Assembly (NCBI RefSeq): GCF_900102875.1
Contig: NZ_FNGH01000005.1
Coordinates: forward strand, 1-64,000
Reading direction: 5' to 3'
Source: Franzmannia pantelleriensis
GTDB lineage: Bacteria > Pseudomonadota > Gammaproteobacteria > Pseudomonadales > Halomonadaceae
Length of the DNA stretch: 64,000 nt
The position numbers and the translations under genes were made by a program. The notes beneath the pieces were generated by a model that had not been told where the DNA came from, searched no databases, and worked only from the letters and a program-made list of their open reading frames with translations. Positions 1 to 64,000 of this stretch are shown here, one piece after another; the first letter of the stretch is position 1; each line of letters begins with the position of its first letter.

Positions 1-615
1 GGCGTGACCCTCGGCCAGTCGGCCATGGTCACCGGCGAGGACCGTCCCTTCGGCGACACCTGGGAAGGCCTGATCGACTACGCCAAGGAGAACCCCGGCA
101 CCAGCTATGCGACCCAGACCGCCCTGGACCGCATGATCATCGAATACATCGCCCAGCAGGAAGGCCTCGACCTGCGCATCGTGCCGACCTCCGGTGGCGC
201 CGGCATGGCCCCGCTGATCCTCTCCGGCGACGTCGACTTCGCCTACAGCGGCGGCACCCACTCCGGCTATGCCGACTCCGGCGAGATGCCGGTGCTGCTG
301 AGCCTGGCCGAGGATCGCCTGGCGGCCTTCCCCGACGCCCCGACCCTGCAGGAGGCCGGCTACGACATCAACGCCGCCGAGATCCGCGTGGCCATGGTGC
401 CGCAGAACACCCCGGACAGCCACGTCGAGCGCCTCGCCGAGGCCCTCGAGGCCGCCACCCAGGACGAACGCTTCATCGAGATCACCGAGGAGCGCATCCT
501 GATGCCGGTGACCTGGATGCCCGAGGACGAGGTCACCCAGACCCTCAGCGATCAGGTCGAAGGCTACGAAGCTCTGCTCGAAGAGCTCGGCGGGCTGCCG
601 CAAGACGAGGAGTGA
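1..615 (+). CDS. Tripartite tricarboxylate transporter substrate-binding protein (TctC/Bug family), 3' part only
   Basis: This is the C-terminal 204 codons of a periplasmic solute-binding protein. The frame is open to the first base of the window, so the start and signal peptide lie upstream. Family features are the segment with SGGAGMAPLILSGDVDFAYSG near the middle and the late FPDAPTLQEAGYD stretch, both typical of Bug receptors that bind carboxylates for TctAB-type permeases. Family members are about 320 residues, so roughly a third is missing. A GTG at base 4 is not a credible start because it falls inside the conserved fold. A strong hairpin terminator follows at 655-693, so the gene ends a transcription unit whose other members lie to the left. 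The ligand cannot be inferred. Confidence 0.85.
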   Translation, partial: GVTLGQSAMVTGEDRPFGDTWEGLIDYAKENPGTSYATQTALDRMIIEYIAQQEGLDLRIVPTSGGAGMAPLILSGDVDFAYSGGTHSGYADSGEMPVLLSLAEDRLAAFPDAPTLQEAGYDINAAEIRVAMVPQNTPDSHVERLAEALEAATQDERFIEITEERILMPVTWMPEDEVTQTLSDQVEGYEALLEELGGLPQDEE

Positions 616-654
616 TCGACACACACTGCCCAGTGTAAGCAAGCAGTGACACCG

Positions 655-693
655 CGCCCGAGGCCAGCGAAAAGCGGCCTCGGGCGTTTTTTT
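655..693 (+). terminator. Rho-independent terminator after the TctC gene
   Basis: A perfect 11-bp stem (CGCCCGAGGCC at 655-665 with its complement at 676-686) closes a 10-base loop and is followed directly by seven T residues (687-693). It lies 40 bp after the TctC stop codon. Confidence 0.93.
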
Positions 694-849
694 GACGATA
701 GCACCCAATGCATCAGGCGGGTGGTGCAGTCTGCTGCACTTGGTGGCGCCGGAAATGCGACGCAGTGCATCGTTGCGCCAAGTTTTTCCCGTCATATCAA
801 CTGATTTAATCGAGAAGCGCTATCAACAAGACAACAGCGGAGAACCCTC

Positions 850-2325
850 ATGTTTGATCTGCTCAACGAGCTCCTCTGGGGCAAAATCCTTATCGTCCTG
901 CTGGTAGGCGTGGGCATCGGCTTCACCGTTACCTCACGCTTCGTCCAGTTTCGCTACTTCGGCCGCATGTTCCAGATACTGGGATCTCGCCAGGCCTTCC
1001 GCCATGACAAGCACGGCCACCTCAGCAGCTTCCAGGCGCTGGTGCTGTCCGTCGCTGGCCGCGTGGGCGGCGGCAATATCGCTGGCGTTGCCGTGGCGAT
1101 CACCCTGGGCGGCCCGGGGGCCATCTTCTGGATGTGGTTGGTCGGCCTGATGGGCATGGCCACGAGCTTCCTCGAATGCACCCTGGCGCAGACCTACAAG
1201 CAGCCCCAGAGTGACGGCACCTATCGCGGCGGGCCAGCCTATTACATCGTCAAGGGTCTCGGCCGCAACTGGCGCTGGCTGGCCGGCTTCTATTCGGTGC
1301 TACTGCTGCTGACTTTCGGCTTTGCCTTCACTGCGCTGCAGTCCTACGCCGTGTCCACCTCGTTCAACGACGCCTTCGGCGTGCCGGTGCTCTACAGTGG
1401 CATCGCCCTGGCGATGCTGGTCGGCCTGATCATCTTCGGTGGGATCAAACGGATCGCGCGCATCTCCGAGGTGCTGGTGCCCTTCATGGCCGTCGGCTAT
1501 CTGCTGATCGCACTGATCGTGGTCGGCTTGAATCTCGAGCGCATCCCCGAGGTGGTGATGCTGATCGTCAACAGCGCCTTCGGCCTGGAGCCTGCCATCG
1601 GCGGCGGCATCGGGGCAGCCATCATGATAGGCCTCCAGCGCGGTCTGTTCTCCAACGAGGCGGGCCTGGGCAGCGCGCCCAACGTCGCCGCCGTGGCCTA
1701 TGTGCCGCATCCCGCCAACCAGGGCATCGTGCAGGCCTTCTCGGTCTTTATCGATACCCTGATCATCTGCTCTTCCACCGCTTTCCTGATCCTGCTCAGC
1801 GGCGCCTATGATCCCGGCGCCAGCGGCAATGTCGAGGGTATTGCGCTGACCCAGTCGGCCCTGGCCGACCACGTCGGGGAGTGGGGCCGCTCCTTCGTCA
1901 GCGTGGCACTGCTGCTATTCGCCTTCAGCACCATTCTTTACAACTACTACCTGGGCGAGAACAGCCTCAACTTCTTCAGCCGCGACAACCAGAACCTGTT
2001 CAACGCCTTCCGCGTGGCGATCGTGCTTCTGGTGTGCTGGGGCGCCACTACCAACCTGGACACCGTGTTCGGCTTCGCCGATGTCACCATGGGCCTGCTG
2101 GCGGTCACCAACCTGGTGGCGCTGATCCTGTTGTTCAAGAAAGGGCTGCGCATCCTCAAGGACTACGACGACCAGCGCCGCCAGGGCGTCAGCCAGCCGG
2201 TCTTCGACGCAAGCCAGCATCAAGACCTGAATCTCTATCCACAAGCCTGGGACCTCGAGCCCGAGGACCGGGAGCATTTACGAGGCAGCACCGCCAAGGC
2301 GCCACACCGTCCCGTCGCGGAGTAA
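850..2325 (+). CDS. Sodium:alanine/glycine symporter (AGCS family)
   Basis: A 491-residue inner-membrane carrier that takes up a small neutral amino acid with sodium. The AGCS signature is clear: GGGNIAGVAVAI followed by GGPGAIFWMW at about residues 73-97, then the conserved GLQRGLFSNEAGLGSAPN stretch near residue 265. About ten or eleven hydrophobic segments cover most of the chain, and the length is normal. ATG is preceded by a GGAG-like ribosome site. The gene stands 66 bp before aspartase and asparaginase on the same strand, so asparagine, alanine or glycine are plausible cargoes; asparagine is my inference from context only. No terminator is visible between this gene and aspA. Confidence 0.92.
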   Translation: MFDLLNELLWGKILIVLLVGVGIGFTVTSRFVQFRYFGRMFQILGSRQAFRHDKHGHLSSFQALVLSVAGRVGGGNIAGVAVAITLGGPGAIFWMWLVGLMGMATSFLECTLAQTYKQPQSDGTYRGGPAYYIVKGLGRNWRWLAGFYSVLLLLTFGFAFTALQSYAVSTSFNDAFGVPVLYSGIALAMLVGLIIFGGIKRIARISEVLVPFMAVGYLLIALIVVGLNLERIPEVVMLIVNSAFGLEPAIGGGIGAAIMIGLQRGLFSNEAGLGSAPNVAAVAYVPHPANQGIVQAFSVFIDTLIICSSTAFLILLSGAYDPGASGNVEGIALTQSALADHVGEWGRSFVSVALLLFAFSTILYNYYLGENSLNFFSRDNQNLFNAFRVAIVLLVCWGATTNLDTVFGFADVTMGLLAVTNLVALILLFKKGLRILKDYDDQRRQGVSQPVFDASQHQDLNLYPQAWDLEPEDREHLRGSTAKAPHRPVAE

Positions 2326-2391
2326 ACGCCACGCGCCGGCCCTCGCTTAGCCAGGGTCGGCGTACTCTTCCAACACTAGAGCGTCTACGCC

Positions 2392-3810
2392 ATGACTACT
2401 CGTATCGAACATGACCTGCTGGGCGAGCGCGCCCTGCCGGCGGATGCCTGGTACGGCATCCAAACCCAGCGAGCGCTGGAGAACTTTCGTATCACAGGGA
2501 TTCCGATCAGCCACTTCCCCGAGCTGGTGCAGGCACTGGCCATGGTCAAGTCGGCCGCCGCCAGCGCCAACCAGGCAGTGGGCACCCTTGAGCCCCACAA
2601 GGCCAAAGCGATCCAGGCCGCCTGCCAGGAGATCATCGACGGCGCGCTGCACGACCAGTTCGTCGTCGACCTGATCCAGGGCGGAGCGGGCACCTCCACC
2701 AACATGAACGCCAACGAGGTCATCGCCAACCTGGCACTGGCCAAGCTGGGCCATCCCAAGGGGGCCTACCAGCACCTGCACCCCAACGACGACGTCAACC
2801 GCTCCCAGTCGACCAACGACGCCTATCCCACCGCCGCCTGCCTGAGCCTGCAGTTCGCCGCGGAGCCGCTGATCTCCGCCATCAGCGAGCTGGGCGATGC
2901 CCTGCAGGACAAGGGCGTGGCGTTCGCCGACGTGGTCAAGATGGGGCGCACCCAGCTGCAGGACGCCGTGCCCATGACCCTGGGGCAGGAGTTCGAGGCC
3001 TTCGCGGTCAACCTCGGCGAGGACATCGACCGCCTGCGCGAGGCCCAGCGGCTGCTGTGCGAGATCAACCTCGGCGGCACCGCCATCGGCACCGGCCTCA
3101 ACGCCCCGGCACGCTACCAGGCGCTGGCCGTCGAGCACCTGGCACAGCTGTCGGCGCGCCAGCTGGTACCGGCGTCACACCTCATCGAGGCCACCTCGGA
3201 CATGGGCGCCTTCGTGTTCCTGTCGGGGATGCTCAAGCGCTTCGCCATCAAGCTCGGCAAGCTGTGCAATGATCTACGCCTGCTTTCCAGCGGGCCGCGT
3301 ACCGGACTGGGGGAAATCACCCTGCCCCCGGTGCAGCCCGGCTCCTCGATCATGCCCGGCAAGATCAACCCGGTGATTCCCGAGGCGGTCAACCAGACCG
3401 TCTACCAGGTGATCGCCAGCGATCTCGCCGTGACCATGGCCGCCGAGGCGGGGCAGCTGCAGCTCAATGCCATGGAACCGATGATCATCTACAACCTGCT
3501 CAATGCCATGCGCATGCTGGGCGAGGCCTGCCATATGCTGCGCACCCGCTGCATCGTCGGCATCGAAGCCAACCGCGAGACCTGCGCCCAGCACGTCGAG
3601 CGCAGCATCGGCGTGGTGACCTCGCTGGTCCCCCACATCGGCTACGCCAACGCCACGCGTATCGCCCGCCAGGCCCTGCACAGTGGCGCCACGGTCCGCG
3701 AGCTGGTGATCGCCGAAGGGCTGCTGGATCCTAAGCGCCTCGATGCGCTGTTGCTTCCCAACGCGATGCTGGCCCCGATGCCGGAGGAGCCCCCGTGCCA
3801 CGACTGTTGA
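2392..3810 (+). CDS. aspA: Aspartate ammonia-lyase
   Basis: A 472-residue member of the aspartase/class II fumarase superfamily, expected to convert aspartate to fumarate plus ammonia in the cytosol as a tetramer. The superfamily signature GSSIMPGKINP is at about residues 317-327, and the substrate-binding stretches GAGTSTNMNANEVIAN (about residue 100) and HPNDDVNRSQSTND (about 130) are intact. Aspartase is preferred over fumarase because of the overlapping asparaginase gene and the preceding amino-acid symporter, although the two families are close. The last 16 bases overlap the next gene, which implies translational coupling. Together the pair would run asparagine to aspartate to fumarate. 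Confidence 0.88.
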   Translation: MTTRIEHDLLGERALPADAWYGIQTQRALENFRITGIPISHFPELVQALAMVKSAAASANQAVGTLEPHKAKAIQAACQEIIDGALHDQFVVDLIQGGAGTSTNMNANEVIANLALAKLGHPKGAYQHLHPNDDVNRSQSTNDAYPTAACLSLQFAAEPLISAISELGDALQDKGVAFADVVKMGRTQLQDAVPMTLGQEFEAFAVNLGEDIDRLREAQRLLCEINLGGTAIGTGLNAPARYQALAVEHLAQLSARQLVPASHLIEATSDMGAFVFLSGMLKRFAIKLGKLCNDLRLLSSGPRTGLGEITLPPVQPGSSIMPGKINPVIPEAVNQTVYQVIASDLAVTMAAEAGQLQLNAMEPMIIYNLLNAMRMLGEACHMLRTRCIVGIEANRETCAQHVERSIGVVTSLVPHIGYANATRIARQALHSGATVRELVIAEGLLDPKRLDALLLPNAMLAPMPEEPPCHDC

Positions 3811-4817
3811 TACTGTATACCGGCGGCACCCTGGGCATGCAGGCGTCACCGGCGGGCTACGTGCCCTCGGCCGACTTCGACGAACGCCTGGGCGCGGTCC
3901 TGGCAAGCTATCCGGCCGGGACACTGCCGGATTACACCCTGCACCGCCTGCAGCCATTGATCGACAGCGCCGACCTCAGCCAGGAATGCTGGCAACGCAT
4001 GGTCAGCGTGCTGGCCGCGGCCTGGGAGCGCTACGACGGTTTCGTGATCCTGCATGGCACCGACACCATGGCCCATACGGCCTCGGCGCTCTCCTTCCTG
4101 CTCGGCGCACTCGACAAGCCGGTGGTCCTGACCGGGTCCCAGATCCCACTCGGCGAACCGCGCAGCGATGCCCTCAATAACATCATCCTGGCCATGCAGG
4201 CGGCCACACACCCGGCTGCCCCCCGCGAGGTGTGCCTCGCCTTCCACGACCGCCTACTACGCGGCAACCGTGCTCGCAAGTGCCGGACTCAAGGCCTGGA
4301 TGCGTTCGATTCGCCCAACGCCCCCTGGCTCGGCGAGGCGGGCATCGAGCTGCACGTCTCGGCGCACGACCCGCTGCCGAGCGGCACCCCCGAGCTGGTA
4401 GTGCCTGCTTTCGACGCGGGCCGCGTCGGCGTGCTGCACTGCCATCCAGGGCTGTCGCCGCGGCAGGTCGCCCGGCAGCTCGACGACGAGCAGCTTCAAG
4501 GCCTGGTGCTGATGACCTACGGGGTCGGCAACCCACCAGGGCTCGACGGTCAATTACTCGATTGCCTGCAGCGGGCTGCCGACCGGGGCCTGGTCGTCTT
4601 CAACGTAACACAGTGCGGTCAGGGCACGGTGCAGCAGGCCACCTACGCCACCGGCAAACGCCTCCACGATGCCGGGGTGGTGTCAGGGCAGGACATCACC
4701 CCCGAAGCCGCAATCACCAAGCTGCAGGTGCTGCTCGCTCGCGGGCAGTCCGGCCAGGCGCTCCGCGACGCCCTGGGCCTGCCATTGCGTGGCGAAATGC
4801 GTGGACCGGAGAGCTAA
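3795..4817 (+). CDS. ansA: L-asparaginase, cytosolic type I
   Basis: A 340-residue asparaginase hydrolysing asparagine to aspartate and ammonia. The N-terminal nucleophile motif YTGGTLG (Thr12) and the second catalytic block HGTDT (about residues 87-91) are both present, as is LTGSQIP near 116. There is no signal peptide, so this is the cytosolic rather than the periplasmic type. Translation starts at GTG 3795, inside the aspA reading frame; starting later would lose the catalytic Thr. Product (aspartate) feeds the upstream aspartase. The transcription unit appears to end here, since 155 bp separate it from the next gene. Confidence 0.9.
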   Translation: MPRLLILYTGGTLGMQASPAGYVPSADFDERLGAVLASYPAGTLPDYTLHRLQPLIDSADLSQECWQRMVSVLAAAWERYDGFVILHGTDTMAHTASALSFLLGALDKPVVLTGSQIPLGEPRSDALNNIILAMQAATHPAAPREVCLAFHDRLLRGNRARKCRTQGLDAFDSPNAPWLGEAGIELHVSAHDPLPSGTPELVVPAFDAGRVGVLHCHPGLSPRQVARQLDDEQLQGLVLMTYGVGNPPGLDGQLLDCLQRAADRGLVVFNVTQCGQGTVQQATYATGKRLHDAGVVSGQDITPEAAITKLQVLLARGQSGQALRDALGLPLRGEMRGPES

Positions 4818-4829
4818 GCCAAATACGGC

Positions 4830-4844
4830 GTACAAAATATGTAC
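4830..4844. promoter_or_regulatory. Perfect inverted repeat GTACA-N5-TGTAC
   Basis: GTACA at 4830-4834 and TGTAC at 4840-4844 form a perfect palindrome with a 5-bp AT spacer. It lies 12 bp after the asparaginase stop and about 130 bp before the DUF6482-like gene. A further GTACA occurs at about 4948. It is a candidate operator, but the cognate regulator is not identifiable from the sequence. Confidence 0.35.
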
Positions 4845-4972
4845 AAACTTTTGATATCAGTGAGGCACGCCTTCGGTTGCCATCAGGAATATTTCGCCGA
4901 TGCAGGCAAAAGTTCGCCCCGGGCGCCAATCTCTCCTACATTACTTGTACATCCCCTTGTGAGGCACACATC

Positions 4973-5317
4973 ATGGCCGAGAGCATCCACCCTGTCTCGG
5001 GCAACATCACCCTGAAGCAGCTCAGCCGCGGCGTGGCCGATGGGCACACGCCGATCGTCGAGGTCGAGTCCCAGGACGGCATCTACATCGTCCGCCTGCA
5101 CTACTCGAACGGCGTAGCCGAACTCTCTGACGAGCACGGCAAGACGCGCACCTTCCTGGGCACCGGCGAGATCCGCGACCTACTCAGCGAGACCGGACTC
5201 ACCCACGGCGTGCTGACCTGGGCCGACCAGTGTGGCGATGAGATGATTGGCGTCCCGGGACACGCCATTACCCCGGACGAAATGCTCGCCTACGGCACCC
5301 GCATCTCGTTTCGCTGA
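4973..5317 (+). CDS. Small conserved protein, DUF6482-like
   Basis: A 114-residue soluble protein with no signal peptide or membrane segment. It starts at ATG 4973 behind a GAGG site. A much longer open frame extends upstream through the asparaginase gene, but that part is only an antiparallel-type shadow with no ribosome site. The chain (MAESIHPVSGNITLK, then IYIVRLHYSNGVAELSDEHGKTRTF) resembles the DUF6482 family found in Pseudomonas and Halomonas; I recognise the pattern but not a function. It stands alone between asparaginase and the convergent glyoxalase gene. Confidence 0.75.
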   Translation: MAESIHPVSGNITLKQLSRGVADGHTPIVEVESQDGIYIVRLHYSNGVAELSDEHGKTRTFLGTGEIRDLLSETGLTHGVLTWADQCGDEMIGVPGHAITPDEMLAYGTRISFR

Positions 5318-5382
5318 GCCAGACATGACAGCGGCGCCCTGGTGGAATCCAAGGCGCCGCATCCATGATGGGTCGATGGTGA

Positions 5383-5916
5383 CTAGTCGCCGAGCTGGTT
5401 GAGACGCGCCGCCTCGACGATCTCGATCCAGTAGCCGTCGACATCCTTGATGAAGGCAACGTCCTTCATCTTGCCCTGGTCGGGCCGCTTGACGTACTCG
5501 ACGCCGTTGGCATCGAACCAGGCCACCGCCGCGTCGAGGTCGGGTACGCTGAAGCAGATATGCCCAAAGCCCTGGGGCTCGGCATTGCCATCGTGATAGG
5601 CGAAGTCGTCCTGGGTTTCGGTACCCCAGTTGTGGGTCAGCTCGAGCAGCCCCTTCTGGCTGAAGGTCCATACCGTGCGCTGCCCGTCATCGTCCGGCAC
5701 CTCGTCGCCAGCCTCGAGTTTGGCCAGGAAATAGAGGCTGAACTGCATCTCCTCGAAGTCGAGCCGCCGCACCACCTGCATGCCGAACACCCGGGTATAG
5801 AAGGCCAGCGCCTTCTCGGGGTCCTTGATCCGCAGCATGGTGTGATTGAGCCGGAAGCCCTGCGATTCGGCGGTTGGGGCCTGCACGCCGGGATGCTGCT
5901 CACCGTTGAAGCTCAT
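5383..5916 (-). CDS. gloA: Lactoylglutathione lyase (glyoxalase I)
   Basis: A 177-residue enzyme that isomerises the methylglyoxal-glutathione hemithioacetal to S-lactoylglutathione, the first step of methylglyoxal detoxification. Both halves of the vicinal-oxygen-chelate fold are present, and the four metal ligands can be placed at His25, Glu92, His119 and Glu165. The segment GGIEPF-type substrate loop is replaced by the usual proteobacterial YVKRPDQGKMKDVAF. An AGGA site precedes the ATG on the minus strand. Length is typical of the longer, Zn-type class rather than the 135-residue E. coli Ni enzyme. It is monocistronic. Confidence 0.93.
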   Translation of the reverse strand: MSFNGEQHPGVQAPTAESQGFRLNHTMLRIKDPEKALAFYTRVFGMQVVRRLDFEEMQFSLYFLAKLEAGDEVPDDDGQRTVWTFSQKGLLELTHNWGTETQDDFAYHDGNAEPQGFGHICFSVPDLDAAVAWFDANGVEYVKRPDQGKMKDVAFIKDVDGYWIEIVEAARLNQLGD

Positions 5917-6002
5917 CCGAAAATCCTCTATTAATCAAAGGGTGTATTAACGAATACTAGCGTAACTGCGTGCGCAGCAACGCGAATTCAAGGCCTGAGC
6001 CA

Positions 6003-6503
6003 ATGACGACACCCTACGCTTTCACCCACTGGCGTATCCTGCCGCTGTGCTGGGCCCTGCTGCTGCTGGCACTGCTCTCCGGCTGCGCCAGTCGCGATAT
6101 CGCTACCCGCGACGCGCCGGTCGCCGCCACCGGACTTTCCATCGAGCGTGCCATGATCCTGGCCAACGCCCAGCAGGCGCTGGGCACGCCCTATCGCTTC
6201 GGGGGCAATACCCGGGAAGGGCTCGACTGCTCGGGACTGGTGGAGATGGCCTATCGCGCCGCCGGTATCCGCGTGCCGCGCACCGCCGACGATCAATTCC
6301 GCCAGCTGCCACAGGTGGATGAGGCACGCCCCGGCGACCTGCTGTTCTTCGGCAGTGGGCGCAAGGCAACCCACGTGGGAATCTATCAGGGTGACCGACA
6401 GATGATTCACGCCCCGGGACGCGGGCGCGAGGTCGTCAGCGTACCGCTGGATATCGACTACTGGCAGAATCGCTTTCTGGGCGCCGCGGGGCCGGCGCCC
6501 TAG
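6003..6503 (+). CDS. NlpC/P60 family lipoprotein, probable peptidoglycan endopeptidase
   Basis: A 166-residue lipoprotein. The start at ATG 6003 gives a hydrophobic signal with lipobox LLSGC, the lipidated cysteine being residue 28; an upstream GTG at 5970 would add a charged leader and is less likely. The NlpC/P60 domain fills the remainder: catalytic Cys76 in DCSGL, His124 in HVGIY, and a third polar residue at His136. It resembles E. coli MepS/Spr and should cleave D-Glu-DAP-type bonds in peptidoglycan stems during wall growth. Its stop codon overlaps the convergent mntR stop at a shared CTAG. Confidence 0.9.
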   Translation: MTTPYAFTHWRILPLCWALLLLALLSGCASRDIATRDAPVAATGLSIERAMILANAQQALGTPYRFGGNTREGLDCSGLVEMAYRAAGIRVPRTADDQFRQLPQVDEARPGDLLFFGSGRKATHVGIYQGDRQMIHAPGRGREVVSVPLDIDYWQNRFLGAAGPAP

Positions 6504-6979
6504 CCCTCTCCGCTCTGCAGCCGCGTGAAGCGCTGCATGGCGTCGAGGGTTTCCTGGCTGACGTGATGCTCCATGCCCTCGGCATCGATGCGTGCGGTAT
6601 CGTCGCTGACGCCCAGGGCACGCAAGAACTGCAGCACGATGGCATGCCGCTGGCGCGACATCCTCGCCATCGCTTCGCCTTCTTCGGTCAGGAAAAGTGA
6701 ACGATAGGGCTTGCTGGCCACCAGGCCGAGGCTCTTCAAGCGCCCGACCATCTTGGAGACGGTGGCCTGGCTGACCCCCATGCGCAGCGCGATATCCGCC
6801 GAGCGCGCCTCTCCCTGATGCGCGATCAGATCGCCGATCAGTTCGACATAATCTTCGAGCAACTCCGTCTCATGGGCATTGCGCACCGCCGCGTACTGCT
6901 GGGCGTGCTGTTCACTCGGCGGTAGCGCATCCGCCTCGCTCAAACTCGGGGAGGGCGTGTCGTCTGGGGTCTCAATCAT
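6500..6979 (-). CDS. mntR: Manganese transport regulator MntR (DtxR family)
   Basis: A 159-residue metal-dependent repressor. A low-complexity N-terminal extension of about 30 residues precedes the winged helix-turn-helix (about residues 40-100, including SADIALRMGVSQATVSKMVGRLKSLGLV), followed by the DtxR-type dimerisation and metal-binding region with EGMEHHVS. The length matches E. coli MntR rather than the longer DtxR/IdeR with an SH3 domain. It is divergent from the SitABC operon, and the 147-bp gap holds a sequence matching the E. coli MntR operator core. Autoregulation and manganese-dependent repression of sitABC are therefore likely. Confidence 0.92.
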   Translation of the reverse strand: MIETPDDTPSPSLSEADALPPSEQHAQQYAAVRNAHETELLEDYVELIGDLIAHQGEARSADIALRMGVSQATVSKMVGRLKSLGLVASKPYRSLFLTEEGEAMARMSRQRHAIVLQFLRALGVSDDTARIDAEGMEHHVSQETLDAMQRFTRLQSGEG

Positions 6980-7045
6980 GCGACGAATATAGCCAACCTG
7001 CCGCGGCGCAGCAACCTCACATCATTAATGCCTTGCACAATACAG

Positions 7046-7059
7046 TTAGCCTTTGCTAA
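7046..7059. promoter_or_regulatory. Candidate MntR operator between mntR and sitA
   Basis: TTAGCCTTTGCTAA is a 5+4+5 inverted repeat. Its complement contains TAGCAAAGGCTA, the same core as the published E. coli MntR box. It lies 67 bp upstream of sitA and overlaps a possible promoter (TTGCAC at 7033-7038, TAAGTT near 7057), so bound repressor would block transcription. Confidence 0.78.
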
Positions 7060-7126
7060 GTTATTTACACGATATCCAATCGCTGCTGCTCAATGCTCGA
7101 CGGCGCCTCGTCAATAGGAGATACCG

Positions 7127-8038
7127 ATGCAATCTTGCAAGCCTGTCGCGTTGCTGGGCGTACTGGCCTTTGGCATTGCAAACGTCGCTCACGCCGAGCC
7201 CCAGCCGTTCAAGGTCGTCGCCAGCTTCTCGGTACTCGGCGATCTGGTCGAGCAGGTCGCCGGCGACGACGCCGAGGTCAGCACCCTGACCCCGGTGGGC
7301 GCTGAGGTGCATGAGTGGGAGCTGATTCCGAGCAATTTCATCGATCTCGAGGAAGCCGACCTGGTGTTCTACAACGGCTACGGTCTCGAACAGTGGCTCG
7401 CCCAGGTCGAATCGAGCGTCCGCGACGGCGTGCCCCTGGTGGCCGTGGCCGAGGCGTCGGACTACCCCACCCAGCCAATCGTCACCGGCGAGCAGGCCGG
7501 GGAGCCTGATCCGCACCTGTGGATGGACCCACGCGCCAGCGCCGAATTTGCCAGGGTGATCGCCGACGTCCTGAGCGAGGCAAGGCCGGAGGCCGCCGAG
7601 GGCTTCGAAGCACGCGGTGAAGCACTTGCCGAGTCGCTCGAGGCTTTGCACGTTGAGATCGAGGGGATGCTGGCCGAGATTCCAACCGCACAGCGCCTGC
7701 TGGTCACCAGCGAGGCGGCGTTCATCTACTTCGCCGATGCCTTCGACTTCGAACATGACGGCATCTGGGGCACCAACGCCGAGGAGGAGGGCACGCCGCG
7801 CCAGCTGATGCGCATCGTCGACCTGATCGAGGAACGTCAGCCGGCCGCCATCTTCTGGGAAAGCACCATCTCCGACCGCCACGTGCGCAGCGTCGCCGAC
7901 GAGACCGATATCGCCATCGCCGGGCCGCTCTACGTCGACTCGGTCAGTGAAGCAGATGCCGAGGCACCCGACTACTCCGCCATGCTGCGCCATAACGCGG
8001 CGCTGTTGAAGGCGACCCTGGGAGCAGGTCGTGACTGA
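7127..8038 (+). CDS. sitA: Manganese/iron ABC transporter substrate-binding protein
   Basis: A 303-residue periplasmic cluster A-I metal-binding lipoprotein-like receptor; the signal peptide ends at about AHA (residues 21-23). The four metal ligands can be placed at His62, His130 (DPHLWMDP), Glu196 and Asp271 (LYVDS). This His-His-Glu-Asp set is typical of Mn/Fe receptors such as SitA, PsaA and MntC, whereas ZnuA uses three histidines. The long His/Asp-rich loop of ZnuA is absent. A clear AGGAGA site precedes the ATG. It heads an operon with overlapping ATPase and permease genes and an MntR box upstream, so manganese is the most likely substrate. Confidence 0.92.
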   Translation: MQSCKPVALLGVLAFGIANVAHAEPQPFKVVASFSVLGDLVEQVAGDDAEVSTLTPVGAEVHEWELIPSNFIDLEEADLVFYNGYGLEQWLAQVESSVRDGVPLVAVAEASDYPTQPIVTGEQAGEPDPHLWMDPRASAEFARVIADVLSEARPEAAEGFEARGEALAESLEALHVEIEGMLAEIPTAQRLLVTSEAAFIYFADAFDFEHDGIWGTNAEEEGTPRQLMRIVDLIEERQPAAIFWESTISDRHVRSVADETDIAIAGPLYVDSVSEADAEAPDYSAMLRHNAALLKATLGAGRD

Positions 8039-8810
8039 GATCCCCGCCATCGAGGCTCGCCAGCTGTCCGTGGCCTACCACCGCCAGCCGGTACTCAGCG
8101 ACATCAGCCTGACGCTGCCCGCCGGCCAGTGGACGGCCATCGTCGGCCCCAATGGGGCCGGCAAGTCGAGCCTGCTGAAGGTGGTAACCGGTGGCCTGAA
8201 GCCACTGCGCGGTGAGCTCCGGGTACTAGGCGGCAACGCCAGAGACCAGCGGCGTGCCGGCAAGGTCGCCTATATGCCCCAGCAGGAGCAGATGGAGTGG
8301 GACTTCCCGGTATCGGTGCAGGAAACCGTGATGACCGGGCGCTACGGCCTGATGCGTCATGATGCCTGGTGGCAGCGCATGCTGCCCGAGCGCTGGGCCA
8401 ATCCGCTGCACCGCCTTGCCGTTGATGAAGCCCTTGAGGCGGTCGATATGCAGGCCCATGCGGCCAGCCCCATTGGCGAGCTCTCCGGCGGCCAAAAGAA
8501 GCGCGTGATGCTGGCCAGGGCATTGGCCCAACAAGCTGACATCCTGCTGCTGGACGAGCCCCTTGCCGGCGTCGATCCGCCTAGCGAGCGGCTGATCCTG
8601 GACATGCTCGAAGGCGAACGCAGGGCCGGTCGCACCATCGTCATGGTGACCCACGATCTGCCCAGCGCCCGCCGCCACGCCGATCAGGTCGCGCTGATCA
8701 ATCAGACGCTGGTCGGCATGGGCTCTCCCACGGAGATGCTCAGCGATGCCATGCTGGCCCGGCTGGCCGTCGGCGGCTCGACCGCGGGAGGCTTGCGTGT
8801 CGCTGCTTGA
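8031..8810 (+). CDS. sitB: Manganese ABC transporter ATP-binding protein
   Basis: A 259-residue ABC ATPase that powers the SitC permease. Walker A GPNGAGKS is at about residues 39-46, the signature LSGGQKKR near 149 and Walker B LLLDEPLAGVD near 171, with the switch histidine in VTHDL. Translation begins at GTG 8031, overlapping the last eight bases of sitA. The family is the metal (Mn/Zn/Fe chelate) ATPase group. Its 3' end overlaps sitC. Confidence 0.93.
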   Translation: MTEIPAIEARQLSVAYHRQPVLSDISLTLPAGQWTAIVGPNGAGKSSLLKVVTGGLKPLRGELRVLGGNARDQRRAGKVAYMPQQEQMEWDFPVSVQETVMTGRYGLMRHDAWWQRMLPERWANPLHRLAVDEALEAVDMQAHAASPIGELSGGQKKRVMLARALAQQADILLLDEPLAGVDPPSERLILDMLEGERRAGRTIVMVTHDLPSARRHADQVALINQTLVGMGSPTEMLSDAMLARLAVGGSTAGGLRVAA

Positions 8811-9720
8811 GGGGCTCGGCAGCGGCCTGATCGATGCCCTGCTCGCGCTGCTGATGCATGGCGTTGGCTTGTTGCCCGCCAGCCTGGCGGAGCCGTTCGA
8901 GTACCGCTTCATGCAGCGCGCCCTGCTCACCTCGATCCTGGTGGGTGGCATCTGCGGGCTGCTATCGAGCTTCGTGGTGCTCAAGCGCTGGTCGCTGCTG
9001 GGCGATGCCATTTCCCACGCCGTGCTGCCAGGCGTCGCTATCGCCTACCTGCTCGGCTGGCCATTCTTCATCGGCGCCTTCATCACCGGTGCCTTGACCT
9101 CGCTGGGTATCGGCGCCATCGAGCGCCACACCCGCATCAAGTCGGACGCTGCCATGGGCCTGATGTTCACCGCCGCCTTCGCGCTGGGCATCGTGATCAT
9201 CAGCCAGATCGCCTCGAGCACCCACCTGATGCATATCCTGTTTGGCAATGTGCTGGGGGTACAGACCTCGGCGCTGCTGCTCACCCTGCTGGCGGGGGTG
9301 ATCGCGGTGTTGGTGATCTGGCTGGCCTTTCGGCCACTGCTGCTCTACACCTTCGACCCGCAGCAGGCCCAGGCGCTGGGCTTCAACATCACCTTGATCC
9401 ACTACGGGCTGATCCTGCTGCTGACCCTGACCATCGTCGCCAGCCTGGAGACCGTGGGCATCATCCTGGTAGTGGCCATGCTGATCACCCCGGGCGCCAC
9501 TGCCCACCTGCTGACCGACCGCTTCAAACCGATGCTGGTCATTGCGGTGCTGGTGGGTATCGTCTCGGCGGTGGCCGGGCTGCTGCTGTCGTTCCACCTC
9601 GACGTTGCCTCCGGCGGTGCCATCGTGCTGGTTGCCACCGCGCTGTTCTGCCTGGCGCTGATCGCCGCTCCCAAGCACGGCTTGTTGGTGCGCCTCTGGC
9701 AGCGGCGCGCAGCAGAGTAA
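8797..9720 (+). CDS. sitC: Manganese ABC transporter permease
   Basis: A 307-residue inner-membrane permease of the ABC-3 family with about eight or nine membrane spans. The start is taken as GTG 8797 because GGGAGG lies just before it and the family begins near here; the frame is open to an ATG at 8746, but that would overlap sitB by 65 bases and lacks a ribosome site. Family marks are KRWSLLGDAISHAVLPGVA (about residue 60) and VAMLITPGATAHLL. It overlaps sitB by 14 bases. A long hairpin follows the stop. Confidence 0.9.
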   Translation: MSLLEGLGSGLIDALLALLMHGVGLLPASLAEPFEYRFMQRALLTSILVGGICGLLSSFVVLKRWSLLGDAISHAVLPGVAIAYLLGWPFFIGAFITGALTSLGIGAIERHTRIKSDAAMGLMFTAAFALGIVIISQIASSTHLMHILFGNVLGVQTSALLLTLLAGVIAVLVIWLAFRPLLLYTFDPQQAQALGFNITLIHYGLILLLTLTIVASLETVGIILVVAMLITPGATAHLLTDRFKPMLVIAVLVGIVSAVAGLLLSFHLDVASGGAIVLVATALFCLALIAAPKHGLLVRLWQRRAAE

Positions 9721-9732
9721 CGCGCTGGTGAT

Positions 9733-9762
9733 GCCAGTGGCGGCGATTCGCCCGCCACTGGC
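9733..9762 (+). terminator. Hairpin after sitC, probable transcription end
   Basis: GCCAGTGGCGG at 9733-9743 pairs perfectly with 9752-9762 across an 8-base loop. There is no U-tract, so it may be a 3'-end stabiliser rather than an intrinsic terminator. Confidence 0.55.
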
Positions 9763-9783
9763 GTCATCGCGCCGTAATCCCAA

Positions 9784-9811
9784 CGTCACCTGAAAGACAC
9801 GCCTCTGTCAC
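9784..9811 (+). promoter_or_regulatory. Candidate Pho box upstream of phnD
   Basis: GTCAC (9785), GACAC (9796) and GTCAC (9807) recur at exactly 11-bp spacing, within CGTCAC, AAGACAC and CTGTCAC. The PhoB box consists of 7-bp CTGTCAT repeats spaced 11 bp. It ends 55 bp before the phnD start. Confidence 0.6.
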
Positions 9812-9866
9812 CTGGCATTGAGAGGGTATGGACGCTTATTACCCATCCCCCTGCCGAGGTGTGATC

Positions 9867-10721
9867 ATGAACAAGCCGCTTCTTTCCCTGGCCGCCGCCA
9901 TCGCGCTGGCCACCGCCGGTCAGGCCCAGGCCGCCGAGTCCTGCCCCACCACCCTGCGCTTCGCCGATACCGGCATCGAAGGCACCGAGGAGCTACAGAG
10001 AGCCTTCCAGGAGTTCGTCGACGAAGTCGAGTCGCGCCTCGGCGTCGAGGTCGAGTTCTTCCCGGTGGGCAACCGCACCACCGCCATCAACGCCCTGCGC
10101 TTCGAGCAGGTCGACATCGTGCTGGCCGGCCCCTCCGAATACGTGCTGATGGCCGAGCGTGTCGAGGGTATCCAGCCGATCAGCGCCATCGTGCGCCCCG
10201 AGTACTACTCGGTGTTCATCGCCCCCACTGACAGCGACATCGAGAGCCTTGAGGACCTGCGCGGCAAGCACGTTGCCATGAAGGACCACGGCTCCACCAC
10301 CGGCCACATCATGCCCAGCTACATGCTGCACCAGGCCGGCTTGGACATCGACCGCGACCTGCAGATCACCCTGCTGGATGGTGCCCGCATGCAGGCACTG
10401 GCCTCGGGAGAAGTCGATGCGGTGGGTACCGGCGTACGCGATTTCGCCCCCTTCGCCGCGCAGCACGAGGAGGGCGCGTATCGCATCATCGAACGAGGCC
10501 AGGACATGCCGGGCGATCCCATGGTGGCCGGCCCGCACATCGCGGCCGACTGCGTAGCCGAGATTCAGGAGGCCTTCATGGCGGACCCCGACGGCCTGCT
10601 GCAGGCGATCCTCGCCCCCGGCGAACGCGATAAGTACGTAGGGGCGGAGATGGTCTACGTCGATGACAGCGAGTACGACATGGTCCGCGAGTCCTACTCG
10701 CTACTGGGCCTCAACGATTGA
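9867..10721 (+). CDS. phnD: Phosphate/phosphite/phosphonate ABC transporter substrate-binding protein (PhnD type)
   Basis: A 284-residue periplasmic receptor. The start at ATG 9867, behind GAGGTG, gives a signal peptide ending at QAQA. The PhnD/PtxB fold is recognisable from VDIVLAGPSEYVLMAE (about residue 80), the LRGKHVAMKDHGSTTGH stretch that lines the oxyanion site, and the later GVRDFAPFA. Phosphonate, phosphite and phosphate receptors cannot be told apart here. No C-P lyase, phosphonatase or phosphite dehydrogenase gene is in the window. It precedes phnC and phnE in a tight operon and is preceded by candidate Pho repeats. Confidence 0.87.
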   Translation: MNKPLLSLAAAIALATAGQAQAAESCPTTLRFADTGIEGTEELQRAFQEFVDEVESRLGVEVEFFPVGNRTTAINALRFEQVDIVLAGPSEYVLMAERVEGIQPISAIVRPEYYSVFIAPTDSDIESLEDLRGKHVAMKDHGSTTGHIMPSYMLHQAGLDIDRDLQITLLDGARMQALASGEVDAVGTGVRDFAPFAAQHEEGAYRIIERGQDMPGDPMVAGPHIAADCVAEIQEAFMADPDGLLQAILAPGERDKYVGAEMVYVDDSEYDMVRESYSLLGLND

Positions 10722-10732
10722 GTGGTGCTCCC

Positions 10733-11536
10733 ATGCAATTGACCGTTGACGATCTGACCAAGGTCTACCCGGACGGCACCCGCGCCCTGAGCGGGCTGTC
10801 GTTCGACGTCAGTCCCGGGGAAGGCGTGGTGATTCTTGGCCATAACGGCTGCGGCAAGTCGACGTTGATGAAGTGCCTGACCGGTCTCGAGCGCCCCACG
10901 TCGGGGCGCCTGGTGCTGGATGGCATCAACCTGGCCAGCGCCAGCCGCCGTGAGCTGAGGCCGCTGCGCCAGCGCATCGGCTGCGTCTTCCAGAAATTCA
11001 ACATGGTCGGCAACCTCTCGGTGCTGCAGAACGTGCTGTTCGGCCTGATGGGCCGCCACGGCATCCTGGCCAGCCATGCGCTGACCGCCAGCCGCGAATC
11101 ACGCCTGGCCGCCATGCAGGCACTCGAGCGGGTCGGCCTGGCGCACCTGGCGGCCCGCCGTACCGACACCCTGTCCGGCGGGCAGCAGCAGCGCGTGGCC
11201 ATCGCCCGCATGTTGATGCAGGACGCCGAGATCGTACTCGCCGACGAGCCGGTGGCCAGCCTCGACCCGCGCGCGGGCCGCGAGGTGATGGAGCTGCTCT
11301 GGTCGGTGGTACGCGAGCGTGGCATGACGGTGCTCTGCGTGCTGCACCAGATCGAGCTTGCCCGCGAGTTCGGCGAACGCCTGGTTGGCCTGCATGCCGG
11401 CCGCCTGGCCTTCGATCGCCCCACCGCCGAGGTCAGCGACGCCGACATCACGGCGCTCTACCAGACCGACACACCCCAGGAGGCCGATACCGATGAGCGA
11501 GTCATCACCGCGCCACGCCGCGCCGCCCAGGCTTGA
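10733..11536 (+). CDS. phnC: Phosphonate-type ABC transporter ATP-binding protein
   Basis: A 267-residue ATPase with Walker A GHNGCGKS (about residues 36-43), signature LSGGQQQR and Walker B VLADEPVASLD. I take ATG 10733 as the start; a TTG at 10718 overlapping the phnD stop is an alternative that adds five residues. The composition of the Walker A and the FQKFNMVGNLSVLQNV Q-loop region fits PhnC. The last 44 bases overlap phnE. It would couple ATP hydrolysis to import through PhnE. Confidence 0.88.
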   Translation: MQLTVDDLTKVYPDGTRALSGLSFDVSPGEGVVILGHNGCGKSTLMKCLTGLERPTSGRLVLDGINLASASRRELRPLRQRIGCVFQKFNMVGNLSVLQNVLFGLMGRHGILASHALTASRESRLAAMQALERVGLAHLAARRTDTLSGGQQQRVAIARMLMQDAEIVLADEPVASLDPRAGREVMELLWSVVRERGMTVLCVLHQIELAREFGERLVGLHAGRLAFDRPTAEVSDADITALYQTDTPQEADTDERVITAPRRAAQA

Positions 11537-12293
11537 ACGCCCCTCCCCCGTCGCCTTCATCCTGCTGCTGGCATTCGCTGCCTTCTTCATCAGCGGTTTT
11601 TCCAGCGCCGATATCCATCCCGACCGGCTGCTGAGCGGCGTCGTGAACCTGGGCACCTTCTTCGGCGAAGCGATGCCACCCAATTTTTCCCGCTGGGACG
11701 TGATCGCCGTGGCCATGCTGGAGACCTTTCAGATGGCCATCGTCGGCGTGGTATTCGGGGTGATCCTGAGCCTGCCGATGGCCCTGCTGTGCGCCCGTAA
11801 CACCAGCCCCCATCCGGCGATCCGGGTAGTCGCCCGCAACCTGGTGGCCACCCTGCGCACCGTGCCCGACCTGGTATGGGCGTTGATCTTCGTGGTCGCC
11901 GTGGGCCTCGGCCCGCTGGCCGGGATCCTGGCCATCATCATGGACACCATCGGCTTCTGCGCGCGCTTCTTCTCGGAGCGAATCGAAGAGGTCGACCCCG
12001 GCCCGGGTCAGGCCCTGGCCGCCACCGGCGCCTCGCGCAGTGGCGTGGTGTGCGGCGCGATCATCCCCGAATGCACGCCATCGTTCGTGGCCACCAGCCT
12101 GTTCTCAGTAGAGAAGGCCATCCGCAGCGCAGTGGTGTTAGGCCTAGTGGGCGCCGGCGGCATCGGCGTGGAACTCTCCGCCGCCATGAACCTGTTCCGC
12201 TACGACCAGGCTCTCACCGTCATCCTCGCCATCCTGGTGGTGGTGATCGGCGTCGAGCAGGTCAGTGCCTGGATCCGTAAGCGGGTCATCTGA
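11493..12293 (+). CDS. phnE: Phosphonate-type ABC transporter permease
   Basis: A 266-residue inner-membrane permease of the PhnE family. The start is ATG 11493, with AGGAGG ten bases upstream inside the phnC frame. The BPD-type EAA region ALAATGASRSGVVCGAIIPE and the closing GLVGAGGIGVEL are characteristic of PhnE. Single-permease systems of this type act as homodimers. A terminator at 12312-12337 ends the phnDCE operon. Confidence 0.9.
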   Translation: MSESSPRHAAPPRLERPSPVAFILLLAFAAFFISGFSSADIHPDRLLSGVVNLGTFFGEAMPPNFSRWDVIAVAMLETFQMAIVGVVFGVILSLPMALLCARNTSPHPAIRVVARNLVATLRTVPDLVWALIFVVAVGLGPLAGILAIIMDTIGFCARFFSERIEEVDPGPGQALAATGASRSGVVCGAIIPECTPSFVATSLFSVEKAIRSAVVLGLVGAGGIGVELSAAMNLFRYDQALTVILAILVVVIGVEQVSAWIRKRVI

Positions 12294-12311
12294 GCGACGC
12301 CCCCTCCTCCC

Positions 12312-12337
12312 AAGGCCGCCAACCGGCGGCCTTTTTT
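12312..12337 (+). terminator. Rho-independent terminator of the phnDCE operon
   Basis: AAGGCCGCC (12312-12320) pairs with GGCGGCCTT (12325-12333) over an AACC loop, followed by a T-run to 12337. It sits 18 bp after phnE. Confidence 0.93.
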
Positions 12338-12626
12338 GTATTACCCACGCACTTTAGCACGACCTTCTTATTAAGAAACGGCGTGAATGTCTGACACAAC
12401 CACACCTAACCCTGGCCAACCGTGGTCCGATAAAAACACATCAACAGCCAAAATGCCTGACAATAAATTCATAAAAAAACACGTAAAAACGATATTAATA
12501 AACGGGAAACAAGAAAGTAACACCCAGGCATTAGCCTTATCTCTGTCGAATAGCCCGACTTCATACTGAGACTTAATCCCTCGCCAAGGACAGGTGAATA
12601 CGATCCCATAACGACAGGCAATACTC
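12338..12626. other. AT-rich intergenic leader of the porin gene
   Basis: About 290 bp, markedly richer in A and T than its surroundings. It holds no convincing reading frame. I searched it for 11-bp-spaced GTCAC/GTCAT repeats and found no convincing Pho box, only an isolated CTGTCGA near 12543. Promoter elements probably lie here but none stands out. Confidence 0.4.
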
Positions 12627-14093
12627 ATGAATTTTTTGAAGATTATGCCCTTGGCTCGTTCCATAGCTCTGATAGCAACTGTGACGGGTGCTTCCGCCTC
12701 TCAGATGGCCATGGCCAGTGAAGATGCTCTGCTCGAGCGGCTGATGGAACGAGGTGTACTCACTCAGCAGGACGTGGATGAACTACGCACCGAGGCTCAG
12801 GCCAGTCGGGTCGCTACTCAGCAACCCACCCGTGACGATGGACTGCAATACGAGCCCCAGGAGGGCCTGCAGCAGGATGATGTCAACGTGCAGGTACGGC
12901 GTTTCGGGGTAGAGACAACAGACGGCAGTGACAGATTCCGGATACGTGGCCGTCTGATGCTCGATGCCGCTCATCTCGACAATAATTTAGATACGACCGA
13001 TGATCATCGCGTTGGTGAAGGTAATCTTGCCGATACGGGCACTATCATTCGACGCGCTAGGCTAGGTGCACTAGGCCTATTTCATGACAATTGGGAGTGG
13101 CAACTCGAAGTGGATTTCCGCGACGAGGAGGTACGCTTTGCCAATGCCTACATCGCCTATTTGATGGAGACTGGTCGCCTGGCATTTGGCCATTTCAAGG
13201 AGCCTTTCAGCCTCGAAAGCTCCACCAGCTCGCGTCGCATTTCTTTCCTCGAACGTGCCACGCCGATTGATGCTTATCGCCCAAGCCGTAACCTTGGCGT
13301 TATGTACGAGACCCTGCAACCGGATTGGTACGCAGCACTGGGGCTATTCGGTGGTGATGGTGTTGGCCGAAACCGTGAGGTATCCGAGGGCTATGCGATC
13401 TCTGGCCGTGCCAGCATTGCCCCCATCAACGAAGACAATGCCTTCGTGCACCTCGGTGTCTCTGGCAACTATCGAAAGAATGCCCGCGACGAAGACGATG
13501 GAGAGTATCAAGACGTTCGCATGCGCAGCCGTCTGGGCACTCGAGCCATCGATGGGCGCATCATTGGCCGTCGCGACATGGAAGCCGTCAGCGATTTCAC
13601 TACCACCAACCTGGAGTTCGCCGCCGGTCACGGCCCGTTCTCGGTGCAGGCCGAGTATATTCGCCAGGATCTCAACCGTGACGCTAACGATCCCAACTTC
13701 TCCCCAGGTGAAGTCGACAGCATGACCATGGACGGCTGGTATGCTCAGGCCGGCGTCTTCCTGACCGGTGAATCGCGTAACTATCGCGCGTTTAGCGGCG
13801 ATTTTGGGCGCGTTACACCGCACCGCCCCTTCAATCCGTCCCAGGGGCACTGGGGAGCCTTTGAACTGCTCGGACGCTATGCTACGGCGGATCACACCGA
13901 TCACCATGCGCCCCGCGGCAGACAGCAGGTCGATCACTGGACACTGGGGCTCAACTGGTACCTCCAGCCCGAGATCATCGCCAAGTTCAACGTCATGTAT
14001 ATCGACGCCGAAGCCGGTGACGAAAGCTTGGACGATGGCGTCAAGGAGTGGGATAGCTGGGTACTCGGCGCACGGCTGCAGTACGAATTCTAA
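12627..14093 (+). CDS. Porin of the OprP/OprO (phosphate-selective) family
   Basis: A 488-residue outer-membrane beta-barrel. A signal peptide ends at about MAMAS (residue 31), followed by a short coiled-coil-like segment (LLERLMERGVLTQQDVDELRTEAQ), as in OprP, then a barrel of alternating strands ending in the outer-membrane C-terminal aromatic (YEF). The strand WQLEVDFRDEEVRFANAYIAY and the LAFGHFKEPFSLE element are hallmarks of porin P. It lies between two probable phosphorus-compound importers, which supports a role in anion or phosphonate entry. Codon use and base composition are somewhat less GC-biased than the neighbours. Family assignment is firm; selectivity is inferred. Confidence 0.87.
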   Translation: MNFLKIMPLARSIALIATVTGASASQMAMASEDALLERLMERGVLTQQDVDELRTEAQASRVATQQPTRDDGLQYEPQEGLQQDDVNVQVRRFGVETTDGSDRFRIRGRLMLDAAHLDNNLDTTDDHRVGEGNLADTGTIIRRARLGALGLFHDNWEWQLEVDFRDEEVRFANAYIAYLMETGRLAFGHFKEPFSLESSTSSRRISFLERATPIDAYRPSRNLGVMYETLQPDWYAALGLFGGDGVGRNREVSEGYAISGRASIAPINEDNAFVHLGVSGNYRKNARDEDDGEYQDVRMRSRLGTRAIDGRIIGRRDMEAVSDFTTTNLEFAAGHGPFSVQAEYIRQDLNRDANDPNFSPGEVDSMTMDGWYAQAGVFLTGESRNYRAFSGDFGRVTPHRPFNPSQGHWGAFELLGRYATADHTDHHAPRGRQQVDHWTLGLNWYLQPEIIAKFNVMYIDAEAGDESLDDGVKEWDSWVLGARLQYEF

Positions 14094-14110
14094 GCTCTGA
14101 ACTCCATACA

Positions 14111-14151
14111 TGACGGCTCGGGCACAGGGAGGTGCCCGGCTACAGCCGTCA
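14111..14151 (+). terminator. Two-part hairpin after the porin gene
   Basis: An outer arm TGACGGCT (14111-14118) pairs with AGCCGTCA (14144-14151), and an inner arm CGGGCAC pairs with GTGCCCG around a short loop. A pyrimidine-rich stretch CTCTCTTGT follows. The last bases overlap the first candidate Pho repeat of the next operon. Confidence 0.68.
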
Positions 14152-14175
14152 CTCTCTTGTCACATCGCTGACATC
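14147..14175 (+). promoter_or_regulatory. Candidate Pho box upstream of the AepXVW/Fbp-like operon
   Basis: GTCAC (14148), GTCAC (14159) and GACAT (14170) are spaced exactly 11 bp apart. Ten bases after the last repeat is TAGGTT (14185-14190), a fair -10, which would start the transcript near 14197 and supports translation from 14221 rather than 14191. Confidence 0.6.
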
Positions 14176-14220
14176 TTTTCCCGCTAGGTTGTGTCCTTCA
14201 TGCAAGAGAGGCACCCCGAC

Positions 14221-15321
14221 ATGTCCACTCATGCACTCTCCCTTCAGCGCCTGCACAAGCGCTTCGGCGACACCGTAGCCCTCGATGGTATCGATCTCAC
14301 GCTACCGAGAGGCCAGGTGCTAGCGCTGCTCGGTCCTTCCGGCTGTGGCAAGACCACCCTGTTGCGCTGCATCGCCGGCCTGGCCGAGGTCGACGACGGT
14401 GACATCCACCTCGACGGTCAATGCGTGGCTGCGCCGGGGCGCCAGCTGAGCCCCGACGATCGCCGCCTGGGCATGGTCTTCCAGGATTACGCCCTGTGGC
14501 CGCACATGAGCGTCTACCAGAACGTGGCCTTCCCGCTGGAGATGCAGGGGGTCAAGGCCAATGCTCGACGCCCTCAGGTAGAGTGGGCGCTCTCCCTGGT
14601 GGGGCTCATCGATTTCGCCGAGCGCTCGCCCGGGGCGCTCTCCGGTGGCCAGCAGCAGCGGGTGGCGCTGGCCCGGGCGATCGTCGCCAAGCCGCGGCTA
14701 CTTCTGATGGATGAGCCCCTCTCCAACCTCGACAAGGGTCTACGCGAAAACCTGGCCCTCGAGATTCGCAGTCTGATCGAAGAGCTCAACCTGACGGCAG
14801 TGTTCGTCACCCACGACCAGCACGAAGCCTTTGCCCTGGCTGATCGGGTCGCCGTGCTCCAGCGGGGCCGCCTGCAGCAGATCGACTCCCCGGAGGCGCT
14901 CTTTCATACCCCGGCCACGCCGGAGATCGCCGACTTCGTCGACGCCGGTACTCTGCTCGAGGGTCGGCTCGAGGCCGAAGGCCTGGTGATCGCCGATACC
15001 TGCCTGCCATTGGCGGCCGCCTGCGGTCACCGCGGCGAGGTGAGCGTGCTGCTGCCGCGTCGCGCGCTGCGACTCTGCGCACCCGACGCGGGCCAGCTGC
15101 GCGGCCATCTTAGCGGACGCTTGTTTCAGGGCGAGCACCTGTCACTACAGCTCACCCTGGCCGATGGCGCCACGCTCAAGCTGCATGCGTCCCATGCCCC
15201 TGAGCGTGGTTGCCAGGCCGGCGTCGACATCGACATCAGTGCGCTTCGCGCGTGGCGTGACGGCGCGCATCTGCTCGACCTGGTACCTGGCGCCAGCGTG
15301 ACCGCTAGCGCCATTGCCTGA
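14221..15321 (+). CDS. ABC transporter ATP-binding protein, Fbp/Pot type, possibly for 2-aminoethylphosphonate
   Basis: A 366-residue ATPase with a nucleotide-binding domain (Walker A GPSGCGKT about residue 38, LSGGQQQR about 142, Walker B LLLMDEPLSNLD about 162) and a C-terminal TOBE-like regulatory domain from about 245. The start is ATG 14221 behind GAGAGG. The family covers ferric iron (FbpC), polyamine and 2-aminoethylphosphonate (PhnT, AepV) importers. The upstream Pho-like repeats and the neighbouring phnDCE and OprP-type genes favour a phosphonate over iron; that is inference. No Fur box is evident. Confidence 0.8.
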   Translation: MSTHALSLQRLHKRFGDTVALDGIDLTLPRGQVLALLGPSGCGKTTLLRCIAGLAEVDDGDIHLDGQCVAAPGRQLSPDDRRLGMVFQDYALWPHMSVYQNVAFPLEMQGVKANARRPQVEWALSLVGLIDFAERSPGALSGGQQQRVALARAIVAKPRLLLMDEPLSNLDKGLRENLALEIRSLIEELNLTAVFVTHDQHEAFALADRVAVLQRGRLQQIDSPEALFHTPATPEIADFVDAGTLLEGRLEAEGLVIADTCLPLAAACGHRGEVSVLLPRRALRLCAPDAGQLRGHLSGRLFQGEHLSLQLTLADGATLKLHASHAPERGCQAGVDIDISALRAWRDGAHLLDLVPGASVTASAIA

Positions 15322-15357
15322 ATCCACCTCGACCATTGCTGACATCTGGAGTCTGCC

Positions 15358-16323
15358 ATGCCTATCGTGAAACCCCTTGTCTTGGGTGCCTGTCTCGTCG
15401 CCCTGCCCGGCCTGGCCTCGGCCAACGCCCTGACCGTCTATTCCGCCGGCCCCGGCGCACTGATCGAGCATCTCGCCGCCGACTTCTCTGAGGAGACCGG
15501 CATCGAGGTCAACGTTTTCCAGAGCACGACCGGCCAGGTGATGGCTCGCCTGGAATCCGAGCAGGCCAATCCGCTGGCCGACGTGGTGATTTCCGCCTCC
15601 TGGGACAGCGCCGAGTCGCTGCACGAGGAGGGTCTGCTGCATGAGTACCTCTCGCCCAATGCCGAGACGGTGCCCGACTTTCTCAAGACCGACCACTACG
15701 TCGCCCAGGGGGTCTCGGCGCTGGCCCTGGTGTGGAACCGCAACAGCGATGTGCCACAACCGGCCGACTGGAGCGACCTCACCGACGCAGCTTATCGCGA
15801 CCAGGTGACCATGCCCGACCCGGCGCAGTCCGGCGCCGCCTTCGAACTGGTCACCGGCCTGCTGACCGCAATGGGCGACGAGGAAACCTGGTCGTTGATG
15901 GAGGCACTCGCCGACAACGGCATGCTGGTCCCCGGCCCCAATGCCCGGGCGCTCAACCCGGTGCTGCAGGGCGCCAAGTCGGTGGTATTCGGCGCGGTGG
16001 ACTACATCGCCCTGGGCCAGCAGGCCGAGGGCGAGGCGATCGAGGTGATCTTCCCCGCCAGCGGCACGGTGATTGCGCCGCGACCGATGATGATCCTCGC
16101 CTCCACCGACATGCCCAGCGAGGCCGAGCAGTTCGTCGACTTCGTACTCTCAGAGCAGGGCCAGGCGCGGGTCGCCGAGCGCTACCTGATGCCGTCGCGC
16201 ACCGACATCGAAGCGCTGCGCCCGACCATCGAGGAGCTGACCCTGATCGAGGTCGACAGCGAGGCCATGAGCGCCCAGCGCGAGGCGATTCTCGACCGCT
16301 TCCGCGAGGCCACGGGTAGCTGA
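15358..16323 (+). CDS. ABC transporter substrate-binding protein, Fbp/AepX-like
   Basis: A 321-residue periplasmic receptor with a signal peptide ending at LASA (about residue 21) and mature start ALTVYSAGPG. It belongs to the type II receptors for iron, spermidine or aminoethylphosphonate. Marks are FQSTTGQVMARLESEQANPLADV and the late PASGTVIAPRPMMILA. The twin tyrosines that bind iron in FbpA are not evident, although YIAL occurs near 218. It is cotranscribed between the ATPase and permease genes, and its stop overlaps the permease start by one base. A phosphonate ligand such as 2-aminoethylphosphonate is my preferred guess. Confidence 0.8.
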   Translation: MPIVKPLVLGACLVALPGLASANALTVYSAGPGALIEHLAADFSEETGIEVNVFQSTTGQVMARLESEQANPLADVVISASWDSAESLHEEGLLHEYLSPNAETVPDFLKTDHYVAQGVSALALVWNRNSDVPQPADWSDLTDAAYRDQVTMPDPAQSGAAFELVTGLLTAMGDEETWSLMEALADNGMLVPGPNARALNPVLQGAKSVVFGAVDYIALGQQAEGEAIEVIFPASGTVIAPRPMMILASTDMPSEAEQFVDFVLSEQGQARVAERYLMPSRTDIEALRPTIEELTLIEVDSEAMSAQREAILDRFREATGS

Positions 16324-18020
16324 TGGCGGTGCGTCTCGCTCTGCGCCTGCCCCGGTTCACCGGGGCGGGTGTCGTCATGCTGCTGACGGCGGCGACCCTG
16401 CTGCTGCTGGTCGGGCTGCCGCTGCTCTATGTACTGCTGCAGGCGATCTTTCCCGGCTGGTCACGGGGCGAACTGAGCGGTGCCTTCGGCCTGTTCATCC
16501 CGCTGCTCTCGGATCCGGCGCTGCTCGGCCTGCTGGGCAATACGCTGCGCCTGGGCATCGCCGTAGTGGTGATCTGCGCCCTGCTGGCCATCCCGCTGGG
16601 GGCGCTGCGTGCCCTGACCCGGGTACCCGGCGGCGCGGCCTGGGATCTGATCTTTCTGATCCCGTTCATGATCCCCCCCTATATCGCCGCGCTGTCGTGG
16701 ATGATGACGCTGCAACCTCAGGGCTATGCGCAACAGCTGACCGGGGTCTCGGCCAGTGGCTTTCTGTTCTCCTTCTCGGGCATCGTGTTCGTGATGGTGC
16801 TCAATGTCTTCCCGGTGGTCTATTTCGCCGTCTCGCGCACCATGATGAGCGTCGGCGGTCGCTATGCCGCCGCCGCGCGGGTCAGCGGCGCCGGTGGCTG
16901 GCGGGCCTTCTGGCGCATTACCCTGCCGCTCTCCACACCGGGCATCGCGGCCAGCCTGCTGCTGGTGTTCGCGCTGACCATCGAGGAATTCGGCACGCCG
17001 GCGACCCTCGGCGCCCAGGCCGGCTACAAGGTGCTGGTCACCGGTATTCACGAGCGCTTCGCCGACTGGCCCATCGACATCCCCGGCGCCGCGGTGCTGT
17101 CGCTGCTGTTGGTGATCCTGGCCATGGCCGCTTTCTACCTTCAGCACTGGCTGGTCACGCGTCGCTCCTTCGTCAGCCAAACCGGCAAACCAGCGATGGC
17201 TGAGCAAGTGACGCTGGGCGCCTGGAAGTGGCCGGTTGTGGGTTTGTTCAGCCTGGTGGCGCTGGCCGCCGTGGCCGTCCCGATACTTGCCGTACTGGCC
17301 ACCGCCTCTACCGCCACGCTGTCCGGCGGGCTGGCTTGGGACAACCTCTCAACGCGCCATTTCGAAGCGCTACTTGCCAACCGCAGCGGTGCCCTCAAGG
17401 CCCTCGGCACCAGCCTCGCCCTGGCTAGCGGTGCGGCCCTGGTAACCGGCGTGCTCGGCGCCCTGGTGGGTTACCTGGTGGTGCGCGCCAGGCTGCGCGG
17501 CAAAGGGGTGCTCGACGTACTGTCGCTGCTGCCCAATACCATGCCGGGCATCGTCGTCGCGGTGGGTCTGATCCTGGCCTGGAACCAGAGCTGGTGGCCG
17601 ATCCAGATCTACAACACCGGCGCCATGCTGCTGCTCGCCTACGCCTGCCTGCTGCTGCCCTACCCGGTGCGCTACGCCTCGGCGGCCTTTCGCCAGATGG
17701 GCGAGAGCCTGGAAGCCGCCGCGAGGGTCTGCGGCGCGGGTTTCTTCACCACCTTTCGGCGCATCCTGCTGCCGGCACTGGCCCCCAGTCTGATCGTCTC
17801 GATGCTGCTGGTGTTCGCCATCGCCTCGCGGGAGCTGGTGGCCTCGCTGATGGTCGCCCCCGCCGGCATGAGCACCGTCTCGACCTTCGTCTTCGGCCAA
17901 TTCGAGCAGGGCTCGCCGGGCGTCGGCATGGCCATGAGCGTGGTGGCGATCTTCACTACCACGGGCCTGCTGGTGGGCCTAACCGCGGTGAGTCGCAAGA
18001 AGCTGCCGATCGCCGGCTGA
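16323..18020 (+). CDS. ABC transporter permease with two fused permease domains
   Basis: A 565-residue inner-membrane protein made of two BPD-type permease units, about twelve spans in all. Each half carries an EAA loop for ATPase docking: YAAAARVSGAGGWRAFWRITLP at about 180 and LEAAARVCGAGFFTTFRRILLP at about 465. Fused permeases of this size occur in FbpB/AfuB iron systems and in AepW. Translation starts at ATG 16323 in a TGATG junction with the preceding gene. With the two upstream genes it forms a complete importer. The next gene is convergent, 12 bp away. Confidence 0.85.
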   Translation: MAVRLALRLPRFTGAGVVMLLTAATLLLLVGLPLLYVLLQAIFPGWSRGELSGAFGLFIPLLSDPALLGLLGNTLRLGIAVVVICALLAIPLGALRALTRVPGGAAWDLIFLIPFMIPPYIAALSWMMTLQPQGYAQQLTGVSASGFLFSFSGIVFVMVLNVFPVVYFAVSRTMMSVGGRYAAAARVSGAGGWRAFWRITLPLSTPGIAASLLLVFALTIEEFGTPATLGAQAGYKVLVTGIHERFADWPIDIPGAAVLSLLLVILAMAAFYLQHWLVTRRSFVSQTGKPAMAEQVTLGAWKWPVVGLFSLVALAAVAVPILAVLATASTATLSGGLAWDNLSTRHFEALLANRSGALKALGTSLALASGAALVTGVLGALVGYLVVRARLRGKGVLDVLSLLPNTMPGIVVAVGLILAWNQSWWPIQIYNTGAMLLLAYACLLLPYPVRYASAAFRQMGESLEAAARVCGAGFFTTFRRILLPALAPSLIVSMLLVFAIASRELVASLMVAPAGMSTVSTFVFGQFEQGSPGVGMAMSVVAIFTTTGLLVGLTAVSRKKLPIAG

Positions 18021-18031
18021 CATCAGGTGTG

Positions 18032-18907
18032 TTACGCCGTGGGACGGCGCTTAATGGTAGTGCGCCGCTCATGATAGGCGATGGCCAGGCCGCTCCCGAT
18101 GATGATCGCGGTGCCGACATACACCCACAGGTCGGGCATTTCGCCCCAGAACCACCAGCCCAGCAGCACCGCCCAGAACATACCGGTGTAGTCGAAGGGC
18201 GCGGCCAGTGCCGCCGGGGCGTGGCGAAATGCGAGGGTTAGGCAGGCCATGGCGCCGATGCCGAAGATGCCGGCGCCGATGAACCCCCACCAGTGCGCCG
18301 GCCAGGGCGTCTGCCATACCCAGGGTAGCAGCGCGCCAGTCACCAGCAGTGGCACCAGGGTGACGTAGAACACCATTGCCCACAGGTATTCGCGCACGCC
18401 GTAGCGCCTGGCGGTGATCATCACCAGGGCATAGAACATCGCCGCCGCTACCACCACCAGGGCTCCCAGCTGGAAGCCGGCGCCGCCCGGACGCACCACC
18501 ACCAGTACGCCAATGAAGCCAACGATGGCCGCGATCAGCGGCAGACGCGCGACTCTTTCGCCCAGCAGCGGCACCGACAGCAGAGTGACGAACAGCGGCG
18601 CGGCAAAGGCGATCGCGGTGGTCTCGGCCAGCGGCAGCAGCACCAGCCCGAACACGAAGCACAGCATGGTGCCGGTGGCCAGCAGGCCGCGCAGCAGATG
18701 CACCCCGGGCCGCCGGGTGGTGAGCTTGCGCAGGCCACCGTTGAAGTGCGCGATAAGGGCGATCAGCGGCAGCGAGATCAGAGTGCGGAAGAAGATGATC
18801 TGGATCGGCGAATGCACCTCGCCTAGCCATTTGGAGATGGCATCGCCCACCGACAGGCAGAATACCCCGGCACACATCCATAGAATCCCCTGCAGCGATG
18901 GTGACAT
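18032..18907 (-). CDS. DMT family transporter (EamA)
   Basis: A 291-residue inner-membrane protein with ten predicted spans arranged as two EamA repeats (about 5-135 and 150-285). The second repeat holds APFDYTGMFWAVLLGWWFWGEMPD. The start is taken as ATG 18907, preceded by GGAGG; an ATG 21 bases further upstream would place that ribosome site inside the coding region. Such proteins export metabolites or amino acids, and nothing nearby defines the cargo. Confidence 0.88.
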   Translation of the reverse strand: MSPSLQGILWMCAGVFCLSVGDAISKWLGEVHSPIQIIFFRTLISLPLIALIAHFNGGLRKLTTRRPGVHLLRGLLATGTMLCFVFGLVLLPLAETTAIAFAAPLFVTLLSVPLLGERVARLPLIAAIVGFIGVLVVVRPGGAGFQLGALVVVAAAMFYALVMITARRYGVREYLWAMVFYVTLVPLLVTGALLPWVWQTPWPAHWWGFIGAGIFGIGAMACLTLAFRHAPAALAAPFDYTGMFWAVLLGWWFWGEMPDLWVYVGTAIIIGSGLAIAYHERRTTIKRRPTA

Positions 18908-19045
18908 TCGCCCTCCTCTAGCCCCCATTCAGCGCACCAATCGGGTGCAACGTCCAAGCCTCCTAACATAACCGAGTCGCCGCCGCGGGGCGATGCCGTA
19001 TCGGCGCAACAGGCGGAACTCTTCTTATTCCCGATTGGCCTGTTA

Positions 19046-19060
19046 TGTTATATAGTAACT
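19046..19060. promoter_or_regulatory. Candidate Zur box upstream of the DUF1826/zinc-uptake operon
   Basis: TGTTATATAGTAACT at 19046-19060 matches 11 of 14 defined positions of the gammaproteobacterial Zur core TGTTATANTATAACA, with GTTA and TAAC arms around a 5-bp centre. It lies 28 bp before the DUF1826 start, so it probably covers the promoter. A second, stronger copy lies before the ZigA gene. Confidence 0.68.
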
Positions 19061-19087
19061 TCACTGTTCTCGACGGGAGGATCCTGC

Positions 19088-19756
19088 ATGTCCACCGCTG
19101 CCGCTCCATCCTTGGCCGCCCCCCAGTGGGACACCGACAGTACCCACTGGGCCTGCGGCGACGATATCAGCGTCTTACCGCGTATCTTCGAACCTGGCAT
19201 CACCCTGGCGGTGATGACTCGGCGCCTGGATGCCGCTCTCCAGGCCAGCATTGCCGCACAGCTCAATGGTACACGTGGCATTTCGTGGCACTGGCGTGGC
19301 GGCGTCGATCAGCGCCTCGGCGACGACCTGCTGCGCCACCTGCCCGCAGCGGACCAGGGGGCGGCACTGGTCGAGGATATACGCACCATCGCTGAGGCCA
19401 TGGCCTACCTGTTCGATACCGATACCGTCGGGGTACGCCTGCGTACCCTGGAGGGGGCCATGTGCCCCCGCTTCCACGTCGACAACCTCGCCGTGCGGAT
19501 GATCACCACCTACGCCGGTCCGGCCAGCGAGTGGCTGCCGGAGTCGGCGGTGAACCGCGCCGGGTTGGGTGCCCCGCACCCCGACAAGCCCGAGCCGCTG
19601 CGCGACCCTGAGGCCATTCGGCAGCTCAGCATCGGCGATCTGGCGCTGCTCAAGGGCGGCGGCTGGATCGGCAACGAGGGCCATGGCCTGGTACACCGAA
19701 GCCCCCAGCCCGCAGCCGGCGAGCGGCGGCTGCTGCTAGCGCTGGATCCAGGCTGA
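19088..19756 (+). CDS. DUF1826 domain protein, probable zinc-starvation gene
   Basis: A 222-residue soluble protein of the DUF1826 family, which often sits in Zur-controlled clusters. GGGAGG precedes ATG 19088. The most conserved-looking block is MCPRFHVDNLAVRMITTYAG (residues 125-144), and a second block GHGLVHRSP begins at 199. The arrangement His130-X-Asp132 ... His203-Arg204 looks like the metal triad of a cupin-type Fe(II) oxygenase, but that is only a resemblance. It is the first gene after the Zur-like box and is followed 10 bp later by a ZnuB-type permease. Function is unknown. Confidence 0.83.
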   Translation: MSTAAAPSLAAPQWDTDSTHWACGDDISVLPRIFEPGITLAVMTRRLDAALQASIAAQLNGTRGISWHWRGGVDQRLGDDLLRHLPAADQGAALVEDIRTIAEAMAYLFDTDTVGVRLRTLEGAMCPRFHVDNLAVRMITTYAGPASEWLPESAVNRAGLGAPHPDKPEPLRDPEAIRQLSIGDLALLKGGGWIGNEGHGLVHRSPQPAAGERRLLLALDPG

Positions 19757-19766
19757 GGCGTACCGA

Positions 19767-20636
19767 ATGCTCGCAGTGATCGCCGACTGGCTGCTGCTGC
19801 CGTTTGGCTACGGCTTCATGCGCCGAGCGCTGGTGGCCTGCCTGGCGCTGTCGCTGACGGCGCCGGTGATCGGCGTGCTGCTGAGCCTGCGCGGCCTGAG
19901 CCTGATCGGCGAGCCGCTCTCCCACGCCATCATGCCCGGCGTGGCCATCGCCTACCTGCTGACCGGGCTATCGCTGCCCTGGATCATGCTCGGCGGGCTG
20001 AGCGCCGGGCTGATCACGGTATTCATGGCCAGCGGCATCACTCTGGTCAGCGGCCTCAAGTCGGACGCCTCGATGAGCAGCCTGTTTCTTACCGCCATGG
20101 CGCTGGCCGTACTGCTGATCTTTGCCTCGGGCAGTGCCCTGGACCTCAGCCATCTGCTGTTCGGCTCGATCCTCACGGTCGGCCACGATGACCTGCTGGC
20201 CATCGTGAGCACCGCCAGCGTGGTGGTTGCCGGCCTCGCCATCGGCCTGCGGGCGCTGATGGTCGAGGCGCTGGACCCCGATTTCCTGCGCGTTCAGGGC
20301 GCTCGCCCGGCCTGGATCCAAGGCGCCTTCATGACCCTGGTGGTACTTAGCCTGGTGGTCGGCTTCCAGGCCCTGGGCACGCTGATGGCAGTAGGCCTGA
20401 TGATCCTGCCGGCGACCCTGGCACGCTTCTGGAGTCGTCGCCTGGAAGGCATGGTCGTGGTAGCGGCCAGCGCTTCCATGGCTGCCAGCCTGCTGGGTCT
20501 GCTGCTCTCCTATCACTATGCCTTGCCGTCCGGCCCCGCCATCGTGCTGCTGCTCGGCGCCGGCTATGTGTTCTCGGTAATCGGCGGCCGCCACGACAGC
20601 TTGCTGTCGCGCTGGCGCCGCTTGCCCTCTTCTTGA
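19767..20636 (+). CDS. ZnuB-type metal ABC transporter permease (lone)
   Basis: A 289-residue inner-membrane permease of the ABC-3 metal family with about eight spans. Marks are LRGLSLIGEPLSHAIMPGVA (about residue 41) and GTLMAVGLMILPATLARF. It resembles ZnuB more than SitC, and the Zur-like box upstream supports zinc. Oddly, no ZnuA or ZnuC partner is adjacent: the next genes are an Opp/Nik-type importer. It may borrow an ATPase encoded elsewhere (ZnuC, or SitB) or be a remnant of a larger azt/znu cluster. GAGG precedes ATG 19767. Confidence 0.85.
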   Translation: MLAVIADWLLLPFGYGFMRRALVACLALSLTAPVIGVLLSLRGLSLIGEPLSHAIMPGVAIAYLLTGLSLPWIMLGGLSAGLITVFMASGITLVSGLKSDASMSSLFLTAMALAVLLIFASGSALDLSHLLFGSILTVGHDDLLAIVSTASVVVAGLAIGLRALMVEALDPDFLRVQGARPAWIQGAFMTLVVLSLVVGFQALGTLMAVGLMILPATLARFWSRRLEGMVVVAASASMAASLLGLLLSYHYALPSGPAIVLLLGAGYVFSVIGGRHDSLLSRWRRLPSS

Positions 20637-20665
20637 TTCCATCATCAATGTCAAAGGACGTTACG

Positions 20666-22198
20666 ATGTTTGCACCACGATCCCTCGGTTTAGCCCTGCT
20701 GCTTGGCCTGCTACCGCTGACCGCCAGCGCCGACGACCGCACCCTGGATGTCGTCGCCCCCTGGGAAATTACCGGCCTGGACCCCTCTACCTCCGGCTAT
20801 GTGTTCGGCCGCATGGGGATTGCCGAAACACTGGTCGACACCGATGACGACGACCAGCTCAGCCCTGGCCTGGCCACTGACTGGCAGGTCGACGACGACG
20901 ACCTGACCTGGCGCTTCAGGCTGCGCGACGACGTGACCTTCCACGATGGCAGCCCGCTCACCGCCGAGGCCGCAGCCAAGAGCCTGGAACACGCCTGGCG
21001 CAAGCCGGGCATGCTCGACTCGGCGCCGATCACTGCCATCGAGGCCGACGCTGACGAGGTGGTGTTCCACCTTAACGAAGCCTTCGCACCGCTGCCGGCG
21101 CTGCTCGCCCACTCCACCACCTTGATTCTCGCCCCCGATGCCTACGGCGAAAACGGCGACGTGCGTGAGCTGATCGCCACCGGCCCCTACCGGCTGGCAT
21201 CCCTGGCCCCGCCGCAGCGCCTCACCGCCGAGCGTTTCGACGAATACTGGGGCGACGCCCCGGCCATCGAACAGACCAGCTACCTGGCAGTGGGCCGCGG
21301 TGAGACCCGCGCGCTGATGGCCGAGAGCCGCGACGCCGATATCGTCTTTACGCTCGATCCGGCAAGCCGCGCCAGGCTGACGCGTAACGACCGGCTGAGC
21401 ATTCACGCCGAGCCACTGCCACGTACCATCGTGCTCAAGGTCAATGCCGGCCACCGCTTCCTCGACGATCAGCGTGCCCGTCAGGCCTTGAGCCTGGCGA
21501 TCGACCGCAGCGGCATCGCGGCCGGCCTGCTGCGCCACCCCGAAGCCGCTGCCGCCGAGCTCTTCCCCGAGGCCCTGGGCGCTTGGCACCTGGGCCTGGA
21601 TGCCAGCGAGGCCCAGGATCTCGAGCGCGCCCGCGAGCTGCTCGCCGAGCTGGGCTGGGAGGCCAACGGCGACGGCATCCTCGAACGCGACGGCGAGTCC
21701 TTCCGCCTGACCCTGCGTACCTTCTCCGACCGCCCGGAGCTGCCGCTGGTGGCCACCGCGCTGCAGGATCAGTGGCGCGACCTGGGTGTCGATCTCGAGG
21801 TCGCGGTGGGCAATGCCAGCGAGATTCCCTCCGGCCATCAAGACGGCAGTCTGGAGGTGGGCCTGATGGCTCGCAACTACGGCCTGGTGCCCGACCCGCT
21901 GGGCACCCTGCTGGATGACTTCGGCAGCGACCCGGACAATATGGGCGGCGACTGGGGCGCCATGGGCTGGTCGGATGCCGATGTCGCCAGTTGGCTGGCC
22001 ACCCTGCGCCACGACACCGATCCCGAGGTGCGCAGCGAGCTGGCCGGACGTATCGCCACCCGCCTCAACGAGGCCATGCCGGTGATCCCGGTGGCCTGGT
22101 ACCAGCAAACCGCCGCCGTCGGCACCCACCTGGAAGGCTTCTCCATCGATCCGCTGGAGCGCAGCTACCGCATCGAGGCGCTGAGGTGGGCCGAATGA
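20666..22198 (+). CDS. Peptide/nickel-type (Opp/NikA) ABC transporter substrate-binding protein
   Basis: A 510-residue periplasmic receptor of the SBP_bac_5 family. The start is ATG 20666, eight bases after AAAGGA; it gives a signal peptide ending at LTASA. The domain is complete: the family motif WRFRLRDDVTFHDGSPLTAEA is at about residues 83-103, followed by ATGPYRL near 175 and RQALSLAIDR near 270. Family ligands include peptides, nickel complexes and metallophores. Its place 29 bp behind a ZnuB-type permease in a unit with a Zur-like box suggests a metal-chelate ligand; that is inference. The stop overlaps the next start (ATGA). Confidence 0.85.
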   Translation: MFAPRSLGLALLLGLLPLTASADDRTLDVVAPWEITGLDPSTSGYVFGRMGIAETLVDTDDDDQLSPGLATDWQVDDDDLTWRFRLRDDVTFHDGSPLTAEAAAKSLEHAWRKPGMLDSAPITAIEADADEVVFHLNEAFAPLPALLAHSTTLILAPDAYGENGDVRELIATGPYRLASLAPPQRLTAERFDEYWGDAPAIEQTSYLAVGRGETRALMAESRDADIVFTLDPASRARLTRNDRLSIHAEPLPRTIVLKVNAGHRFLDDQRARQALSLAIDRSGIAAGLLRHPEAAAAELFPEALGAWHLGLDASEAQDLERARELLAELGWEANGDGILERDGESFRLTLRTFSDRPELPLVATALQDQWRDLGVDLEVAVGNASEIPSGHQDGSLEVGLMARNYGLVPDPLGTLLDDFGSDPDNMGGDWGAMGWSDADVASWLATLRHDTDPEVRSELAGRIATRLNEAMPVIPVAWYQQTAAVGTHLEGFSIDPLERSYRIEALRWAE

Positions 22199-23178
22199 CC
22201 AGCCTGACCCTGAGCCGTGCCCCGTCGCGCTGGCGCAGTGGGCTGCGCGGCCTTCTGCTACAGCGCCTGTTCCAGGCCGGCCTGGTGGCATGGATGGTGG
22301 GCACCCTGACCTTCGTGCTGACCCGAACCCTGCCCGGCGACATGGCCTACCGCATCGCCGCCGGCCGCTACGGCCACGATATGGTCGACAGCGCCGCCGC
22401 CGAGGCAGTGCGCGCCGAATTGGCCCTCGATCAGCCGGCGCTGGGCGCCTACCTCGGCTGGCTATGGGACCTGCTGCAGCTCGATCTGGGGCGTTCGCTG
22501 GTCAGCGGCGAGCCGGTGATTCACGAACTCTGGCATCAGCTCGGCCACTCCTTGGGCCTGGCGGTAATGGCGGTGCTGCTGTCGCTGCTGATCGGCCCGC
22601 CCCTGGGTCTGCTGGCCGGCCGCAAGCCGGCCGGCCTGCTCGACCGTGGCAGCGAACTCGCCGCCAGCGTGCTGCGGGCGCTGCCGCCCTTCGCCGTGGG
22701 CCTGCTGTTGATCATGCTGTTTTCGGTGGCGCTGGGCTGGCTGCCCGCCGCCGGCCACGGCCGCTTCGCGCATAGCGTGCTGCCGGCGCTGACCCTGGCG
22801 CTGGCCCTGGCGGCGGTCTCCAGCCGGGTGGCGCGCAACGCCATGGCCGAGGTCTCGCAGTCCGCCTACTACGCCTTCTCGCACACCAAGGGGCTGGGCG
22901 CGCGGCTCAGCTTCCTGCGCCACGGACTGCGCAATGCCGCGCTGCCGGTGGTGGCCTACCTGGGCGTGCAGTTCGTTTACCTGATCGAGGGCGTGGTGGT
23001 GGTCGAGACGCTGTTTGCCTGGCCCGGCATCGGCCACGCATTGGTCCACGCCATCGTCGCCCGCGACGTGCCGATGATCCAGGGCACCGCGCTGGTGATG
23101 GGCCTGATGTTCGTGGCCCTCAACACCGTGGTGGATCTTATCTGCCACTGGCTCGACCCGAGGAGGCGTGAGGCATGA
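22195..23178 (+). CDS. Opp/NikB-type ABC transporter permease
   Basis: A 327-residue inner-membrane permease of the DppB/NikB class. The start is ATG 22195 in an ATGA overlap with the receptor gene; the frame is open further upstream but has no ribosome site there. Typical marks are the N-terminal TFVLTRTLPGD, LDLGRSLVSGEPV, and the EAA-like region AFSHTKGLGARLSFLRHGLRN followed by VVVVETLFAWPGIGHAL. About six spans. It pairs with the next permease. Confidence 0.87.
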   Translation: MTSLTLSRAPSRWRSGLRGLLLQRLFQAGLVAWMVGTLTFVLTRTLPGDMAYRIAAGRYGHDMVDSAAAEAVRAELALDQPALGAYLGWLWDLLQLDLGRSLVSGEPVIHELWHQLGHSLGLAVMAVLLSLLIGPPLGLLAGRKPAGLLDRGSELAASVLRALPPFAVGLLLIMLFSVALGWLPAAGHGRFAHSVLPALTLALALAAVSSRVARNAMAEVSQSAYYAFSHTKGLGARLSFLRHGLRNAALPVVAYLGVQFVYLIEGVVVVETLFAWPGIGHALVHAIVARDVPMIQGTALVMGLMFVALNTVVDLICHWLDPRRREA

Positions 23179-24005
23179 AGCAAGTGACACTTTCCGCGCC
23201 GAGGCGGCAACTATCGCTCCCTGCCCTCAGCCAGCGCCAGTGGGTGGGGGCGCTGCTGCTGGCCCTACTGCTAGCCTTCGCCTGGCTGGTGCCGCTGTGG
23301 CATAGCGCCGACCCGGCCCGCCAGCAGCTGGTGCGTATCCTCGAGCTGCCCTCGCTGGCCACCCCGCTGGGCACCGACCACCTGGGTCGCGACCTGCTGG
23401 CACGCACCGCGGCGGCGATTCGCCTGTCACTCGGCATGGCCCTGCTCAGCGTGGTCACGGCCGCCGTGCCGGGCCTGCTGTTCGGCGTGATCGCCGGCTG
23501 GCGCGGTGGCTGGCTGGACCGCATCCTGGGCAGCGTCGCCGACGCCTGCCTGGCGCTGCCGGGCCTGCTGCTGGTGCTGCTGCTGGTGGCCATCGCTCCG
23601 GGCAACTTCTGGGCCCTCTACGTGGGCATCTCACTGGTGCTATGGATCGAGTACTTCCGGGTGGTGAGGGCGCGCACTCGGGTGCTGGTCACCTCGCCCC
23701 AGCTCGAGGCGAGTCGCCTGCTGGGCTTCGGCCCGCTCTACCTGTTCCGCCGCCACCTATGGCCGGAGCTGGCCCCCCAGGTACTGACCCTGGCCGCCTT
23801 CGGTGCCGCCAGCGCGATCCTGGCAATGGCGGCGCTGGGCTTCGTCAGCGTCGGCTTGCGCCCGCCCACCGCCGAACTTGGCCTGATGATGATCGAGCTG
23901 CTGCCTTACTACCACGAGGCACCCTGGGCCATGGCCCAGCCGATCCTGGCCCTGTTCATACTGGTCTTCAGTCTCAACCTGCTCGCCGGGAAGGATCCAA
24001 GATGA
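23175..24005 (+). CDS. Opp/NikC-type ABC transporter permease
   Basis: A 276-residue permease of the DppC/NikC class, starting at ATG 23175 in an ATGA overlap. The N-terminal segment before the first span is followed by PLGTDHLGRDLLARTAAAIRLSL, the class hallmark, and later by EASRLLGFGPLYLFRRHLWPE, the EAA loop. The C-terminal end overlaps the fused ATPase gene, again by ATGA. With NikB-like and the receptor it forms the membrane part of one importer. Confidence 0.87.
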   Translation: MKQVTLSAPRRQLSLPALSQRQWVGALLLALLLAFAWLVPLWHSADPARQQLVRILELPSLATPLGTDHLGRDLLARTAAAIRLSLGMALLSVVTAAVPGLLFGVIAGWRGGWLDRILGSVADACLALPGLLLVLLLVAIAPGNFWALYVGISLVLWIEYFRVVRARTRVLVTSPQLEASRLLGFGPLYLFRRHLWPELAPQVLTLAAFGAASAILAMAALGFVSVGLRPPTAELGLMMIELLPYYHEAPWAMAQPILALFILVFSLNLLAGKDPR

Positions 24006-25459
24006 GCCACCCTCTCCTCCAGGCTACCGACCTGACCATCCAGGGCGACGGTGTCACCATTGCGCCCTTTTCTCTCAACCTGGGCTCGGGCGAGCGGCTG
24101 ACCCTGCTCGGCGAGACCGGCTCAGGCAAGAGCCTGATTGCCCAGGCAATCATGGGCACGCTGCCGCGCGGCCTTACCACCAGCGGCGAGCTGCTCATCG
24201 ACGGCACACGCTACGCTGCCGCCGATGTCGCCGCCCGCCGTACCCTGTGGGGGCGGCGCCTGGCGCTGCTGCCCCAGGAGCCCTGGCATGCCCTCGACCC
24301 CACCATGCGCGCCGCCGCCCAGATCACCGAGAGCCATCGCCATGTGGCCGGGCTGGCGCGTGCCGATGCCCGCCAGGCCACCCAGCATGACCTAACCGAG
24401 CTGGGCCTGGAGGACGCCGGCGGCAAACTGCCCGGCGAGCTCTCCGGTGGTATGGCGCAACGCGTGGCATTCGCCGCCGCCAGCGCCGGTGGTGCCCCCA
24501 TCGTGATCGCCGACGAGCCCACCAAGGGGCTCGATGCCCCACGCCGTGACGCGGTGGTCGAACTGCTGGCCAGGACGCCAAGGGCTGGCGGTGCGCTGTT
24601 GACCATCACCCACGATATCGATGTCGCCCGACGCCTGGGCGGTGAGGTGGTGATCCTGCGCCAGGGGCAGGTGGTCGAACGCGGGCCGGCGCAGCAGGTG
24701 CTCAGCGACCCGCAGACCGAGTATGGACGGCGCCTGCTGGGCGCCGAGCCTTCGCGCTGGCCGGCCCCACCGCCGCTCACCAGCGCCGCCGACGCTACGC
24801 CGGTAGTGACGGCACGCGGCCTGGCCAAGTCCCGCGGTGGGCGCTTGTTGTTCCAGGATCTCGACGTCAGCGTAGGGCCCGGCGAGATCGTCGGCGTGGT
24901 TGGCCCCTCCGGCTGCGGCAAGAGCACCCTGGGCGACATGCTGCTCGGCCTTGCCAGCTGTGATGCCGGCGAGATCGAGCATGCACCAGGCCATCGACTG
25001 GGCCTGCAGAAGCTCTACCAGGACCCGCCGGCGGCGTTCTCCTCGCACTGGCGGCTGTCACGACTGCTCGATGACCTGGTGCGCCGGCACGATCTCGAGC
25101 GCAGCGCCATTGCGCCGCTGATGGAACGCCTGGGACTCGATGGCCGATTGCTGGTGCGACGCCCCGGCGAGATCTCCGGTGGCGAGCTGCAGCGCTTCGC
25201 CATCCTGCGCGTGCTGCTGCTCAAGCCGCGCCTGCTGTTCGCCGACGAGCCCACCTCGCGCCTCGACCCCATCACCCAGCAGCAGACCCTGAGCCTGCTG
25301 GTGGAGCTTGCCCGGGAGCGGCACTGCGGGGTGATGCTGGTCAGCCACGACCCGGCGCTGATCGCCCGCGTCTGCGACCGGCAACTGGCACTGGGCGAGG
25401 CCACCAACGTCAACGGCCCCGCAGCGAGTGCGAGGCCGTTGGAAACTGCATCAGCTTAG
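24002..25459 (+). CDS. Fused double ATP-binding protein of the Opp/Nik-type importer
   Basis: A 485-residue protein joining two ABC ATPases (NikD plus NikE, or DppD plus DppF) in one chain. Domain one has Walker A GETGSGKS (about 38-45), LSGGMAQR and Walker B VIADEPTKGLD. Domain two has Walker A GPSGCGKS (about 304-311), ISGGELQR and LFADEPTSRLD. Both signatures look catalytically intact. Start ATG 24002 overlaps the permease stop. Domain two is shorter than usual for the family, lacking the C-terminal oligopeptide-ATPase extension. The 3' end is convergent with the carboxypeptidase gene, 10 bp away. Confidence 0.88.
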   Translation: MSHPLLQATDLTIQGDGVTIAPFSLNLGSGERLTLLGETGSGKSLIAQAIMGTLPRGLTTSGELLIDGTRYAAADVAARRTLWGRRLALLPQEPWHALDPTMRAAAQITESHRHVAGLARADARQATQHDLTELGLEDAGGKLPGELSGGMAQRVAFAAASAGGAPIVIADEPTKGLDAPRRDAVVELLARTPRAGGALLTITHDIDVARRLGGEVVILRQGQVVERGPAQQVLSDPQTEYGRRLLGAEPSRWPAPPPLTSAADATPVVTARGLAKSRGGRLLFQDLDVSVGPGEIVGVVGPSGCGKSTLGDMLLGLASCDAGEIEHAPGHRLGLQKLYQDPPAAFSSHWRLSRLLDDLVRRHDLERSAIAPLMERLGLDGRLLVRRPGEISGGELQRFAILRVLLLKPRLLFADEPTSRLDPITQQQTLSLLVELARERHCGVMLVSHDPALIARVCDRQLALGEATNVNGPAASARPLETASA

Positions 25460-25469
25460 GCAGCTAGGC

Positions 25470-26876
25470 TCAGGGCGTCACTACCTGACAGTCCATGCCG
25501 CTCTGAGCCAGGCGGTGGCAGGTCTCGCGGGCCTGGTTCTCCTGCAAGTCGACCAGGCGGGCGCGGAAGAACGTGCGGTCGCTGGACTCCACTTCGGTGA
25601 CCGCCACCCGCGACAGCGCCTGATCGGCGGAGAGATAGTCGGCGGCACGCGACGCCGAGGCGCGCGCCTTGTCGAAGTCCTGGTAGGCACCAACCTGTAT
25701 GGCCCAGCTGCCCTGTTCGATGCTGCCCTCGGAGGCGATGCCGGAGGCACTCAGCACGGCCAGGATCGGGTCGTCGTCGTCGCGATAGACAGACGCTGGC
25801 GCGGTATCCGCCAGCGCATCGGCGGCCGCACTGGCCTCGCTGGTACGCGGCCGGGCGTCCAGGGCAGTGATCAGCCGCAGCGGCTCGCTGGCCGCCTCCG
25901 ATTGGGTCTGCAGGTCGGCCAGCGCCGTGGTCGGCGGCTGGCTGGGAAGGTCGCTCGATGCACCCTGCACCGAGGCGACCAGGGTCTCCATCGGCTGCGC
26001 GATATTGGTCTCCGCGACCCAGCCGTTCTGATCATTTAGCGCGGCACGCATGAAGCCGCGATCGAGCAGGGTCATCATGTGGTCGTCGCGGGACTGGGCG
26101 GTGAAGCCGCCCATCACCACGGCGACGATACGCCGGCCGTCGCGCACCGCCGAGGTAGCAACATTGAACCCCGAGGCGCGAATAAAGCCGGTCTTGAGGC
26201 CATCAGCACCGGGGTAGTTGCGCAGCAGGCGATTATGACCGTTGATGGTCTGGCCGCGGTAGGTGAAGCTGGCATTGGCAAAATAGTGGTAGTAGCCGGG
26301 AAAGTCGTTCATCAGCCGCACCGACAGGGTGGCCAGATCGCGGGCGGTGGAGGTCTGCAGCGAATCGGGCAGGCCCGAGGCATTACGGAAGTAGGTATTG
26401 TGCATGCCAAGGCTGCGCGCCTTGGCGGTCATCATGTCGCCGAACTGGCTCTCGGTGCCTCCCAGGGCCTCGGCCACTACCACGGCGACATCATTGGCCG
26501 AGCGGATGATCAAGGCAGGGATGGCATCGCGCAGCGTGATGCTGTCGCCGGCTTTGACGCCGAGCTTGGAAGGCTGCATCGACGCCGCATAGGAGGAGAC
26601 CGGCAGCGGCTGGTCGAGGCTCAAGCGTCCCTCTTCCACTGCTTCAAAGGCGAGGTAGAGGGTCATCATCTTGGTTAGCGAAGCCGGATAGCGGGTAGCA
26701 TCGGCGTTTGCCGAGTGCAGCACCTCACCGTTCTGGCTGTCGACCACGATCGCTGCATAGCGGGGGTTGGCCTGGGCCGAGGAGACCACTAGCAGCATGC
26801 CAAGCGCCAGGGTAGCCATTCCCCAGAGACTACGGCGACCGATTATTGTGGTTATGGTCACGAGAGTTGTTTTCAC
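25470..26876 (-). CDS. Serine-type D-alanyl-D-alanine carboxypeptidase with C-terminal SPOR domain
   Basis: A 468-residue exported low-mass penicillin-binding protein. A signal peptide ends near SAQA (residue 36). The three active-site motifs are present: SLTK (Ser66, Lys69), SAN in IIRSANDVAV (about 125) and KTG in LKTGF (about 226). After the peptidase comes a linker rich in Ala, Ser and Thr (about 310-385) and a SPOR domain (about 392-468; WAIQVGAYQDFDKARASA), which binds denuded glycan strands at division septa. It should trim the terminal D-Ala of peptidoglycan stems. The C-terminal amphipathic anchor of PBP5 is replaced by SPOR. Confidence 0.9.
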   Translation of the reverse strand: MKTTLVTITTIIGRRSLWGMATLALGMLLVVSSAQANPRYAAIVVDSQNGEVLHSANADATRYPASLTKMMTLYLAFEAVEEGRLSLDQPLPVSSYAASMQPSKLGVKAGDSITLRDAIPALIIRSANDVAVVVAEALGGTESQFGDMMTAKARSLGMHNTYFRNASGLPDSLQTSTARDLATLSVRLMNDFPGYYHYFANASFTYRGQTINGHNRLLRNYPGADGLKTGFIRASGFNVATSAVRDGRRIVAVVMGGFTAQSRDDHMMTLLDRGFMRAALNDQNGWVAETNIAQPMETLVASVQGASSDLPSQPPTTALADLQTQSEAASEPLRLITALDARPRTSEASAAADALADTAPASVYRDDDDPILAVLSASGIASEGSIEQGSWAIQVGAYQDFDKARASASRAADYLSADQALSRVAVTEVESSDRTFFRARLVDLQENQARETCHRLAQSGMDCQVVTP

Positions 26877-27157
26877 AATGAGCCCTATCTACGTCGCTGA
26901 CTATCCCTGCTACCTGTGCCAGGCGGCTCCATACAGGAATTTATGCCCTATCTCCGCCATCTGTCCAGTAGCATCACCGGTATTTGGCCAATGACATTAC
27001 CTGCTCCGCTAGGCTGCAGGCCTTGTGACAAGGACCTCGCTGGCCGCCAAAGAAACAATGCAGGCATGCCGGTCAGTTATTAAAGCAGTGTTTTATCCCG
27101 TACAAAGACGGGAAATAATGACATTTTCCCCTTTAATTACCTGACCAAACTCCGGGC

Positions 27158-28408
27158 CTACGCCACTGCTGGCTGCTCGTCCCAGGCCGGGAAGGGATCG
27201 GGCAGGCGCCGCCACGCCTCGAGCCCCGCGGCCAGCTCATCGTCACTCAGCAAGCAGGCATCCAGCGCCTCGCGCAGGCGCTGCTTGTCCAGATTCTGAC
27301 CAATGAACACCAGCTCCTGGCGCATATCGCCGAACGGTTCCTGCCACTTCTCCATGATGTAGCCGCGGTACTCCGGGTCTTCCGGCCAGCGTGACTCCGG
27401 CACCGCCTTCCAGAACATCCCGGCATAGCCGTGATGAGCGATACCGCCGGCCTGACTCCACTGGCCAGCGAACTGGGGGCGCGTGGCCAGCCAGAAGAAG
27501 CCCTTGGAGCGTAGCAACTTGCCGCCGAACCAGTCGCCATGCAGCAAGTCGTGGAACTTCTGCGGGTGAAACGGCCGACGCGCGTGGTAGGCAAAGCTGG
27601 AAATGCCATACTCCTCGGTCTCGGGCACATGTTCGCCGCGCATCTCCTTGAGCCAGCCGGGCGACTGCTGGGCGCGCTCGAAGCTGAAACGCCCGGTGTC
27701 GAGTACCTGCTCCAGCGGCACCTGGCCGTGGGACATGGCGATCAGCTCGGCCTCGGGGTTGAGCGAACGCAGCACCGCCTTAAGCTCTTCCAACTGGGAC
27801 GCGTCGATCAGATCGGTCTTGCTGATCAGCAACACATCGCAGAACTCGATCTGATCGACCAGCAGATCGGCGACATTGCGTTCGTCCTCGTCGCCCAGGC
27901 TCTCACCGGCCTCGGCCAGCGACTGGGCTTCATAGTATTGGTGCAGGAAGTTGGCACCGTCGACCACCGTGACCAGGGTGTCGAGTCGCGCCAGCTGCGA
28001 CAGGCTCTGGCCCTGCGCATCCTCGAAGGTGAAGGTCTCGGCCACCGGCAGCGGCTCGGAGATGCCGGTGGACTCGATCACCAGCGCATCGAAGTGGCCT
28101 TCGCGGGCCAGCCGCGCCACCTCGATCAGCAGGTCCTCGCGCAGCGTGCAGCAGATGCAGCCATTGCTCATCTCGACCAGCGACTCGTCGACGCGATTGA
28201 GGGCGATCTCACCCTGGGCATTGTCGGCGGCGGCGCCGCGCACCGAGGCCGCATCGATATTGACCTCGCTCATGTCATTGACGATCACCGCTACACGGCG
28301 TTGATCGCGATTGGTCAGGATGTGATTGAGCAGCGTGGTCTTGCCAGCGCCGAGAAATCCTGACAGGACCGTCACCGGCAGGCGGTGGGATGTGGCAGGC
28401 GTGGACAT
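27158..28408 (-). CDS. zigA: COG0523 zinc metallochaperone GTPase (ZigA type)
   Basis: A 416-residue G3E GTPase of the CobW/COG0523 family. Walker A GFLGAGKT is at residues 17-24, the metal site CxCC at Cys84, Cys86, Cys87 in NGCICCT, and a Walker-B-like [10 protein letters not shown] near 111; the guanine motif SKTD is near 196. The CobW C-terminal domain has [18 protein letters not shown] and [10 protein letters not shown]. Such GTPases are thought to deliver zinc to essential enzymes during zinc starvation. A near-perfect Zur box lies 42 bp upstream of the start, which supports this subgroup over the cobalamin or nitrile-hydratase ones. Confidence 0.9.
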
Positions 28409-28450
28409 GGCGCGTCTCCTAGAGCGTCACAGGAAATGCCAAACAAAATA

Positions 28451-28465
28451 TGTTATATCATAACA
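28451..28465. promoter_or_regulatory. Zur box upstream of zigA
   Basis: TGTTATATCATAACA is a perfect 6+3+6 inverted repeat that agrees at all but one defined position with the gammaproteobacterial Zur core TGTTATANTATAACA. Palindromy continues partly on each side (28448-28470). It lies 42 bp before the zigA ATG on the minus strand. Confidence 0.85.
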
Positions 28466-28501
28466 CATATCAAGCCCTCGCCACCTATCGGTGGCGATAG
28501 C

Positions 28502-28930
28502 TCAGTCGGGGATGACATCCAGGCTGATGCGGTAGCGATAGTCGAGATCGCTGCAGCGACGTTCGCCATTGCAGGCGAAGGGGTTCATCACGTGCAGGAA
28601 CCACACCCCCGGCTCGAGCTGCTGCTCGAGGCGAAAGTTATGCCCGCGCCCGCCGTCCCAGTCGCGAGCCACTTGCTGGCCCTCGGCGTCCAACAGTCGG
28701 GCATTGGGAATCACCTGGGTCTGCTGGCCGGGGTGGGTATGACTCTCCAACACGACCGTGGCGGGGTTCTCCAGGGTAAAGGTAATGTAGCGCGCGCCTG
28801 CCGAGACGATCTCGATCTCGTCGCCGTCCTGCAGGCTGATGGCACGCTGCTCATGGGGCGCCGAGGCGGCGCAGCCCGCCAGCAGCACCAGCAGGGTCAT
28901 GACCGTCAGGGCTCGCAGGTAATAGGGCAT
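28502..28930 (-). CDS. Hypothetical lipoprotein
   Basis: A 142-residue protein with a clean lipoprotein signal (LLVLLAGC, Cys20 lipidated). AGGAGA precedes ATG on the minus strand. The mature part is predicted beta-rich, with SAGARYITFTLENPATVVLES suggesting a pre-peptidase-like or IgG-like sandwich, and has two cysteines close together (FACNGERRC) that may form a disulfide. I do not recognise the family. It stands between the zigA promoter and the chemoreceptor gene and has no obvious partner. Confidence 0.75.
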   Translation of the reverse strand: MPYYLRALTVMTLLVLLAGCAASAPHEQRAISLQDGDEIEIVSAGARYITFTLENPATVVLESHTHPGQQTQVIPNARLLDAEGQQVARDWDGGRGHNFRLEQQLEPGVWFLHVMNPFACNGERRCSDLDYRYRISLDVIPD

Positions 28931-28965
28931 CTGAGGTTCTCCTTGAGGTACACGTTATAACGACA

Positions 28966-28990
28966 ACGGGAGCCCCCGAAAGGCTCCCGT
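28966..28990 (-). terminator. Hairpin after the chemoreceptor gene
   Basis: ACGGGAGCC at 28966-28974 pairs with GGCTCCCGT at 28982-28990 over a 7-base loop. On the minus strand it lies 30 bp after the chemoreceptor stop, followed by a moderately T-rich TTGTCGTTATAA. It could also act on the plus strand. Confidence 0.6.
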
Positions 28991-29019
28991 GACGTCTTTT
29001 CCAAGCAATGTAGACCCGC

Positions 29020-30720
29020 TTAGCGCATGCGTGCGGCCAGCATCGGCTGTCCCGGTACGGTGCTGCGTGGTGCCGCGGCCAGCGGCGAACTGTGCTCGCC
29101 AGCTGCCACGCGGGCACCGGACTGCCGATCGCTCGACGCCTCCAGGGTGAATACCGCCACCGAGTCGACCAGTCGCCGCGCCTGCCGGCGCAGATTATCG
29201 GCAGCACTGGCGCTCTCCTCCACCAGACCGGCGTTCTGCTGCGTCACATGGTCCATCTCGGAAACCGCCTGACCCGCCTGGGTCACGCCGACGCTCTGCT
29301 CGGCGGTGGCATGGCTGATCTCGCTGACGTACTGGGTCACCTTATCGATCGCGGCAATGATCTCCTGGGTACTGCGACCAGCGTCGCCGGCCAGTTCGGC
29401 GCCCTGCTCGATGCGCTCGACGTTGGCCGAAATCAGCGCCTCGATCTGTTTGGCGGAGTCGGCACTGCGCTGTGCCAGATTGCGCACTTCACTGGCCACC
29501 ACGGCAAAACCTCGGCCGTGCTCGCCGGCCCGCGCCGCTTCCACCGAGGCGTTCAGCGCCAGGATGTTGGTCTGGAAGGCGATCCCGTCGATCATGCTGA
29601 TAATCTCAGACACCTCCTGAGAGCGCTCGCGAATATCCTGCATGGTCGCAACCAGCTGCTGCACCGACTCGCCGCCCTCACCGGCCACACGGTTGGCTTC
29701 GTCAGCCAACGTATCGGCTTGGCGGGCGTTATCGGCATTGAGCTTAACGCTGCTGCTGAGCTGCTCCATGGCGGTGGCCGTTTCGGTCAGCGCGCTGGCC
29801 TGCTGCTCGGTACGCGAGGCCAGTTCATTGTTACCTTCAGCGATCTGTTCGCTGTTGCTGGCCACCTCTTCCGCCGCCTGCCGCACGTTGAAGACGGTGC
29901 TCTGCAGCTGTTGGGACATCACCACCAGACTGGCCATGATGCTGCGCGTGTCATGCTTACGCAGCTGACGGGTATTGACCAGTTCGCCACGCCCCACCGC
30001 CTCGGCGAAGGCGCGTACTTCATGGGGCTCGGCACCCAGCTCACGCAGCAGCTGACGCGTCAGGCCAGCGGCCAGCAGCAGCGCAACGATCACCGCCCCA
30101 CCGCACAGCACCAGCATCAGGATCTGGAAACCACCGGCCAGCGCGCGGGCCTCGCTCGCCTCGGCGGCGTTCATGCTCTCCTGCAGGTCGATAAAGGTAT
30201 TGATGCTGGCGAGCCAGTCGCTGAAGGCCGGGCTGGCCTGCTCGAGCAGCAGCTCGCGTGCACCGGCGACATCGCCATCGAGACGACGCTCGACGACCGC
30301 CTCGACCAGCGGCATGGTGCGTGCTTCTACCGCCTCGATATCAGCCAGAGCGGCGCGCTCTTCGGCGGTGATGTCATCGCGGCTGGCAAACATGCTGGCC
30401 ATACCGGCAGCGGCCTGCTGGTAATCCGCCTCCAGGCTGGCGATCTCACCCAGCGCGGTGTCCAACGCGGCGTTGCTGTCGACCAGAGTGACATCGCGCA
30501 GGGAGATAGCGCGGTCGTGGACGCTGCCGCGGAAGTCGATGGCGTGGCGCTGCTTCTCGCCGTTGACGTCGTTGATCAGGGTCAGGCTGGTGTCGATGCT
30601 GTTTACCTGCCCGACGCCAACCGCGGTCAGGGCAATCATCAGCACGATGATGACAGCGAAACAGGCGAGTAGACGCGTCTTGATACTGCGTCCTTTCAGG
30701 AGTGAGAGGCGGCCCTGCAT
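29020..30720 (-). CDS. Methyl-accepting chemotaxis protein
   Basis: A 566-residue chemoreceptor. A first membrane span (about 14-38), a periplasmic four-helix-bundle sensor of the 4HB type (about 40-190), a second span (about 197-220), a HAMP domain (about 220-275) and the cytoplasmic signalling domain follow in order. The hairpin tip that binds CheA and CheW is intact ([20 protein letters not shown]), as are methylation-type Glu/Gln pairs on both sides. No CheR-docking pentapeptide ends the chain. The ligand is unknown. The gene is monocistronic. Confidence 0.93.
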
Positions 30721-30818
30721 GGCGGTATTCCTTATGCGGTGTTATCGGGATCTGGTGTCGTTGTTGTTAGCGCTCGGGGTGTCGACGCCCGAACAAAGTT
30801 ATACGACTAACTTCATTC

Positions 30819-30845
30819 TGTACAATTTTAATTGAGCTCTGTACA
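30819..30845. promoter_or_regulatory. Pair of TGTACA motifs upstream of the chemoreceptor gene
   Basis: TGTACAA at 30819 and TGTACAA at 30840 are direct repeats exactly 21 bp apart, about two helical turns, within an AT-rich stretch between the chemoreceptor gene and the divergent secreted-protein gene. They recall the GTACA-N5-TGTAC palindrome at 4830. Confidence 0.35.
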
Positions 30846-30946
30846 AAATTTTACTGACAGCGCTTCTCCAACCCTCTGCTGGGCTGATCACTGACGATTC
30901 TGATAGTCTGCTCGCTGCTCCCGGCCATGACTTTCAGGAACCCGCC

Positions 30947-31519
30947 ATGCCCCGCTTCGCTCCTTCTCTCTCGGCAGCCGCTCTGCTGTCTCTGCTCGCT
31001 TTCAGCGGCACCGCCAATGCCGACCTCGTCGATGAGCGCCTGCAGGTGATCGACGCCTGGGCCGTGGCCACCCTCGGCGATGGCGACCAGCGCATCTACC
31101 GCGCGCTCAATGCCAGCGACTACAGTGATGCCTATCTGGCGGTGAACTACCGGGCAGGGGTCTGCGACCTGCCGGACCTGCAGATGCGCGTGACGCTGGA
31201 GGAGACCCAGCAGGAGACGGAGGTCGTCAATCTGGCGCCGACCGAGATCCGCATCGACCGCCTGCAAACCCATAACGCCGCCGCAGAGTTTGCGACTCGC
31301 GCCGGTGATGACGGCTTCTACGCGCGCTTCTACGTCGAGGATCAGGCCGAGCTACTGCGTGAGATGCGCCGCGGCGAGGTGATGCGGCTGCGCTTCGAGG
31401 GGGAGGAGGAGAACTACTGGTACATGGAGTTCAGCTTGTACGGCGCCGACCAGGCCCTGCCGCTGGCCGCCGACCAGTGCCGTCGCACCAGCCAGCAGCC
31501 AGAGGATTTCTTTGACTAG
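30947..31519 (+). CDS. Hypothetical secreted protein
   Basis: A 190-residue protein with a clear Sec signal peptide ending at TANA (about residue 25). GGAA precedes ATG 30947. The mature part is acidic and mixed alpha/beta with two cysteines (GVCDLPDLQ near 73, DQCRRT near 180), possibly a disulfide. I do not recognise the family. It is divergent from the chemoreceptor gene, sharing a short upstream region, and its last four bases overlap the convergent TRAP permease gene. Confidence 0.72.
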   Translation: MPRFAPSLSAAALLSLLAFSGTANADLVDERLQVIDAWAVATLGDGDQRIYRALNASDYSDAYLAVNYRAGVCDLPDLQMRVTLEETQQETEVVNLAPTEIRIDRLQTHNAAAEFATRAGDDGFYARFYVEDQAELLREMRRGEVMRLRFEGEEENYWYMEFSLYGADQALPLAADQCRRTSQQPEDFFD

Positions 31520-32820
31520 CGATTCATCGCCTGGGGCAGATAGAGCGCAATCTCCGGAAACAGATGCATCAGGGCGATGGATAGCATCATCAACAGGAAG
31601 AACGGCAGCGTTGCCTTGGTGATGGTGAGGATGTCCTTGCCGGTCAGTCCCTGGATCACGAACAGATTGAAGCCGACCGGTGGGGTGATCTGCGACATCT
31701 CCACCACCACCACCAGATAGATACCGAACCAGATCAGGTCGAAGCCGGCGGCGCTGACCAGCGGCATCAGAATGGCCGTTACCAGCAGAATCAGCGAGAT
31801 GCCGTCGAGGAAACAGCCCATCACCAGCAGCAGCAAGGTCAACATGACCAGCAGCATGGTCGGCGACAAGCCCATCTCACCAATGGTACGGGCCAGCTGC
31901 ATCGGCACCTGGGTAAAGCCCATCGCCGAGGTCAGGAAGGAGGCCCCGGCGATGATGAAGGCGATCATGCAAGCCGTGCGCACCGCCGCAAACAGCGAGT
32001 CCTTGAGGGTGGCCATGCCGAAACTGCCGGTCAGGCGTGCGATGACGATGGACAGCACCACGCCGACCGCCGCCGCCTCGGTAGGTGAAGCCAGCCCGCC
32101 GTAGATCGACACGATAATGCCGCCGATCAGCAGCAGAATCGGCACCAGCGCCCAGGTGTTGCGCAGCTTTTCGGCGAAGCTCATCGATGACTCGTCGTGG
32201 CCGGTGAGCCCCGCACGCTTGCCCTTGAGCAGCGCCCAGAGCACCAGATAGGACATGAACAGCGCCAGGATCATCAGCCCCGGGCCGATACCGGCCATGA
32301 ACAGCCGCGAGATCGACTGCTCGGTGACCACGCCGTAGACGATCAGCACGATCGACGGCGGAATCAGCAGCCCCAGAGTCGAGGCGCTGGCCAGGGTGCC
32401 GATGGCCATGTTGCTGTCGTAGCCGCGACGCTCCAGCTCCGGCAGCGTCATCTTGCCTACCGTGGCGCAGGTCGCCGCCGACGAACCGCATACCGCGGCG
32501 AACATGCCGCTGCCGATGATGTTGGTATGCAGCAGCCGGCCCGGCATGCGGTTGAGCCACGGTGACAGGCCGCGAAACATGTTGTCGGCGAGCCCGGAGC
32601 GAAACAGGATCTCGCCCATCCAGATAAACATCGGCAAGGCGGTGAGATCCCAGCCGTAGCTCGCCCCCCAGAAATCCGAGGCAAGGATCGGCCCCGGCGA
32701 GAAGGGGCTGAAGAATTCCAGCGCGACCCAGGCGGTACCGATCAGCGCGAAGGCGATCCACACCCCGCTGCCGAGCAGCACCGCCAGGGTGAAAATGGTA
32801 GCCAGACTCAGTATCAACAC
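31516..32820 (-). CDS. dctM: TRAP transporter large permease (DctM type)
   Basis: A 434-residue inner-membrane protein with about twelve spans, the transporting subunit of a sodium-driven TRAP system. Typical segments are GSGMFAAVCGSSAATCATVGKMTLPEL (about 107-133), ASTLGLLIPPSIVLIVYGVVTEQSI and the late TPPVGFNLFVIQG. It starts at GTG 32820 with GGAGA seven bases before. The small permease and receptor genes lie upstream in the same direction. The nearby 5-oxoprolinase genes hint at its cargo. Confidence 0.92.
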   Translation of the reverse strand: MLILSLATIFTLAVLLGSGVWIAFALIGTAWVALEFFSPFSPGPILASDFWGASYGWDLTALPMFIWMGEILFRSGLADNMFRGLSPWLNRMPGRLLHTNIIGSGMFAAVCGSSAATCATVGKMTLPELERRGYDSNMAIGTLASASTLGLLIPPSIVLIVYGVVTEQSISRLFMAGIGPGLMILALFMSYLVLWALLKGKRAGLTGHDESSMSFAEKLRNTWALVPILLLIGGIIVSIYGGLASPTEAAAVGVVLSIVIARLTGSFGMATLKDSLFAAVRTACMIAFIIAGASFLTSAMGFTQVPMQLARTIGEMGLSPTMLLVMLTLLLLVMGCFLDGISLILLVTAILMPLVSAAGFDLIWFGIYLVVVVEMSQITPPVGFNLFVIQGLTGKDILTITKATLPFFLLMMLSIALMHLFPEIALYLPQAMNR

Positions 32821-32850
32821 GAGAGTGTCTCCAGAATAGAGGGCATGAGC

Positions 32851-33414
32851 TCAGCGCACTTCGCTGTCATCGGTGGCGGTGGCGTCGCGGAAGCTCGCGG
32901 GGTCGCGGGCGGCGATGCGCAGCGCCATGACCAGAGCCTCGGCGAGGGCCAGGCAAAGCAGCCCCACGCTGGTGGCGAGGACCGTCTGGGGAATCCACAG
33001 CGGGATCGACAGGAAGCCCGATGAGACATCATTGAACTGCAGGCTCTCGCGGGCCAGTTCGATCAGGCCGTAACCGAGCAGCAGGCTGATCGCCAGCGCC
33101 ACGATCAAGCCGAACACTTCGAACCACACCCGGATGGCCGAGGGCAGGCGCGAGATCAGCAGGGTCACGCGAATATGCGCGTGATGCACGAAGGTGTAGG
33201 CCAGACCGAGAAAGGTGGCTCCGACCAGCAGGTAGGCGGCGATCTCGGAGACCCCGGTGATGCTCAACCCCAGTCGGCTCAGGCCAACCAGCACCAGCAG
33301 CGCGTCGACCACCCGGAAGGTGACCTGCAGCGCGACAAGGGTGCAGATCGTCACCATGCACGCCGCCGCGCCCCAGGCCCCGAGGCGGTAGAGCTTGTCG
33401 AATTTGAAGGTCAT
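32851..33414 (-). CDS. dctQ: TRAP transporter small permease (DctQ type)
   Basis: A 187-residue membrane protein with four predicted spans, the small subunit that partners DctM. The second-half motif AHIRVTLLISRLPSAIRVWFE is the DctQ hallmark. The C-terminal tail after the fourth span (about residue 165 on) is polar. The start at ATG 33414 has only a weak ribosome site. It lies 77 bp downstream of the receptor gene and 30 bp before dctM. Confidence 0.9.
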   Translation of the reverse strand: MTFKFDKLYRLGAWGAAACMVTICTLVALQVTFRVVDALLVLVGLSRLGLSITGVSEIAAYLLVGATFLGLAYTFVHHAHIRVTLLISRLPSAIRVWFEVFGLIVALAISLLLGYGLIELARESLQFNDVSSGFLSIPLWIPQTVLATSVGLLCLALAEALVMALRIAARDPASFRDATATDDSEVR

Positions 33415-33491
33415 GATTGCGGTCTCGCAGACGTCATTGGCGAGCGGGGCGACGGCTGCGCCGCCGCCCCGGCAGGCAGACTGGCTAAGGC

Positions 33492-34481
33492 TTAGTTGTC
33501 GAGCCCGGCGCGATACTCCTCGAGTACCTGCCGGGCCTCGTCGCTGGCGCGCTCCAGCCAGTCCTCGAACAGCTGGTCACCGGCCGCCTGCAGTGCCGCC
33601 GCCACCGCCTCATTGGGCTCGGAGATGGTGATGCCGTTCTCCTCGAGCACCACGGCGCTGTTATCGCCATCCTCACGGCTCATCTGCCAGCCGCGCTCCT
33701 CGGCACGTGCCGCGGCCTCGAGTACGGCTTCCTGGGTCGCCTCATCGAGACGATCGAAGGCGCGCTGGTTGATGAAGATGATGTTCTTGGGCAGCCACAG
33801 GTTGGCGTCGGTGTAGTGGTCGACGTAGTCCCAAGCGGTCATCGAGTTGCCGGTGGAGACCGAGGTGATCATGGCGTCCACGCGACCGGTGCTGAAGGCG
33901 GTGGGGATGTCCGACTCCTCGGTCTCAGTGGGATTGCCGCCAAGGTTCTGTACGAAGCGCTGGGTGTTGATGTTGGGCGCTCGCACGCGCAAGCCCTCGA
34001 ACTGCTCAGGGTCGGTCAGCTCGTCGGCGGTGTAGATGCCCTGGGCAGGCCAGGACACGGCGTAGAGCGGCATGATGCCTTCTTCTGCGAACAGCTCGGT
34101 GATCAGCGGCTTGGTGGCCTCCCACAGCGCAAAGGCCTCGTCATAGCTGCCGGCCACCCCCGGCAGGGTGTCGATCTCGAAGATCGGGTCATCGTTGGAA
34201 AGCACCGACATAAAGACTTCGCCGGCCTCGATGGTGCCGCGGCGCACCGACGGTTTGATCTCGCCGTGGGCGACCAGCGAGCCACCGCTGTGCACGTTGA
34301 TAGTCAACTCGCCATCGGTGGCCTCGGCCACGTCCTCGGCAAACTGCTTGGTATTCTGGGTATGGAAGCTGGCATCACCGTAGGGCGTGGCCATGGTCCA
34401 CTCGGCGGCCTGGGCGGTGGCTGCAGCGGCCAGGCTGCAGGCGGTAACCAGCAGTAGCGGGGTAGCGATTGTCTTACGCAT
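33492..34481 (-). CDS. dctP: TRAP transporter substrate-binding protein (DctP type)
   Basis: A 329-residue periplasmic receptor. I take ATG 34481 because AGAGG precedes it; an ATG 21 bases earlier would put that ribosome site inside the frame. The signal peptide ends at TAQA, and the mature start is AEWTMATPYGD. DctP family marks are FEGLRVRAPNINTQRFVQNLGGNP (about 165) with the conserved Arg that contacts a ligand carboxylate, and NIIFINQRAFDRL. The ligand is probably a carboxylate. Downstream of a LysR gene and divergent from pxpABC, it is a candidate 5-oxoproline receptor. Confidence 0.9.
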   Translation of the reverse strand: MRKTIATPLLLVTACSLAAAATAQAAEWTMATPYGDASFHTQNTKQFAEDVAEATDGELTINVHSGGSLVAHGEIKPSVRRGTIEAGEVFMSVLSNDDPIFEIDTLPGVAGSYDEAFALWEATKPLITELFAEEGIMPLYAVSWPAQGIYTADELTDPEQFEGLRVRAPNINTQRFVQNLGGNPTETEESDIPTAFSTGRVDAMITSVSTGNSMTAWDYVDHYTDANLWLPKNIIFINQRAFDRLDEATQEAVLEAAARAEERGWQMSREDGDNSAVVLEENGITISEPNEAVAAALQAAGDQLFEDWLERASDEARQVLEEYRAGLDN

Positions 34482-34498
34482 GATGAAAGACCTCTTGT

Positions 34499-35485
34499 TC
34501 ATGTTGATGGTCGTACGGGGTGAGTGTTGGACGCCGGAGCGGGATGCACCCAGCGTACCGCGAAGGCGGGATCCGCCATGTCCTTGCGACGACCCTCGGC
34601 GTAGGCCTCAGCGCACTGCTGAGCCAGCTGCCCGACGCCGCGACAGAAGCGCGGATGATTGGCCGTGCGCCAGATCACATCGTAGTGCATGGCCGGCAGC
34701 GGGACCGGCAGCGCCAGGCGATACAGCGCGCCGCGGCGCCATTCGTCGAGCACCGTGGACACCGGCAGGGCGCCGATGCCCAGACCTTCCATGGTCATTC
34801 GGGCGATGGTCATCAGCGTATTGACGCTGTGAATGCGTGGCTGAGCAAGACCGCGGTCGGCGAGGTAATCGACCAGTTCCTCGTAGGGTCTAGCCCGCTT
34901 TCCGAACGAAATGAACGGCAGGCAAGTCATCCAATCCTCGGGATTGCTGCCGAGCCGTTCGGCATGCTGCGGCGATACGAACATACCCATTTCATAGGGG
35001 TTGAGTGGCATCTGGTCGATCTGATCGGCCGCCAGATAGCCGTTCATCGCCAATAGAATATCCAGCTCATTGTTGATCAGGCGCTGATTGACCGCCGGTG
35101 AATAATCCACCGTCAATTCGATGGTCAAGCGTGGATAGCGCTCAGTGAGTTGACGCATGAAGTCGGGAAACCAGCTGTGGGCGATGGTCTCGATGGTGCC
35201 CAATCGCAGCGGCGCGGAGAACGCCTCTTCGCTATCGAACAGCTTCATTGCCTCGTCGCGCTGCTCGAGCATGTGCTCGGCATGCAGAAAGAACTCGCGA
35301 CCGCGCATGGTAGGCTGAATGGGGCGCATCGAGCGCTCCAGCAGCAACTCGCCCACCGTGCTCTCAAGGCGTGAAATACGTTCCGAGACGGAGGGCTGAG
35401 TCAGGTGCAGCCGTGAGGCCGCCTTGCGAAAGGAGCCTAGTCTGACCGCCCAGACGAAAGCCTCGAGTTCCTTGAAGTCGAGCAT
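34499..35485 (-). CDS. LysR family transcriptional regulator
   Basis: A 328-residue LysR-type regulator with an N-terminal winged helix (about 3-62; FRKAASRLHLTQPSVSERISRLE) and an effector-binding domain from about 90. It is divergent from pxpABC across a 330-bp region, and 17 bp upstream of the TRAP receptor start on its own strand. It probably controls one or both, as LysR proteins commonly regulate the divergent gene. The C-terminal 30 residues (WVHPAPASNTHPVRPST) look like an unconserved tail. Confidence 0.9.
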   Translation of the reverse strand: MLDFKELEAFVWAVRLGSFRKAASRLHLTQPSVSERISRLESTVGELLLERSMRPIQPTMRGREFFLHAEHMLEQRDEAMKLFDSEEAFSAPLRLGTIETIAHSWFPDFMRQLTERYPRLTIELTVDYSPAVNQRLINNELDILLAMNGYLAADQIDQMPLNPYEMGMFVSPQHAERLGSNPEDWMTCLPFISFGKRARPYEELVDYLADRGLAQPRIHSVNTLMTIARMTMEGLGIGALPVSTVLDEWRRGALYRLALPVPLPAMHYDVIWRTANHPRFCRGVGQLAQQCAEAYAEGRRKDMADPAFAVRWVHPAPASNTHPVRPST

Positions 35486-35815
35486 AATCGCAGGCTCGTC
35501 TCAGGCCTTCGGGTATGAATTTGGAGAGGGAGAGCCTACTGAATTCATCTGTCACTCCATGGCTAGCGCTAAACAAGAGGATACTTGACTGACACCTCAT
35601 CGCTCGCGCTTGTTGTTGGTCTTGTGAACACTCACGCCAGTAAATTGATAAGCCTATTGCATTGCAACGTCAACCATTTTTCCACTCAATAACAACATGA
35701 TAGGAGATACCGATATTCAATATCGCCAAAAACGATTGGCACTCAACAGGGCGAGTAAATATATTGGAACTCGCGCCGCAAGAAACATCCCTCTTCAATA
35801 ATAATAGGAGTCCTC
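35486..35815. promoter_or_regulatory. Divergent regulatory region lysR/pxpA with a perfect 15-bp palindrome
   Basis: This 330-bp gap is AT-rich and non-coding. The main feature is CGATATTCAATATCG at 35711-35725, a perfect 7+1+7 inverted repeat 90 bp before pxpA, which is a suitable position for a LysR activator site. GGAG (about 35808) precedes pxpA. No terminator or other gene is visible. Confidence 0.5.
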
Positions 35816-36568
35816 ATGGCCATTCCCCTGCTCAACTGCGACATGGGCGAGAGCTTCGGCAACTGGCGCCTGGGCATGGACGCCGATGTCATGCCCTACG
35901 TCGACTGCTCCAACATTGCCTGTGGGTTCCACGCTTCCGACCCCCATGTGATGCGCCGTACCGTAGCGCTGGCCGCCAAGCATGGCGTCAGGATCGGCGC
36001 CCATCCCGGCTACCCCGACCTGATGGGCTTCGGCCGCCGCTCCATGGCCTGTACGCCTGCCGAAGTGGAAGACCTGGTGCTCTACCAGGTCGGCGCACTG
36101 GCCGGCATCTGTCAGGCCGAAGGCACCCATCTGCACTACATCAAGCCCCACGGTGCGCTCTATAACGACATGGCTGGAGATCCGGCCCTGCTGGAGGGCG
36201 TGATGCGCGCCGTGCATGCCTACGACCCCGAGCTGCCGCTGATGCTGATGTCCACCGCCGACCCCGCGCCAAGCCGCGAGCTGGCCGCGAAAGTGGGCGT
36301 AACGATCTGGTTCGAGACCTTCGCCGACCGCGCCTACGACGCCAACGGCCACCTCGCCTCGCGGCGCTTGCCCAATGCCGTGCATCACGACCAGGCGACC
36401 ATCGTTGCCCAGGCCGTGGCACTGGCCAAGGGCGAGCCGCTCACCGCCCTGGACGGCACCGTGCTGCAGCTGCCCAGCGACACCCTCTGCGTACATGGCG
36501 ACAACCCCGAGTCAGTGGCGGCAGTGCGCGCCATCCGCGAGGCCTTCCAGGCGCTGGAGAAGGCGTGA
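35816..36568 (+). CDS. pxpA: 5-oxoprolinase subunit PxpA (LamB/YcsF family)
   Basis: A 250-residue subunit of the ATP-dependent enzyme that opens 5-oxoproline (pyroglutamate) to glutamate. Characteristic segments are [13 protein letters not shown] (residues 5-17), [11 protein letters not shown] (34-44), GAHPGYPDL (about 62) and [12 protein letters not shown] (about 108). Length is normal. AGGAG precedes the ATG. It leads the pxpABC operon, with GTG of pxpB overlapping its stop. Confidence 0.95.
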
Positions 36569-37269
36569 CCCCGCGTATCGACACCACCGCCATGGACGCC
36601 TTGATGGTGCGATTGTTCGACGCCATCGACGAGCGCAACATGGCCTGGATCATGGCCGCCGACCGCGCCCTGCGCGACGCCTTTGGCGATGCACTGATCG
36701 ATCTGGTGCCCTCCTACACTACCCTGCTGGTGCACTACGACTGCCAACGGTTGGGTCACGCAGCGGCACGCGCACGCACGCTGCAGGCCCTCGATGGCCT
36801 GCAGCCGGCCGATACCCAGAGCGGACAGCTGCACGAGATCCCGGTGTGGTACGACGAGAGCGTCGGTCCTGAACTGCCGCGGGTCGCACAGCGCGCCGGG
36901 CTCGATGTCGAGACCCTGATCGCGCGCCACTGCAGCCACGACTACTGCGTGTTCGCGCTGGGCTTTGCGCCCGGCTACGGCTTCATGGGATTGGTTGACG
37001 AGGACCTGGCCACCCCGCGGCTGGAAACGCCGCGGCGCAAGGTCGCCGCCGGCAGCGTGGGTATCGCTGATCGCCAGACGGCCATCTATCCGCTGCTCTC
37101 ACCCGGCGGCTGGAATATTCTCGGCCGCACCGCAGTACCGCTGTTTGAGCATGCCCGCCGCGGCGAACCGCTGCTGCTTCCCGGCGACAAGGTCCGCTTC
37201 AAGGCCATCTCGCGCGCCGAGTTCGAAGCCGACGGTGGCGACACTACGCCGCTGGAGGAGCGCCCATGA
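36565..37269 (+). CDS. pxpB: 5-oxoprolinase subunit PxpB (KipI family)
   Basis: A 234-residue subunit starting at GTG 36565, overlapping the pxpA stop by four bases. The C-terminal cyclophilin-like region carries the family marks [19 protein letters not shown] (about 132), the [19 protein letters not shown] stretch and [10 protein letters not shown]. It works with PxpC as the ATP-using half of the enzyme. Its stop overlaps pxpC by four bases. Confidence 0.94.
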
Positions 37270-38204
37270 GCCAGGCCACGACCGGTATCGTCGTCAAACA
37301 GACCGGCCCGCTGGCGCTGGTCCAGGACGCCGGACGTTTCGGTATCCGCCACCTGGGCGTGACCCAGGGCGGCGCCGCCGACTGGATCTCGTTTCGCTGG
37401 GCCAACTGGCTGCTCGGCAACCCTCTCGACAGCGCCGCACTGGAGATCGTCATGGGCGGCGGCCTGACCCTCGAGGTGGAGCGCGCCACGCGCCTGGCCC
37501 TGGCCGGCGCCGACCTCGCCGCGACCCTCGACGATGTGCCCCTGACGCCAGGCACCAGCTTCAGCGTGCGCGCCGGCCAGCGGCTGGTGTTCCGCCAGCC
37601 GCTGGCCGGGCTGCGTGCCTATCTGGCGTTCCCCGGCGGCCTCGACGCGCCGCAGGTGCTGGGTAGCCGCGCCTGCACCGCACGCGAACGGTTGGGTGGC
37701 CTACACGACGATGGCCAGCCGCTGATCGCCGACGATCGCCTGACCTGGCCCGGCGAGGCACCCGCTGAGCGTCGGCTGACCAAGGGCCAGGGGACACGCA
37801 TGCCCGAATCAGGCTGCCGCCTGTCGCTGGTGCCCGGCGCGCAGGTCGCCCACTTCAGCGGCGTCAGCCTCTACCGCGCTTTCAATTTGCCGTGGCAGGT
37901 CGACAACCGCGCCGACCGCATGGGCGTGCGGCTCACCGGACCTGCACTGCGCTGTTCGCTGCGCGGCATGGTCTCCGAGGGCATTCCGCTGGGCGCCGTT
38001 CAGGTGCCCGCCGACGGCCAGCCTATCGTGCTGCTCAACGACCGCCAGACCATCGGCGGCTATCCGCGCCTTGGCGCCCTCACCCCCAGCGCCTGCGCCG
38101 CCCTCGCCCAGTGCTTGCCGGGTACCGAAGTGCGCCTGGCGCCCCAGAGTCCCGGCCAGGCACAGGAAGCGCATCTGCGCCAGCTGGCAGCTTGGCAAGA
38201 CTGA
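37266..38204 (+). CDS. pxpC: 5-oxoprolinase subunit PxpC (KipA family)
   Basis: A 312-residue subunit, the biotin-carboxylase-associated AHS2 family. Marks are LVQDAGRFGIRHLGVTQGGAAD (about 18-39), LRAYLAFPGGLD and the late GMVSEGIPLGAVQVPADGQPIVLLND. It ends the pxpABC operon. After the stop, no clear hairpin terminator is seen before the next operon, 190 bp away. Confidence 0.94.
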   Translation: MSQATTGIVVKQTGPLALVQDAGRFGIRHLGVTQGGAADWISFRWANWLLGNPLDSAALEIVMGGGLTLEVERATRLALAGADLAATLDDVPLTPGTSFSVRAGQRLVFRQPLAGLRAYLAFPGGLDAPQVLGSRACTARERLGGLHDDGQPLIADDRLTWPGEAPAERRLTKGQGTRMPESGCRLSLVPGAQVAHFSGVSLYRAFNLPWQVDNRADRMGVRLTGPALRCSLRGMVSEGIPLGAVQVPADGQPIVLLNDRQTIGGYPRLGALTPSACAALAQCLPGTEVRLAPQSPGQAQEAHLRQLAAWQD

Positions 38205-38291
38205 AATCTTATCAACTTTTCAATTAGTTAGAGGATAGAGAGAAAGACGGCTCACAATATGGATGTGGGTTCTGGATAGTTTGTCGTGTGC

Positions 38292-38352
38292 TATGGTCAT
38301 GGCGTGAAGGCCGTCTATGACCCATAACTGACTAGCCGGGCGAGACGTCTCG
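38292..38352. promoter_or_regulatory. Candidate operators upstream of the first Liv operon
   Basis: Two symmetric elements lie before livG. TATGGTCAT (38292) and ATGACCCATA (38317) form an imperfect inverted repeat with a 16-bp gap. CGAGACGTCTCG at 38341-38352 is a perfect 12-bp palindrome 46 bp before the start codon. The cognate regulator is unknown; the AraC-family protein encoded nearby is one candidate, although that family usually prefers direct repeats. Confidence 0.4.
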
Positions 38353-38397
38353 GCAGCCAGTATGCACCTTATAACGACAACAGCGGCGGAGCCTGCG

Positions 38398-39153
38398 ATG
38401 CCAGAGGCAATCATCGAGACCACCGGCCTGACCAAGAGCTTCAAGGGGTTCAGGGCGGTCAACGACATTTCCTTTCAGGTGCTGCCGGGCACCATTCACG
38501 CCATGATCGGCGCCAACGGCGCCGGCAAGACCACCTGCTTCAATCTGCTCACCAAGTTCCTGCGCCCCACCAGCGGCCAGATCCTGTTCAAGGGTCGCGA
38601 TATCACCACCCTCAAGCCCGATCAGATCGCCCGCCTGGGCCTGGTGCGCTCGTTCCAGATCTCGGCGGTGTTCGGCCGCCTGACCGTGCTGGAGAACGTC
38701 AAGCTGGCGCTGCAGCGTCACCGCGGCGAATCCTACGATTTCTGGGGGTCGCACCGCCGTCTCGACCACCAGCGTCAGCGCGCCGAAGCGCTGCTCGACG
38801 ACGTCGGTCTGAGCGATGTAGTGGACACCCCTGCCGCCGAGCTGCCCTACGGCCGCAAGCGCGCCCTGGAGCTTGCCACCACCCTGGCGCTGGACCCGCA
38901 GGTGATGCTGCTCGACGAACCGCTGGCCGGCATGGGCACCGAAGACGTAGGCCGTATCGCCGCCCTGATCCGACGAGTGGCGGAGGGCCGTACCGTGCTG
39001 ATGGTGGAGCACAATCTCGGGGTGGTGGCCGAGCTGTGCGACCGCATCACCGTGCTGGCGCGCGGCGAGATACTGGTGGAGGGTGACTACGCCACGGTGT
39101 CCAAGGATCCGCGCGTCATCGAATCCTATATCGGAGGTGCCGCCCATGGCTGA
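38398..39153 (+). CDS. livG: Branched-chain-type ABC transporter ATP-binding protein LivG, cassette 1
   Basis: A 251-residue ATPase of the LivG class. The start is ATG 38398 behind GGCGGAG; an earlier ATG at 38362 lacks a ribosome site. Walker A GANGAGKT is at about residues 37-44, the family's RSFQISAVFGRLTVLENV follows, the signature region is LPYGRKRALELA (a variant of LSGG) and Walker B is VMLLDEPLAGM. Its 3' end overlaps livF by eight bases. This pair lies apart from the rest of cassette 1, separated by an antiparallel regulator gene. Confidence 0.92.
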   Translation: MPEAIIETTGLTKSFKGFRAVNDISFQVLPGTIHAMIGANGAGKTTCFNLLTKFLRPTSGQILFKGRDITTLKPDQIARLGLVRSFQISAVFGRLTVLENVKLALQRHRGESYDFWGSHRRLDHQRQRAEALLDDVGLSDVVDTPAAELPYGRKRALELATTLALDPQVMLLDEPLAGMGTEDVGRIAALIRRVAEGRTVLMVEHNLGVVAELCDRITVLARGEILVEGDYATVSKDPRVIESYIGGAAHG

Positions 39154-39874
39154 GCCAGCCCGCGACTCGCAACCCGCCACGATGCTCAGTATTCGTAACC
39201 TCAACGCCTGGTACGGCGAGAGTCACGTGCTCCACGGCATCGACCTCGAGGTGCCCGAAGGTCAGGTGGTAACCCTGCTGGGGCGCAACGGCGCCGGCAA
39301 ATCCACCACCCTGAAGTCGATCATGGGCCTCGTGCCCCGGCGTGAGGGCAATATCCGCCTGCAAGGCGCCGAGACCATCGCCCAGCCGCCCTTTCAGATC
39401 GCCCGGCAGGGGATCGCCTTCTGCCCCGAGGACCGCGGGATCTATGCCACCCTCGACGTACGCGAGAATATCGAGTTGCCGCGGCGCATCAATGCCAACG
39501 GTCTCACCACCGAGCAGATCCTGGACCTGTTTCCCAACCTGCGTGAGCGCCTGCACAGCCCCGGCTCCAAGCTCTCCGGGGGCGAGCAGCAGATGCTGGC
39601 GATTGGCCGCATCCTGCGCACCGGGGCGCGCTTTCTGCTCCTCGACGAGCCCACCGAAGGCCTGGCGCCGGCCATCGTCGAGCAGATCGGCAACACCATC
39701 CGCCACCTCAAGGAACAGGGCTACACCATCCTGCTGGTAGAACAGAACCTGCGCTTCGCGATGTCGCTGGCCGACCACCACTATCTGGTCGACCACGGCC
39801 AGGTGGTAGCCAGTTACGACCGCCAGAGCATCGAGCAGAATGCCGATGCGCTACTGGCCCAGCTCGGCGTGTGA
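39146..39874 (+). CDS. livF: Branched-chain-type ABC transporter ATP-binding protein LivF, cassette 1
   Basis: A 242-residue ATPase of the LivF class. The start is ATG 39146 with GGAGG eight bases before; the open frame further upstream lies inside livG. Walker A GRNGAGKS is at about 42-49, the LivF-type AFCPEDRGIYATLDVREN at about 91, the signature LSGGEQQML and Walker B LLLDEPTEGLAP. It ends six bases before the convergent AraC-type gene. Confidence 0.93.
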   Translation: MAEPARDSQPATMLSIRNLNAWYGESHVLHGIDLEVPEGQVVTLLGRNGAGKSTTLKSIMGLVPRREGNIRLQGAETIAQPPFQIARQGIAFCPEDRGIYATLDVRENIELPRRINANGLTTEQILDLFPNLRERLHSPGSKLSGGEQQMLAIGRILRTGARFLLLDEPTEGLAPAIVEQIGNTIRHLKEQGYTILLVEQNLRFAMSLADHHYLVDHGQVVASYDRQSIEQNADALLAQLGV

Positions 39875-39880
39875 CCGCCA

Positions 39881-40741
39881 TCACTCCTGGCTGTGGTGTC
39901 GAAAGTGCGACGGCGAAACGCCCTTCATGCGCTTGAAGGTCTTGGAGAAAGCGAACGGACTCTGATAGCCGACCCGTACCGCGATCTCCTCCACCGGCAA
40001 GCTGCTGGTGGCCAGCAGATGGGCGGCGTGCTGCATGCGCAGCTGGGTCAGCTGCTGCATGGGGCTGCGGCCGAATACCTTGCGGCTGATGCGCCGCAGA
40101 TGCTCGCTGCTGACATGGGCTATCTCGGCCATTTCCTCGATGGTCCAGTGCTTTTCCAGGGTCGGTATCACCGCATCGAACACCGCCACGATGCGCGTGT
40201 CCCGCCGCCAGGGATCGGCGAAGCGCGAGATATAGCGCTCGATGGTGTCCCCCCACATCTCGCAGCTGGCAGCATCGCCCTGGCCGTGAAATACCTCACT
40301 GTAGAGCCCCAGGATGGCATGTTTCATCGGCTCGGGATCGAAATGCTGCATGATCGGCGCAATGGTGCCTACCACCGAGCGCGGCGCGCTGGGCAGATAG
40401 CGCACCCAGCAGTACTGCCAGCGGCTACCGGGGACGGCGTGGAAGGCATGCAGGCCATGGGCAGGGGCGAAGGACATCATGTTGCGGCGCATGGTGCACC
40501 AGCCGCCGTCGAGCAGCATGCGCCCCTCGCCGCCCAGCGAGCCGTGAATATAGGCGCCGCTGAGTCGTGTGCGCACGATCCGGTAAGGCACGGCGGCATC
40601 GCCGACGCCGACGTGGGAGATATGCCGATCGCGCAGCGCCTGGCAGTCATCCACGCGCACGATCCACTGCCGAGTATCGCCGCCAACAATGTGGGTTTCG
40701 GATAGGTAGTCGTGCTCTGACGCCATGGCGGGATCACTCAT
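39881..40741 (-). CDS. AraC family transcriptional regulator
   Basis: A 286-residue regulator with an N-terminal cupin-like sensor (about 20-150, with HVGVGDAAVPYRIVRTRLSG) and a C-terminal double helix-turn-helix (about 190-284; SSLPVEEIAVRVGYQSPFAFSKTFKRMKGVSP). The start is ATG 40741 behind AAGGG. It lies antiparallel inside the first Liv cassette, divergent from livK, so it probably senses the imported compound or a product and activates livKHM and the genes behind it. Confidence 0.9.
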   Translation of the reverse strand: MSDPAMASEHDYLSETHIVGGDTRQWIVRVDDCQALRDRHISHVGVGDAAVPYRIVRTRLSGAYIHGSLGGEGRMLLDGGWCTMRRNMMSFAPAHGLHAFHAVPGSRWQYCWVRYLPSAPRSVVGTIAPIMQHFDPEPMKHAILGLYSEVFHGQGDAASCEMWGDTIERYISRFADPWRRDTRIVAVFDAVIPTLEKHWTIEEMAEIAHVSSEHLRRISRKVFGRSPMQQLTQLRMQHAAHLLATSSLPVEEIAVRVGYQSPFAFSKTFKRMKGVSPSHFRHHSQE

Positions 40742-40847
40742 TTTGGCCCTTACTGATAACAGCAACACATAACAGAAACCGGTTGATTAACGCCAACTAT
40801 AACAACAACGCCACACAACAATAGCTCTCAGAGCACAGGAGAATACA

Positions 40848-42080
40848 ATGCCAGCCAAGATCCCTTTTAAAACCTTCGCCCTGTCGTCGATGGTGCTCGC
40901 CATGGGCGCCGCATCCGGTGCCATGGCCAGCAACGGCTTTTCCGACGACGTAGTGCGTATCGGCGTGCTGACAGATATGTCCGGTATCTACACCGACCTC
41001 TCCGGCGAAGCCGCGGTCGAGGCGGTACGCATGGCCGTCGAGGACTTCGGTGGCGAGGTCGGTGGCGTCCCCATCGACGTCATCTACGGTGACCACCGCA
41101 ACCGCGCCGATACCGGCGCCAGCCGCGCCCGTGAATGGTACGACAGCGACGGCGTCGACATGATCAACGACCTCTCCAACTCCGGGGTTGCCCTGGCGGT
41201 AGCGGCGGTTGCCGAAGAGCGCCAGCGCCACGCCATCGTCAACTCGTCCTCCAATATCGGTCTGACCAACGACTACTGCTCGCCCTATGTGACCCACTAC
41301 ACCTACGACGCCCACTCGCTGGCCCACGGTACCGGCAAGTCGATCGTCGAGGACGGCGGCGATACCTGGTTCTTCCTGACCGTCGACTTCGCCTTTGGCA
41401 TCGGGCTCGAAGAACAGGTCTCGGAGGTGGTGCGCGAGGCCGGCGGTCAAGTCGTGGGGGCGGCCCGCCACCCGCTGGATACCACCGACTTCTCCTCCTA
41501 CGCCCTGCAGGCCCAGGCCTCGGGCGCCGAGATCATCGGCATCGCCTCGACCGGCGCCGATGCCATCAACGCCATCAACGCGCTGGCCGAGTTCGGTGTT
41601 ACGCCCGGCCAGCGCCCGGCGGCCCTGCTGCTGTGGTACGACGACATCGTCAGCCTCGGCCTGGAGACCGCTCAAGGCCTGATGCTCACCAATGCCTTCT
41701 ACTGGGACGCCAACGACGAGACCCGCGAGTTCTCCGAGCGCTTCTACGAGCGCACCGGGCGCATGCCCAACATGGCTCACGCCGGCAACTACTCTTCCAC
41801 CATGCACTACCTCAACGCCGTGGAAGCCGCGGGAACGGACGACCCGGACGCGGTCTCCGAGCAGATGCGCGAACTGGAAATCAACGACTTCTTCGCCAGC
41901 GGCGGCTATATCCGCCCCAATGGCCGCATGGTCCACGACCAGTACCTGTGGGAGGTCAAGTCGCCAGACGAGTCGGAGTATGACTACGACTTCCTGCGCC
42001 TGCTGACCACCATCCCCGGTGAGGAAGCCTTCCAGCCGCTGGAAAACAGCACCTGCCATCTGCTTGACAACGACCAGTAA
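40848..42080 (+). CDS. livK: ABC transporter substrate-binding protein (LivK/Peripla_BP_6), cassette 1
   Basis: A 410-residue periplasmic receptor with a signal peptide ending at GAMA (about residue 27) and mature start SNGFSDDVVRIGVLTDMSGIY. The type I receptor fold is complete, with SSSNIGLTNDYCSPYVTHYTYD (about 131) on the ligand-contacting side. The two cysteines (in DYCSP and STCHLL) could pair. The sequence group resembles receptors for aromatic or amide compounds rather than leucine, but the ligand is not identifiable. A GGAG site precedes the ATG. A strong hairpin follows, as is common after highly expressed receptor genes. Confidence 0.9.
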   Translation: MPAKIPFKTFALSSMVLAMGAASGAMASNGFSDDVVRIGVLTDMSGIYTDLSGEAAVEAVRMAVEDFGGEVGGVPIDVIYGDHRNRADTGASRAREWYDSDGVDMINDLSNSGVALAVAAVAEERQRHAIVNSSSNIGLTNDYCSPYVTHYTYDAHSLAHGTGKSIVEDGGDTWFFLTVDFAFGIGLEEQVSEVVREAGGQVVGAARHPLDTTDFSSYALQAQASGAEIIGIASTGADAINAINALAEFGVTPGQRPAALLLWYDDIVSLGLETAQGLMLTNAFYWDANDETREFSERFYERTGRMPNMAHAGNYSSTMHYLNAVEAAGTDDPDAVSEQMRELEINDFFASGGYIRPNGRMVHDQYLWEVKSPDESEYDYDFLRLLTTIPGEEAFQPLENSTCHLLDNDQ

Positions 42081-42088
42081 GTGACGCC

Positions 42089-42114
42089 GCTGCCCGGGGA
42101 CTCCCCCGGGCAGC
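42089..42114 (+). terminator. Strong hairpin between livK and livH of cassette 1
   Basis: GCTGCCCGGGG (42089-42099) pairs perfectly with CCCCGGGCAGC (42104-42114) over a 4-base loop. There is no T-run. This looks like an mRNA stabiliser or partial terminator that keeps receptor level above permease level, not an operon end. Confidence 0.6.
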
Positions 42115-42163
42115 ACCGTGATACCGACCGTCGTCCCTTTGTTCTCTCTGTGAGCAGTCAATC

Positions 42164-43051
42164 ATGGATATCTTCGGTGTACCCATTCAGGCCCTGATGG
42201 GTCAGCTCATGCTGGGTATCGTCAACGGCTCCTTCTATGCCGTCCTGAGCCTCGGCCTGGCGATCATCTTCGGCGTGCTCAAGATCGTCAATTTCGCCCA
42301 CGGTGCCTTTTTCATGCTGGGTGCCTTCACCGCCTTCCTGCTGGCCCAGCACCTTGGCGCCAACTACTGGACCACCCTGCTGGTGGCACCGCTGGCCGTC
42401 GCACTGTTCGGCATGCTGTTCGAGTGGCTGTTCCTGCGCCGGCTGTACGGGCTCGACCCGATCTACGGCCTGCTGCTGACGTTCAGCCTGGTACTGGTGC
42501 TGGAGGGCGGCTTCCGGGTCGCCTTCGGCTCCTCCGGCCAACCCTTTGCCACTCCGGAAGCGCTGCGCGGCACCCTTAACCTTGGCTTCATGATCCTGCC
42601 CATGTATCGCGGGTTCGTGATCGTCGCGGCACTACTGGTGTGCCTGGTGACCTGGTTCGTGATCGAACGCACCTCGCTGGGCGCCAACCTGCGCGCCGCC
42701 ACCGAGCGCGCCGAATTGACCCAGGCCTTCGGCATCAACGTGCCGCGTCTGGTGACCCTGACCTACGGCGTCGGCGTGGGCCTGGCAGCGTTTGCCGGGG
42801 TGCTCGCCGCGCCGATCTTTCACGTCAATCCATCGATGGGCTCGAGCCTGGTGATCATCATCTTCGCGGTAGTGGTCATCGGCGGGTTGGGGTCGATCAT
42901 GGGCGCCATTGTCACCGGCCTGGGGCTGGGCGTGGTGGAGGGCTTCACCCGGGTGTTCTACTCGGAGTTCTCCTCGACCATCGTGTTTCTGGTCATGGTG
43001 CTGGTACTGCTGCTACGCCCGGCCGGTCTGTTCGGCCGAGAGGAGGGCTGA
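42164..43051 (+). CDS. livH: Branched-chain-type ABC transporter permease LivH, cassette 1
   Basis: A 295-residue inner-membrane permease with about eight spans. LivH marks are GSFYAVLSLGLAIIFGVLKIVNFAHGAFFMLGAF at the N-terminal end (segments of the family-conserved NxAHG motif) and GAIVTGLGLGVVEGF near the end. The gene starts 50 bp after the hairpin. Its stop is two bases before the LivM start. Confidence 0.92.
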   Translation: MDIFGVPIQALMGQLMLGIVNGSFYAVLSLGLAIIFGVLKIVNFAHGAFFMLGAFTAFLLAQHLGANYWTTLLVAPLAVALFGMLFEWLFLRRLYGLDPIYGLLLTFSLVLVLEGGFRVAFGSSGQPFATPEALRGTLNLGFMILPMYRGFVIVAALLVCLVTWFVIERTSLGANLRAATERAELTQAFGINVPRLVTLTYGVGVGLAAFAGVLAAPIFHVNPSMGSSLVIIIFAVVVIGGLGSIMGAIVTGLGLGVVEGFTRVFYSEFSSTIVFLVMVLVLLLRPAGLFGREEG

Positions 43052-43053
43052 CC

Positions 43054-44052
43054 ATGCAACTTCGCTCCCTGACCTGGCCGCTGCTGATCGTCGGCCTGCT
43101 AGCGCTGCTGGCGGTGCCTTTCTTCCCACAGCTGGTGTACTCGGTGTTCATCATGAAGACGCTGTGCTTCGTGCTGTTCGCTTGCGCCTTCAACCTGCTG
43201 CTGGGGCATACCGGCATTCTCTCCTTCGGCCACGCCGCCTTCTTCGGTAGCGGCGCCTATGTCACCGGCCAGCTGGTCAAGGCCTATGGCGTGCCCACCG
43301 AACTGGGGATTCTTGCCGGCGGCCTGGTGGCTGCGTTTCTGGGGGCAGTGATCGGCGCCCTGGCGATTCGCCGCAGCGGCATCTATTTGGCGATGATCAC
43401 CCTGGCGATATCACAGCTGGTGTTCTTCTTCTTTCTACAGGCGCCCTTCACCGGCGCCGAGGACGGACTGCAGCGGATTCCACGCGGCACCTTTCTGGGG
43501 GTACTCGACCTCAACAACGATACCGCCCTCTACTACGTGGTGCTGGGCATCGTCGGCGCCGGCTTGTGGGTCGTGTGGCGCACCGTCAACTCGCCGTTCG
43601 GCCAGGTAATGCGGGCGATCCGCGAACACGAGCCGCGCGCCATCTCGCTGGGTTATCCGGTGGCCCGCTACAAGGTGCTGGTGTTTGCCCTCTCCGCAGG
43701 CCTGTCGGGCATCGCCGGCTCGCTCAAGGCGATCATCTTCCAGCTGGCAGCACTTTATGACGTCCACTGGCACACCTCCGGCGACGTCATCCTAATGACC
43801 CTGCTGGGCGGCATGAACACCGTGTTTGGCCCCGCCGTGGGCGCGGCCATCGTCTCCACCCTCAACCACTACCTGGACCCGTTCGGTGCCTGGGTCACGG
43901 TGATCATCGGCGTGGTGTTCATGACCTGCGTACTGATGTTCCGCCAGGGCGTGGTGGGCGAGCTAGGCAAGCTGTTGGCGTCACGTCGGTCGCCCACAGC
44001 GCCGCCTGACACGACGCCTCACGCCAGCGCGCATGCCGATAGCCACCGCTGA
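43054..44052 (+). CDS. livM: Branched-chain-type ABC transporter permease LivM, cassette 1
   Basis: A 332-residue permease. The start is ATG 43054 behind GAGGAGGG; an open frame stretches far upstream through livH but is a shadow. LivM marks are [19 protein letters not shown] (about 51), [15 protein letters not shown] (about 107) and [17 protein letters not shown] with the EAA-like loop. The C-terminal 25 residues form a His- and Ala-rich tail. It reads into the TIM-barrel gene, whose start lies 34 bp after the stop. Confidence 0.92.
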
Positions 44053-44086
44053 ACCCTACTCGAACCTCACAACCAAGGAGGCCAGC

Positions 44087-44914
44087 ATGGCCCAGCTCGA
44101 TAGAACCACCCTGATGGCCCGCTTTCGCGACATGGCCGCACGCGGCCAGCCAATCATCGGCGGCGGCGCCGGCACCGGCATCTCGGCCAAGTGCGAGGAG
44201 GCCGGCGGCATCGACCTGATCGTGATCTACAACTCCGGGCGCTACCGTATGGCCGGCCGCGCATCCTCTGCCGGCCTGCTGGCCTACGGCAATGCCAACC
44301 AGATCGTCCAGGAGATGGCGCTGGAGGTGTTGCCGGTGGTCAAGCACACCCCGGTCCTGGCCGGGGTCAACGGCACCGACCCCTTCGTAATCATGCCCAA
44401 GCTGCTGCGCGAGCTTAAGGACCTGGGCTTCTCCGGGGTGCAGAACTTCCCCACCGTGGGCCTGATCGACGGCACCTTCCGCATCAGCCTGGAGGAGACC
44501 GGGATTACCTACGCCGACGAGGTGGAGATGATCCGCCAGGCCCATGAGATGGACATGCTGACCACGCCGTATGTGTTCTCCGCCGAGGAGGCAGTGGCGA
44601 TGACCGAGGCCGGCGCCGACATCATCGTCGCGCATATGGGGGTCACGGTAGGCGGCACCATTGGCGCCGCCTCGGCCAAGACACTCGACGAGTCGGTGCG
44701 GCTGATCGATGAGTGGGCGGCGGCGGCGCGCGAGGTACGCGACGATGTGCTGGTGCTGTGCCACGGCGGCCCCATCGCCACCCCCGAAGACGCCGCCTAT
44801 GTGATGCGCGAGAGCAAGCTATGCCATGGCTTCTACGGCGCCTCGAGCATGGAGCGCCTGCCTACGGAGATCGCGCTCACCGAGCAGATCCGCCAGTTCA
44901 AGGCCATCTCATAA
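44087..44914 (+). CDS. PEP hydrolase-like TIM-barrel protein, first copy
   Basis: A 275-residue cytosolic TIM barrel of the phosphoenolpyruvate hydrolase-like family (Pfam PF09370), the same domain as the C-terminal half of the plant resistance protein Tm-1. The start is ATG 44087 behind GGAGG. Conserved blocks include [19 protein letters not shown] (about 23-41), [13 protein letters not shown], the [13 protein letters not shown] phosphate-site-like loop (about 224) and a closing [15 protein letters not shown] second copy lies 1.7 kb downstream. The reaction is not established; the family name rests on one biochemical report that I cannot verify here. Confidence 0.83.
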
Positions 44915-44939
44915 GCCACACCATAACAAGGAGCACACC

Positions 44940-45374
44940 ATGACCCGCGTCTATGTCAGTGCCGTCATGCCGATCAGCCTGGAACAAGCTTGGCGCGTAC
45001 TGCGCGACTTCAACGGCCTGCCCGACTACCACCCGTTCTTCGCCAAGAGCTATATCGAGGACGGCAAGCCCGCCGACCAGGTGGGCTGCGTGCGCCACTT
45101 CCACGACCACGACGGCAACGCCATCCGCGAGGAGTTGCTGTCGCTCTCCGACCGCGAGCATCTGTGCTGCTATCGGATCCTCGACGCCCCGGCGCTGCCG
45201 GTGCGTGGCTATGTGTCGGAGATGCGCCTCAAGCCGATCACCACCAGCGGCCACTGCTTCGGCGAGTGGTGGGCGGAGTTCGAGGTCGACGACGCTGACC
45301 ATGATGACGTGGTCCAGCGCGTCGGCGACACCTTCCGCCTGGCCTTCGAAGGGGCCGCCGAGCGCGCCAGCTAG
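44940..45374 (+). CDS. SRPBCC (START-like) family protein
   Basis: A 144-residue soluble protein of the SRPBCC/polyketide-cyclase fold with one hydrophobic pocket for a ligand. The start is ATG 44940 behind AAGGAG. Marks are MPISLEQAWRVLRDFNGLPDYHP at the N-terminal end and a C-terminal amphipathic helix VVQRVGDTFRLAFEGA. Proteins of this fold bind or cyclise small hydrophobic molecules. It is one of four non-transport genes held between two Liv cassettes, so it may act on the imported compound. No specific function can be assigned. Confidence 0.82.
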   Translation: MTRVYVSAVMPISLEQAWRVLRDFNGLPDYHPFFAKSYIEDGKPADQVGCVRHFHDHDGNAIREELLSLSDREHLCCYRILDAPALPVRGYVSEMRLKPITTSGHCFGEWWAEFEVDDADHDDVVQRVGDTFRLAFEGAAERAS

Positions 45375-45383
45375 GAGGCACTC

Positions 45384-46604
45384 ATGCAACCCATCGCCTA
45401 TCTGATCGGCACCTGCGACACCAAGGCCGGCGAACTACGCTACCTGCGCGAGCGCCTGACGGCCGCCGGCGTCGCCAGCTGCGTCGTCGATGTCGGCACC
45501 CGAGGCGACGCCCAAGGGGTCGCCGACGTAAGCGCCGCCGAGGTGGCTACCTGCCACCCCGAGGGGGCCGCCGCGGTGTTCGTCGACGACCGCGGCCGCG
45601 CCGTGGCGGCCATGGCAGAAGCACTGCGCCATTGGCTGCCGGGCCGTCAGGATCTCGGTGGCGCGCTGGGGATCGGCGGCTCCGGCGGTACCGCGCTGAT
45701 CGCCCCGGCGCTGCGCGAGCTGGATATCGGCGTGCCCAAGCTGCTGGTCTCGACCATCGCCTCCGGCAACGTGGCGCCCTATGTCGGCCCCAGCGACATC
45801 GCCATGCTCTACTCGGTCACCGACGTGGCTGGCCTCAACCGCATCTCGCGGCGGGTACTCGGCAACGCCGCCCATGCCCTGGCCGGCATGCTGCAAGGCC
45901 AGGTGCCCGAGGTCGCCGAGGACAAGCCGGCCATCGGCCTGAGCATGTTCGGGGTGACCACGACCTGCGTCAATCAACTCAGTAGTGCTCTCGAGGCCGA
46001 CTATGACTGCCTGGTGTTCCACGCCACCGGCACCGGCGGTCGCTCGCTGGAGAAGCTCGCCGACAGCGGCATGATCGCAGGCCTGCTCGATGTCACTACC
46101 ACCGAGATCTGTGATCTGTTCATGGGCGGCGTATTCAGCGCCGGCGCAGAGCGCCTCGACGTCATCGCCCGCAAAGCACTGCCCTATGTCGGATCGGTGG
46201 GGGCGCTGGACATGGTCAACTTCGGCGCACCGGACACGGTGCCGGCGGCCTATCGCCAGCGCCTGTTCTATGAGCACAACCCGCAGATCACCCTGATGCG
46301 CACCACCGCCGAGGAGAATGCGCGCATGGGCCGCTGGATCGGCGAGAAGCTCAACCGCAGCCGCGGGCCGGTGCGTTTTCTACTTCCTGAAGGCGGCGTC
46401 TCGGCGCTCGACGCGCCGGGCCAGCCCTTCCACGACCCCGAGGCCGACGCGGCGCTGTTCGAGGCTCTCGAAGCCACCGTCGAGCAGACCCCCGAGCGCC
46501 GTTTGATCCGCTACCCCTTCAATATCAACGATCCCGAGTTTGCCGCCGCCCTGGTCGAGCACTTTCAGGACGTCATGACGACAGCTCCGAGGAAAGACAA
46601 TTGA
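45384..46604 (+). CDS. Tm-1-like ATP-binding protein (UPF0261)
   Basis: A 406-residue protein of the UPF0261 family (Pfam PF06792), corresponding to the N-terminal half of tomato Tm-1. The N-terminal block [18 protein letters not shown] (about 8-25) and the glycine-rich [14 protein letters not shown] (about 91-104) form the nucleotide site; GVTTTCVN and [13 protein letters not shown] follow. The N-terminal half looks like a P-loop-free nucleotide fold. Bacterial genes of this family usually neighbour a PEP hydrolase-like barrel, as here on both sides. The biochemical role in bacteria is unknown. The stop overlaps the second barrel's TTG start. Confidence 0.86.
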
Positions 46605-47434
46605 GACATTGGAATAGAGAAGCATTGATGACGCACTTCCAGGCCATGGTGGCACGCGGCGAGCCCATCGTGGGTGGTGGCGCCGGGACCGGCCTATCGG
46701 CCAAGTGCGAGGAAGCCGGCGGTATCGACCTGATCGTGATCTATAACTCCGGGCGCTACCGCATGGCCGGGCGCGGCTCGCTGGCAGGGATCATGCCGTA
46801 TGGCAACGCCAACGAGATCGTCAAGGAGATGGCCCGGGAAGTACTGCCGGTCACCCAGAACACCCCGGTGCTGGCGGGCATATGCGGCACCGACCCGTTC
46901 GTGTTCATGGAGCCCTTCCTGGCCGAGCTCAAGGCGATGGGCTTCGCCGGCGTGCAGAACTTCCCTACCGTGGGCCTGATCGACGGCACCTTCCGCGCCA
47001 ACCTGGAAGAGACCGGCATGCGCTATGCCCAGGAAGTGGACATGATCCGGCAAGCGCGGGAGGCGGGGCTACTCACCACCCCCTACGTGTTCAGCGCCGA
47101 CGACGCACGTGCCATGACGGAAGCCGGTGCCGACATCATCGTCTGCCACATGGGCCTGACCACCGGGGGCAGCATTGGCGCCGAGACCGCCATGAGCCTT
47201 GACGACTGCGTGGCGGCGATCAATGACTGGGCGGCAGCGGCCAGAGCCGTGCGTGACGACGTCATCATACTCTGCCACGGCGGCCCGATTGCCGACCCAC
47301 AGGATGCCGAGTACATCCTGGCCCGCTGCCGCGACTGCCATGGCTTCTACGGTGCCTCGAGCATGGAGCGCCTGCCCACCGAGCGCGCCCTGACCGAACA
47401 GACCCGAGCCTTCAAGAACGTCCGGCGGGGCTGA
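46601..47434 (+). CDS. PEP hydrolase-like TIM-barrel protein, second copy
   Basis: A 277-residue paralogue of the barrel at 44087, nearly identical in most conserved blocks ([39 protein letters not shown]). The start is taken as TTG 46601, which overlaps the Tm-1-like stop and follows GAGGAAAG; the first copy aligns to exactly this residue, whereas ATG 46628 would cut ten aligned residues. It lacks the SRPBCC neighbour of the first copy. Differences cluster in [14 protein letters not shown] versus [14 protein letters not shown] and in the late helices, so the copies may differ in substrate or pair as a heteromer. Confidence 0.83.
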
Positions 47435-47504
47435 TCGCCATGTGTTGTAACGATAATAACAGCCGACTGGCAACGCCACGCTCGATCAAATGGGAGGTGC
47501 GTCC

Positions 47505-48362
47505 GTGCACACCTTCTACTTTCTGACCCTCAATGGCCTGACCATGGCGGCATTGCTGTTCATCATGGCCAGCGGCCTGACCCTGGCCTTCGGGCTGATG
47601 CGCGTGGTCAACCTGGCCCACGGCGCCTTCTATCTGCTGGGCGGCTATGTCGGGGTCCAGGTGATTCGCGACACCGGTAGTCTGACGCTGGGCCTGCTGG
47701 CCGGCGGTGCCATCGCCCTGCTGGTCGGCCTGCTGATGGAACGCTTCCTGCTGCAGCGGGTGCGCGGCCTGGATCTCTCCGAGGCGCTGCTGACCATTGC
47801 CGTGGGGCTGATCATCGCCGACGCCCTGCTGGTGGTGTATGGCGGGCAGCCGGTGAGCCTGCCGTTGCCCCGCGAGCTGCGTGCACCGGTGGACCTCGGC
47901 GTGATGATGTACCCCTACTTCCGGGTGCTGATCATGGTCTTTGCCGTGCTGCTGGGCATCGCGCTGTGGCTGGTGATGACCTATACCCGCCTCGGTGCCG
48001 CCATCCGCGCCGGCGTCGATGATCGCGAAACCGCCATGTCCCAGGGCATCAACGTGCCGCTGCTGTTCGGCGGCGTGTTTGCCGTGGCCAGCTTCCTGGC
48101 CGGCGTGGCCGGCGTGGTGGGTACCTCCTACATGTCGCTGACCCAAGGGCTCGACGTGCGGGTGCTGATGCTGTCGCTGGTGGTGATCATCATCGGCGGC
48201 ATGGGCTCACTCAAGGGCGCCGCGGTCGGTGCGCTGATCACCGGCATGGTGTCGAGTTTCGCCACCGGTTATCTGCCGCAGTTCGCGCTGTTCTTTCTGT
48301 TCCTGCCGATGACGCTGATTCTGGTCTTCCGCCCTCAAGGGCTGTTCGGGAGGGCTGCATGA
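47505..48362 (+). CDS. livH: Branched-chain-type ABC transporter permease LivH, cassette 2
   Basis: A 285-residue permease of the LivH class and a distant paralogue of the cassette 1 protein. The start is GTG 47505, eight bases after GGGAGG; the upstream ATG 47490 would contain that ribosome site. Marks are MRVVNLAHGAFYLLGGYVG (about 35) and GMGSLKGAAVGALITGM near the end. It lies 70 bp after the second TIM-barrel gene and overlaps LivM by ATGA. Confidence 0.9.
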   Translation: MHTFYFLTLNGLTMAALLFIMASGLTLAFGLMRVVNLAHGAFYLLGGYVGVQVIRDTGSLTLGLLAGGAIALLVGLLMERFLLQRVRGLDLSEALLTIAVGLIIADALLVVYGGQPVSLPLPRELRAPVDLGVMMYPYFRVLIMVFAVLLGIALWLVMTYTRLGAAIRAGVDDRETAMSQGINVPLLFGGVFAVASFLAGVAGVVGTSYMSLTQGLDVRVLMLSLVVIIIGGMGSLKGAAVGALITGMVSSFATGYLPQFALFFLFLPMTLILVFRPQGLFGRAA

Positions 48363-49333
48363 AACGCGAATACCTGATCATTCTGGCGCTACTCGCCGTC
48401 CTCGTGGCATGGCCGCTGCTGATGGGCAACTATGCGGTCTCCCAAGCCAACCGGGCGATGATCTATGCCCTGGCGGCGCTGAGCTTCTCGCTGCTGGCAG
48501 GTCGGCTGGGCTGGTTCTCGCTGTGCCAGACCACCTTCGCCGGCATCAGCGGCTATACCGTCGCCATTCTGGGAGTGCGCTTCGGCCTGCCCTTTCCGCT
48601 GGTGGTCACGCTGGCACTGCTGCTCACCACGCTGAGCGCCGTGATCTTCGGCCTGCTGACCGTGCGCTCACGCAAGGTGGGCTTCCTGATGCTGACGCTG
48701 GCTCTGGGGCAGATGGTCTGGGCGCTGTCGTTCCAGTGGGTCGACGTCACCGGCGGCTACAACGGCATCGCCGGGGTACGCATGCCGGTGTATGGCGGTA
48801 TCGACTTCAATGCTACCCGGGTCTTCTACGTACTGGTCACGACGGTCACGGTGGCGATCTTCCTCGCCGTGTGGCGATTGTATCGTTCGCCCTTCGGGCT
48901 ACTGCTGCTGGGGATACAGGAGAACGAGCAGCGCATGCGCGCCCTGGGCCATCCGGTTGCCCTGGCCCGCTTCAGCGCCTTCGTGCTGGCCGGGGCCATC
49001 GCCGGGGTGGCGGGGGTCTTCCTGGTCTACGACATGGGCATCATGTCGCCGTCACCGCTGGGCCTGGGGCACGCCGTGTGGGTGCTGACCGCCGCGGTAC
49101 TGGGCGGCTATCGCAGCCTGTTGGGCCCTGCTCTCGGGGTGGCCGTCCTGATCACCCTGGAAACTCTGGTAGCCCAGTACACCGACCGACACATGATGGT
49201 GATCGGCCTGGTCCTGCTGCTCTCGATTCTGCTGATGCCCCGGGGGCTGGCAGACGTGCTCGAGCAGCGTTTCAAACGCAAATCGAAGCCACAGGCTTCC
49301 GCGACAACAACAACCCAAGGAGAAGAGCCATGA
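48359..49333 (+). CDS. livM: Branched-chain-type ABC transporter permease LivM, cassette 2
   Basis: A 324-residue permease of the LivM class starting in an ATGA overlap. Marks are RLGWFSLCQTTFAGISGY (about 49), VGFLMLTLALGQMVWAL and IQENEQRMRALGHPVALARF, the EAA-like loop that docks the ATPase. It ends with a low-complexity Thr/Gln tail that overlaps the receptor start by four bases. Confidence 0.9.
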   Translation: MKREYLIILALLAVLVAWPLLMGNYAVSQANRAMIYALAALSFSLLAGRLGWFSLCQTTFAGISGYTVAILGVRFGLPFPLVVTLALLLTTLSAVIFGLLTVRSRKVGFLMLTLALGQMVWALSFQWVDVTGGYNGIAGVRMPVYGGIDFNATRVFYVLVTTVTVAIFLAVWRLYRSPFGLLLLGIQENEQRMRALGHPVALARFSAFVLAGAIAGVAGVFLVYDMGIMSPSPLGLGHAVWVLTAAVLGGYRSLLGPALGVAVLITLETLVAQYTDRHMMVIGLVLLLSILLMPRGLADVLEQRFKRKSKPQASATTTTQGEEP

Positions 49334-50577
49334 AGTACGCCAAGACGCTCATCATAGGCAGCGTATCCGCCCTGGCGGTAGGCGCCACTGCCCACCTGCA
49401 AGCCGACGACACGCTGCGTATCGGGGTGATCGGCCCCACCACCGGAGTATTCTCCTTCTTTGGCGAACAGCAACGCATGGGCGTTGAGCTGGCCATGGAG
49501 GAACTTGCCGAGCGCCTCGACGCACTCAATCTAGAGGTCGAGTTCTACGACTCCCAGGGCGATGCCGAGACCACCGTCGACCGGCTGCGGGCCATGGAGT
49601 CCCGCGATAACGTCGATCTGGTGGTGGGACCGGTGCTGGGCGGCACCGGCCTGGCCGGCCTGGAGTGGGCCAAGGGTTCGGGCATGCCGACGGTGATCTC
49701 CTACTCGGCACCCGAGGACATTACCATGCGCGACCGCGCCGAAAACGTGGTGCGTGCCGGCTGGACCGGGGCACAGCCGATGTTCGCCTTCGGCGAATAC
49801 GTCGCCGAGGAGCTGGGCCACCAGCGCATCGTCATGGTGGGGCAGGATTACTCCTTCCCCTACAACCAGCTGGGCGGTTTCCTCAAGGGCTTCTGCGCCG
49901 CGGGCGGGGAATCGGTGGAGCGCATCTGGCACCCCACCGGCACTTCCGACTACAGCTCCATTCTGGCCACCCTCCCGGATGGCGATGCGCTGCTCTACAA
50001 CGGCGCCGGCAGCGATGGCCTGGCGTTCTTCCAGCAGTATCACGACTTCGGTATCGACGCGCGCATGCCGCTGCTGGGGGGCTCCAATTTCTTCGCCGTA
50101 GGCGACCTGCCGGAGATGGGCGAGCAGGCCATCGGCGGTCTCTCGGCGCTACAGTATGCCGAAGGCCTGGAGAGCGACACCTTCCTGGCCTTCCGCGATG
50201 CCTTCTGGGCGATGCACGGCGATGAGGTGATGCCGCTGGCCCCGGCCGAGCACGGCTACGTGGCCTTCAAGATGGCGGTGGATGCCTTCGAGAGTGCCAA
50301 CGGCGGCGACCGCGACGCGGTGATTGCCGCCTTGCGCGCCACCGAAATGCCGGACGCACCGCGCGGCCCCTTCCACCTCGACGACTACGGCAACCCGGTA
50401 CAGAACATCTACATCAACGAGGTGCAGGAGGTGGACGGCCGGCTGGTCAACGTGCCGATCAAGACCTACGAGAGCGTCAGCCAGTTCGGCCCCTTCGAGG
50501 CCGAGGCATACCTGGCCGGCGAACCCGACAGCCGCGACTTCCCGCCGGGCAGCTGTGCGGACCCCTACTATGACTGA
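49330..50577 (+). CDS. livK: ABC transporter substrate-binding protein (LivK/Peripla_BP_6), cassette 2
   Basis: A 415-residue receptor with a signal peptide (about 1-25) and mature start DDTLRIGVIGPTTGVFSFFG. The start is ATG 49330; a long open frame upstream lies over livM and is a shadow. It differs clearly from the cassette 1 receptor, including a VGPVLGGTGLAGLEWAKGSG ligand loop near 96 and AAGGESVERIWHPTGTSDYSS, so the two cassettes probably carry different or differently sized ligands. The stop overlaps the LivG start. Confidence 0.88.
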   Translation: MKYAKTLIIGSVSALAVGATAHLQADDTLRIGVIGPTTGVFSFFGEQQRMGVELAMEELAERLDALNLEVEFYDSQGDAETTVDRLRAMESRDNVDLVVGPVLGGTGLAGLEWAKGSGMPTVISYSAPEDITMRDRAENVVRAGWTGAQPMFAFGEYVAEELGHQRIVMVGQDYSFPYNQLGGFLKGFCAAGGESVERIWHPTGTSDYSSILATLPDGDALLYNGAGSDGLAFFQQYHDFGIDARMPLLGGSNFFAVGDLPEMGEQAIGGLSALQYAEGLESDTFLAFRDAFWAMHGDEVMPLAPAEHGYVAFKMAVDAFESANGGDRDAVIAALRATEMPDAPRGPFHLDDYGNPVQNIYINEVQEVDGRLVNVPIKTYESVSQFGPFEAEAYLAGEPDSRDFPPGSCADPYYD

Positions 50578-51334
50578 CGCACAACCCGAGATGAGCCCTG
50601 TGCCGGCGCTGGAGGTCGCCGGCCTGGCCAAGTCCTTCGGCTCGCTGATGGTGGCCAGCGATGTCCATCTGCGCGTCACGCCCGGAGAGCGGCGCGGGCT
50701 GATTGGCGTCAACGGCGCCGGCAAGACCACGCTGTTCAACATGATCGCCGGCGAGCTCAAGCCCGACCGTGGATCTATCGGCTTCTTCGGCGAGGATATC
50801 ACCCGCGACTCGGTCATCCAGCGTACCCTCAAGGGGCTCGGCCGCACCTATCAGGTATCCACGCTGGTACCCTCGGTCACCGTCCGGGAGAACCTGGCGC
50901 TGGCCAGGGGAGACGGCCGACTGCCGTCGCTGTGGCAGCCCTGGCAGTCTCGCCTCGACGACGACCTGATGACCACCGCCGACCAGCTGGGGCTGACGCC
51001 CGTGCTCGATGAGGCGGTGGCCAATCTCTCCTACGGCACCCTGCGTCAGTTGGAACTGGCCATGGTGATGGCGCAGAAACCGCGGCTGCTGCTGCTCGAT
51101 GAGCCCGCTGCAGGCCTCTCCCATGCCGAGCGCCAAGTGCTACAGGGCATTCTGCAGGATCTGCCACAGGAGGTGACCCTGCTGATGATCGAGCATGATA
51201 TGGAGATGGTGCTGGCACTCAGCGATCGCATATCGGTGCTGCATCAGGGCGAGATGTTCGCCGAAGGGACGCCTGAGGAAATTTCCGCCCACCAGGGCGT
51301 ACGCGATATCTATCTGGGGCGTGCCAATGGCTGA
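50570..51334 (+). CDS. livG: Branched-chain-type ABC transporter ATP-binding protein LivG, cassette 2
   Basis: A 254-residue ATPase starting at ATG 50570 inside the last bases of the receptor gene. Walker A GVNGAGKT is at about 45-52, LGRTYQVSTLVPSVTVREN follows, the signature is LSYGTLRQLELA (an LSGG variant shared with cassette 1) and Walker B is LLLLDEPAAGLS. It overlaps LivF by eight bases. Confidence 0.9.
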   Translation: MTDAQPEMSPVPALEVAGLAKSFGSLMVASDVHLRVTPGERRGLIGVNGAGKTTLFNMIAGELKPDRGSIGFFGEDITRDSVIQRTLKGLGRTYQVSTLVPSVTVRENLALARGDGRLPSLWQPWQSRLDDDLMTTADQLGLTPVLDEAVANLSYGTLRQLELAMVMAQKPRLLLLDEPAAGLSHAERQVLQGILQDLPQEVTLLMIEHDMEMVLALSDRISVLHQGEMFAEGTPEEISAHQGVRDIYLGRANG

Positions 51335-52043
51335 CACGATGATAGGCGTCGAGCGCCTCGAGGCCCACTACGGGCTGGGCCTGGCGCTACAGGATCTGAC
51401 TTTCAGCGTCGGGAAGGAGTGCGTCGCGATCATGGGCCGCAATGGGGTGGGCAAGACCACCCTGGCGCGGGCGCTGATGGGACTTACCCCTCCCCGAGCA
51501 AGCGGCTCGGTGACGCTGCTCGGGCAGCAGGTGCTCGGCTGGTCACCGCAGCGTATCGCCCACCTGGGAGTGGGCTATGTGCCTCAGGGGCGGCGTCTGT
51601 TTCCTTCGCTCAGCGTCGACGAGCACCTGCAGTTGAACACCCGCAAGGGGCCCACCGGCCAGCGCTGGACGACCAGCCGCGTGTTCGAGCTGTTCCCCTC
51701 GCTGGGCCGACGCCGCCGGGCCTACGGCGATCAGATCTCCGGTGGCGAGCGCTCGATGCTGGCCATCGGCCGCGCCCTGGTCACTAACCCGGGCTGTCTG
51801 ATACTCGATGAACCTACCGAGGGCCTGGCCCCGGCGGTGGTCGAGGATGTCGCTGCGAGCCTGAAGGAGCTGAGCCGCGAGGGGGTCGCCGTGCTGCTGA
51901 TCGAGCAGAACGTCAAGGCGGCGATGCTGGCGGCCGACCGCGCCTACTTCATGTCGGAGGGGCAGATCGTGCATGAGACCGCCGACGGCGAGTCGATGTC
52001 CGATGAAGCGACGCTAGGCCGCTATTTGGGCGTCTCGGTTTAA
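51327..52043 (+). CDS. livF: Branched-chain-type ABC transporter ATP-binding protein LivF, cassette 2
   Basis: A 238-residue ATPase of the LivF class. The start is ATG 51327, overlapping LivG by eight bases. Walker A GRNGVGKT is at about 37-44, the LivF-type GYVPQGRRLFPSLSVDEHL at about 82, the signature ISGGERSML and Walker B LILDEPTEGLAP. It is the last gene of the double-Liv island. The 78 bp that follow hold no clear terminator. Confidence 0.9.
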   Translation: MADTMIGVERLEAHYGLGLALQDLTFSVGKECVAIMGRNGVGKTTLARALMGLTPPRASGSVTLLGQQVLGWSPQRIAHLGVGYVPQGRRLFPSLSVDEHLQLNTRKGPTGQRWTTSRVFELFPSLGRRRRAYGDQISGGERSMLAIGRALVTNPGCLILDEPTEGLAPAVVEDVAASLKELSREGVAVLLIEQNVKAAMLAADRAYFMSEGQIVHETADGESMSDEATLGRYLGVSV

Positions 52044-52121
52044 ACAGGCCGCTGATGCAATGGTCTTGGCGCGGCAGGCATCGTAGAGTAGCGGCGATTT
52101 GCCCGTAGAGGAACGCCGCCG

Positions 52122-52328
52122 ATGCACCCCGAAGATCTGCAGACCCTGGTCAGCATGAAGATGCCCTACGGCAAGTACGCCGGGCGCCTAATCGCCGACT
52201 TGCCCGGCCCCTACCTGGCGTGGTTCGCCCGCGAGGGATTCCCCCAGGGCGAACTGGGCCGGCTGCTGGCGCTGATGCACGAGATCGACCATAACGGGCT
52301 TAGCGAACTGCTCGACCCGCTACGCTGA
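52122..52328 (+). CDS. DUF3820 family protein
   Basis: A 68-residue cytosolic protein of the DUF3820 family, with the block MPYGKYAGRLIADLPGPYLAWFAREGFPQGELG occupying residues 14-46 (GKY and the DLP-YL-WF pattern). Full-length homologues are of similar size. AGAGGAA precedes ATG 52122. Function is unknown; the fold resembles a putative quorum-sensing-regulated factor. Its last nine bases overlap the convergent TauE gene. Confidence 0.85.
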   Translation: MHPEDLQTLVSMKMPYGKYAGRLIADLPGPYLAWFAREGFPQGELGRLLALMHEIDHNGLSELLDPLR

Positions 52329-53126
52329 GGAAACCGTGTAGACCATCTGCATGGCCAGAATCACCAGCATCACCGCGAACACCCGCTTGAGGGTCGCCAC
52401 CGGCAGGCGGTGGGCGAGCCGCGCCCCCAGCGGGGCGGTGACAATGCTCAGCGGCGCCATCAGCAGCAGCGCCGGCAGGTAGACATAGCCCAGCGCAGCA
52501 CTCGGCAGACCGCTGACGCTCCAGCCGTTGATCAGGTAGCCCAGCGCCCCGGCCAGCGCGATCGGCAGCCCCACCGCTGCGGACGTGCCGATGGCGTGCT
52601 GGACCTTGATGTTGCACCAGGTGAGAAACGGCACGGTAAGCGCCCCGCCGCCGATCGCCACCAGCGCCGAGATACCGCCGATACCGGCCCCCGCCGCGCT
52701 GACCCCCAGTGGGCCCGGCAGGCCACGCGACGGCTGGGGCTTGAGGTTGATCATCATCTGCGCCGCCATCAGCAGCATGAAGCAGGCAAAGAAGATCGCC
52801 AGCCCCCGGGTCGGAATCAGTGCCGCGACGAAGGTCGCCAGAAAGGTACCTGCCAGGATGCCCGGGGTGATATAGCGCACCACCTGCCAGCGCACCGCCC
52901 CATGGCGGTGGTGCGAGCGCAGGCTCGACAGCGACGACGGCACGATGGCGGCCATCGAGGTGCCAAGCGCCAGGTGGGCGAGGTGCTCGTGGGGCACGCC
53001 CTGCAGCACGAACAGCGAGGTCAGCACCGGCACCATGATGCCGCCACCGCCGATACCCAGCAGCCCTGCCATCAGGCCGACGAAACCGCCCAGCGCCATA
53101 TAGGCCAACCACCAAACGAGATCCAA
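52320..53126 (-). CDS. Sulfite exporter TauE/SafE family protein
   Basis: A 268-residue inner-membrane protein with about eight spans in two repeats. Family marks are GLMAGLLGIGGGGIMVPVL (about 16-34) and the second-half counterpart GGISALVAIGGGALTVPFL (about 148-166). Translation starts at TTG 53126, with AGGAG eight bases before on the minus strand. It would export a sulfonate-derived sulfite or a small organic anion. It stands alone. Confidence 0.9.
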   Translation of the reverse strand: MDLVWWLAYMALGGFVGLMAGLLGIGGGGIMVPVLTSLFVLQGVPHEHLAHLALGTSMAAIVPSSLSSLRSHHRHGAVRWQVVRYITPGILAGTFLATFVAALIPTRGLAIFFACFMLLMAAQMMINLKPQPSRGLPGPLGVSAAGAGIGGISALVAIGGGALTVPFLTWCNIKVQHAIGTSAAVGLPIALAGALGYLINGWSVSGLPSAALGYVYLPALLLMAPLSIVTAPLGARLAHRLPVATLKRVFAVMLVILAMQMVYTVSSA

Positions 53127-53291
53127 GGTCTCACTCCTTCTGTCGCATCACACATGACCAAAGTCGGCTAGTGTAGAGCAAAACCGCCCCGCGCTGGGCC
53201 CCAACACCCTCGCACAACGTCTGACTTCCCCCTGCGACGCGGATTGCTTAACGTAACGCTTATCGACCACTGACAGACCCACGAGGCTTCC

Positions 53292-54020
53292 ATGCAGATC
53301 TCTCCCTCCCTGCGCGACACCCTTGCCCCTACCGGCGTGCTGCGCGCCTCCATCAACCTGGGCAACCCGATCCTCGCTGGCCGCGACCCTGAAAGTGGCG
53401 AGCCCTGCGGCGTCTCGGTCGACCTGGCGCGGGCCTTTGCCGAGCGGCTGGGCGTCGAGATCGAACTGCTGGCCTTCGACTCCGCTGGCCAGTCAGTGGA
53501 GACCGTCACCGCCGAGCGCGCCGATATCGGCTTCTTCGCCGTCGATCCGCTGCGCGGCGAAGGTATCCACTTCACCGCCCCCTATGTACTGATCGAAGGC
53601 TGCTATCTGGTCAGCGACGACTCGCCGCTGACCGACAACGACCAGGTCGACCGTGCCGGTAATCGGGTGGTGGTCGGCAAGGGCAGCGCCTACGATCTCT
53701 ACCTTAGCCGCGAGCTACAGCAGGCCGAGATCGTCCGCGCGCCGACCTCCACCGCGGTGGTGGCGCAGTTCGTCGAGCAGCAGCTGGAGGTTGCCGCCGG
53801 GGTCAAGCAGCAGCTGGAACAGGACAGCCAGCAGCATGGCGGCCTGCGCCTGCTGCCGGGCCGCTTCATGGTGATTCAGCAGGCCATGGGACTGCCCAAA
53901 GGCCGCGGTGAGCAGGCCGCCGACTGCCTGCGCGAGTTCGTCGAGGAGATGAAGGCCAGCGGCTTCGTCGAACAGGCCCTTCAACGCCACGGCATCGAGG
54001 GCGCCAGCGTCGCCCCCTGA
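53292..54020 (+). CDS. Solute-binding family 3 protein without signal peptide
   Basis: A 242-residue protein of the amino-acid receptor family (SBP_bac_3): GVLRASINLGNPILAGRDP at the start, GVSVDLARAFAERLGVEIELL (about 38), and ADIGFFAVDPLRGEGIHFTAPY (about 78). There is no hydrophobic leader. An in-frame TGA at 53271 lies only seven codons upstream of ATG 53292, so no longer protein is possible. No permease or ATPase gene is adjacent. It may act in the cytosol, as a binding or enzyme-like protein, or be exported by another path. Confidence 0.82.
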   Translation: MQISPSLRDTLAPTGVLRASINLGNPILAGRDPESGEPCGVSVDLARAFAERLGVEIELLAFDSAGQSVETVTAERADIGFFAVDPLRGEGIHFTAPYVLIEGCYLVSDDSPLTDNDQVDRAGNRVVVGKGSAYDLYLSRELQQAEIVRAPTSTAVVAQFVEQQLEVAAGVKQQLEQDSQQHGGLRLLPGRFMVIQQAMGLPKGRGEQAADCLREFVEEMKASGFVEQALQRHGIEGASVAP

Positions 54021-54048
54021 CACGCCATGCGTTGCCACAGCCCATGGT

Positions 54049-54077
54049 CGCCCTGGAGGAAGACAACCTCCAGGGCG
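54049..54077 (+). terminator. Hairpin after the solute-binding protein gene
   Basis: CGCCCTGGAGG (54049-54059) pairs perfectly with CCTCCAGGGCG (54067-54077) over a 7-base loop, followed by CTTATTAAG. The U-tract is poor, but position and stem strength fit transcription termination. Confidence 0.65.
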
Positions 54078-54243
54078 CTTATTAAGCGTTTGTCCGACAT
54101 TTGCTCTGCACCGTCTTGGTGCTCGACTTGCCTCTATTTTTCAGAATTTCGCCTCATATCGACGTTCATTTTCAACATGGGTCATGCGCGTGCCGCATAA
54201 TGGTGCAATTAGCCACTACCCTGTCAATGAATGTTACGCATGA

Positions 54244-55608
<1,365 letters not shown>

Positions 55609-55624
55609 AGAGGTAATTCCTAAC

Positions 55625-55642
55625 GCCCGGTAATAGCCGGGC
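55625..55642 (+). terminator. Short hairpin after gdhA
   Basis: GCCCGG (55625-55630) pairs with CCGGGC (55637-55642) over a 6-base loop, then TTTGCCTT. It sits 17 bp after the gdhA stop; the stem is short and the T-tract weak. Confidence 0.6.
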
Positions 55643-55695
55643 TTTGCCTTACTCGGCTATCATGCGGTTATTCCACAGTCACCGACAGGAAGCCC

Positions 55696-56013
55696 ATGAG
55701 TTCAGAGTTGACCGATTTCGAACAGCGCATGCAGCAGGAGATCGAGAACTTCCTCAAGCCTGACGCTGAACAGCCCACCCCGACCAAGCGCGCCGAACGC
55801 CCCGTCAAGCTAGACAAGCAGGACGCCAAGTCGATGAAGACCGGCCATATCGTCAGGCTGGCGGTACGCACCAAGCAGCTCGAGATGGACACCGCCTTCG
55901 AGTATCACTCCACCAGCATCTCGAAGCTGGAAGCGCAAATGGAAGCCGAGAAGGCCGCCCGTAAGGCCGGCTACCCCATCGTCGGCTACGTCATCGATAT
56001 TCAGCGGCTTTAA
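55696..56013 (+). CDS. Small hypothetical protein, possible coiled coil
   Basis: A 105-residue soluble protein of unknown family. The N-terminal half is polar and acidic (TDFEQRMQQEIENFLKP), the middle is rich in Lys (KRAERPVKLDKQDAKSMK) and the C-terminal half contains a heptad-like SISKLEAQMEAEKAARKAG, suggesting a short helical hairpin. There is no signal peptide or cysteine. GACAGGAAGC precedes ATG 55696. I recognise no homologue; it may be restricted to this lineage. Confidence 0.7.
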   Translation: MSSELTDFEQRMQQEIENFLKPDAEQPTPTKRAERPVKLDKQDAKSMKTGHIVRLAVRTKQLEMDTAFEYHSTSISKLEAQMEAEKAARKAGYPIVGYVIDIQRL

Positions 56014-56052
56014 TTCCCCGACTTCAGTCGCGGCGCAAGGCCGAGTATCGGC

Positions 56053-56448
56053 TCAGTTCTGGTCTGCAGTAGGCGACTCCAACGCCGCATAGGCCACCAT
56101 TTCCACCAGCATCTCCTCCCGGGCGAAGCCTGAGACGATAATGGCAGCACGATTGGGATAGGGTGCGCTGACGTAGTCGGCGTAGAGGCGGTTGACCGTG
56201 GCCAGGTCCTCGCGACGGGTCACATAGATCAGCACCTGGGTCAGGTCCTGCATGCCGCCCCCGGCACATTCCAGGGTATGCCGCAGGTTCTCGAGGGTCT
56301 GGCGAGCCTGGGGTTCGATGCCACCCTCGACCACGGCCCCGTCGGCGCCGATGGGTATCTGGGCGGTAAACAGGATGCCGTTACCGATCACGGCCCACTC
56401 CAGGGGCGCCTTGGCGGCGAAGAGGTCGGTGCTTACGGGATGAATCAT
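56053..56448 (-). CDS. RidA family protein (enamine/imine deaminase)
   Basis: A 131-residue member of the YjgF/YER057c/RidA superfamily, which hydrolyses reactive enamines and imines to ketones plus ammonia. The core GILFTAQIPIGADG (about 24) and the family's closing LVEMVAYAAL are present; the catalytic Arg at about residue 100 sits in PNRAAIIVSG, near the usual position. It is last in a six-gene minus-strand operon and starts 14 bp after the DUF3726 gene. An imine-generating step in this pathway would explain it. Confidence 0.86.
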   Translation of the reverse strand: MIHPVSTDLFAAKAPLEWAVIGNGILFTAQIPIGADGAVVEGGIEPQARQTLENLRHTLECAGGGMQDLTQVLIYVTRREDLATVNRLYADYVSAPYPNRAAIIVSGFAREEMLVEMVAYAALESPTADQN

Positions 56449-56462
56449 GAGATCTCGCTCGC

Positions 56463-57230
56463 TCAGTCGTTGTCGTTGACGCCGCTACCGGCGCCGCTGC
56501 GGGAAGCCTCGCTGGCTTCCACCAGCAGTCGATGGGCCAGGGTCTTGAGCCGCGACCAGATGGCGTCGTCCACCTCGATGCCGTCTTGCAGCGCCCGCTG
56601 GCGGCAGGCCAGCAGCTCCGATTCGGAGTGGTGGGCCAGCAGATCGAGGTCGTGGTCGGCACCCAGGGAAGGTAACAGCTCTACGTGGTTGGCCATCACC
56701 AGGGTGATGCCGTCGTTGGGTTCGTTCTCTTCGGGCACCTCGCGCACCGAGTAGACCCGCATCTCGGGTGTCGCATGGCCGGCGCGGAAGCCCACCACCT
56801 GCTCGGTCAGCGGCTCCTGGGCATTGCGCCAGAAAGCGCTGATATTGATGCCGCGCCCGGCCAGGCGCGCCAGATAGCCCATGATCAGCTGGCGGTTGTG
56901 ACAACGACGTATCTTCACCACCGAGAGCCCCCGGGCCCTGGCCTTGGCATAGCCCAGCTCGGTGGCCAAGCTGATACTGCGCAATACGCTTTGCCCCTGC
57001 CCGTCGAGCACCGCCAGATCACCATCCTGATAGATCACCCGGGGCAGGGCTTCGGGGTCTTCGGCGAGCAGGAAATCCAGCCCGCGATTGAGTTGATCGA
57101 CACCGTTAAAACCGTGGCACTGCATCCAGGCCACCATGTCGGCAGCATCGGCGGCGTCACCCTCCTCGAAGCCGATACCGCCAAAGGCCTTGCGGCAGAG
57201 TCCTTGCAGTTCGTTGAACGACACCTTCAT
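56463..57230 (-). CDS. DUF3726 family protein
   Basis: A 255-residue soluble protein. The start is ATG 57230 behind GAGAGG; an ATG 75 bases further upstream has no ribosome site. The N-terminal block MKVSFNELQGLCRKAFGGIG and the C-terminal LLVEASEASRSGAGSGVNDND match the DUF3726 family pattern at both ends. No catalytic motif is recognisable; a histidine pair NRQ-type loop follows HN in the middle. DUF3726 genes are found in marine bacterial nitrogen-osmolyte regions, but the function is unknown. The start overlaps the stop of the 585-residue gene by four bases. Confidence 0.85.
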   Translation of the reverse strand: MKVSFNELQGLCRKAFGGIGFEEGDAADAADMVAWMQCHGFNGVDQLNRGLDFLLAEDPEALPRVIYQDGDLAVLDGQGQSVLRSISLATELGYAKARARGLSVVKIRRCHNRQLIMGYLARLAGRGINISAFWRNAQEPLTEQVVGFRAGHATPEMRVYSVREVPEENEPNDGITLVMANHVELLPSLGADHDLDLLAHHSESELLACRQRALQDGIEVDDAIWSRLKTLAHRLLVEASEASRSGAGSGVNDND

Positions 57231-58984
57231 GTGGATACCTCTCCCGATAGCGACTGGGGACGCACTGCCCCGCCCTCGCGGCGGGGCTCCAGAGGAAAGC
57301 TCCAATCATCGAAATCAGCCAGGTCTTGCGGCTCGGCGTTGAGCTCCTCGACCAAGGGCGCGCCCTGGAAGAGGGTGATCCGGACCCAGCGGTCCGACTT
57401 GGGATCGAAGCGGCTGGCGCCGAAGAAGGCCAGCTTGGCGCGCAGCAGATGCATGGGCTTCATGTCGCGATGCCAGAGGTTGGCGTGAATATCGCCATAG
57501 GGCGCCTTCACCAGGCTTTGCACGCGGCGCACGATCTCCTTGTGGCGCGGGCGCTCGAGCAGGAAGTCGACCACCTTGGCGCGGGGCGCCTCCTCCAGGA
57601 AGTCACAGATCGCCCGGTGGCTATGCGCCACCCGGGGGCCGATGGCAATCGACATCTCCTTCTCCGCGCCGGGCTCGGCATGGCGCACCCCGAGCCGCGG
57701 CTCCTCCTTCTCCGCGGAGCGATACCAGAACCAGTAGGCCCCTTCGGCGCTCTGATAGTCGTGGGACAGCGCCCAGCCATAGTGGGTCTCGATCAGCTGG
57801 CGCAAGCGCATCAGCGGCATGTCCGGTTCCAGGTCGAGATTCTCATCGACACCCATCTGGTCCTCCAGGGCATCCACCGTCTCCGGATAGAGCTCGATCA
57901 GCAGGGTATTGATCAGCTCCTGGGCCTCCAGGGGCAGGGTCCGCGCGCCCCACTCCACCAGCTGCGACCAGAGGTCCGGCTCCAGGGGCACGCTGGCCAG
58001 CCAGGTCAACACATCGGGCAGGGCGGCCACGCTGGCGGCATTGCGCTCACTCTGTTCACGATCTTCCGTCACCGTCTCGGCCAGGTGCTGCATGGCGCGG
58101 CGGGTCAGTGCGATCATCCGCTCCCGGTCGCCCTCCTCGGGCATCCGACGCAGTGCCAGCGCCAGCGCCGTTTCGCGCTGGGTGATCCACTGCGCGATCA
58201 GCTGGGGGTGATTGATCAGGAAAGGCGCCATGCCGAGCCCGGTGGAGTTGCCGATCCCCAGGTAGCGACGTAGCTCGGTGGCCAACGGCCGGGCGGTCTC
58301 GGGGGACCGGCAGGCAGCCAGATGCTCTACCTGCTCGATGGAGAAGTGGCGCAGCAGGTAGACCCCGGCCATCTGCGCCGAGAAAGGCCGGCGGAAGTCC
58401 GGATTGTCGATCAAGCGGGCAAAGTCGGCGATGCCAAACTTGCCGTTGCCGTAGACCGCGGTGGTGCGATAGAGATAGCCGACCCGGGTCAGCCAGGCGG
58501 GGTCGGGCTGCTCTCCCGCGGCCAGGGCATCGACGAAATGGGCAAAGTTGCGCAGGCTCTTGTTGGCCCGCGACAGCACCAGCACCCGAGGATGCTGGCG
58601 CCCCGCCTCCTGCAGCGGTACGTTGGCGGCCATCTGCGCCAGCAGACCGTCATCCACCTCTCCCTCCACCATACCGAAGGTCACATCCCAGGCCTCGGCA
58701 ATCACCCGATCTGAGCGCCGCTCGTCTTCCAGTGGTTGGGCGAACATCACCCCGTGGTAGCGCCCATGGGGCGTCTGCAGGCGATAGACGGCTGTGCCGT
58801 GCCCTTCGGCGTTCAGATCGAAACGTACCCTGCTGATCTGCCAACGCTGGCGCCCCATCTGGCGCACCAGGGTGCGCACGAAGCTGAGACGGCAGGCATG
58901 CAGGCTCCCCAGTCGCTCCATGCGCATCACCTCATCGGCGGGGCGCAGGCTCAGGGGGGTCAGGGCAACCTCATGATTCATCAT
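57227..58984 (-). CDS. Large protein of unknown family, 585 residues
   Basis: A soluble protein with no signal peptide, membrane segment or familiar catalytic motif. It is largely alpha-helical and acidic, with several aromatic-rich stretches (ETHYGWALSHDYQSAEGAYWFWYRSAEKEE near 410). The tail LWHRDMKPMHLLRAKLAFFGASRFDPKSDRWVRITLFQG near 510 looks like a distinct C-terminal domain. It overlaps the DUF3726 gene and the BCCT gene by four and fourteen bases, so it belongs to one tightly coupled operon. Histidines (HRD, HAN, HSHR) are numerous but not arranged as any metal site I know. I do not recognise a family. Confidence 0.75.
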   Translation of the reverse strand: MMNHEVALTPLSLRPADEVMRMERLGSLHACRLSFVRTLVRQMGRQRWQISRVRFDLNAEGHGTAVYRLQTPHGRYHGVMFAQPLEDERRSDRVIAEAWDVTFGMVEGEVDDGLLAQMAANVPLQEAGRQHPRVLVLSRANKSLRNFAHFVDALAAGEQPDPAWLTRVGYLYRTTAVYGNGKFGIADFARLIDNPDFRRPFSAQMAGVYLLRHFSIEQVEHLAACRSPETARPLATELRRYLGIGNSTGLGMAPFLINHPQLIAQWITQRETALALALRRMPEEGDRERMIALTRRAMQHLAETVTEDREQSERNAASVAALPDVLTWLASVPLEPDLWSQLVEWGARTLPLEAQELINTLLIELYPETVDALEDQMGVDENLDLEPDMPLMRLRQLIETHYGWALSHDYQSAEGAYWFWYRSAEKEEPRLGVRHAEPGAEKEMSIAIGPRVAHSHRAICDFLEEAPRAKVVDFLLERPRHKEIVRRVQSLVKAPYGDIHANLWHRDMKPMHLLRAKLAFFGASRFDPKSDRWVRITLFQGAPLVEELNAEPQDLADFDDWSFPLEPRREGGAVRPQSLSGEVST

Positions 58985-60560
58985 TGACGTTCACCCTGCG
59001 ACGAGAGGTCAGTCCCTGCTCCCGGGCCATGGCATAGGCCGCTTGGGGGCCGAGCCATAGCGAGGGCAGCAACACCAAAGAGACAGGGATCGCGGTAATT
59101 ACGATGAATTGCTGCAGCACACCGATCTGTCCGGCGCCCATATACAGCAGGATGGCTGCCATCAGCGACATGGTGACGCCCCAGAAGACCCGCACGGCGG
59201 TATGCGGTTGATCATGGCCGGTGCAGACCACGGCGATGGCGTAGCTCATGGAGTCGCCGGTGGTCGCCACGAAAATCGTGGTCAGCAGCAGGATCGCCAG
59301 GGCCATCACGGTGCCGCCCGGTAGCGCCTGCGCCACGGTCAGGGTGGCCACATCGAACTGGAAGTTGTTGAGCGCCTCGCCGAGGTCGATGACCCCGCTG
59401 AGCTGGTAGTGGATCCCCGAGCCGCCCAGCAGGGTGAACCACACCGTGGTGGCAATGGGCGCCATCACCGCGACGGCCAGAATCATCTGACGGATGGTAC
59501 GCCCCCGGGAGATACGCGCCACGAAGATCGCCATCAAGGGGCCATAGCCGATGAACCAGGCAAAGAAGAACACCGTCCACCACTGCATCCACCAACCTGG
59601 CGCGGTCTCCGACGTCATGGTGGCCATGGTCAAGAAAGAGCTAATGTACTCACCGAACCCCTGTAGGTAGGCGTTAGTGAGGAACAGCGTGGGCCCGAAC
59701 AGGAAGACGACGGCGGCAATGGCCAGGGCCAGAAAGACATTGAAGCGGCTGAGCAGCTGGATACCGCGGTGAATGCCGGTAGCGGCCGAGGTGACATAGA
59801 GCGCCCCCAGCACCACCAGGATGGTGAGTTGGGTGGTATAGCCTTCGCTCATCCCGAATAGCTCATGCAGGCCAAAGCTGACCTGAGTGGCCAGAAAGCC
59901 GATGGGGCCCACGGTCCCTGCCACTACTGCGATCACGCAGCAGGCATCCACCACGCCACCGACCCAGCCGCGCATCAGCCGCTCCCCCAATATCGGGTAG
60001 AGCAGGGTGCGCGGCTGCAGCGGCAGGCCCTTGTCGTAGTGCCAGTAGGCCAGCACCACGGCCGTCAAGGAACCCAGCACCGCCCATGCCAGGAAGCCCC
60101 AGTGCATGAAGGATTGGGCGAGCGCCGCGGCCACCGCCTCCGCGGTGCCCGCCTCGGTGTCGAAGGCCGGCGGTGTGACCACGAAATGGTAGACCGGCTC
60201 ACCGGCGGCGAAGAAGACCCCGCCCCCGGCCAGCAGGGTGCACATGATGATCGAGAGCCACTTGAAGGTGCTCAACTCCGGTGTGTCCAGGCCGCCCACC
60301 TTGGCGCTGGCCGCCGGCGAGACCGCCAGCCCCATGGCGATGAAAAAGGTCAGCAGCAGCAGGAGCTGGAAATAGGAGCCGAGTACCGCGGCGGTCCAGG
60401 CGAAGCCGGCACCAATGGCGTTGGCCACGCCCTCGGTATCGTAAAGCGACAGGAGCACGAAGAGCACGATAAAGCCACCGCTCAGGCCGAGGACGACAGG
60501 GTCGCCCAGCGATCGGGTGGCAGAGGGCCGAGTGGCCGCCGGATCAGGTTGACTGCTCAT
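58971..60560 (-). CDS. BCCT family transporter with altered TM8 motif
   Basis: A 529-residue inner-membrane carrier of the betaine/carnitine/choline family with about twelve spans. Family marks: KWLSIIMCTLLAGGGVFFAAGEPVYHF (about 104), the RISRGRTIRQ loop after TM8 (about 353), and GDSMSYA (about 435). The TM8 stretch reads WWTVFFFAWFIGYGPLMAIFVA, whereas betaine carriers have a W-rich YWAWWIxWxPF box. The first-half glycine motif GMGIG is also GGGVFF. The cargo is therefore probably not glycine betaine. GAGG precedes the ATG. Confidence 0.9.
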   Translation of the reverse strand: MSSQPDPAATRPSATRSLGDPVVLGLSGGFIVLFVLLSLYDTEGVANAIGAGFAWTAAVLGSYFQLLLLLTFFIAMGLAVSPAASAKVGGLDTPELSTFKWLSIIMCTLLAGGGVFFAAGEPVYHFVVTPPAFDTEAGTAEAVAAALAQSFMHWGFLAWAVLGSLTAVVLAYWHYDKGLPLQPRTLLYPILGERLMRGWVGGVVDACCVIAVVAGTVGPIGFLATQVSFGLHELFGMSEGYTTQLTILVVLGALYVTSAATGIHRGIQLLSRFNVFLALAIAAVVFLFGPTLFLTNAYLQGFGEYISSFLTMATMTSETAPGWWMQWWTVFFFAWFIGYGPLMAIFVARISRGRTIRQMILAVAVMAPIATTVWFTLLGGSGIHYQLSGVIDLGEALNNFQFDVATLTVAQALPGGTVMALAILLLTTIFVATTGDSMSYAIAVVCTGHDQPHTAVRVFWGVTMSLMAAILLYMGAGQIGVLQQFIVITAIPVSLVLLPSLWLGPQAAYAMAREQGLTSRRRVNVNDES

Positions 60561-60610
60561 GAACGTTGCCTCGTTATCTGTTGTTATAAAAAGAGCTGGC
60601 GTAATGCGGT

Positions 60611-61591
60611 TTAGCTGGCGACGCGCTCGAGCAGCGCCACCCAGTTGCGTCCCATGATGCGTTCGATGTCTGTCTCGGCGAAGCCTTGGTTGCGCAGCCC
60701 ATCGATCAGCTTGGGGAAGTCACGGCTGTCGCGTAGCCAGGCCAGTGGTCGCGGCCAGCCGGCGTTACTGGCACTCCCCTCGCCGTAGTCCATCTCCTTG
60801 GACCAGCGACCGTTACGCATCCACTCCAGTACCGCGACCGGCTGGTCCTGGCAGAGATCGGTACCCAGCCCCACGTGCTCGATGCCCATCAGGTCCACGG
60901 TGCGGGCGATCATCTCGCAGTAGGCCTCCAGGGTGCAGTCCGGCCCTCCCTTGAGATGAAAGGGGTAGGCCGAGAAGCCCAGCAGGCCGCCGCTCTCGGC
61001 GATGGCTGACAGTACGCGGTTGGACTTGTTGCGCTTGGCCTCGTGGAAGAAGCTCGGGTTGGCATGCGAGATGATCACCGGACGCTCGGAAAGCTCGATG
61101 GCCTCGAGGGTCGAACGCTCGGCGCTATGCGACATGTCGATGACCATGCCGACCCGGTTCATCTCGCGGATCACCTGACGCCCGAAGCGGGTGATGCCGC
61201 TGTCCTCGCTCTCGTAGCAGCCACAGGCCAGCAGGCTCTGGTTGTTGTAGGTGAGCTGCATGATCAGCAGACCTAGGCGGCGCATCACCGCCACCATGTC
61301 GATATCGTCCTCGATCGGCGAGCAGTTCTGGGCTCCCAGGAAGATCCCCACCTTGCCGGCCGCCTGGGCACGCAGGATATCCGCAGGCTCCCGCACCGGC
61401 ATGATCAGGTCGGCGTTCTGCTCGAAGCGCCGATTCCACTCGCCTAGCCGCGAGAGGGTCTCACGCGTCGTCTCGTGGTAGACCAGGGTGGCATGCACGG
61501 CATCGACGCCGCCTTCATGCATCTGCTGGAAGATCTCCCGGGACCAGTTGGAGTACTGCAGGCCGTCGACGGTCAGCATTTGCTTGGACAT
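60611..61591 (-). CDS. M19 (renal dipeptidase-like) amidohydrolase lacking canonical metal ligands
   Basis: A 326-residue TIM-barrel protein of the peptidase M19 family. The start is ATG 61591 with GAGG before; an in-frame ATG 60 bases earlier is less likely. The normal N-terminal metal motif DGHND is replaced by D9-G-L-Q-Y13, and the bridging glutamate position is Gln88 (FLGAQNCSP). Later ligands look intact: His155 (DMSHS), His176 (ISHAN) and Asp245 (GLGTDL). A mononuclear or altered centre is expected, so dipeptidase activity is doubtful. It lies 50 bp upstream of the BCCT gene and 10 bp after the aldehyde dehydrogenase. Confidence 0.86.
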   Translation of the reverse strand: MSKQMLTVDGLQYSNWSREIFQQMHEGGVDAVHATLVYHETTRETLSRLGEWNRRFEQNADLIMPVREPADILRAQAAGKVGIFLGAQNCSPIEDDIDMVAVMRRLGLLIMQLTYNNQSLLACGCYESEDSGITRFGRQVIREMNRVGMVIDMSHSAERSTLEAIELSERPVIISHANPSFFHEAKRNKSNRVLSAIAESGGLLGFSAYPFHLKGGPDCTLEAYCEMIARTVDLMGIEHVGLGTDLCQDQPVAVLEWMRNGRWSKEMDYGEGSASNAGWPRPLAWLRDSRDFPKLIDGLRNQGFAETDIERIMGRNWVALLERVAS

Positions 61592-61601
61592 GGAGCGCTC
61601 C

Positions 61602-63041
61602 TCAAGCCTTGACGTAGCAGGTCTTGACCACGGTGTAGAACTCCCGGGCATAGCGCCCCTGCTCGCGGGGGCCGAAGCTCGAATCCTTGCGACCGCCGAA
61701 AGGCACGTGATAATCGGTGCCGGCAGTGGCCAGGTTGACCATCACGCAACCGGTCTCGGCGCGGGCCTTGAACTCGCTGGCCAGGGCCAGGGAATCGGTA
61801 ATGATCCCGGCGGTGAGGCCGAAGTTCGTGTCGTTGAGGGTGGCGATGGCCTCGTCCATGTCCGCCACCTTGATGACGCAGGCGATGGGGCCGAAGACCT
61901 CTTCACGGTTGATGGCCATGGCGTTGGTGGTACCGGTGAACAGGGTCGGCGCCATGAAGTAGCCCTCGCTACCGCAGTCGAGGCGCTCGCCACCGAAGGC
62001 CAGCTCGGCGCCGTCGGCCTTGGCGCGCTCGATCCAGGCCAGGTTGGATTCCAGCTGACGGGCTTCGGCCACCGGGCCGATCTGCACCCCTTCCGCCAGG
62101 GCCGGCCCTACCTTGGCCTTGGCCAGGCGAGCCACCAGCTTGTCAACGAAGGCGTCATGCACGGCCGCATGGACGATCAGGCGAGACGACGCGGTGCACT
62201 TCTGGCCGGTACCGGAGTAAGCGCCGTTGAAGGCGGCTTCCACGGCCAGGTCGAGGTCGGCGTCCTGGGCGACGATCAGCGCGTTCTTGGACCCCATCTC
62301 CAGCTGACATTTGACCAGATTGCCGGCGGTGGCCGCCGCCACGCGGCGCCCCACCTCCAGCGAGCCGGTGAAGCTCAGGGCATCGATCTCGGGGCTCGAG
62401 ATCAGCGTCTCGCCGACGCTACCCCCACCACCCATCACCAGGTTGAAGGTGCCGGCGGGCAGCGCCTGGCGGCTGATGATCTCGGCCAGCGCCCAGGCGC
62501 TGGCGGGCACCAGATTGGCTGGCTTGAAGATCACCGCATTACCGAAAGCCAGCGCCGGGGCGATCTTCCACACCGCCGTGGCCATGGGAAAGTTCCAAGG
62601 GCTGATCACCCCCACCACGCCCACCGGCTCGCGACGGGTCTCCACCTCGACCCCGGGGCGCACCGAGTCGACCCGCTCGTCGATCTGGCGCAGCACCTCG
62701 GCGGCGTAGTAGTGGAAGAACTGGGCCGAGCGGCCCACCTCGCCAATCCCTTCGGCCAAGGGCTTGCCTTCCTCCCGGGAAAGCAAACGTCCCAGCTCCT
62801 CCTTGCGTGCCATCAGCTCGTCACCAATGGCCATCAGCAGCGCATAGCGCTGCTCCAGGCCACTCTTGGCCCACTCACGCTGCCCTTGGCGCGCTGCGGC
62901 AATGGCCTCGTGCACCTGGGCGACACTGGCCTGGGCGTAGTGGCCGATCAGGTCCTGGCGATCCGACGGGCTGTGATTGGCGATGGTGCTCTCGCCCTCG
63001 ATCCACCGGCCGGCAATATAAAGGGAGTGCTGGGATGACAT
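61602..63041 (-). CDS. NAD(P)-dependent aldehyde dehydrogenase, ketoglutarate-semialdehyde type
   Basis: A 479-residue ALDH superfamily member. The general base glutamate lies in QLEMGSKNAL (a variant of LELGGK, Glu about 257) and the catalytic cysteine in GTGQKCTASSR (about 291). The C-terminal ATAGTDYHVPFGGRKDSSFG and REFYTVVKTCYV are typical of 2-oxoglutarate semialdehyde or 2,5-dioxovalerate dehydrogenases. It is the first gene of the minus-strand operon, divergent from a LysR gene. A pathway ending in 2-oxoglutarate would fit, although the exact substrate is inference. Confidence 0.88.
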   Translation of the reverse strand: MSSQHSLYIAGRWIEGESTIANHSPSDRQDLIGHYAQASVAQVHEAIAAARQGQREWAKSGLEQRYALLMAIGDELMARKEELGRLLSREEGKPLAEGIGEVGRSAQFFHYYAAEVLRQIDERVDSVRPGVEVETRREPVGVVGVISPWNFPMATAVWKIAPALAFGNAVIFKPANLVPASAWALAEIISRQALPAGTFNLVMGGGGSVGETLISSPEIDALSFTGSLEVGRRVAAATAGNLVKCQLEMGSKNALIVAQDADLDLAVEAAFNGAYSGTGQKCTASSRLIVHAAVHDAFVDKLVARLAKAKVGPALAEGVQIGPVAEARQLESNLAWIERAKADGAELAFGGERLDCGSEGYFMAPTLFTGTTNAMAINREEVFGPIACVIKVADMDEAIATLNDTNFGLTAGIITDSLALASEFKARAETGCVMVNLATAGTDYHVPFGGRKDSSFGPREQGRYAREFYTVVKTCYVKA

Positions 63042-63122
63042 GATGACCTCCTGGATAGCGTTGACGTCATCCTAGGAGAGCCGCCAAGATAAGGATAATC
63101 AATAAAACAGATAATTTGATCA

Positions 63123-63134
63123 GGTAAGCTTACC
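63123..63134. promoter_or_regulatory. Perfect palindrome in the LysR/ALDH divergent promoter region
   Basis: GGTAAGCTTACC is a 12-bp perfect palindrome whose last base abuts the GTG start of the LysR gene. The rest of the 93-bp gap (63042-63134) is AT-rich, with TAATCAATAAAACAGATAATT. A LysR protein could bind here and control both directions. Confidence 0.4.
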
Positions 63135-64000
63135 GTGCTGCCAGAACTAAAGCTCCAGCCCCTGCGCTATATACTCGCCATCGTCGATCACGGGGGCTTT
63201 CATGCCGCCGCCAAGCAGCTACACCGAAGCCAGCCGGCTATCTCCATGGCGGTGCGCGACCTGGAGTCCCGTCTCGGCCAAGCGCTGTTCGAGAAAGGGA
63301 ACGGCAAGGCGCTGCTGACCCCCTTCGGGCAGTGGTGCGAACCACGCTTTCGCGAGCTGGTGGCCCATCACGATCGTATCTGCCAGGACGCCTTGGCGCT
63401 GGTCAGCCAGCAGCGCGGGCGTGTCGATATCGCCGCCGTACCCTCGGTGGCCAGCCGGCTGATGCCTGCCATCCTGGCCAGCTTCGTGCACGACTATCCC
63501 GGCATCGAGATCAGCCTTCAGGACGGCCACTCCGAGGGAGTCAACCAGATGGTACTCAGGGGCGAGGTGGAACTCGGCATTACCAGCATATGGCGGCCCG
63601 ACGAGGCGCTGAGCTTTACGCCGTTGCTACAGGACGAGATAGGGGTGGTGTGCCGCGACGATCACCCCCTGGCCAATCATGATCAGCTGCATTGGCAGGC
63701 ACTGATCGGCCATCCCTTGATCAGCAACGGCACCTCGCGACTGCTGGAGGGCTCCCCCGCCGCCGAGCTACTGGTCGAGAGCACGCTATATATTTCCAAC
63801 ATGATCTCCCTGACCGCCATGCTCGAGGCCGGCATCGGCATCACCACTCTGCCGCGCCTGGCCTTCCAGGAGGAGCATGAGCGGCTGCGCTTCGTTCCTC
63901 TGGCCGAGCCTCGCCTGGAGCGACGGATCGGCCTGCTGCGTCGGGCACGACAGAGCCTCTCTCCCGCCGCCGAAGCGATGGAACGCCACCTGCTCAATAC
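63135..64000 (+). CDS. LysR family transcriptional regulator, 3' end outside the window
   Basis: The first 288 codons of a LysR regulator, open to the last base. The start is GTG 63135 (VLPELKLQPLRYILAIVDHGG), the first start-type codon before the conserved N-terminal helix-turn-helix HAAAKQLHRSQPAISMAVRDLESRLGQ. The effector domain begins near 95 (RGRVDIAAVPSVASRLMP). LysR proteins average about 300 residues, so nearly all is present. It is divergent from the aldehyde dehydrogenase operon at 56053-63041 and is its likely activator. Confidence 0.9.
   Translation, partial: MLPELKLQPLRYILAIVDHGGFHAAAKQLHRSQPAISMAVRDLESRLGQALFEKGNGKALLTPFGQWCEPRFRELVAHHDRICQDALALVSQQRGRVDIAAVPSVASRLMPAILASFVHDYPGIEISLQDGHSEGVNQMVLRGEVELGITSIWRPDEALSFTPLLQDEIGVVCRDDHPLANHDQLHWQALIGHPLISNGTSRLLEGSPAAELLVESTLYISNMISLTAMLEAGIGITTLPRLAFQEEHERLRFVPLAEPRLERRIGLLRRARQSLSPAAEAMERHLLN

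Follow-up and report, generated by a model that had tools for sequence, protein, structure and literature searches.

Two separable operons, each with a Liv-type importer and a PF09370 barrel, share a Tm-1-like UPF0261 gene in Franzmannia pantelleriensis and other Halomonadaceae

The block described here lies in a window of 64,000 nucleotides (the whole stretch of DNA analysed, positions 1 to 64,000 of contig NZ_FNGH01000005.1) from Franzmannia pantelleriensis, a salt-loving bacterium with a genome of 4.4 Mb in 40 contigs. On the plus strand, two five-gene cassettes for Liv-type ABC importers flank a first PF09370 barrel, an SRPBCC protein, a UPF0261 (Tm-1-like) protein, and a second PF09370 barrel, and open frames were found for all of them, as the first-pass annotation of this DNA had claimed. 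Each cassette encodes a binding protein, two permeases, and two ATPases, which is the composition of a Liv/HAAT importer. The features are given below, with operons A and B as defined in the text that follows; livM1, livM2, livG2, and livF2 were assigned through their frames and alignment with relatives rather than by family scan.

38362..39153, plus strand: livG1, ATPase of importer 1 (PF00005, PF12399); present in 18 of the 23 mapped loci, window included
39146..39874, plus strand: livF1, ATPase of importer 1 (PF00005); 8-base overlap with livG1
39881..40768, minus strand: AraC-family regulator (PF12833, PF02311), divergent from livK1; same position in operon A of relatives
40848..42080, plus strand: livK1, binding protein of importer 1 (PF13458, Peripla_BP_6, 334.7 bits)
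42164..43051, plus strand: livH1, permease (PF02653, BPD_transp_2)
43054..44052, plus strand: livM1, permease (reading frame and alignment with relatives)
44087..44914, plus strand: barrel 1, PF09370 (PEP_hydrolase), 425 bits, operon A partner; own clade 100/99
44940..45374, plus strand: SRPBCC protein (PF10604)
45384..46604, plus strand: UPF0261/Tm-1-like protein (PF06792, PF23189), common to operons A and B; putative small-molecule kinase
46601..47434, plus strand: barrel 2, PF09370 (PEP_hydrolase), 444 bits, operon B partner
47490..48362, plus strand: livH2, permease (NCBIfam UrtB/LivH-type matches, below cut-offs)
48359..49333, plus strand: livM2, permease (reading frame and alignment with relatives)
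49330..50577, plus strand: livK2, binding protein of importer 2 (NCBIfam matches below cut-offs)
50570..51334, plus strand: livG2, ATPase (reading frame and alignment with relatives)
51327..52043, plus strand: livF2, ATPase (reading frame and alignment with relatives)

The genes that had been listed for the block are all there, but the list was incomplete, as it missed the AraC-family regulator, and its start at 38398 is an internal ATG of livG1, whose frame, the first of the block, opens at 38362. The close packing with overlaps was described correctly: from livK1 to livF2, all genes run in one direction, no gap exceeds 83 bases, and adjacent genes overlap in five cases, with livG1 and livF1 as a sixth. 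A genome-wide search found no UPF0261 or PF09370 gene outside the block, which itself holds one of the former and two of the latter. Moreover, no catabolic enzymes other than the barrels and the SRPBCC protein were seen in the block.

UPF0261 is present in 23 of 275 Halomonadaceae genomes, and the 22 loci other than the window were mapped beside it. These maps resolve the block into two operons that also occur apart; either one has its own importer and its own barrel, and a single UPF0261 gene is common to both. Operon A comprises livGF, araC, livKHM, barrel 1, the SRPBCC gene, and UPF0261, and is the sole arrangement in 12 of the 23 genomes, and operon B, with UPF0261, barrel 2, and livHMKGF, stands alone in two. 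In six genomes, including that of the window, A runs into B at one common UPF0261 gene, and in three others an A in reverse orientation, lacking a UPF0261 of its own, comes after B. A sigma-54 activator is located upstream of B in these last three genomes and in one B-only genome. In the other B-only locus, L103, araC directly precedes UPF0261, and this locus may be a joined block stripped of the A enzymes.

Close matches of LivK1 (E <= 1e-180) occur in 21 of the 275 genomes, spanning four genera, and these are the 21 with barrel 1; those of LivK2 occur in 11 genomes from three genera, which are the 11 with barrel 2, PF09370 having been counted in all 23 UPF0261-bearing genomes. Neither LivK has a match at this threshold in the 252 Halomonadaceae genomes without UPF0261. 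A looser search detects LivK1 paralogues with 49-54% identity in many of the 23 genomes, including both B-only ones, and thus the co-inheritance applies to close orthologues; moreover, as the genomes are kin, these counts are not independent. A link between importers and enzymes is supported by these genomic distributions, and the enzymes belong with the importers. The proposal that the enzymes process an imported compound gains from this co-inheritance and from the fusions of LivF with UPF0261 described below, whereas the data do not bear out a single pathway of four enzymes supplied by the two importers together, the block being made of two separable operons. Both cassettes lie near UPF0261 in nine of the 23 genomes, which tells in part against the idea that they are kept together around the Tm-1 genes, yet each importer tracks its own barrel.

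The two halves of Tm-1 are indeed separate in the block, as had been noted; however, the description of the barrel as duplicated does not hold in the sense of a recent tandem duplication, which is ruled out by the barrel tree (43 rows, a part of all barrels). Barrels 1 and 2, both of which pass the PF09370 cut-off and match the barrel fold, are 70-71% identical and fall into two clades, each supported at 100/99, and they represent two old lineages, with an old duplication still compatible with the data, as is a single clade of both barrels (AU p 0.0997). In the alignment, 134 columns are invariant across both clades, and 32 are invariant within each clade and differ between them, two of these being at the C-terminal end, where barrel 1 is gapped. 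Barrel 1 deviates at positions on which most outgroups agree (site 59, kept in 12 of 12, and site 61, kept in 11 of 12). The UPF0261 proteins of the 23 genomes form one group, with weak support (67/56) that becomes 95/95 once Aquisalimonas is included, and thus, with one UPF0261 group and two barrel lineages, this group appears to work with either of them. In tree tests, a clade of UPF0261 from joined and operon-B genomes is compatible with the data (p 0.287), and one of joined and A-only genomes is rejected (p 0.0038), L103 being left out though it nests with the joined genomes. The closest named match of the window protein is from a Halomonas (90% identity). A chimeric UPF0261 at the junction of A and B was considered and discarded, the block-wise identities showing no sharp switch.

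The wider neighbourhood was surveyed in 60 loci, some of them clipped by contig ends: 50 distinct UPF0261 places, excluding the window and a sub-threshold match, and 10 of the 14 places from a second search (G568, a fragment, a sub-threshold match, and the window were left out). Where UPF0261 is at least 50% identical to that of the window (34 loci), a PF09370 gene lies no more than about 10 kb away in 32; by the same measure, 17 loci have Liv permeases and 11 have sugar-type permeases, the two importer types never together. The 26 more distant loci have PF09370 in three, Liv in two, sugar-type permeases in five, class II aldolase in three, and aldehyde dehydrogenase in 17. Among 20 control regions (18 from genomes of the set and two from Halomonadaceae), PF09370 is absent, and Liv permeases, sugar permeases, and aminotransferases appear once each. 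That 22 further Halomonadaceae genomes contain the block or modules of it argues, together with these controls, against a chance assembly. Nevertheless, the Liv link is frequent rather than universal, since a Pectobacterium plasmid carries a UPF0261–barrel pair with no importer nearby and UPF0261 stands beside sugar-type importers at 11 of the 34 loci. A larger alphaproteobacterial operon also contains a molybdenum hydroxylase with MoxR and CoxE, two SRPBCC proteins, flotillin, Fe-ADH, aldehyde dehydrogenase, amidohydrolase, lactonase, and isochorismatase, a content that would fit hydroxylation and opening of the ring of a cyclic compound. None of these extra genes was seen in the Halomonas block except for an SRPBCC protein, and no paper combining four of the five part names was found in the literature searched.

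In relatives, UPF0261 follows LivF in frame as its C-terminal part in 44 of 119 loci (first-stop reading), in many alphaproteobacteria and some others. The fusion is found in 29 of 47 named loci, which were retrieved with the window protein and are an uneven sample for that reason, and in 15 of the 60 loci surveyed above, which may overlap with the former in species. None was read among the 12 plasmid loci with annotation, and the window too has UPF0261 and livF2 as two genes. The linker has 77-130 residues, with a PTRW motif in most cases, and its substitutions fall mainly on the third codon position (278/182/790 by position over 23 close pairs). ABC_tran, PF06792, and PF23189 were all matched in the four fused proteins scanned with Pfam, and in Yoonia and Variovorax plasmids the fusion is publicly annotated as a single CDS, 'ABC transporter permease'. 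An exclusive clade of fused proteins is rejected (p 0.00096; quick tree with 30 of the 44 fused rows), and the pattern fits one main clade with later splits, plus L158. Locus L047 appeared unfused, but its upstream stretch contains an X. Apparent fusions of UPF0261 with PF09370 at L119, L125, L131, and L055 were discarded, as each stretch contains one stop codon, and in first-stop reading such a fusion occurs in none of the 119 bacterial loci.

The window UPF0261 exceeds the cut-offs of 27 bits for PF06792 (201.9) and PF23189 (311.4) and has the Tm-1 fold along its whole length. The one other UPF0261 protein of solved structure is Saro_1862 of Novosphingobium aromaticivorans, to which it is 31% identical (rmsd 6.5) and whose structure is titled as bound to acetovanillone (PDB 9mpy). 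MarK, the kinase that starts acetovanillone catabolism, is from the same organism. Taking two titles and a passage of PMC13101465 together, Saro_1862 is probably MarK, and by analogy with both, UPF0261 may be a small-molecule kinase. Thus, the earlier remark that no pathway is described for these genes needs a qualifier, given the ligand of this homologue and the catabolism that a kinase of its organism initiates.

The reading that we favour, if by a modest degree of confidence, is that of a composite of two import-and-process operons, with import followed by phosphorylation by UPF0261 and processing by the barrels. The Liv-type ABC importer of each operon would take up a small organic molecule, UPF0261 would phosphorylate it using ATP, also trapping it in the cell, and the PF09370 TIM barrel, which has a phosphate-site fold, would convert the resulting phosphate compound, most probably by breaking or rearranging the carbon skeleton. 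The kinase would be common to both lanes, and the importers and barrels would be specific to two related substrates, as suggested by the clade-specific barrel columns and by LivK1 and LivK2 being only 23% identical. The substrate may be an aromatic or other cyclic hydroxylated compound. The nearest solved relatives of LivK2 are 4zpj, followed by 4ey3, 4evs, 4f06, and 4evq (E 1e-23 to 1e-30, weak evidence in so broad a family), the last four of which we take to be aromatic-acid binding proteins of Rhodopseudomonas. Homarine catabolism, suggested by the marine hosts, was dropped as a pathway, no result pointing to it. As a counterpoint to the kinase–barrel scheme, matches to a TIM-barrel fold are no proof of function, and hints in the barrel sequences point weakly to barrels of the nitronate monooxygenase type. 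In a further-reaching and doubtful version of the scheme, UPF0261 would serve a class of ABC importers as the kinase that traps the substrate, acting at the inner mouth while docked on or fused to LivF, so that ABC transport would have an equivalent of group translocation. In the Halomonas block this would run in two lanes, a single kinase working with both importers and with two barrels that are product-specific, and plant Tm-1 would derive from a kinase–barrel pair without importer.

C-terminal domains of some ABC ATPases gate their importer, and UPF0261 and the barrels could instead be control parts, with UPF0261 as an ATP-sensing domain that gates the importer and the barrel reporting ligand levels. 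The attachment of UPF0261 to the C-terminus of LivF agrees with such a role, as does the occurrence of PF09370 as N-terminal domain of the sigma-54 activator beside UPF0261 at L009 (Pfam scan), as in a ligand sensor; however, the UPF0261–barrel pair is also found away from transporters, a homologue was solved, according to its title, with acetovanillone, and the columns invariant in both barrel clades are of a number frequent in enzymes, which makes this role unlikely. The barrel could also be a flavin enzyme akin to nitronate monooxygenase, either an oxygenase or a reductase, with UPF0261 activating the substrate otherwise than by phosphorylation. Barrels 1 and 2 have NMO matches of 25.4 and 22.4 bits, below the cut-off of 28, and weak profile matches to structures of 2-nitropropane dioxygenase and FabK (E 0.02-0.1), but all these matches are confined to a portion of the C-terminal half, and the named leading fold matches after 2p10, among the best 50 of 1000, are not flavin enzymes, so we regard this possibility as decidedly improbable. 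Least probable of all would be two cassettes from unrelated pathways that became adjacent by chance after horizontal transfer: the operons can indeed be separated, with A alone in 12 genomes and B alone in two, but nine of the 11 genomes with operon B have A joined to it or next to it, the UPF0261 of both halves falls in one family-wide group, if weakly supported (67/56), and among the 275 genomes neither importer, judged by close LivK matches, occurs without UPF0261.

COG5441 and COG5564 presumably correspond to UPF0261 and the barrel. Their pairing appears in a fungal profile (PMC8963296), and tight co-occurrence and co-evolution of UPF0261 with a PF09370-type barrel were previously published (PMC5028733). 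This co-occurrence and the plant fusion were therefore already known, and no earlier report of the Liv link, the LivF fusion, or the two-operon block was found among the matches listed in the open-licence literature. The block would link a Tm-1-like protein with the way in which a small molecule is taken up and first processed, as in import-coupled catabolic operons, and the fusion of an importer ATPase with UPF0261, if functional, would couple the opening step of catabolism directly to ABC transport. To our knowledge, no function other than virus resistance has been assigned to Tm-1, and the bacterial context offers a testable one, the phosphorylation of imported small molecules, with the barrel as the next step. 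A passage of PMC5028733 assumes that Tm-1, besides conferring virus resistance on plants, also has another function. Moreover, the Halomonadaceae provide natural controls, with species that have one importer and barrel, the other, or both.

Several known systems resemble parts of the block. Mll9387 of Mesorhizobium loti (PDB 2p10) is titled 'putative phosphonopyruvate hydrolase', whereas nothing in the tests backs a PEP or phosphonopyruvate reaction for the window barrels. Liv/Urt-type ABC importers share the five-part cassettes of K, H, M, G, and F, but in the six importer parts scanned none of the equivalog scores seen for urea or Liv transport reaches its cut-off, so that they assign no ligand, be it urea or a branched-chain amino acid. 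The two-component phenol kinase HpeHI and AcvAB, as passages of PMC12167813 and PMC13101465 describe them, are two proteins that open aromatic-ketone catabolism by phosphorylation, HpeI being an ATP-grasp protein and HpeH a swivel protein (PMC12167813); no ATP-grasp or swivel Pfam match is listed for UPF0261 or the barrels at E <= 10, with filters that remove most weak matches. MarK, probably Saro_1862, is termed single-component in the passage of PMC13101465, whereas the window UPF0261 is paired with barrels and importers. Finally, tomato Tm-1 (PDB 3wrw, 3wrx, and 3wry) and plant Tm-1-like proteins carry UPF0261 and the barrel in one chain, whereas in the window they are encoded by separate genes.

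Immediately upstream of the two Liv importer cassettes that surround the UPF0261 gene, sequence reading places a putative 5-oxoprolinase set, and further genes flank the block on either side:

35816-38204, three overlapping genes, putative 5-oxoprolinase set
33492-35485 and 52320-55608, flank genes read as TRAP binding protein, LysR regulator, TauE-like permease, SBP_bac_3 protein and glutamate dehydrogenase

The three overlapping genes are presumably pxpABC, and locus mapping places this putative set upstream of the block in four of the five other joined genomes as well (L102, L104, L106 and L107). Among the flank genes, only the SBP_bac_3 name comes from a Pfam scan, the others being read from the sequence alone. 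Barrel 1 of H. socia (L106, also L005) was read in two pieces, and may represent a broken gene or a sequencing error.

PF09370 domains also occur outside barrels 1 and 2, near UPF0261 in loci with a sigma-54 activator:

L009:9132-9797, minus strand, short PF09370-like protein near UPF0261 and the activator
L051:11470-12099, short PF09370-like protein in the same setting
L009:7323-9125, sigma-54 activator whose N-terminal domain is a PF09370 barrel

Across four Halomonadaceae genomes, the Pfam matches of the short protein score 57-61 bits; in L009 its gene is divergent from UPF0261. Since the barrel of the L009 activator may act as a ligand sensor, the inducer may be its ligand.

UPF0261 is also found in other settings:

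L053:10001-12081, UPF0261-PF09370 pair on a conjugative Pectobacterium plasmid
L198:15938-18100, LivF-UPF0261 fusion
L199:15893-18145, LivF-UPF0261 fusion

On the Pectobacterium plasmid, a divergent TetR gene accompanies the pair, plasmid transfer genes surround it, and the annotation contains no importer nearby. Distant UPF0261 genes (29-34% identity), which at most of the loci L138-L151 occur together with aldehyde dehydrogenase and aminotransferase genes, and at some also with TctA-type transport genes, constitute a second class. Both fusions bear the public name 'ABC transporter permease', which is misleading for an importer ATPase running in frame into UPF0261.
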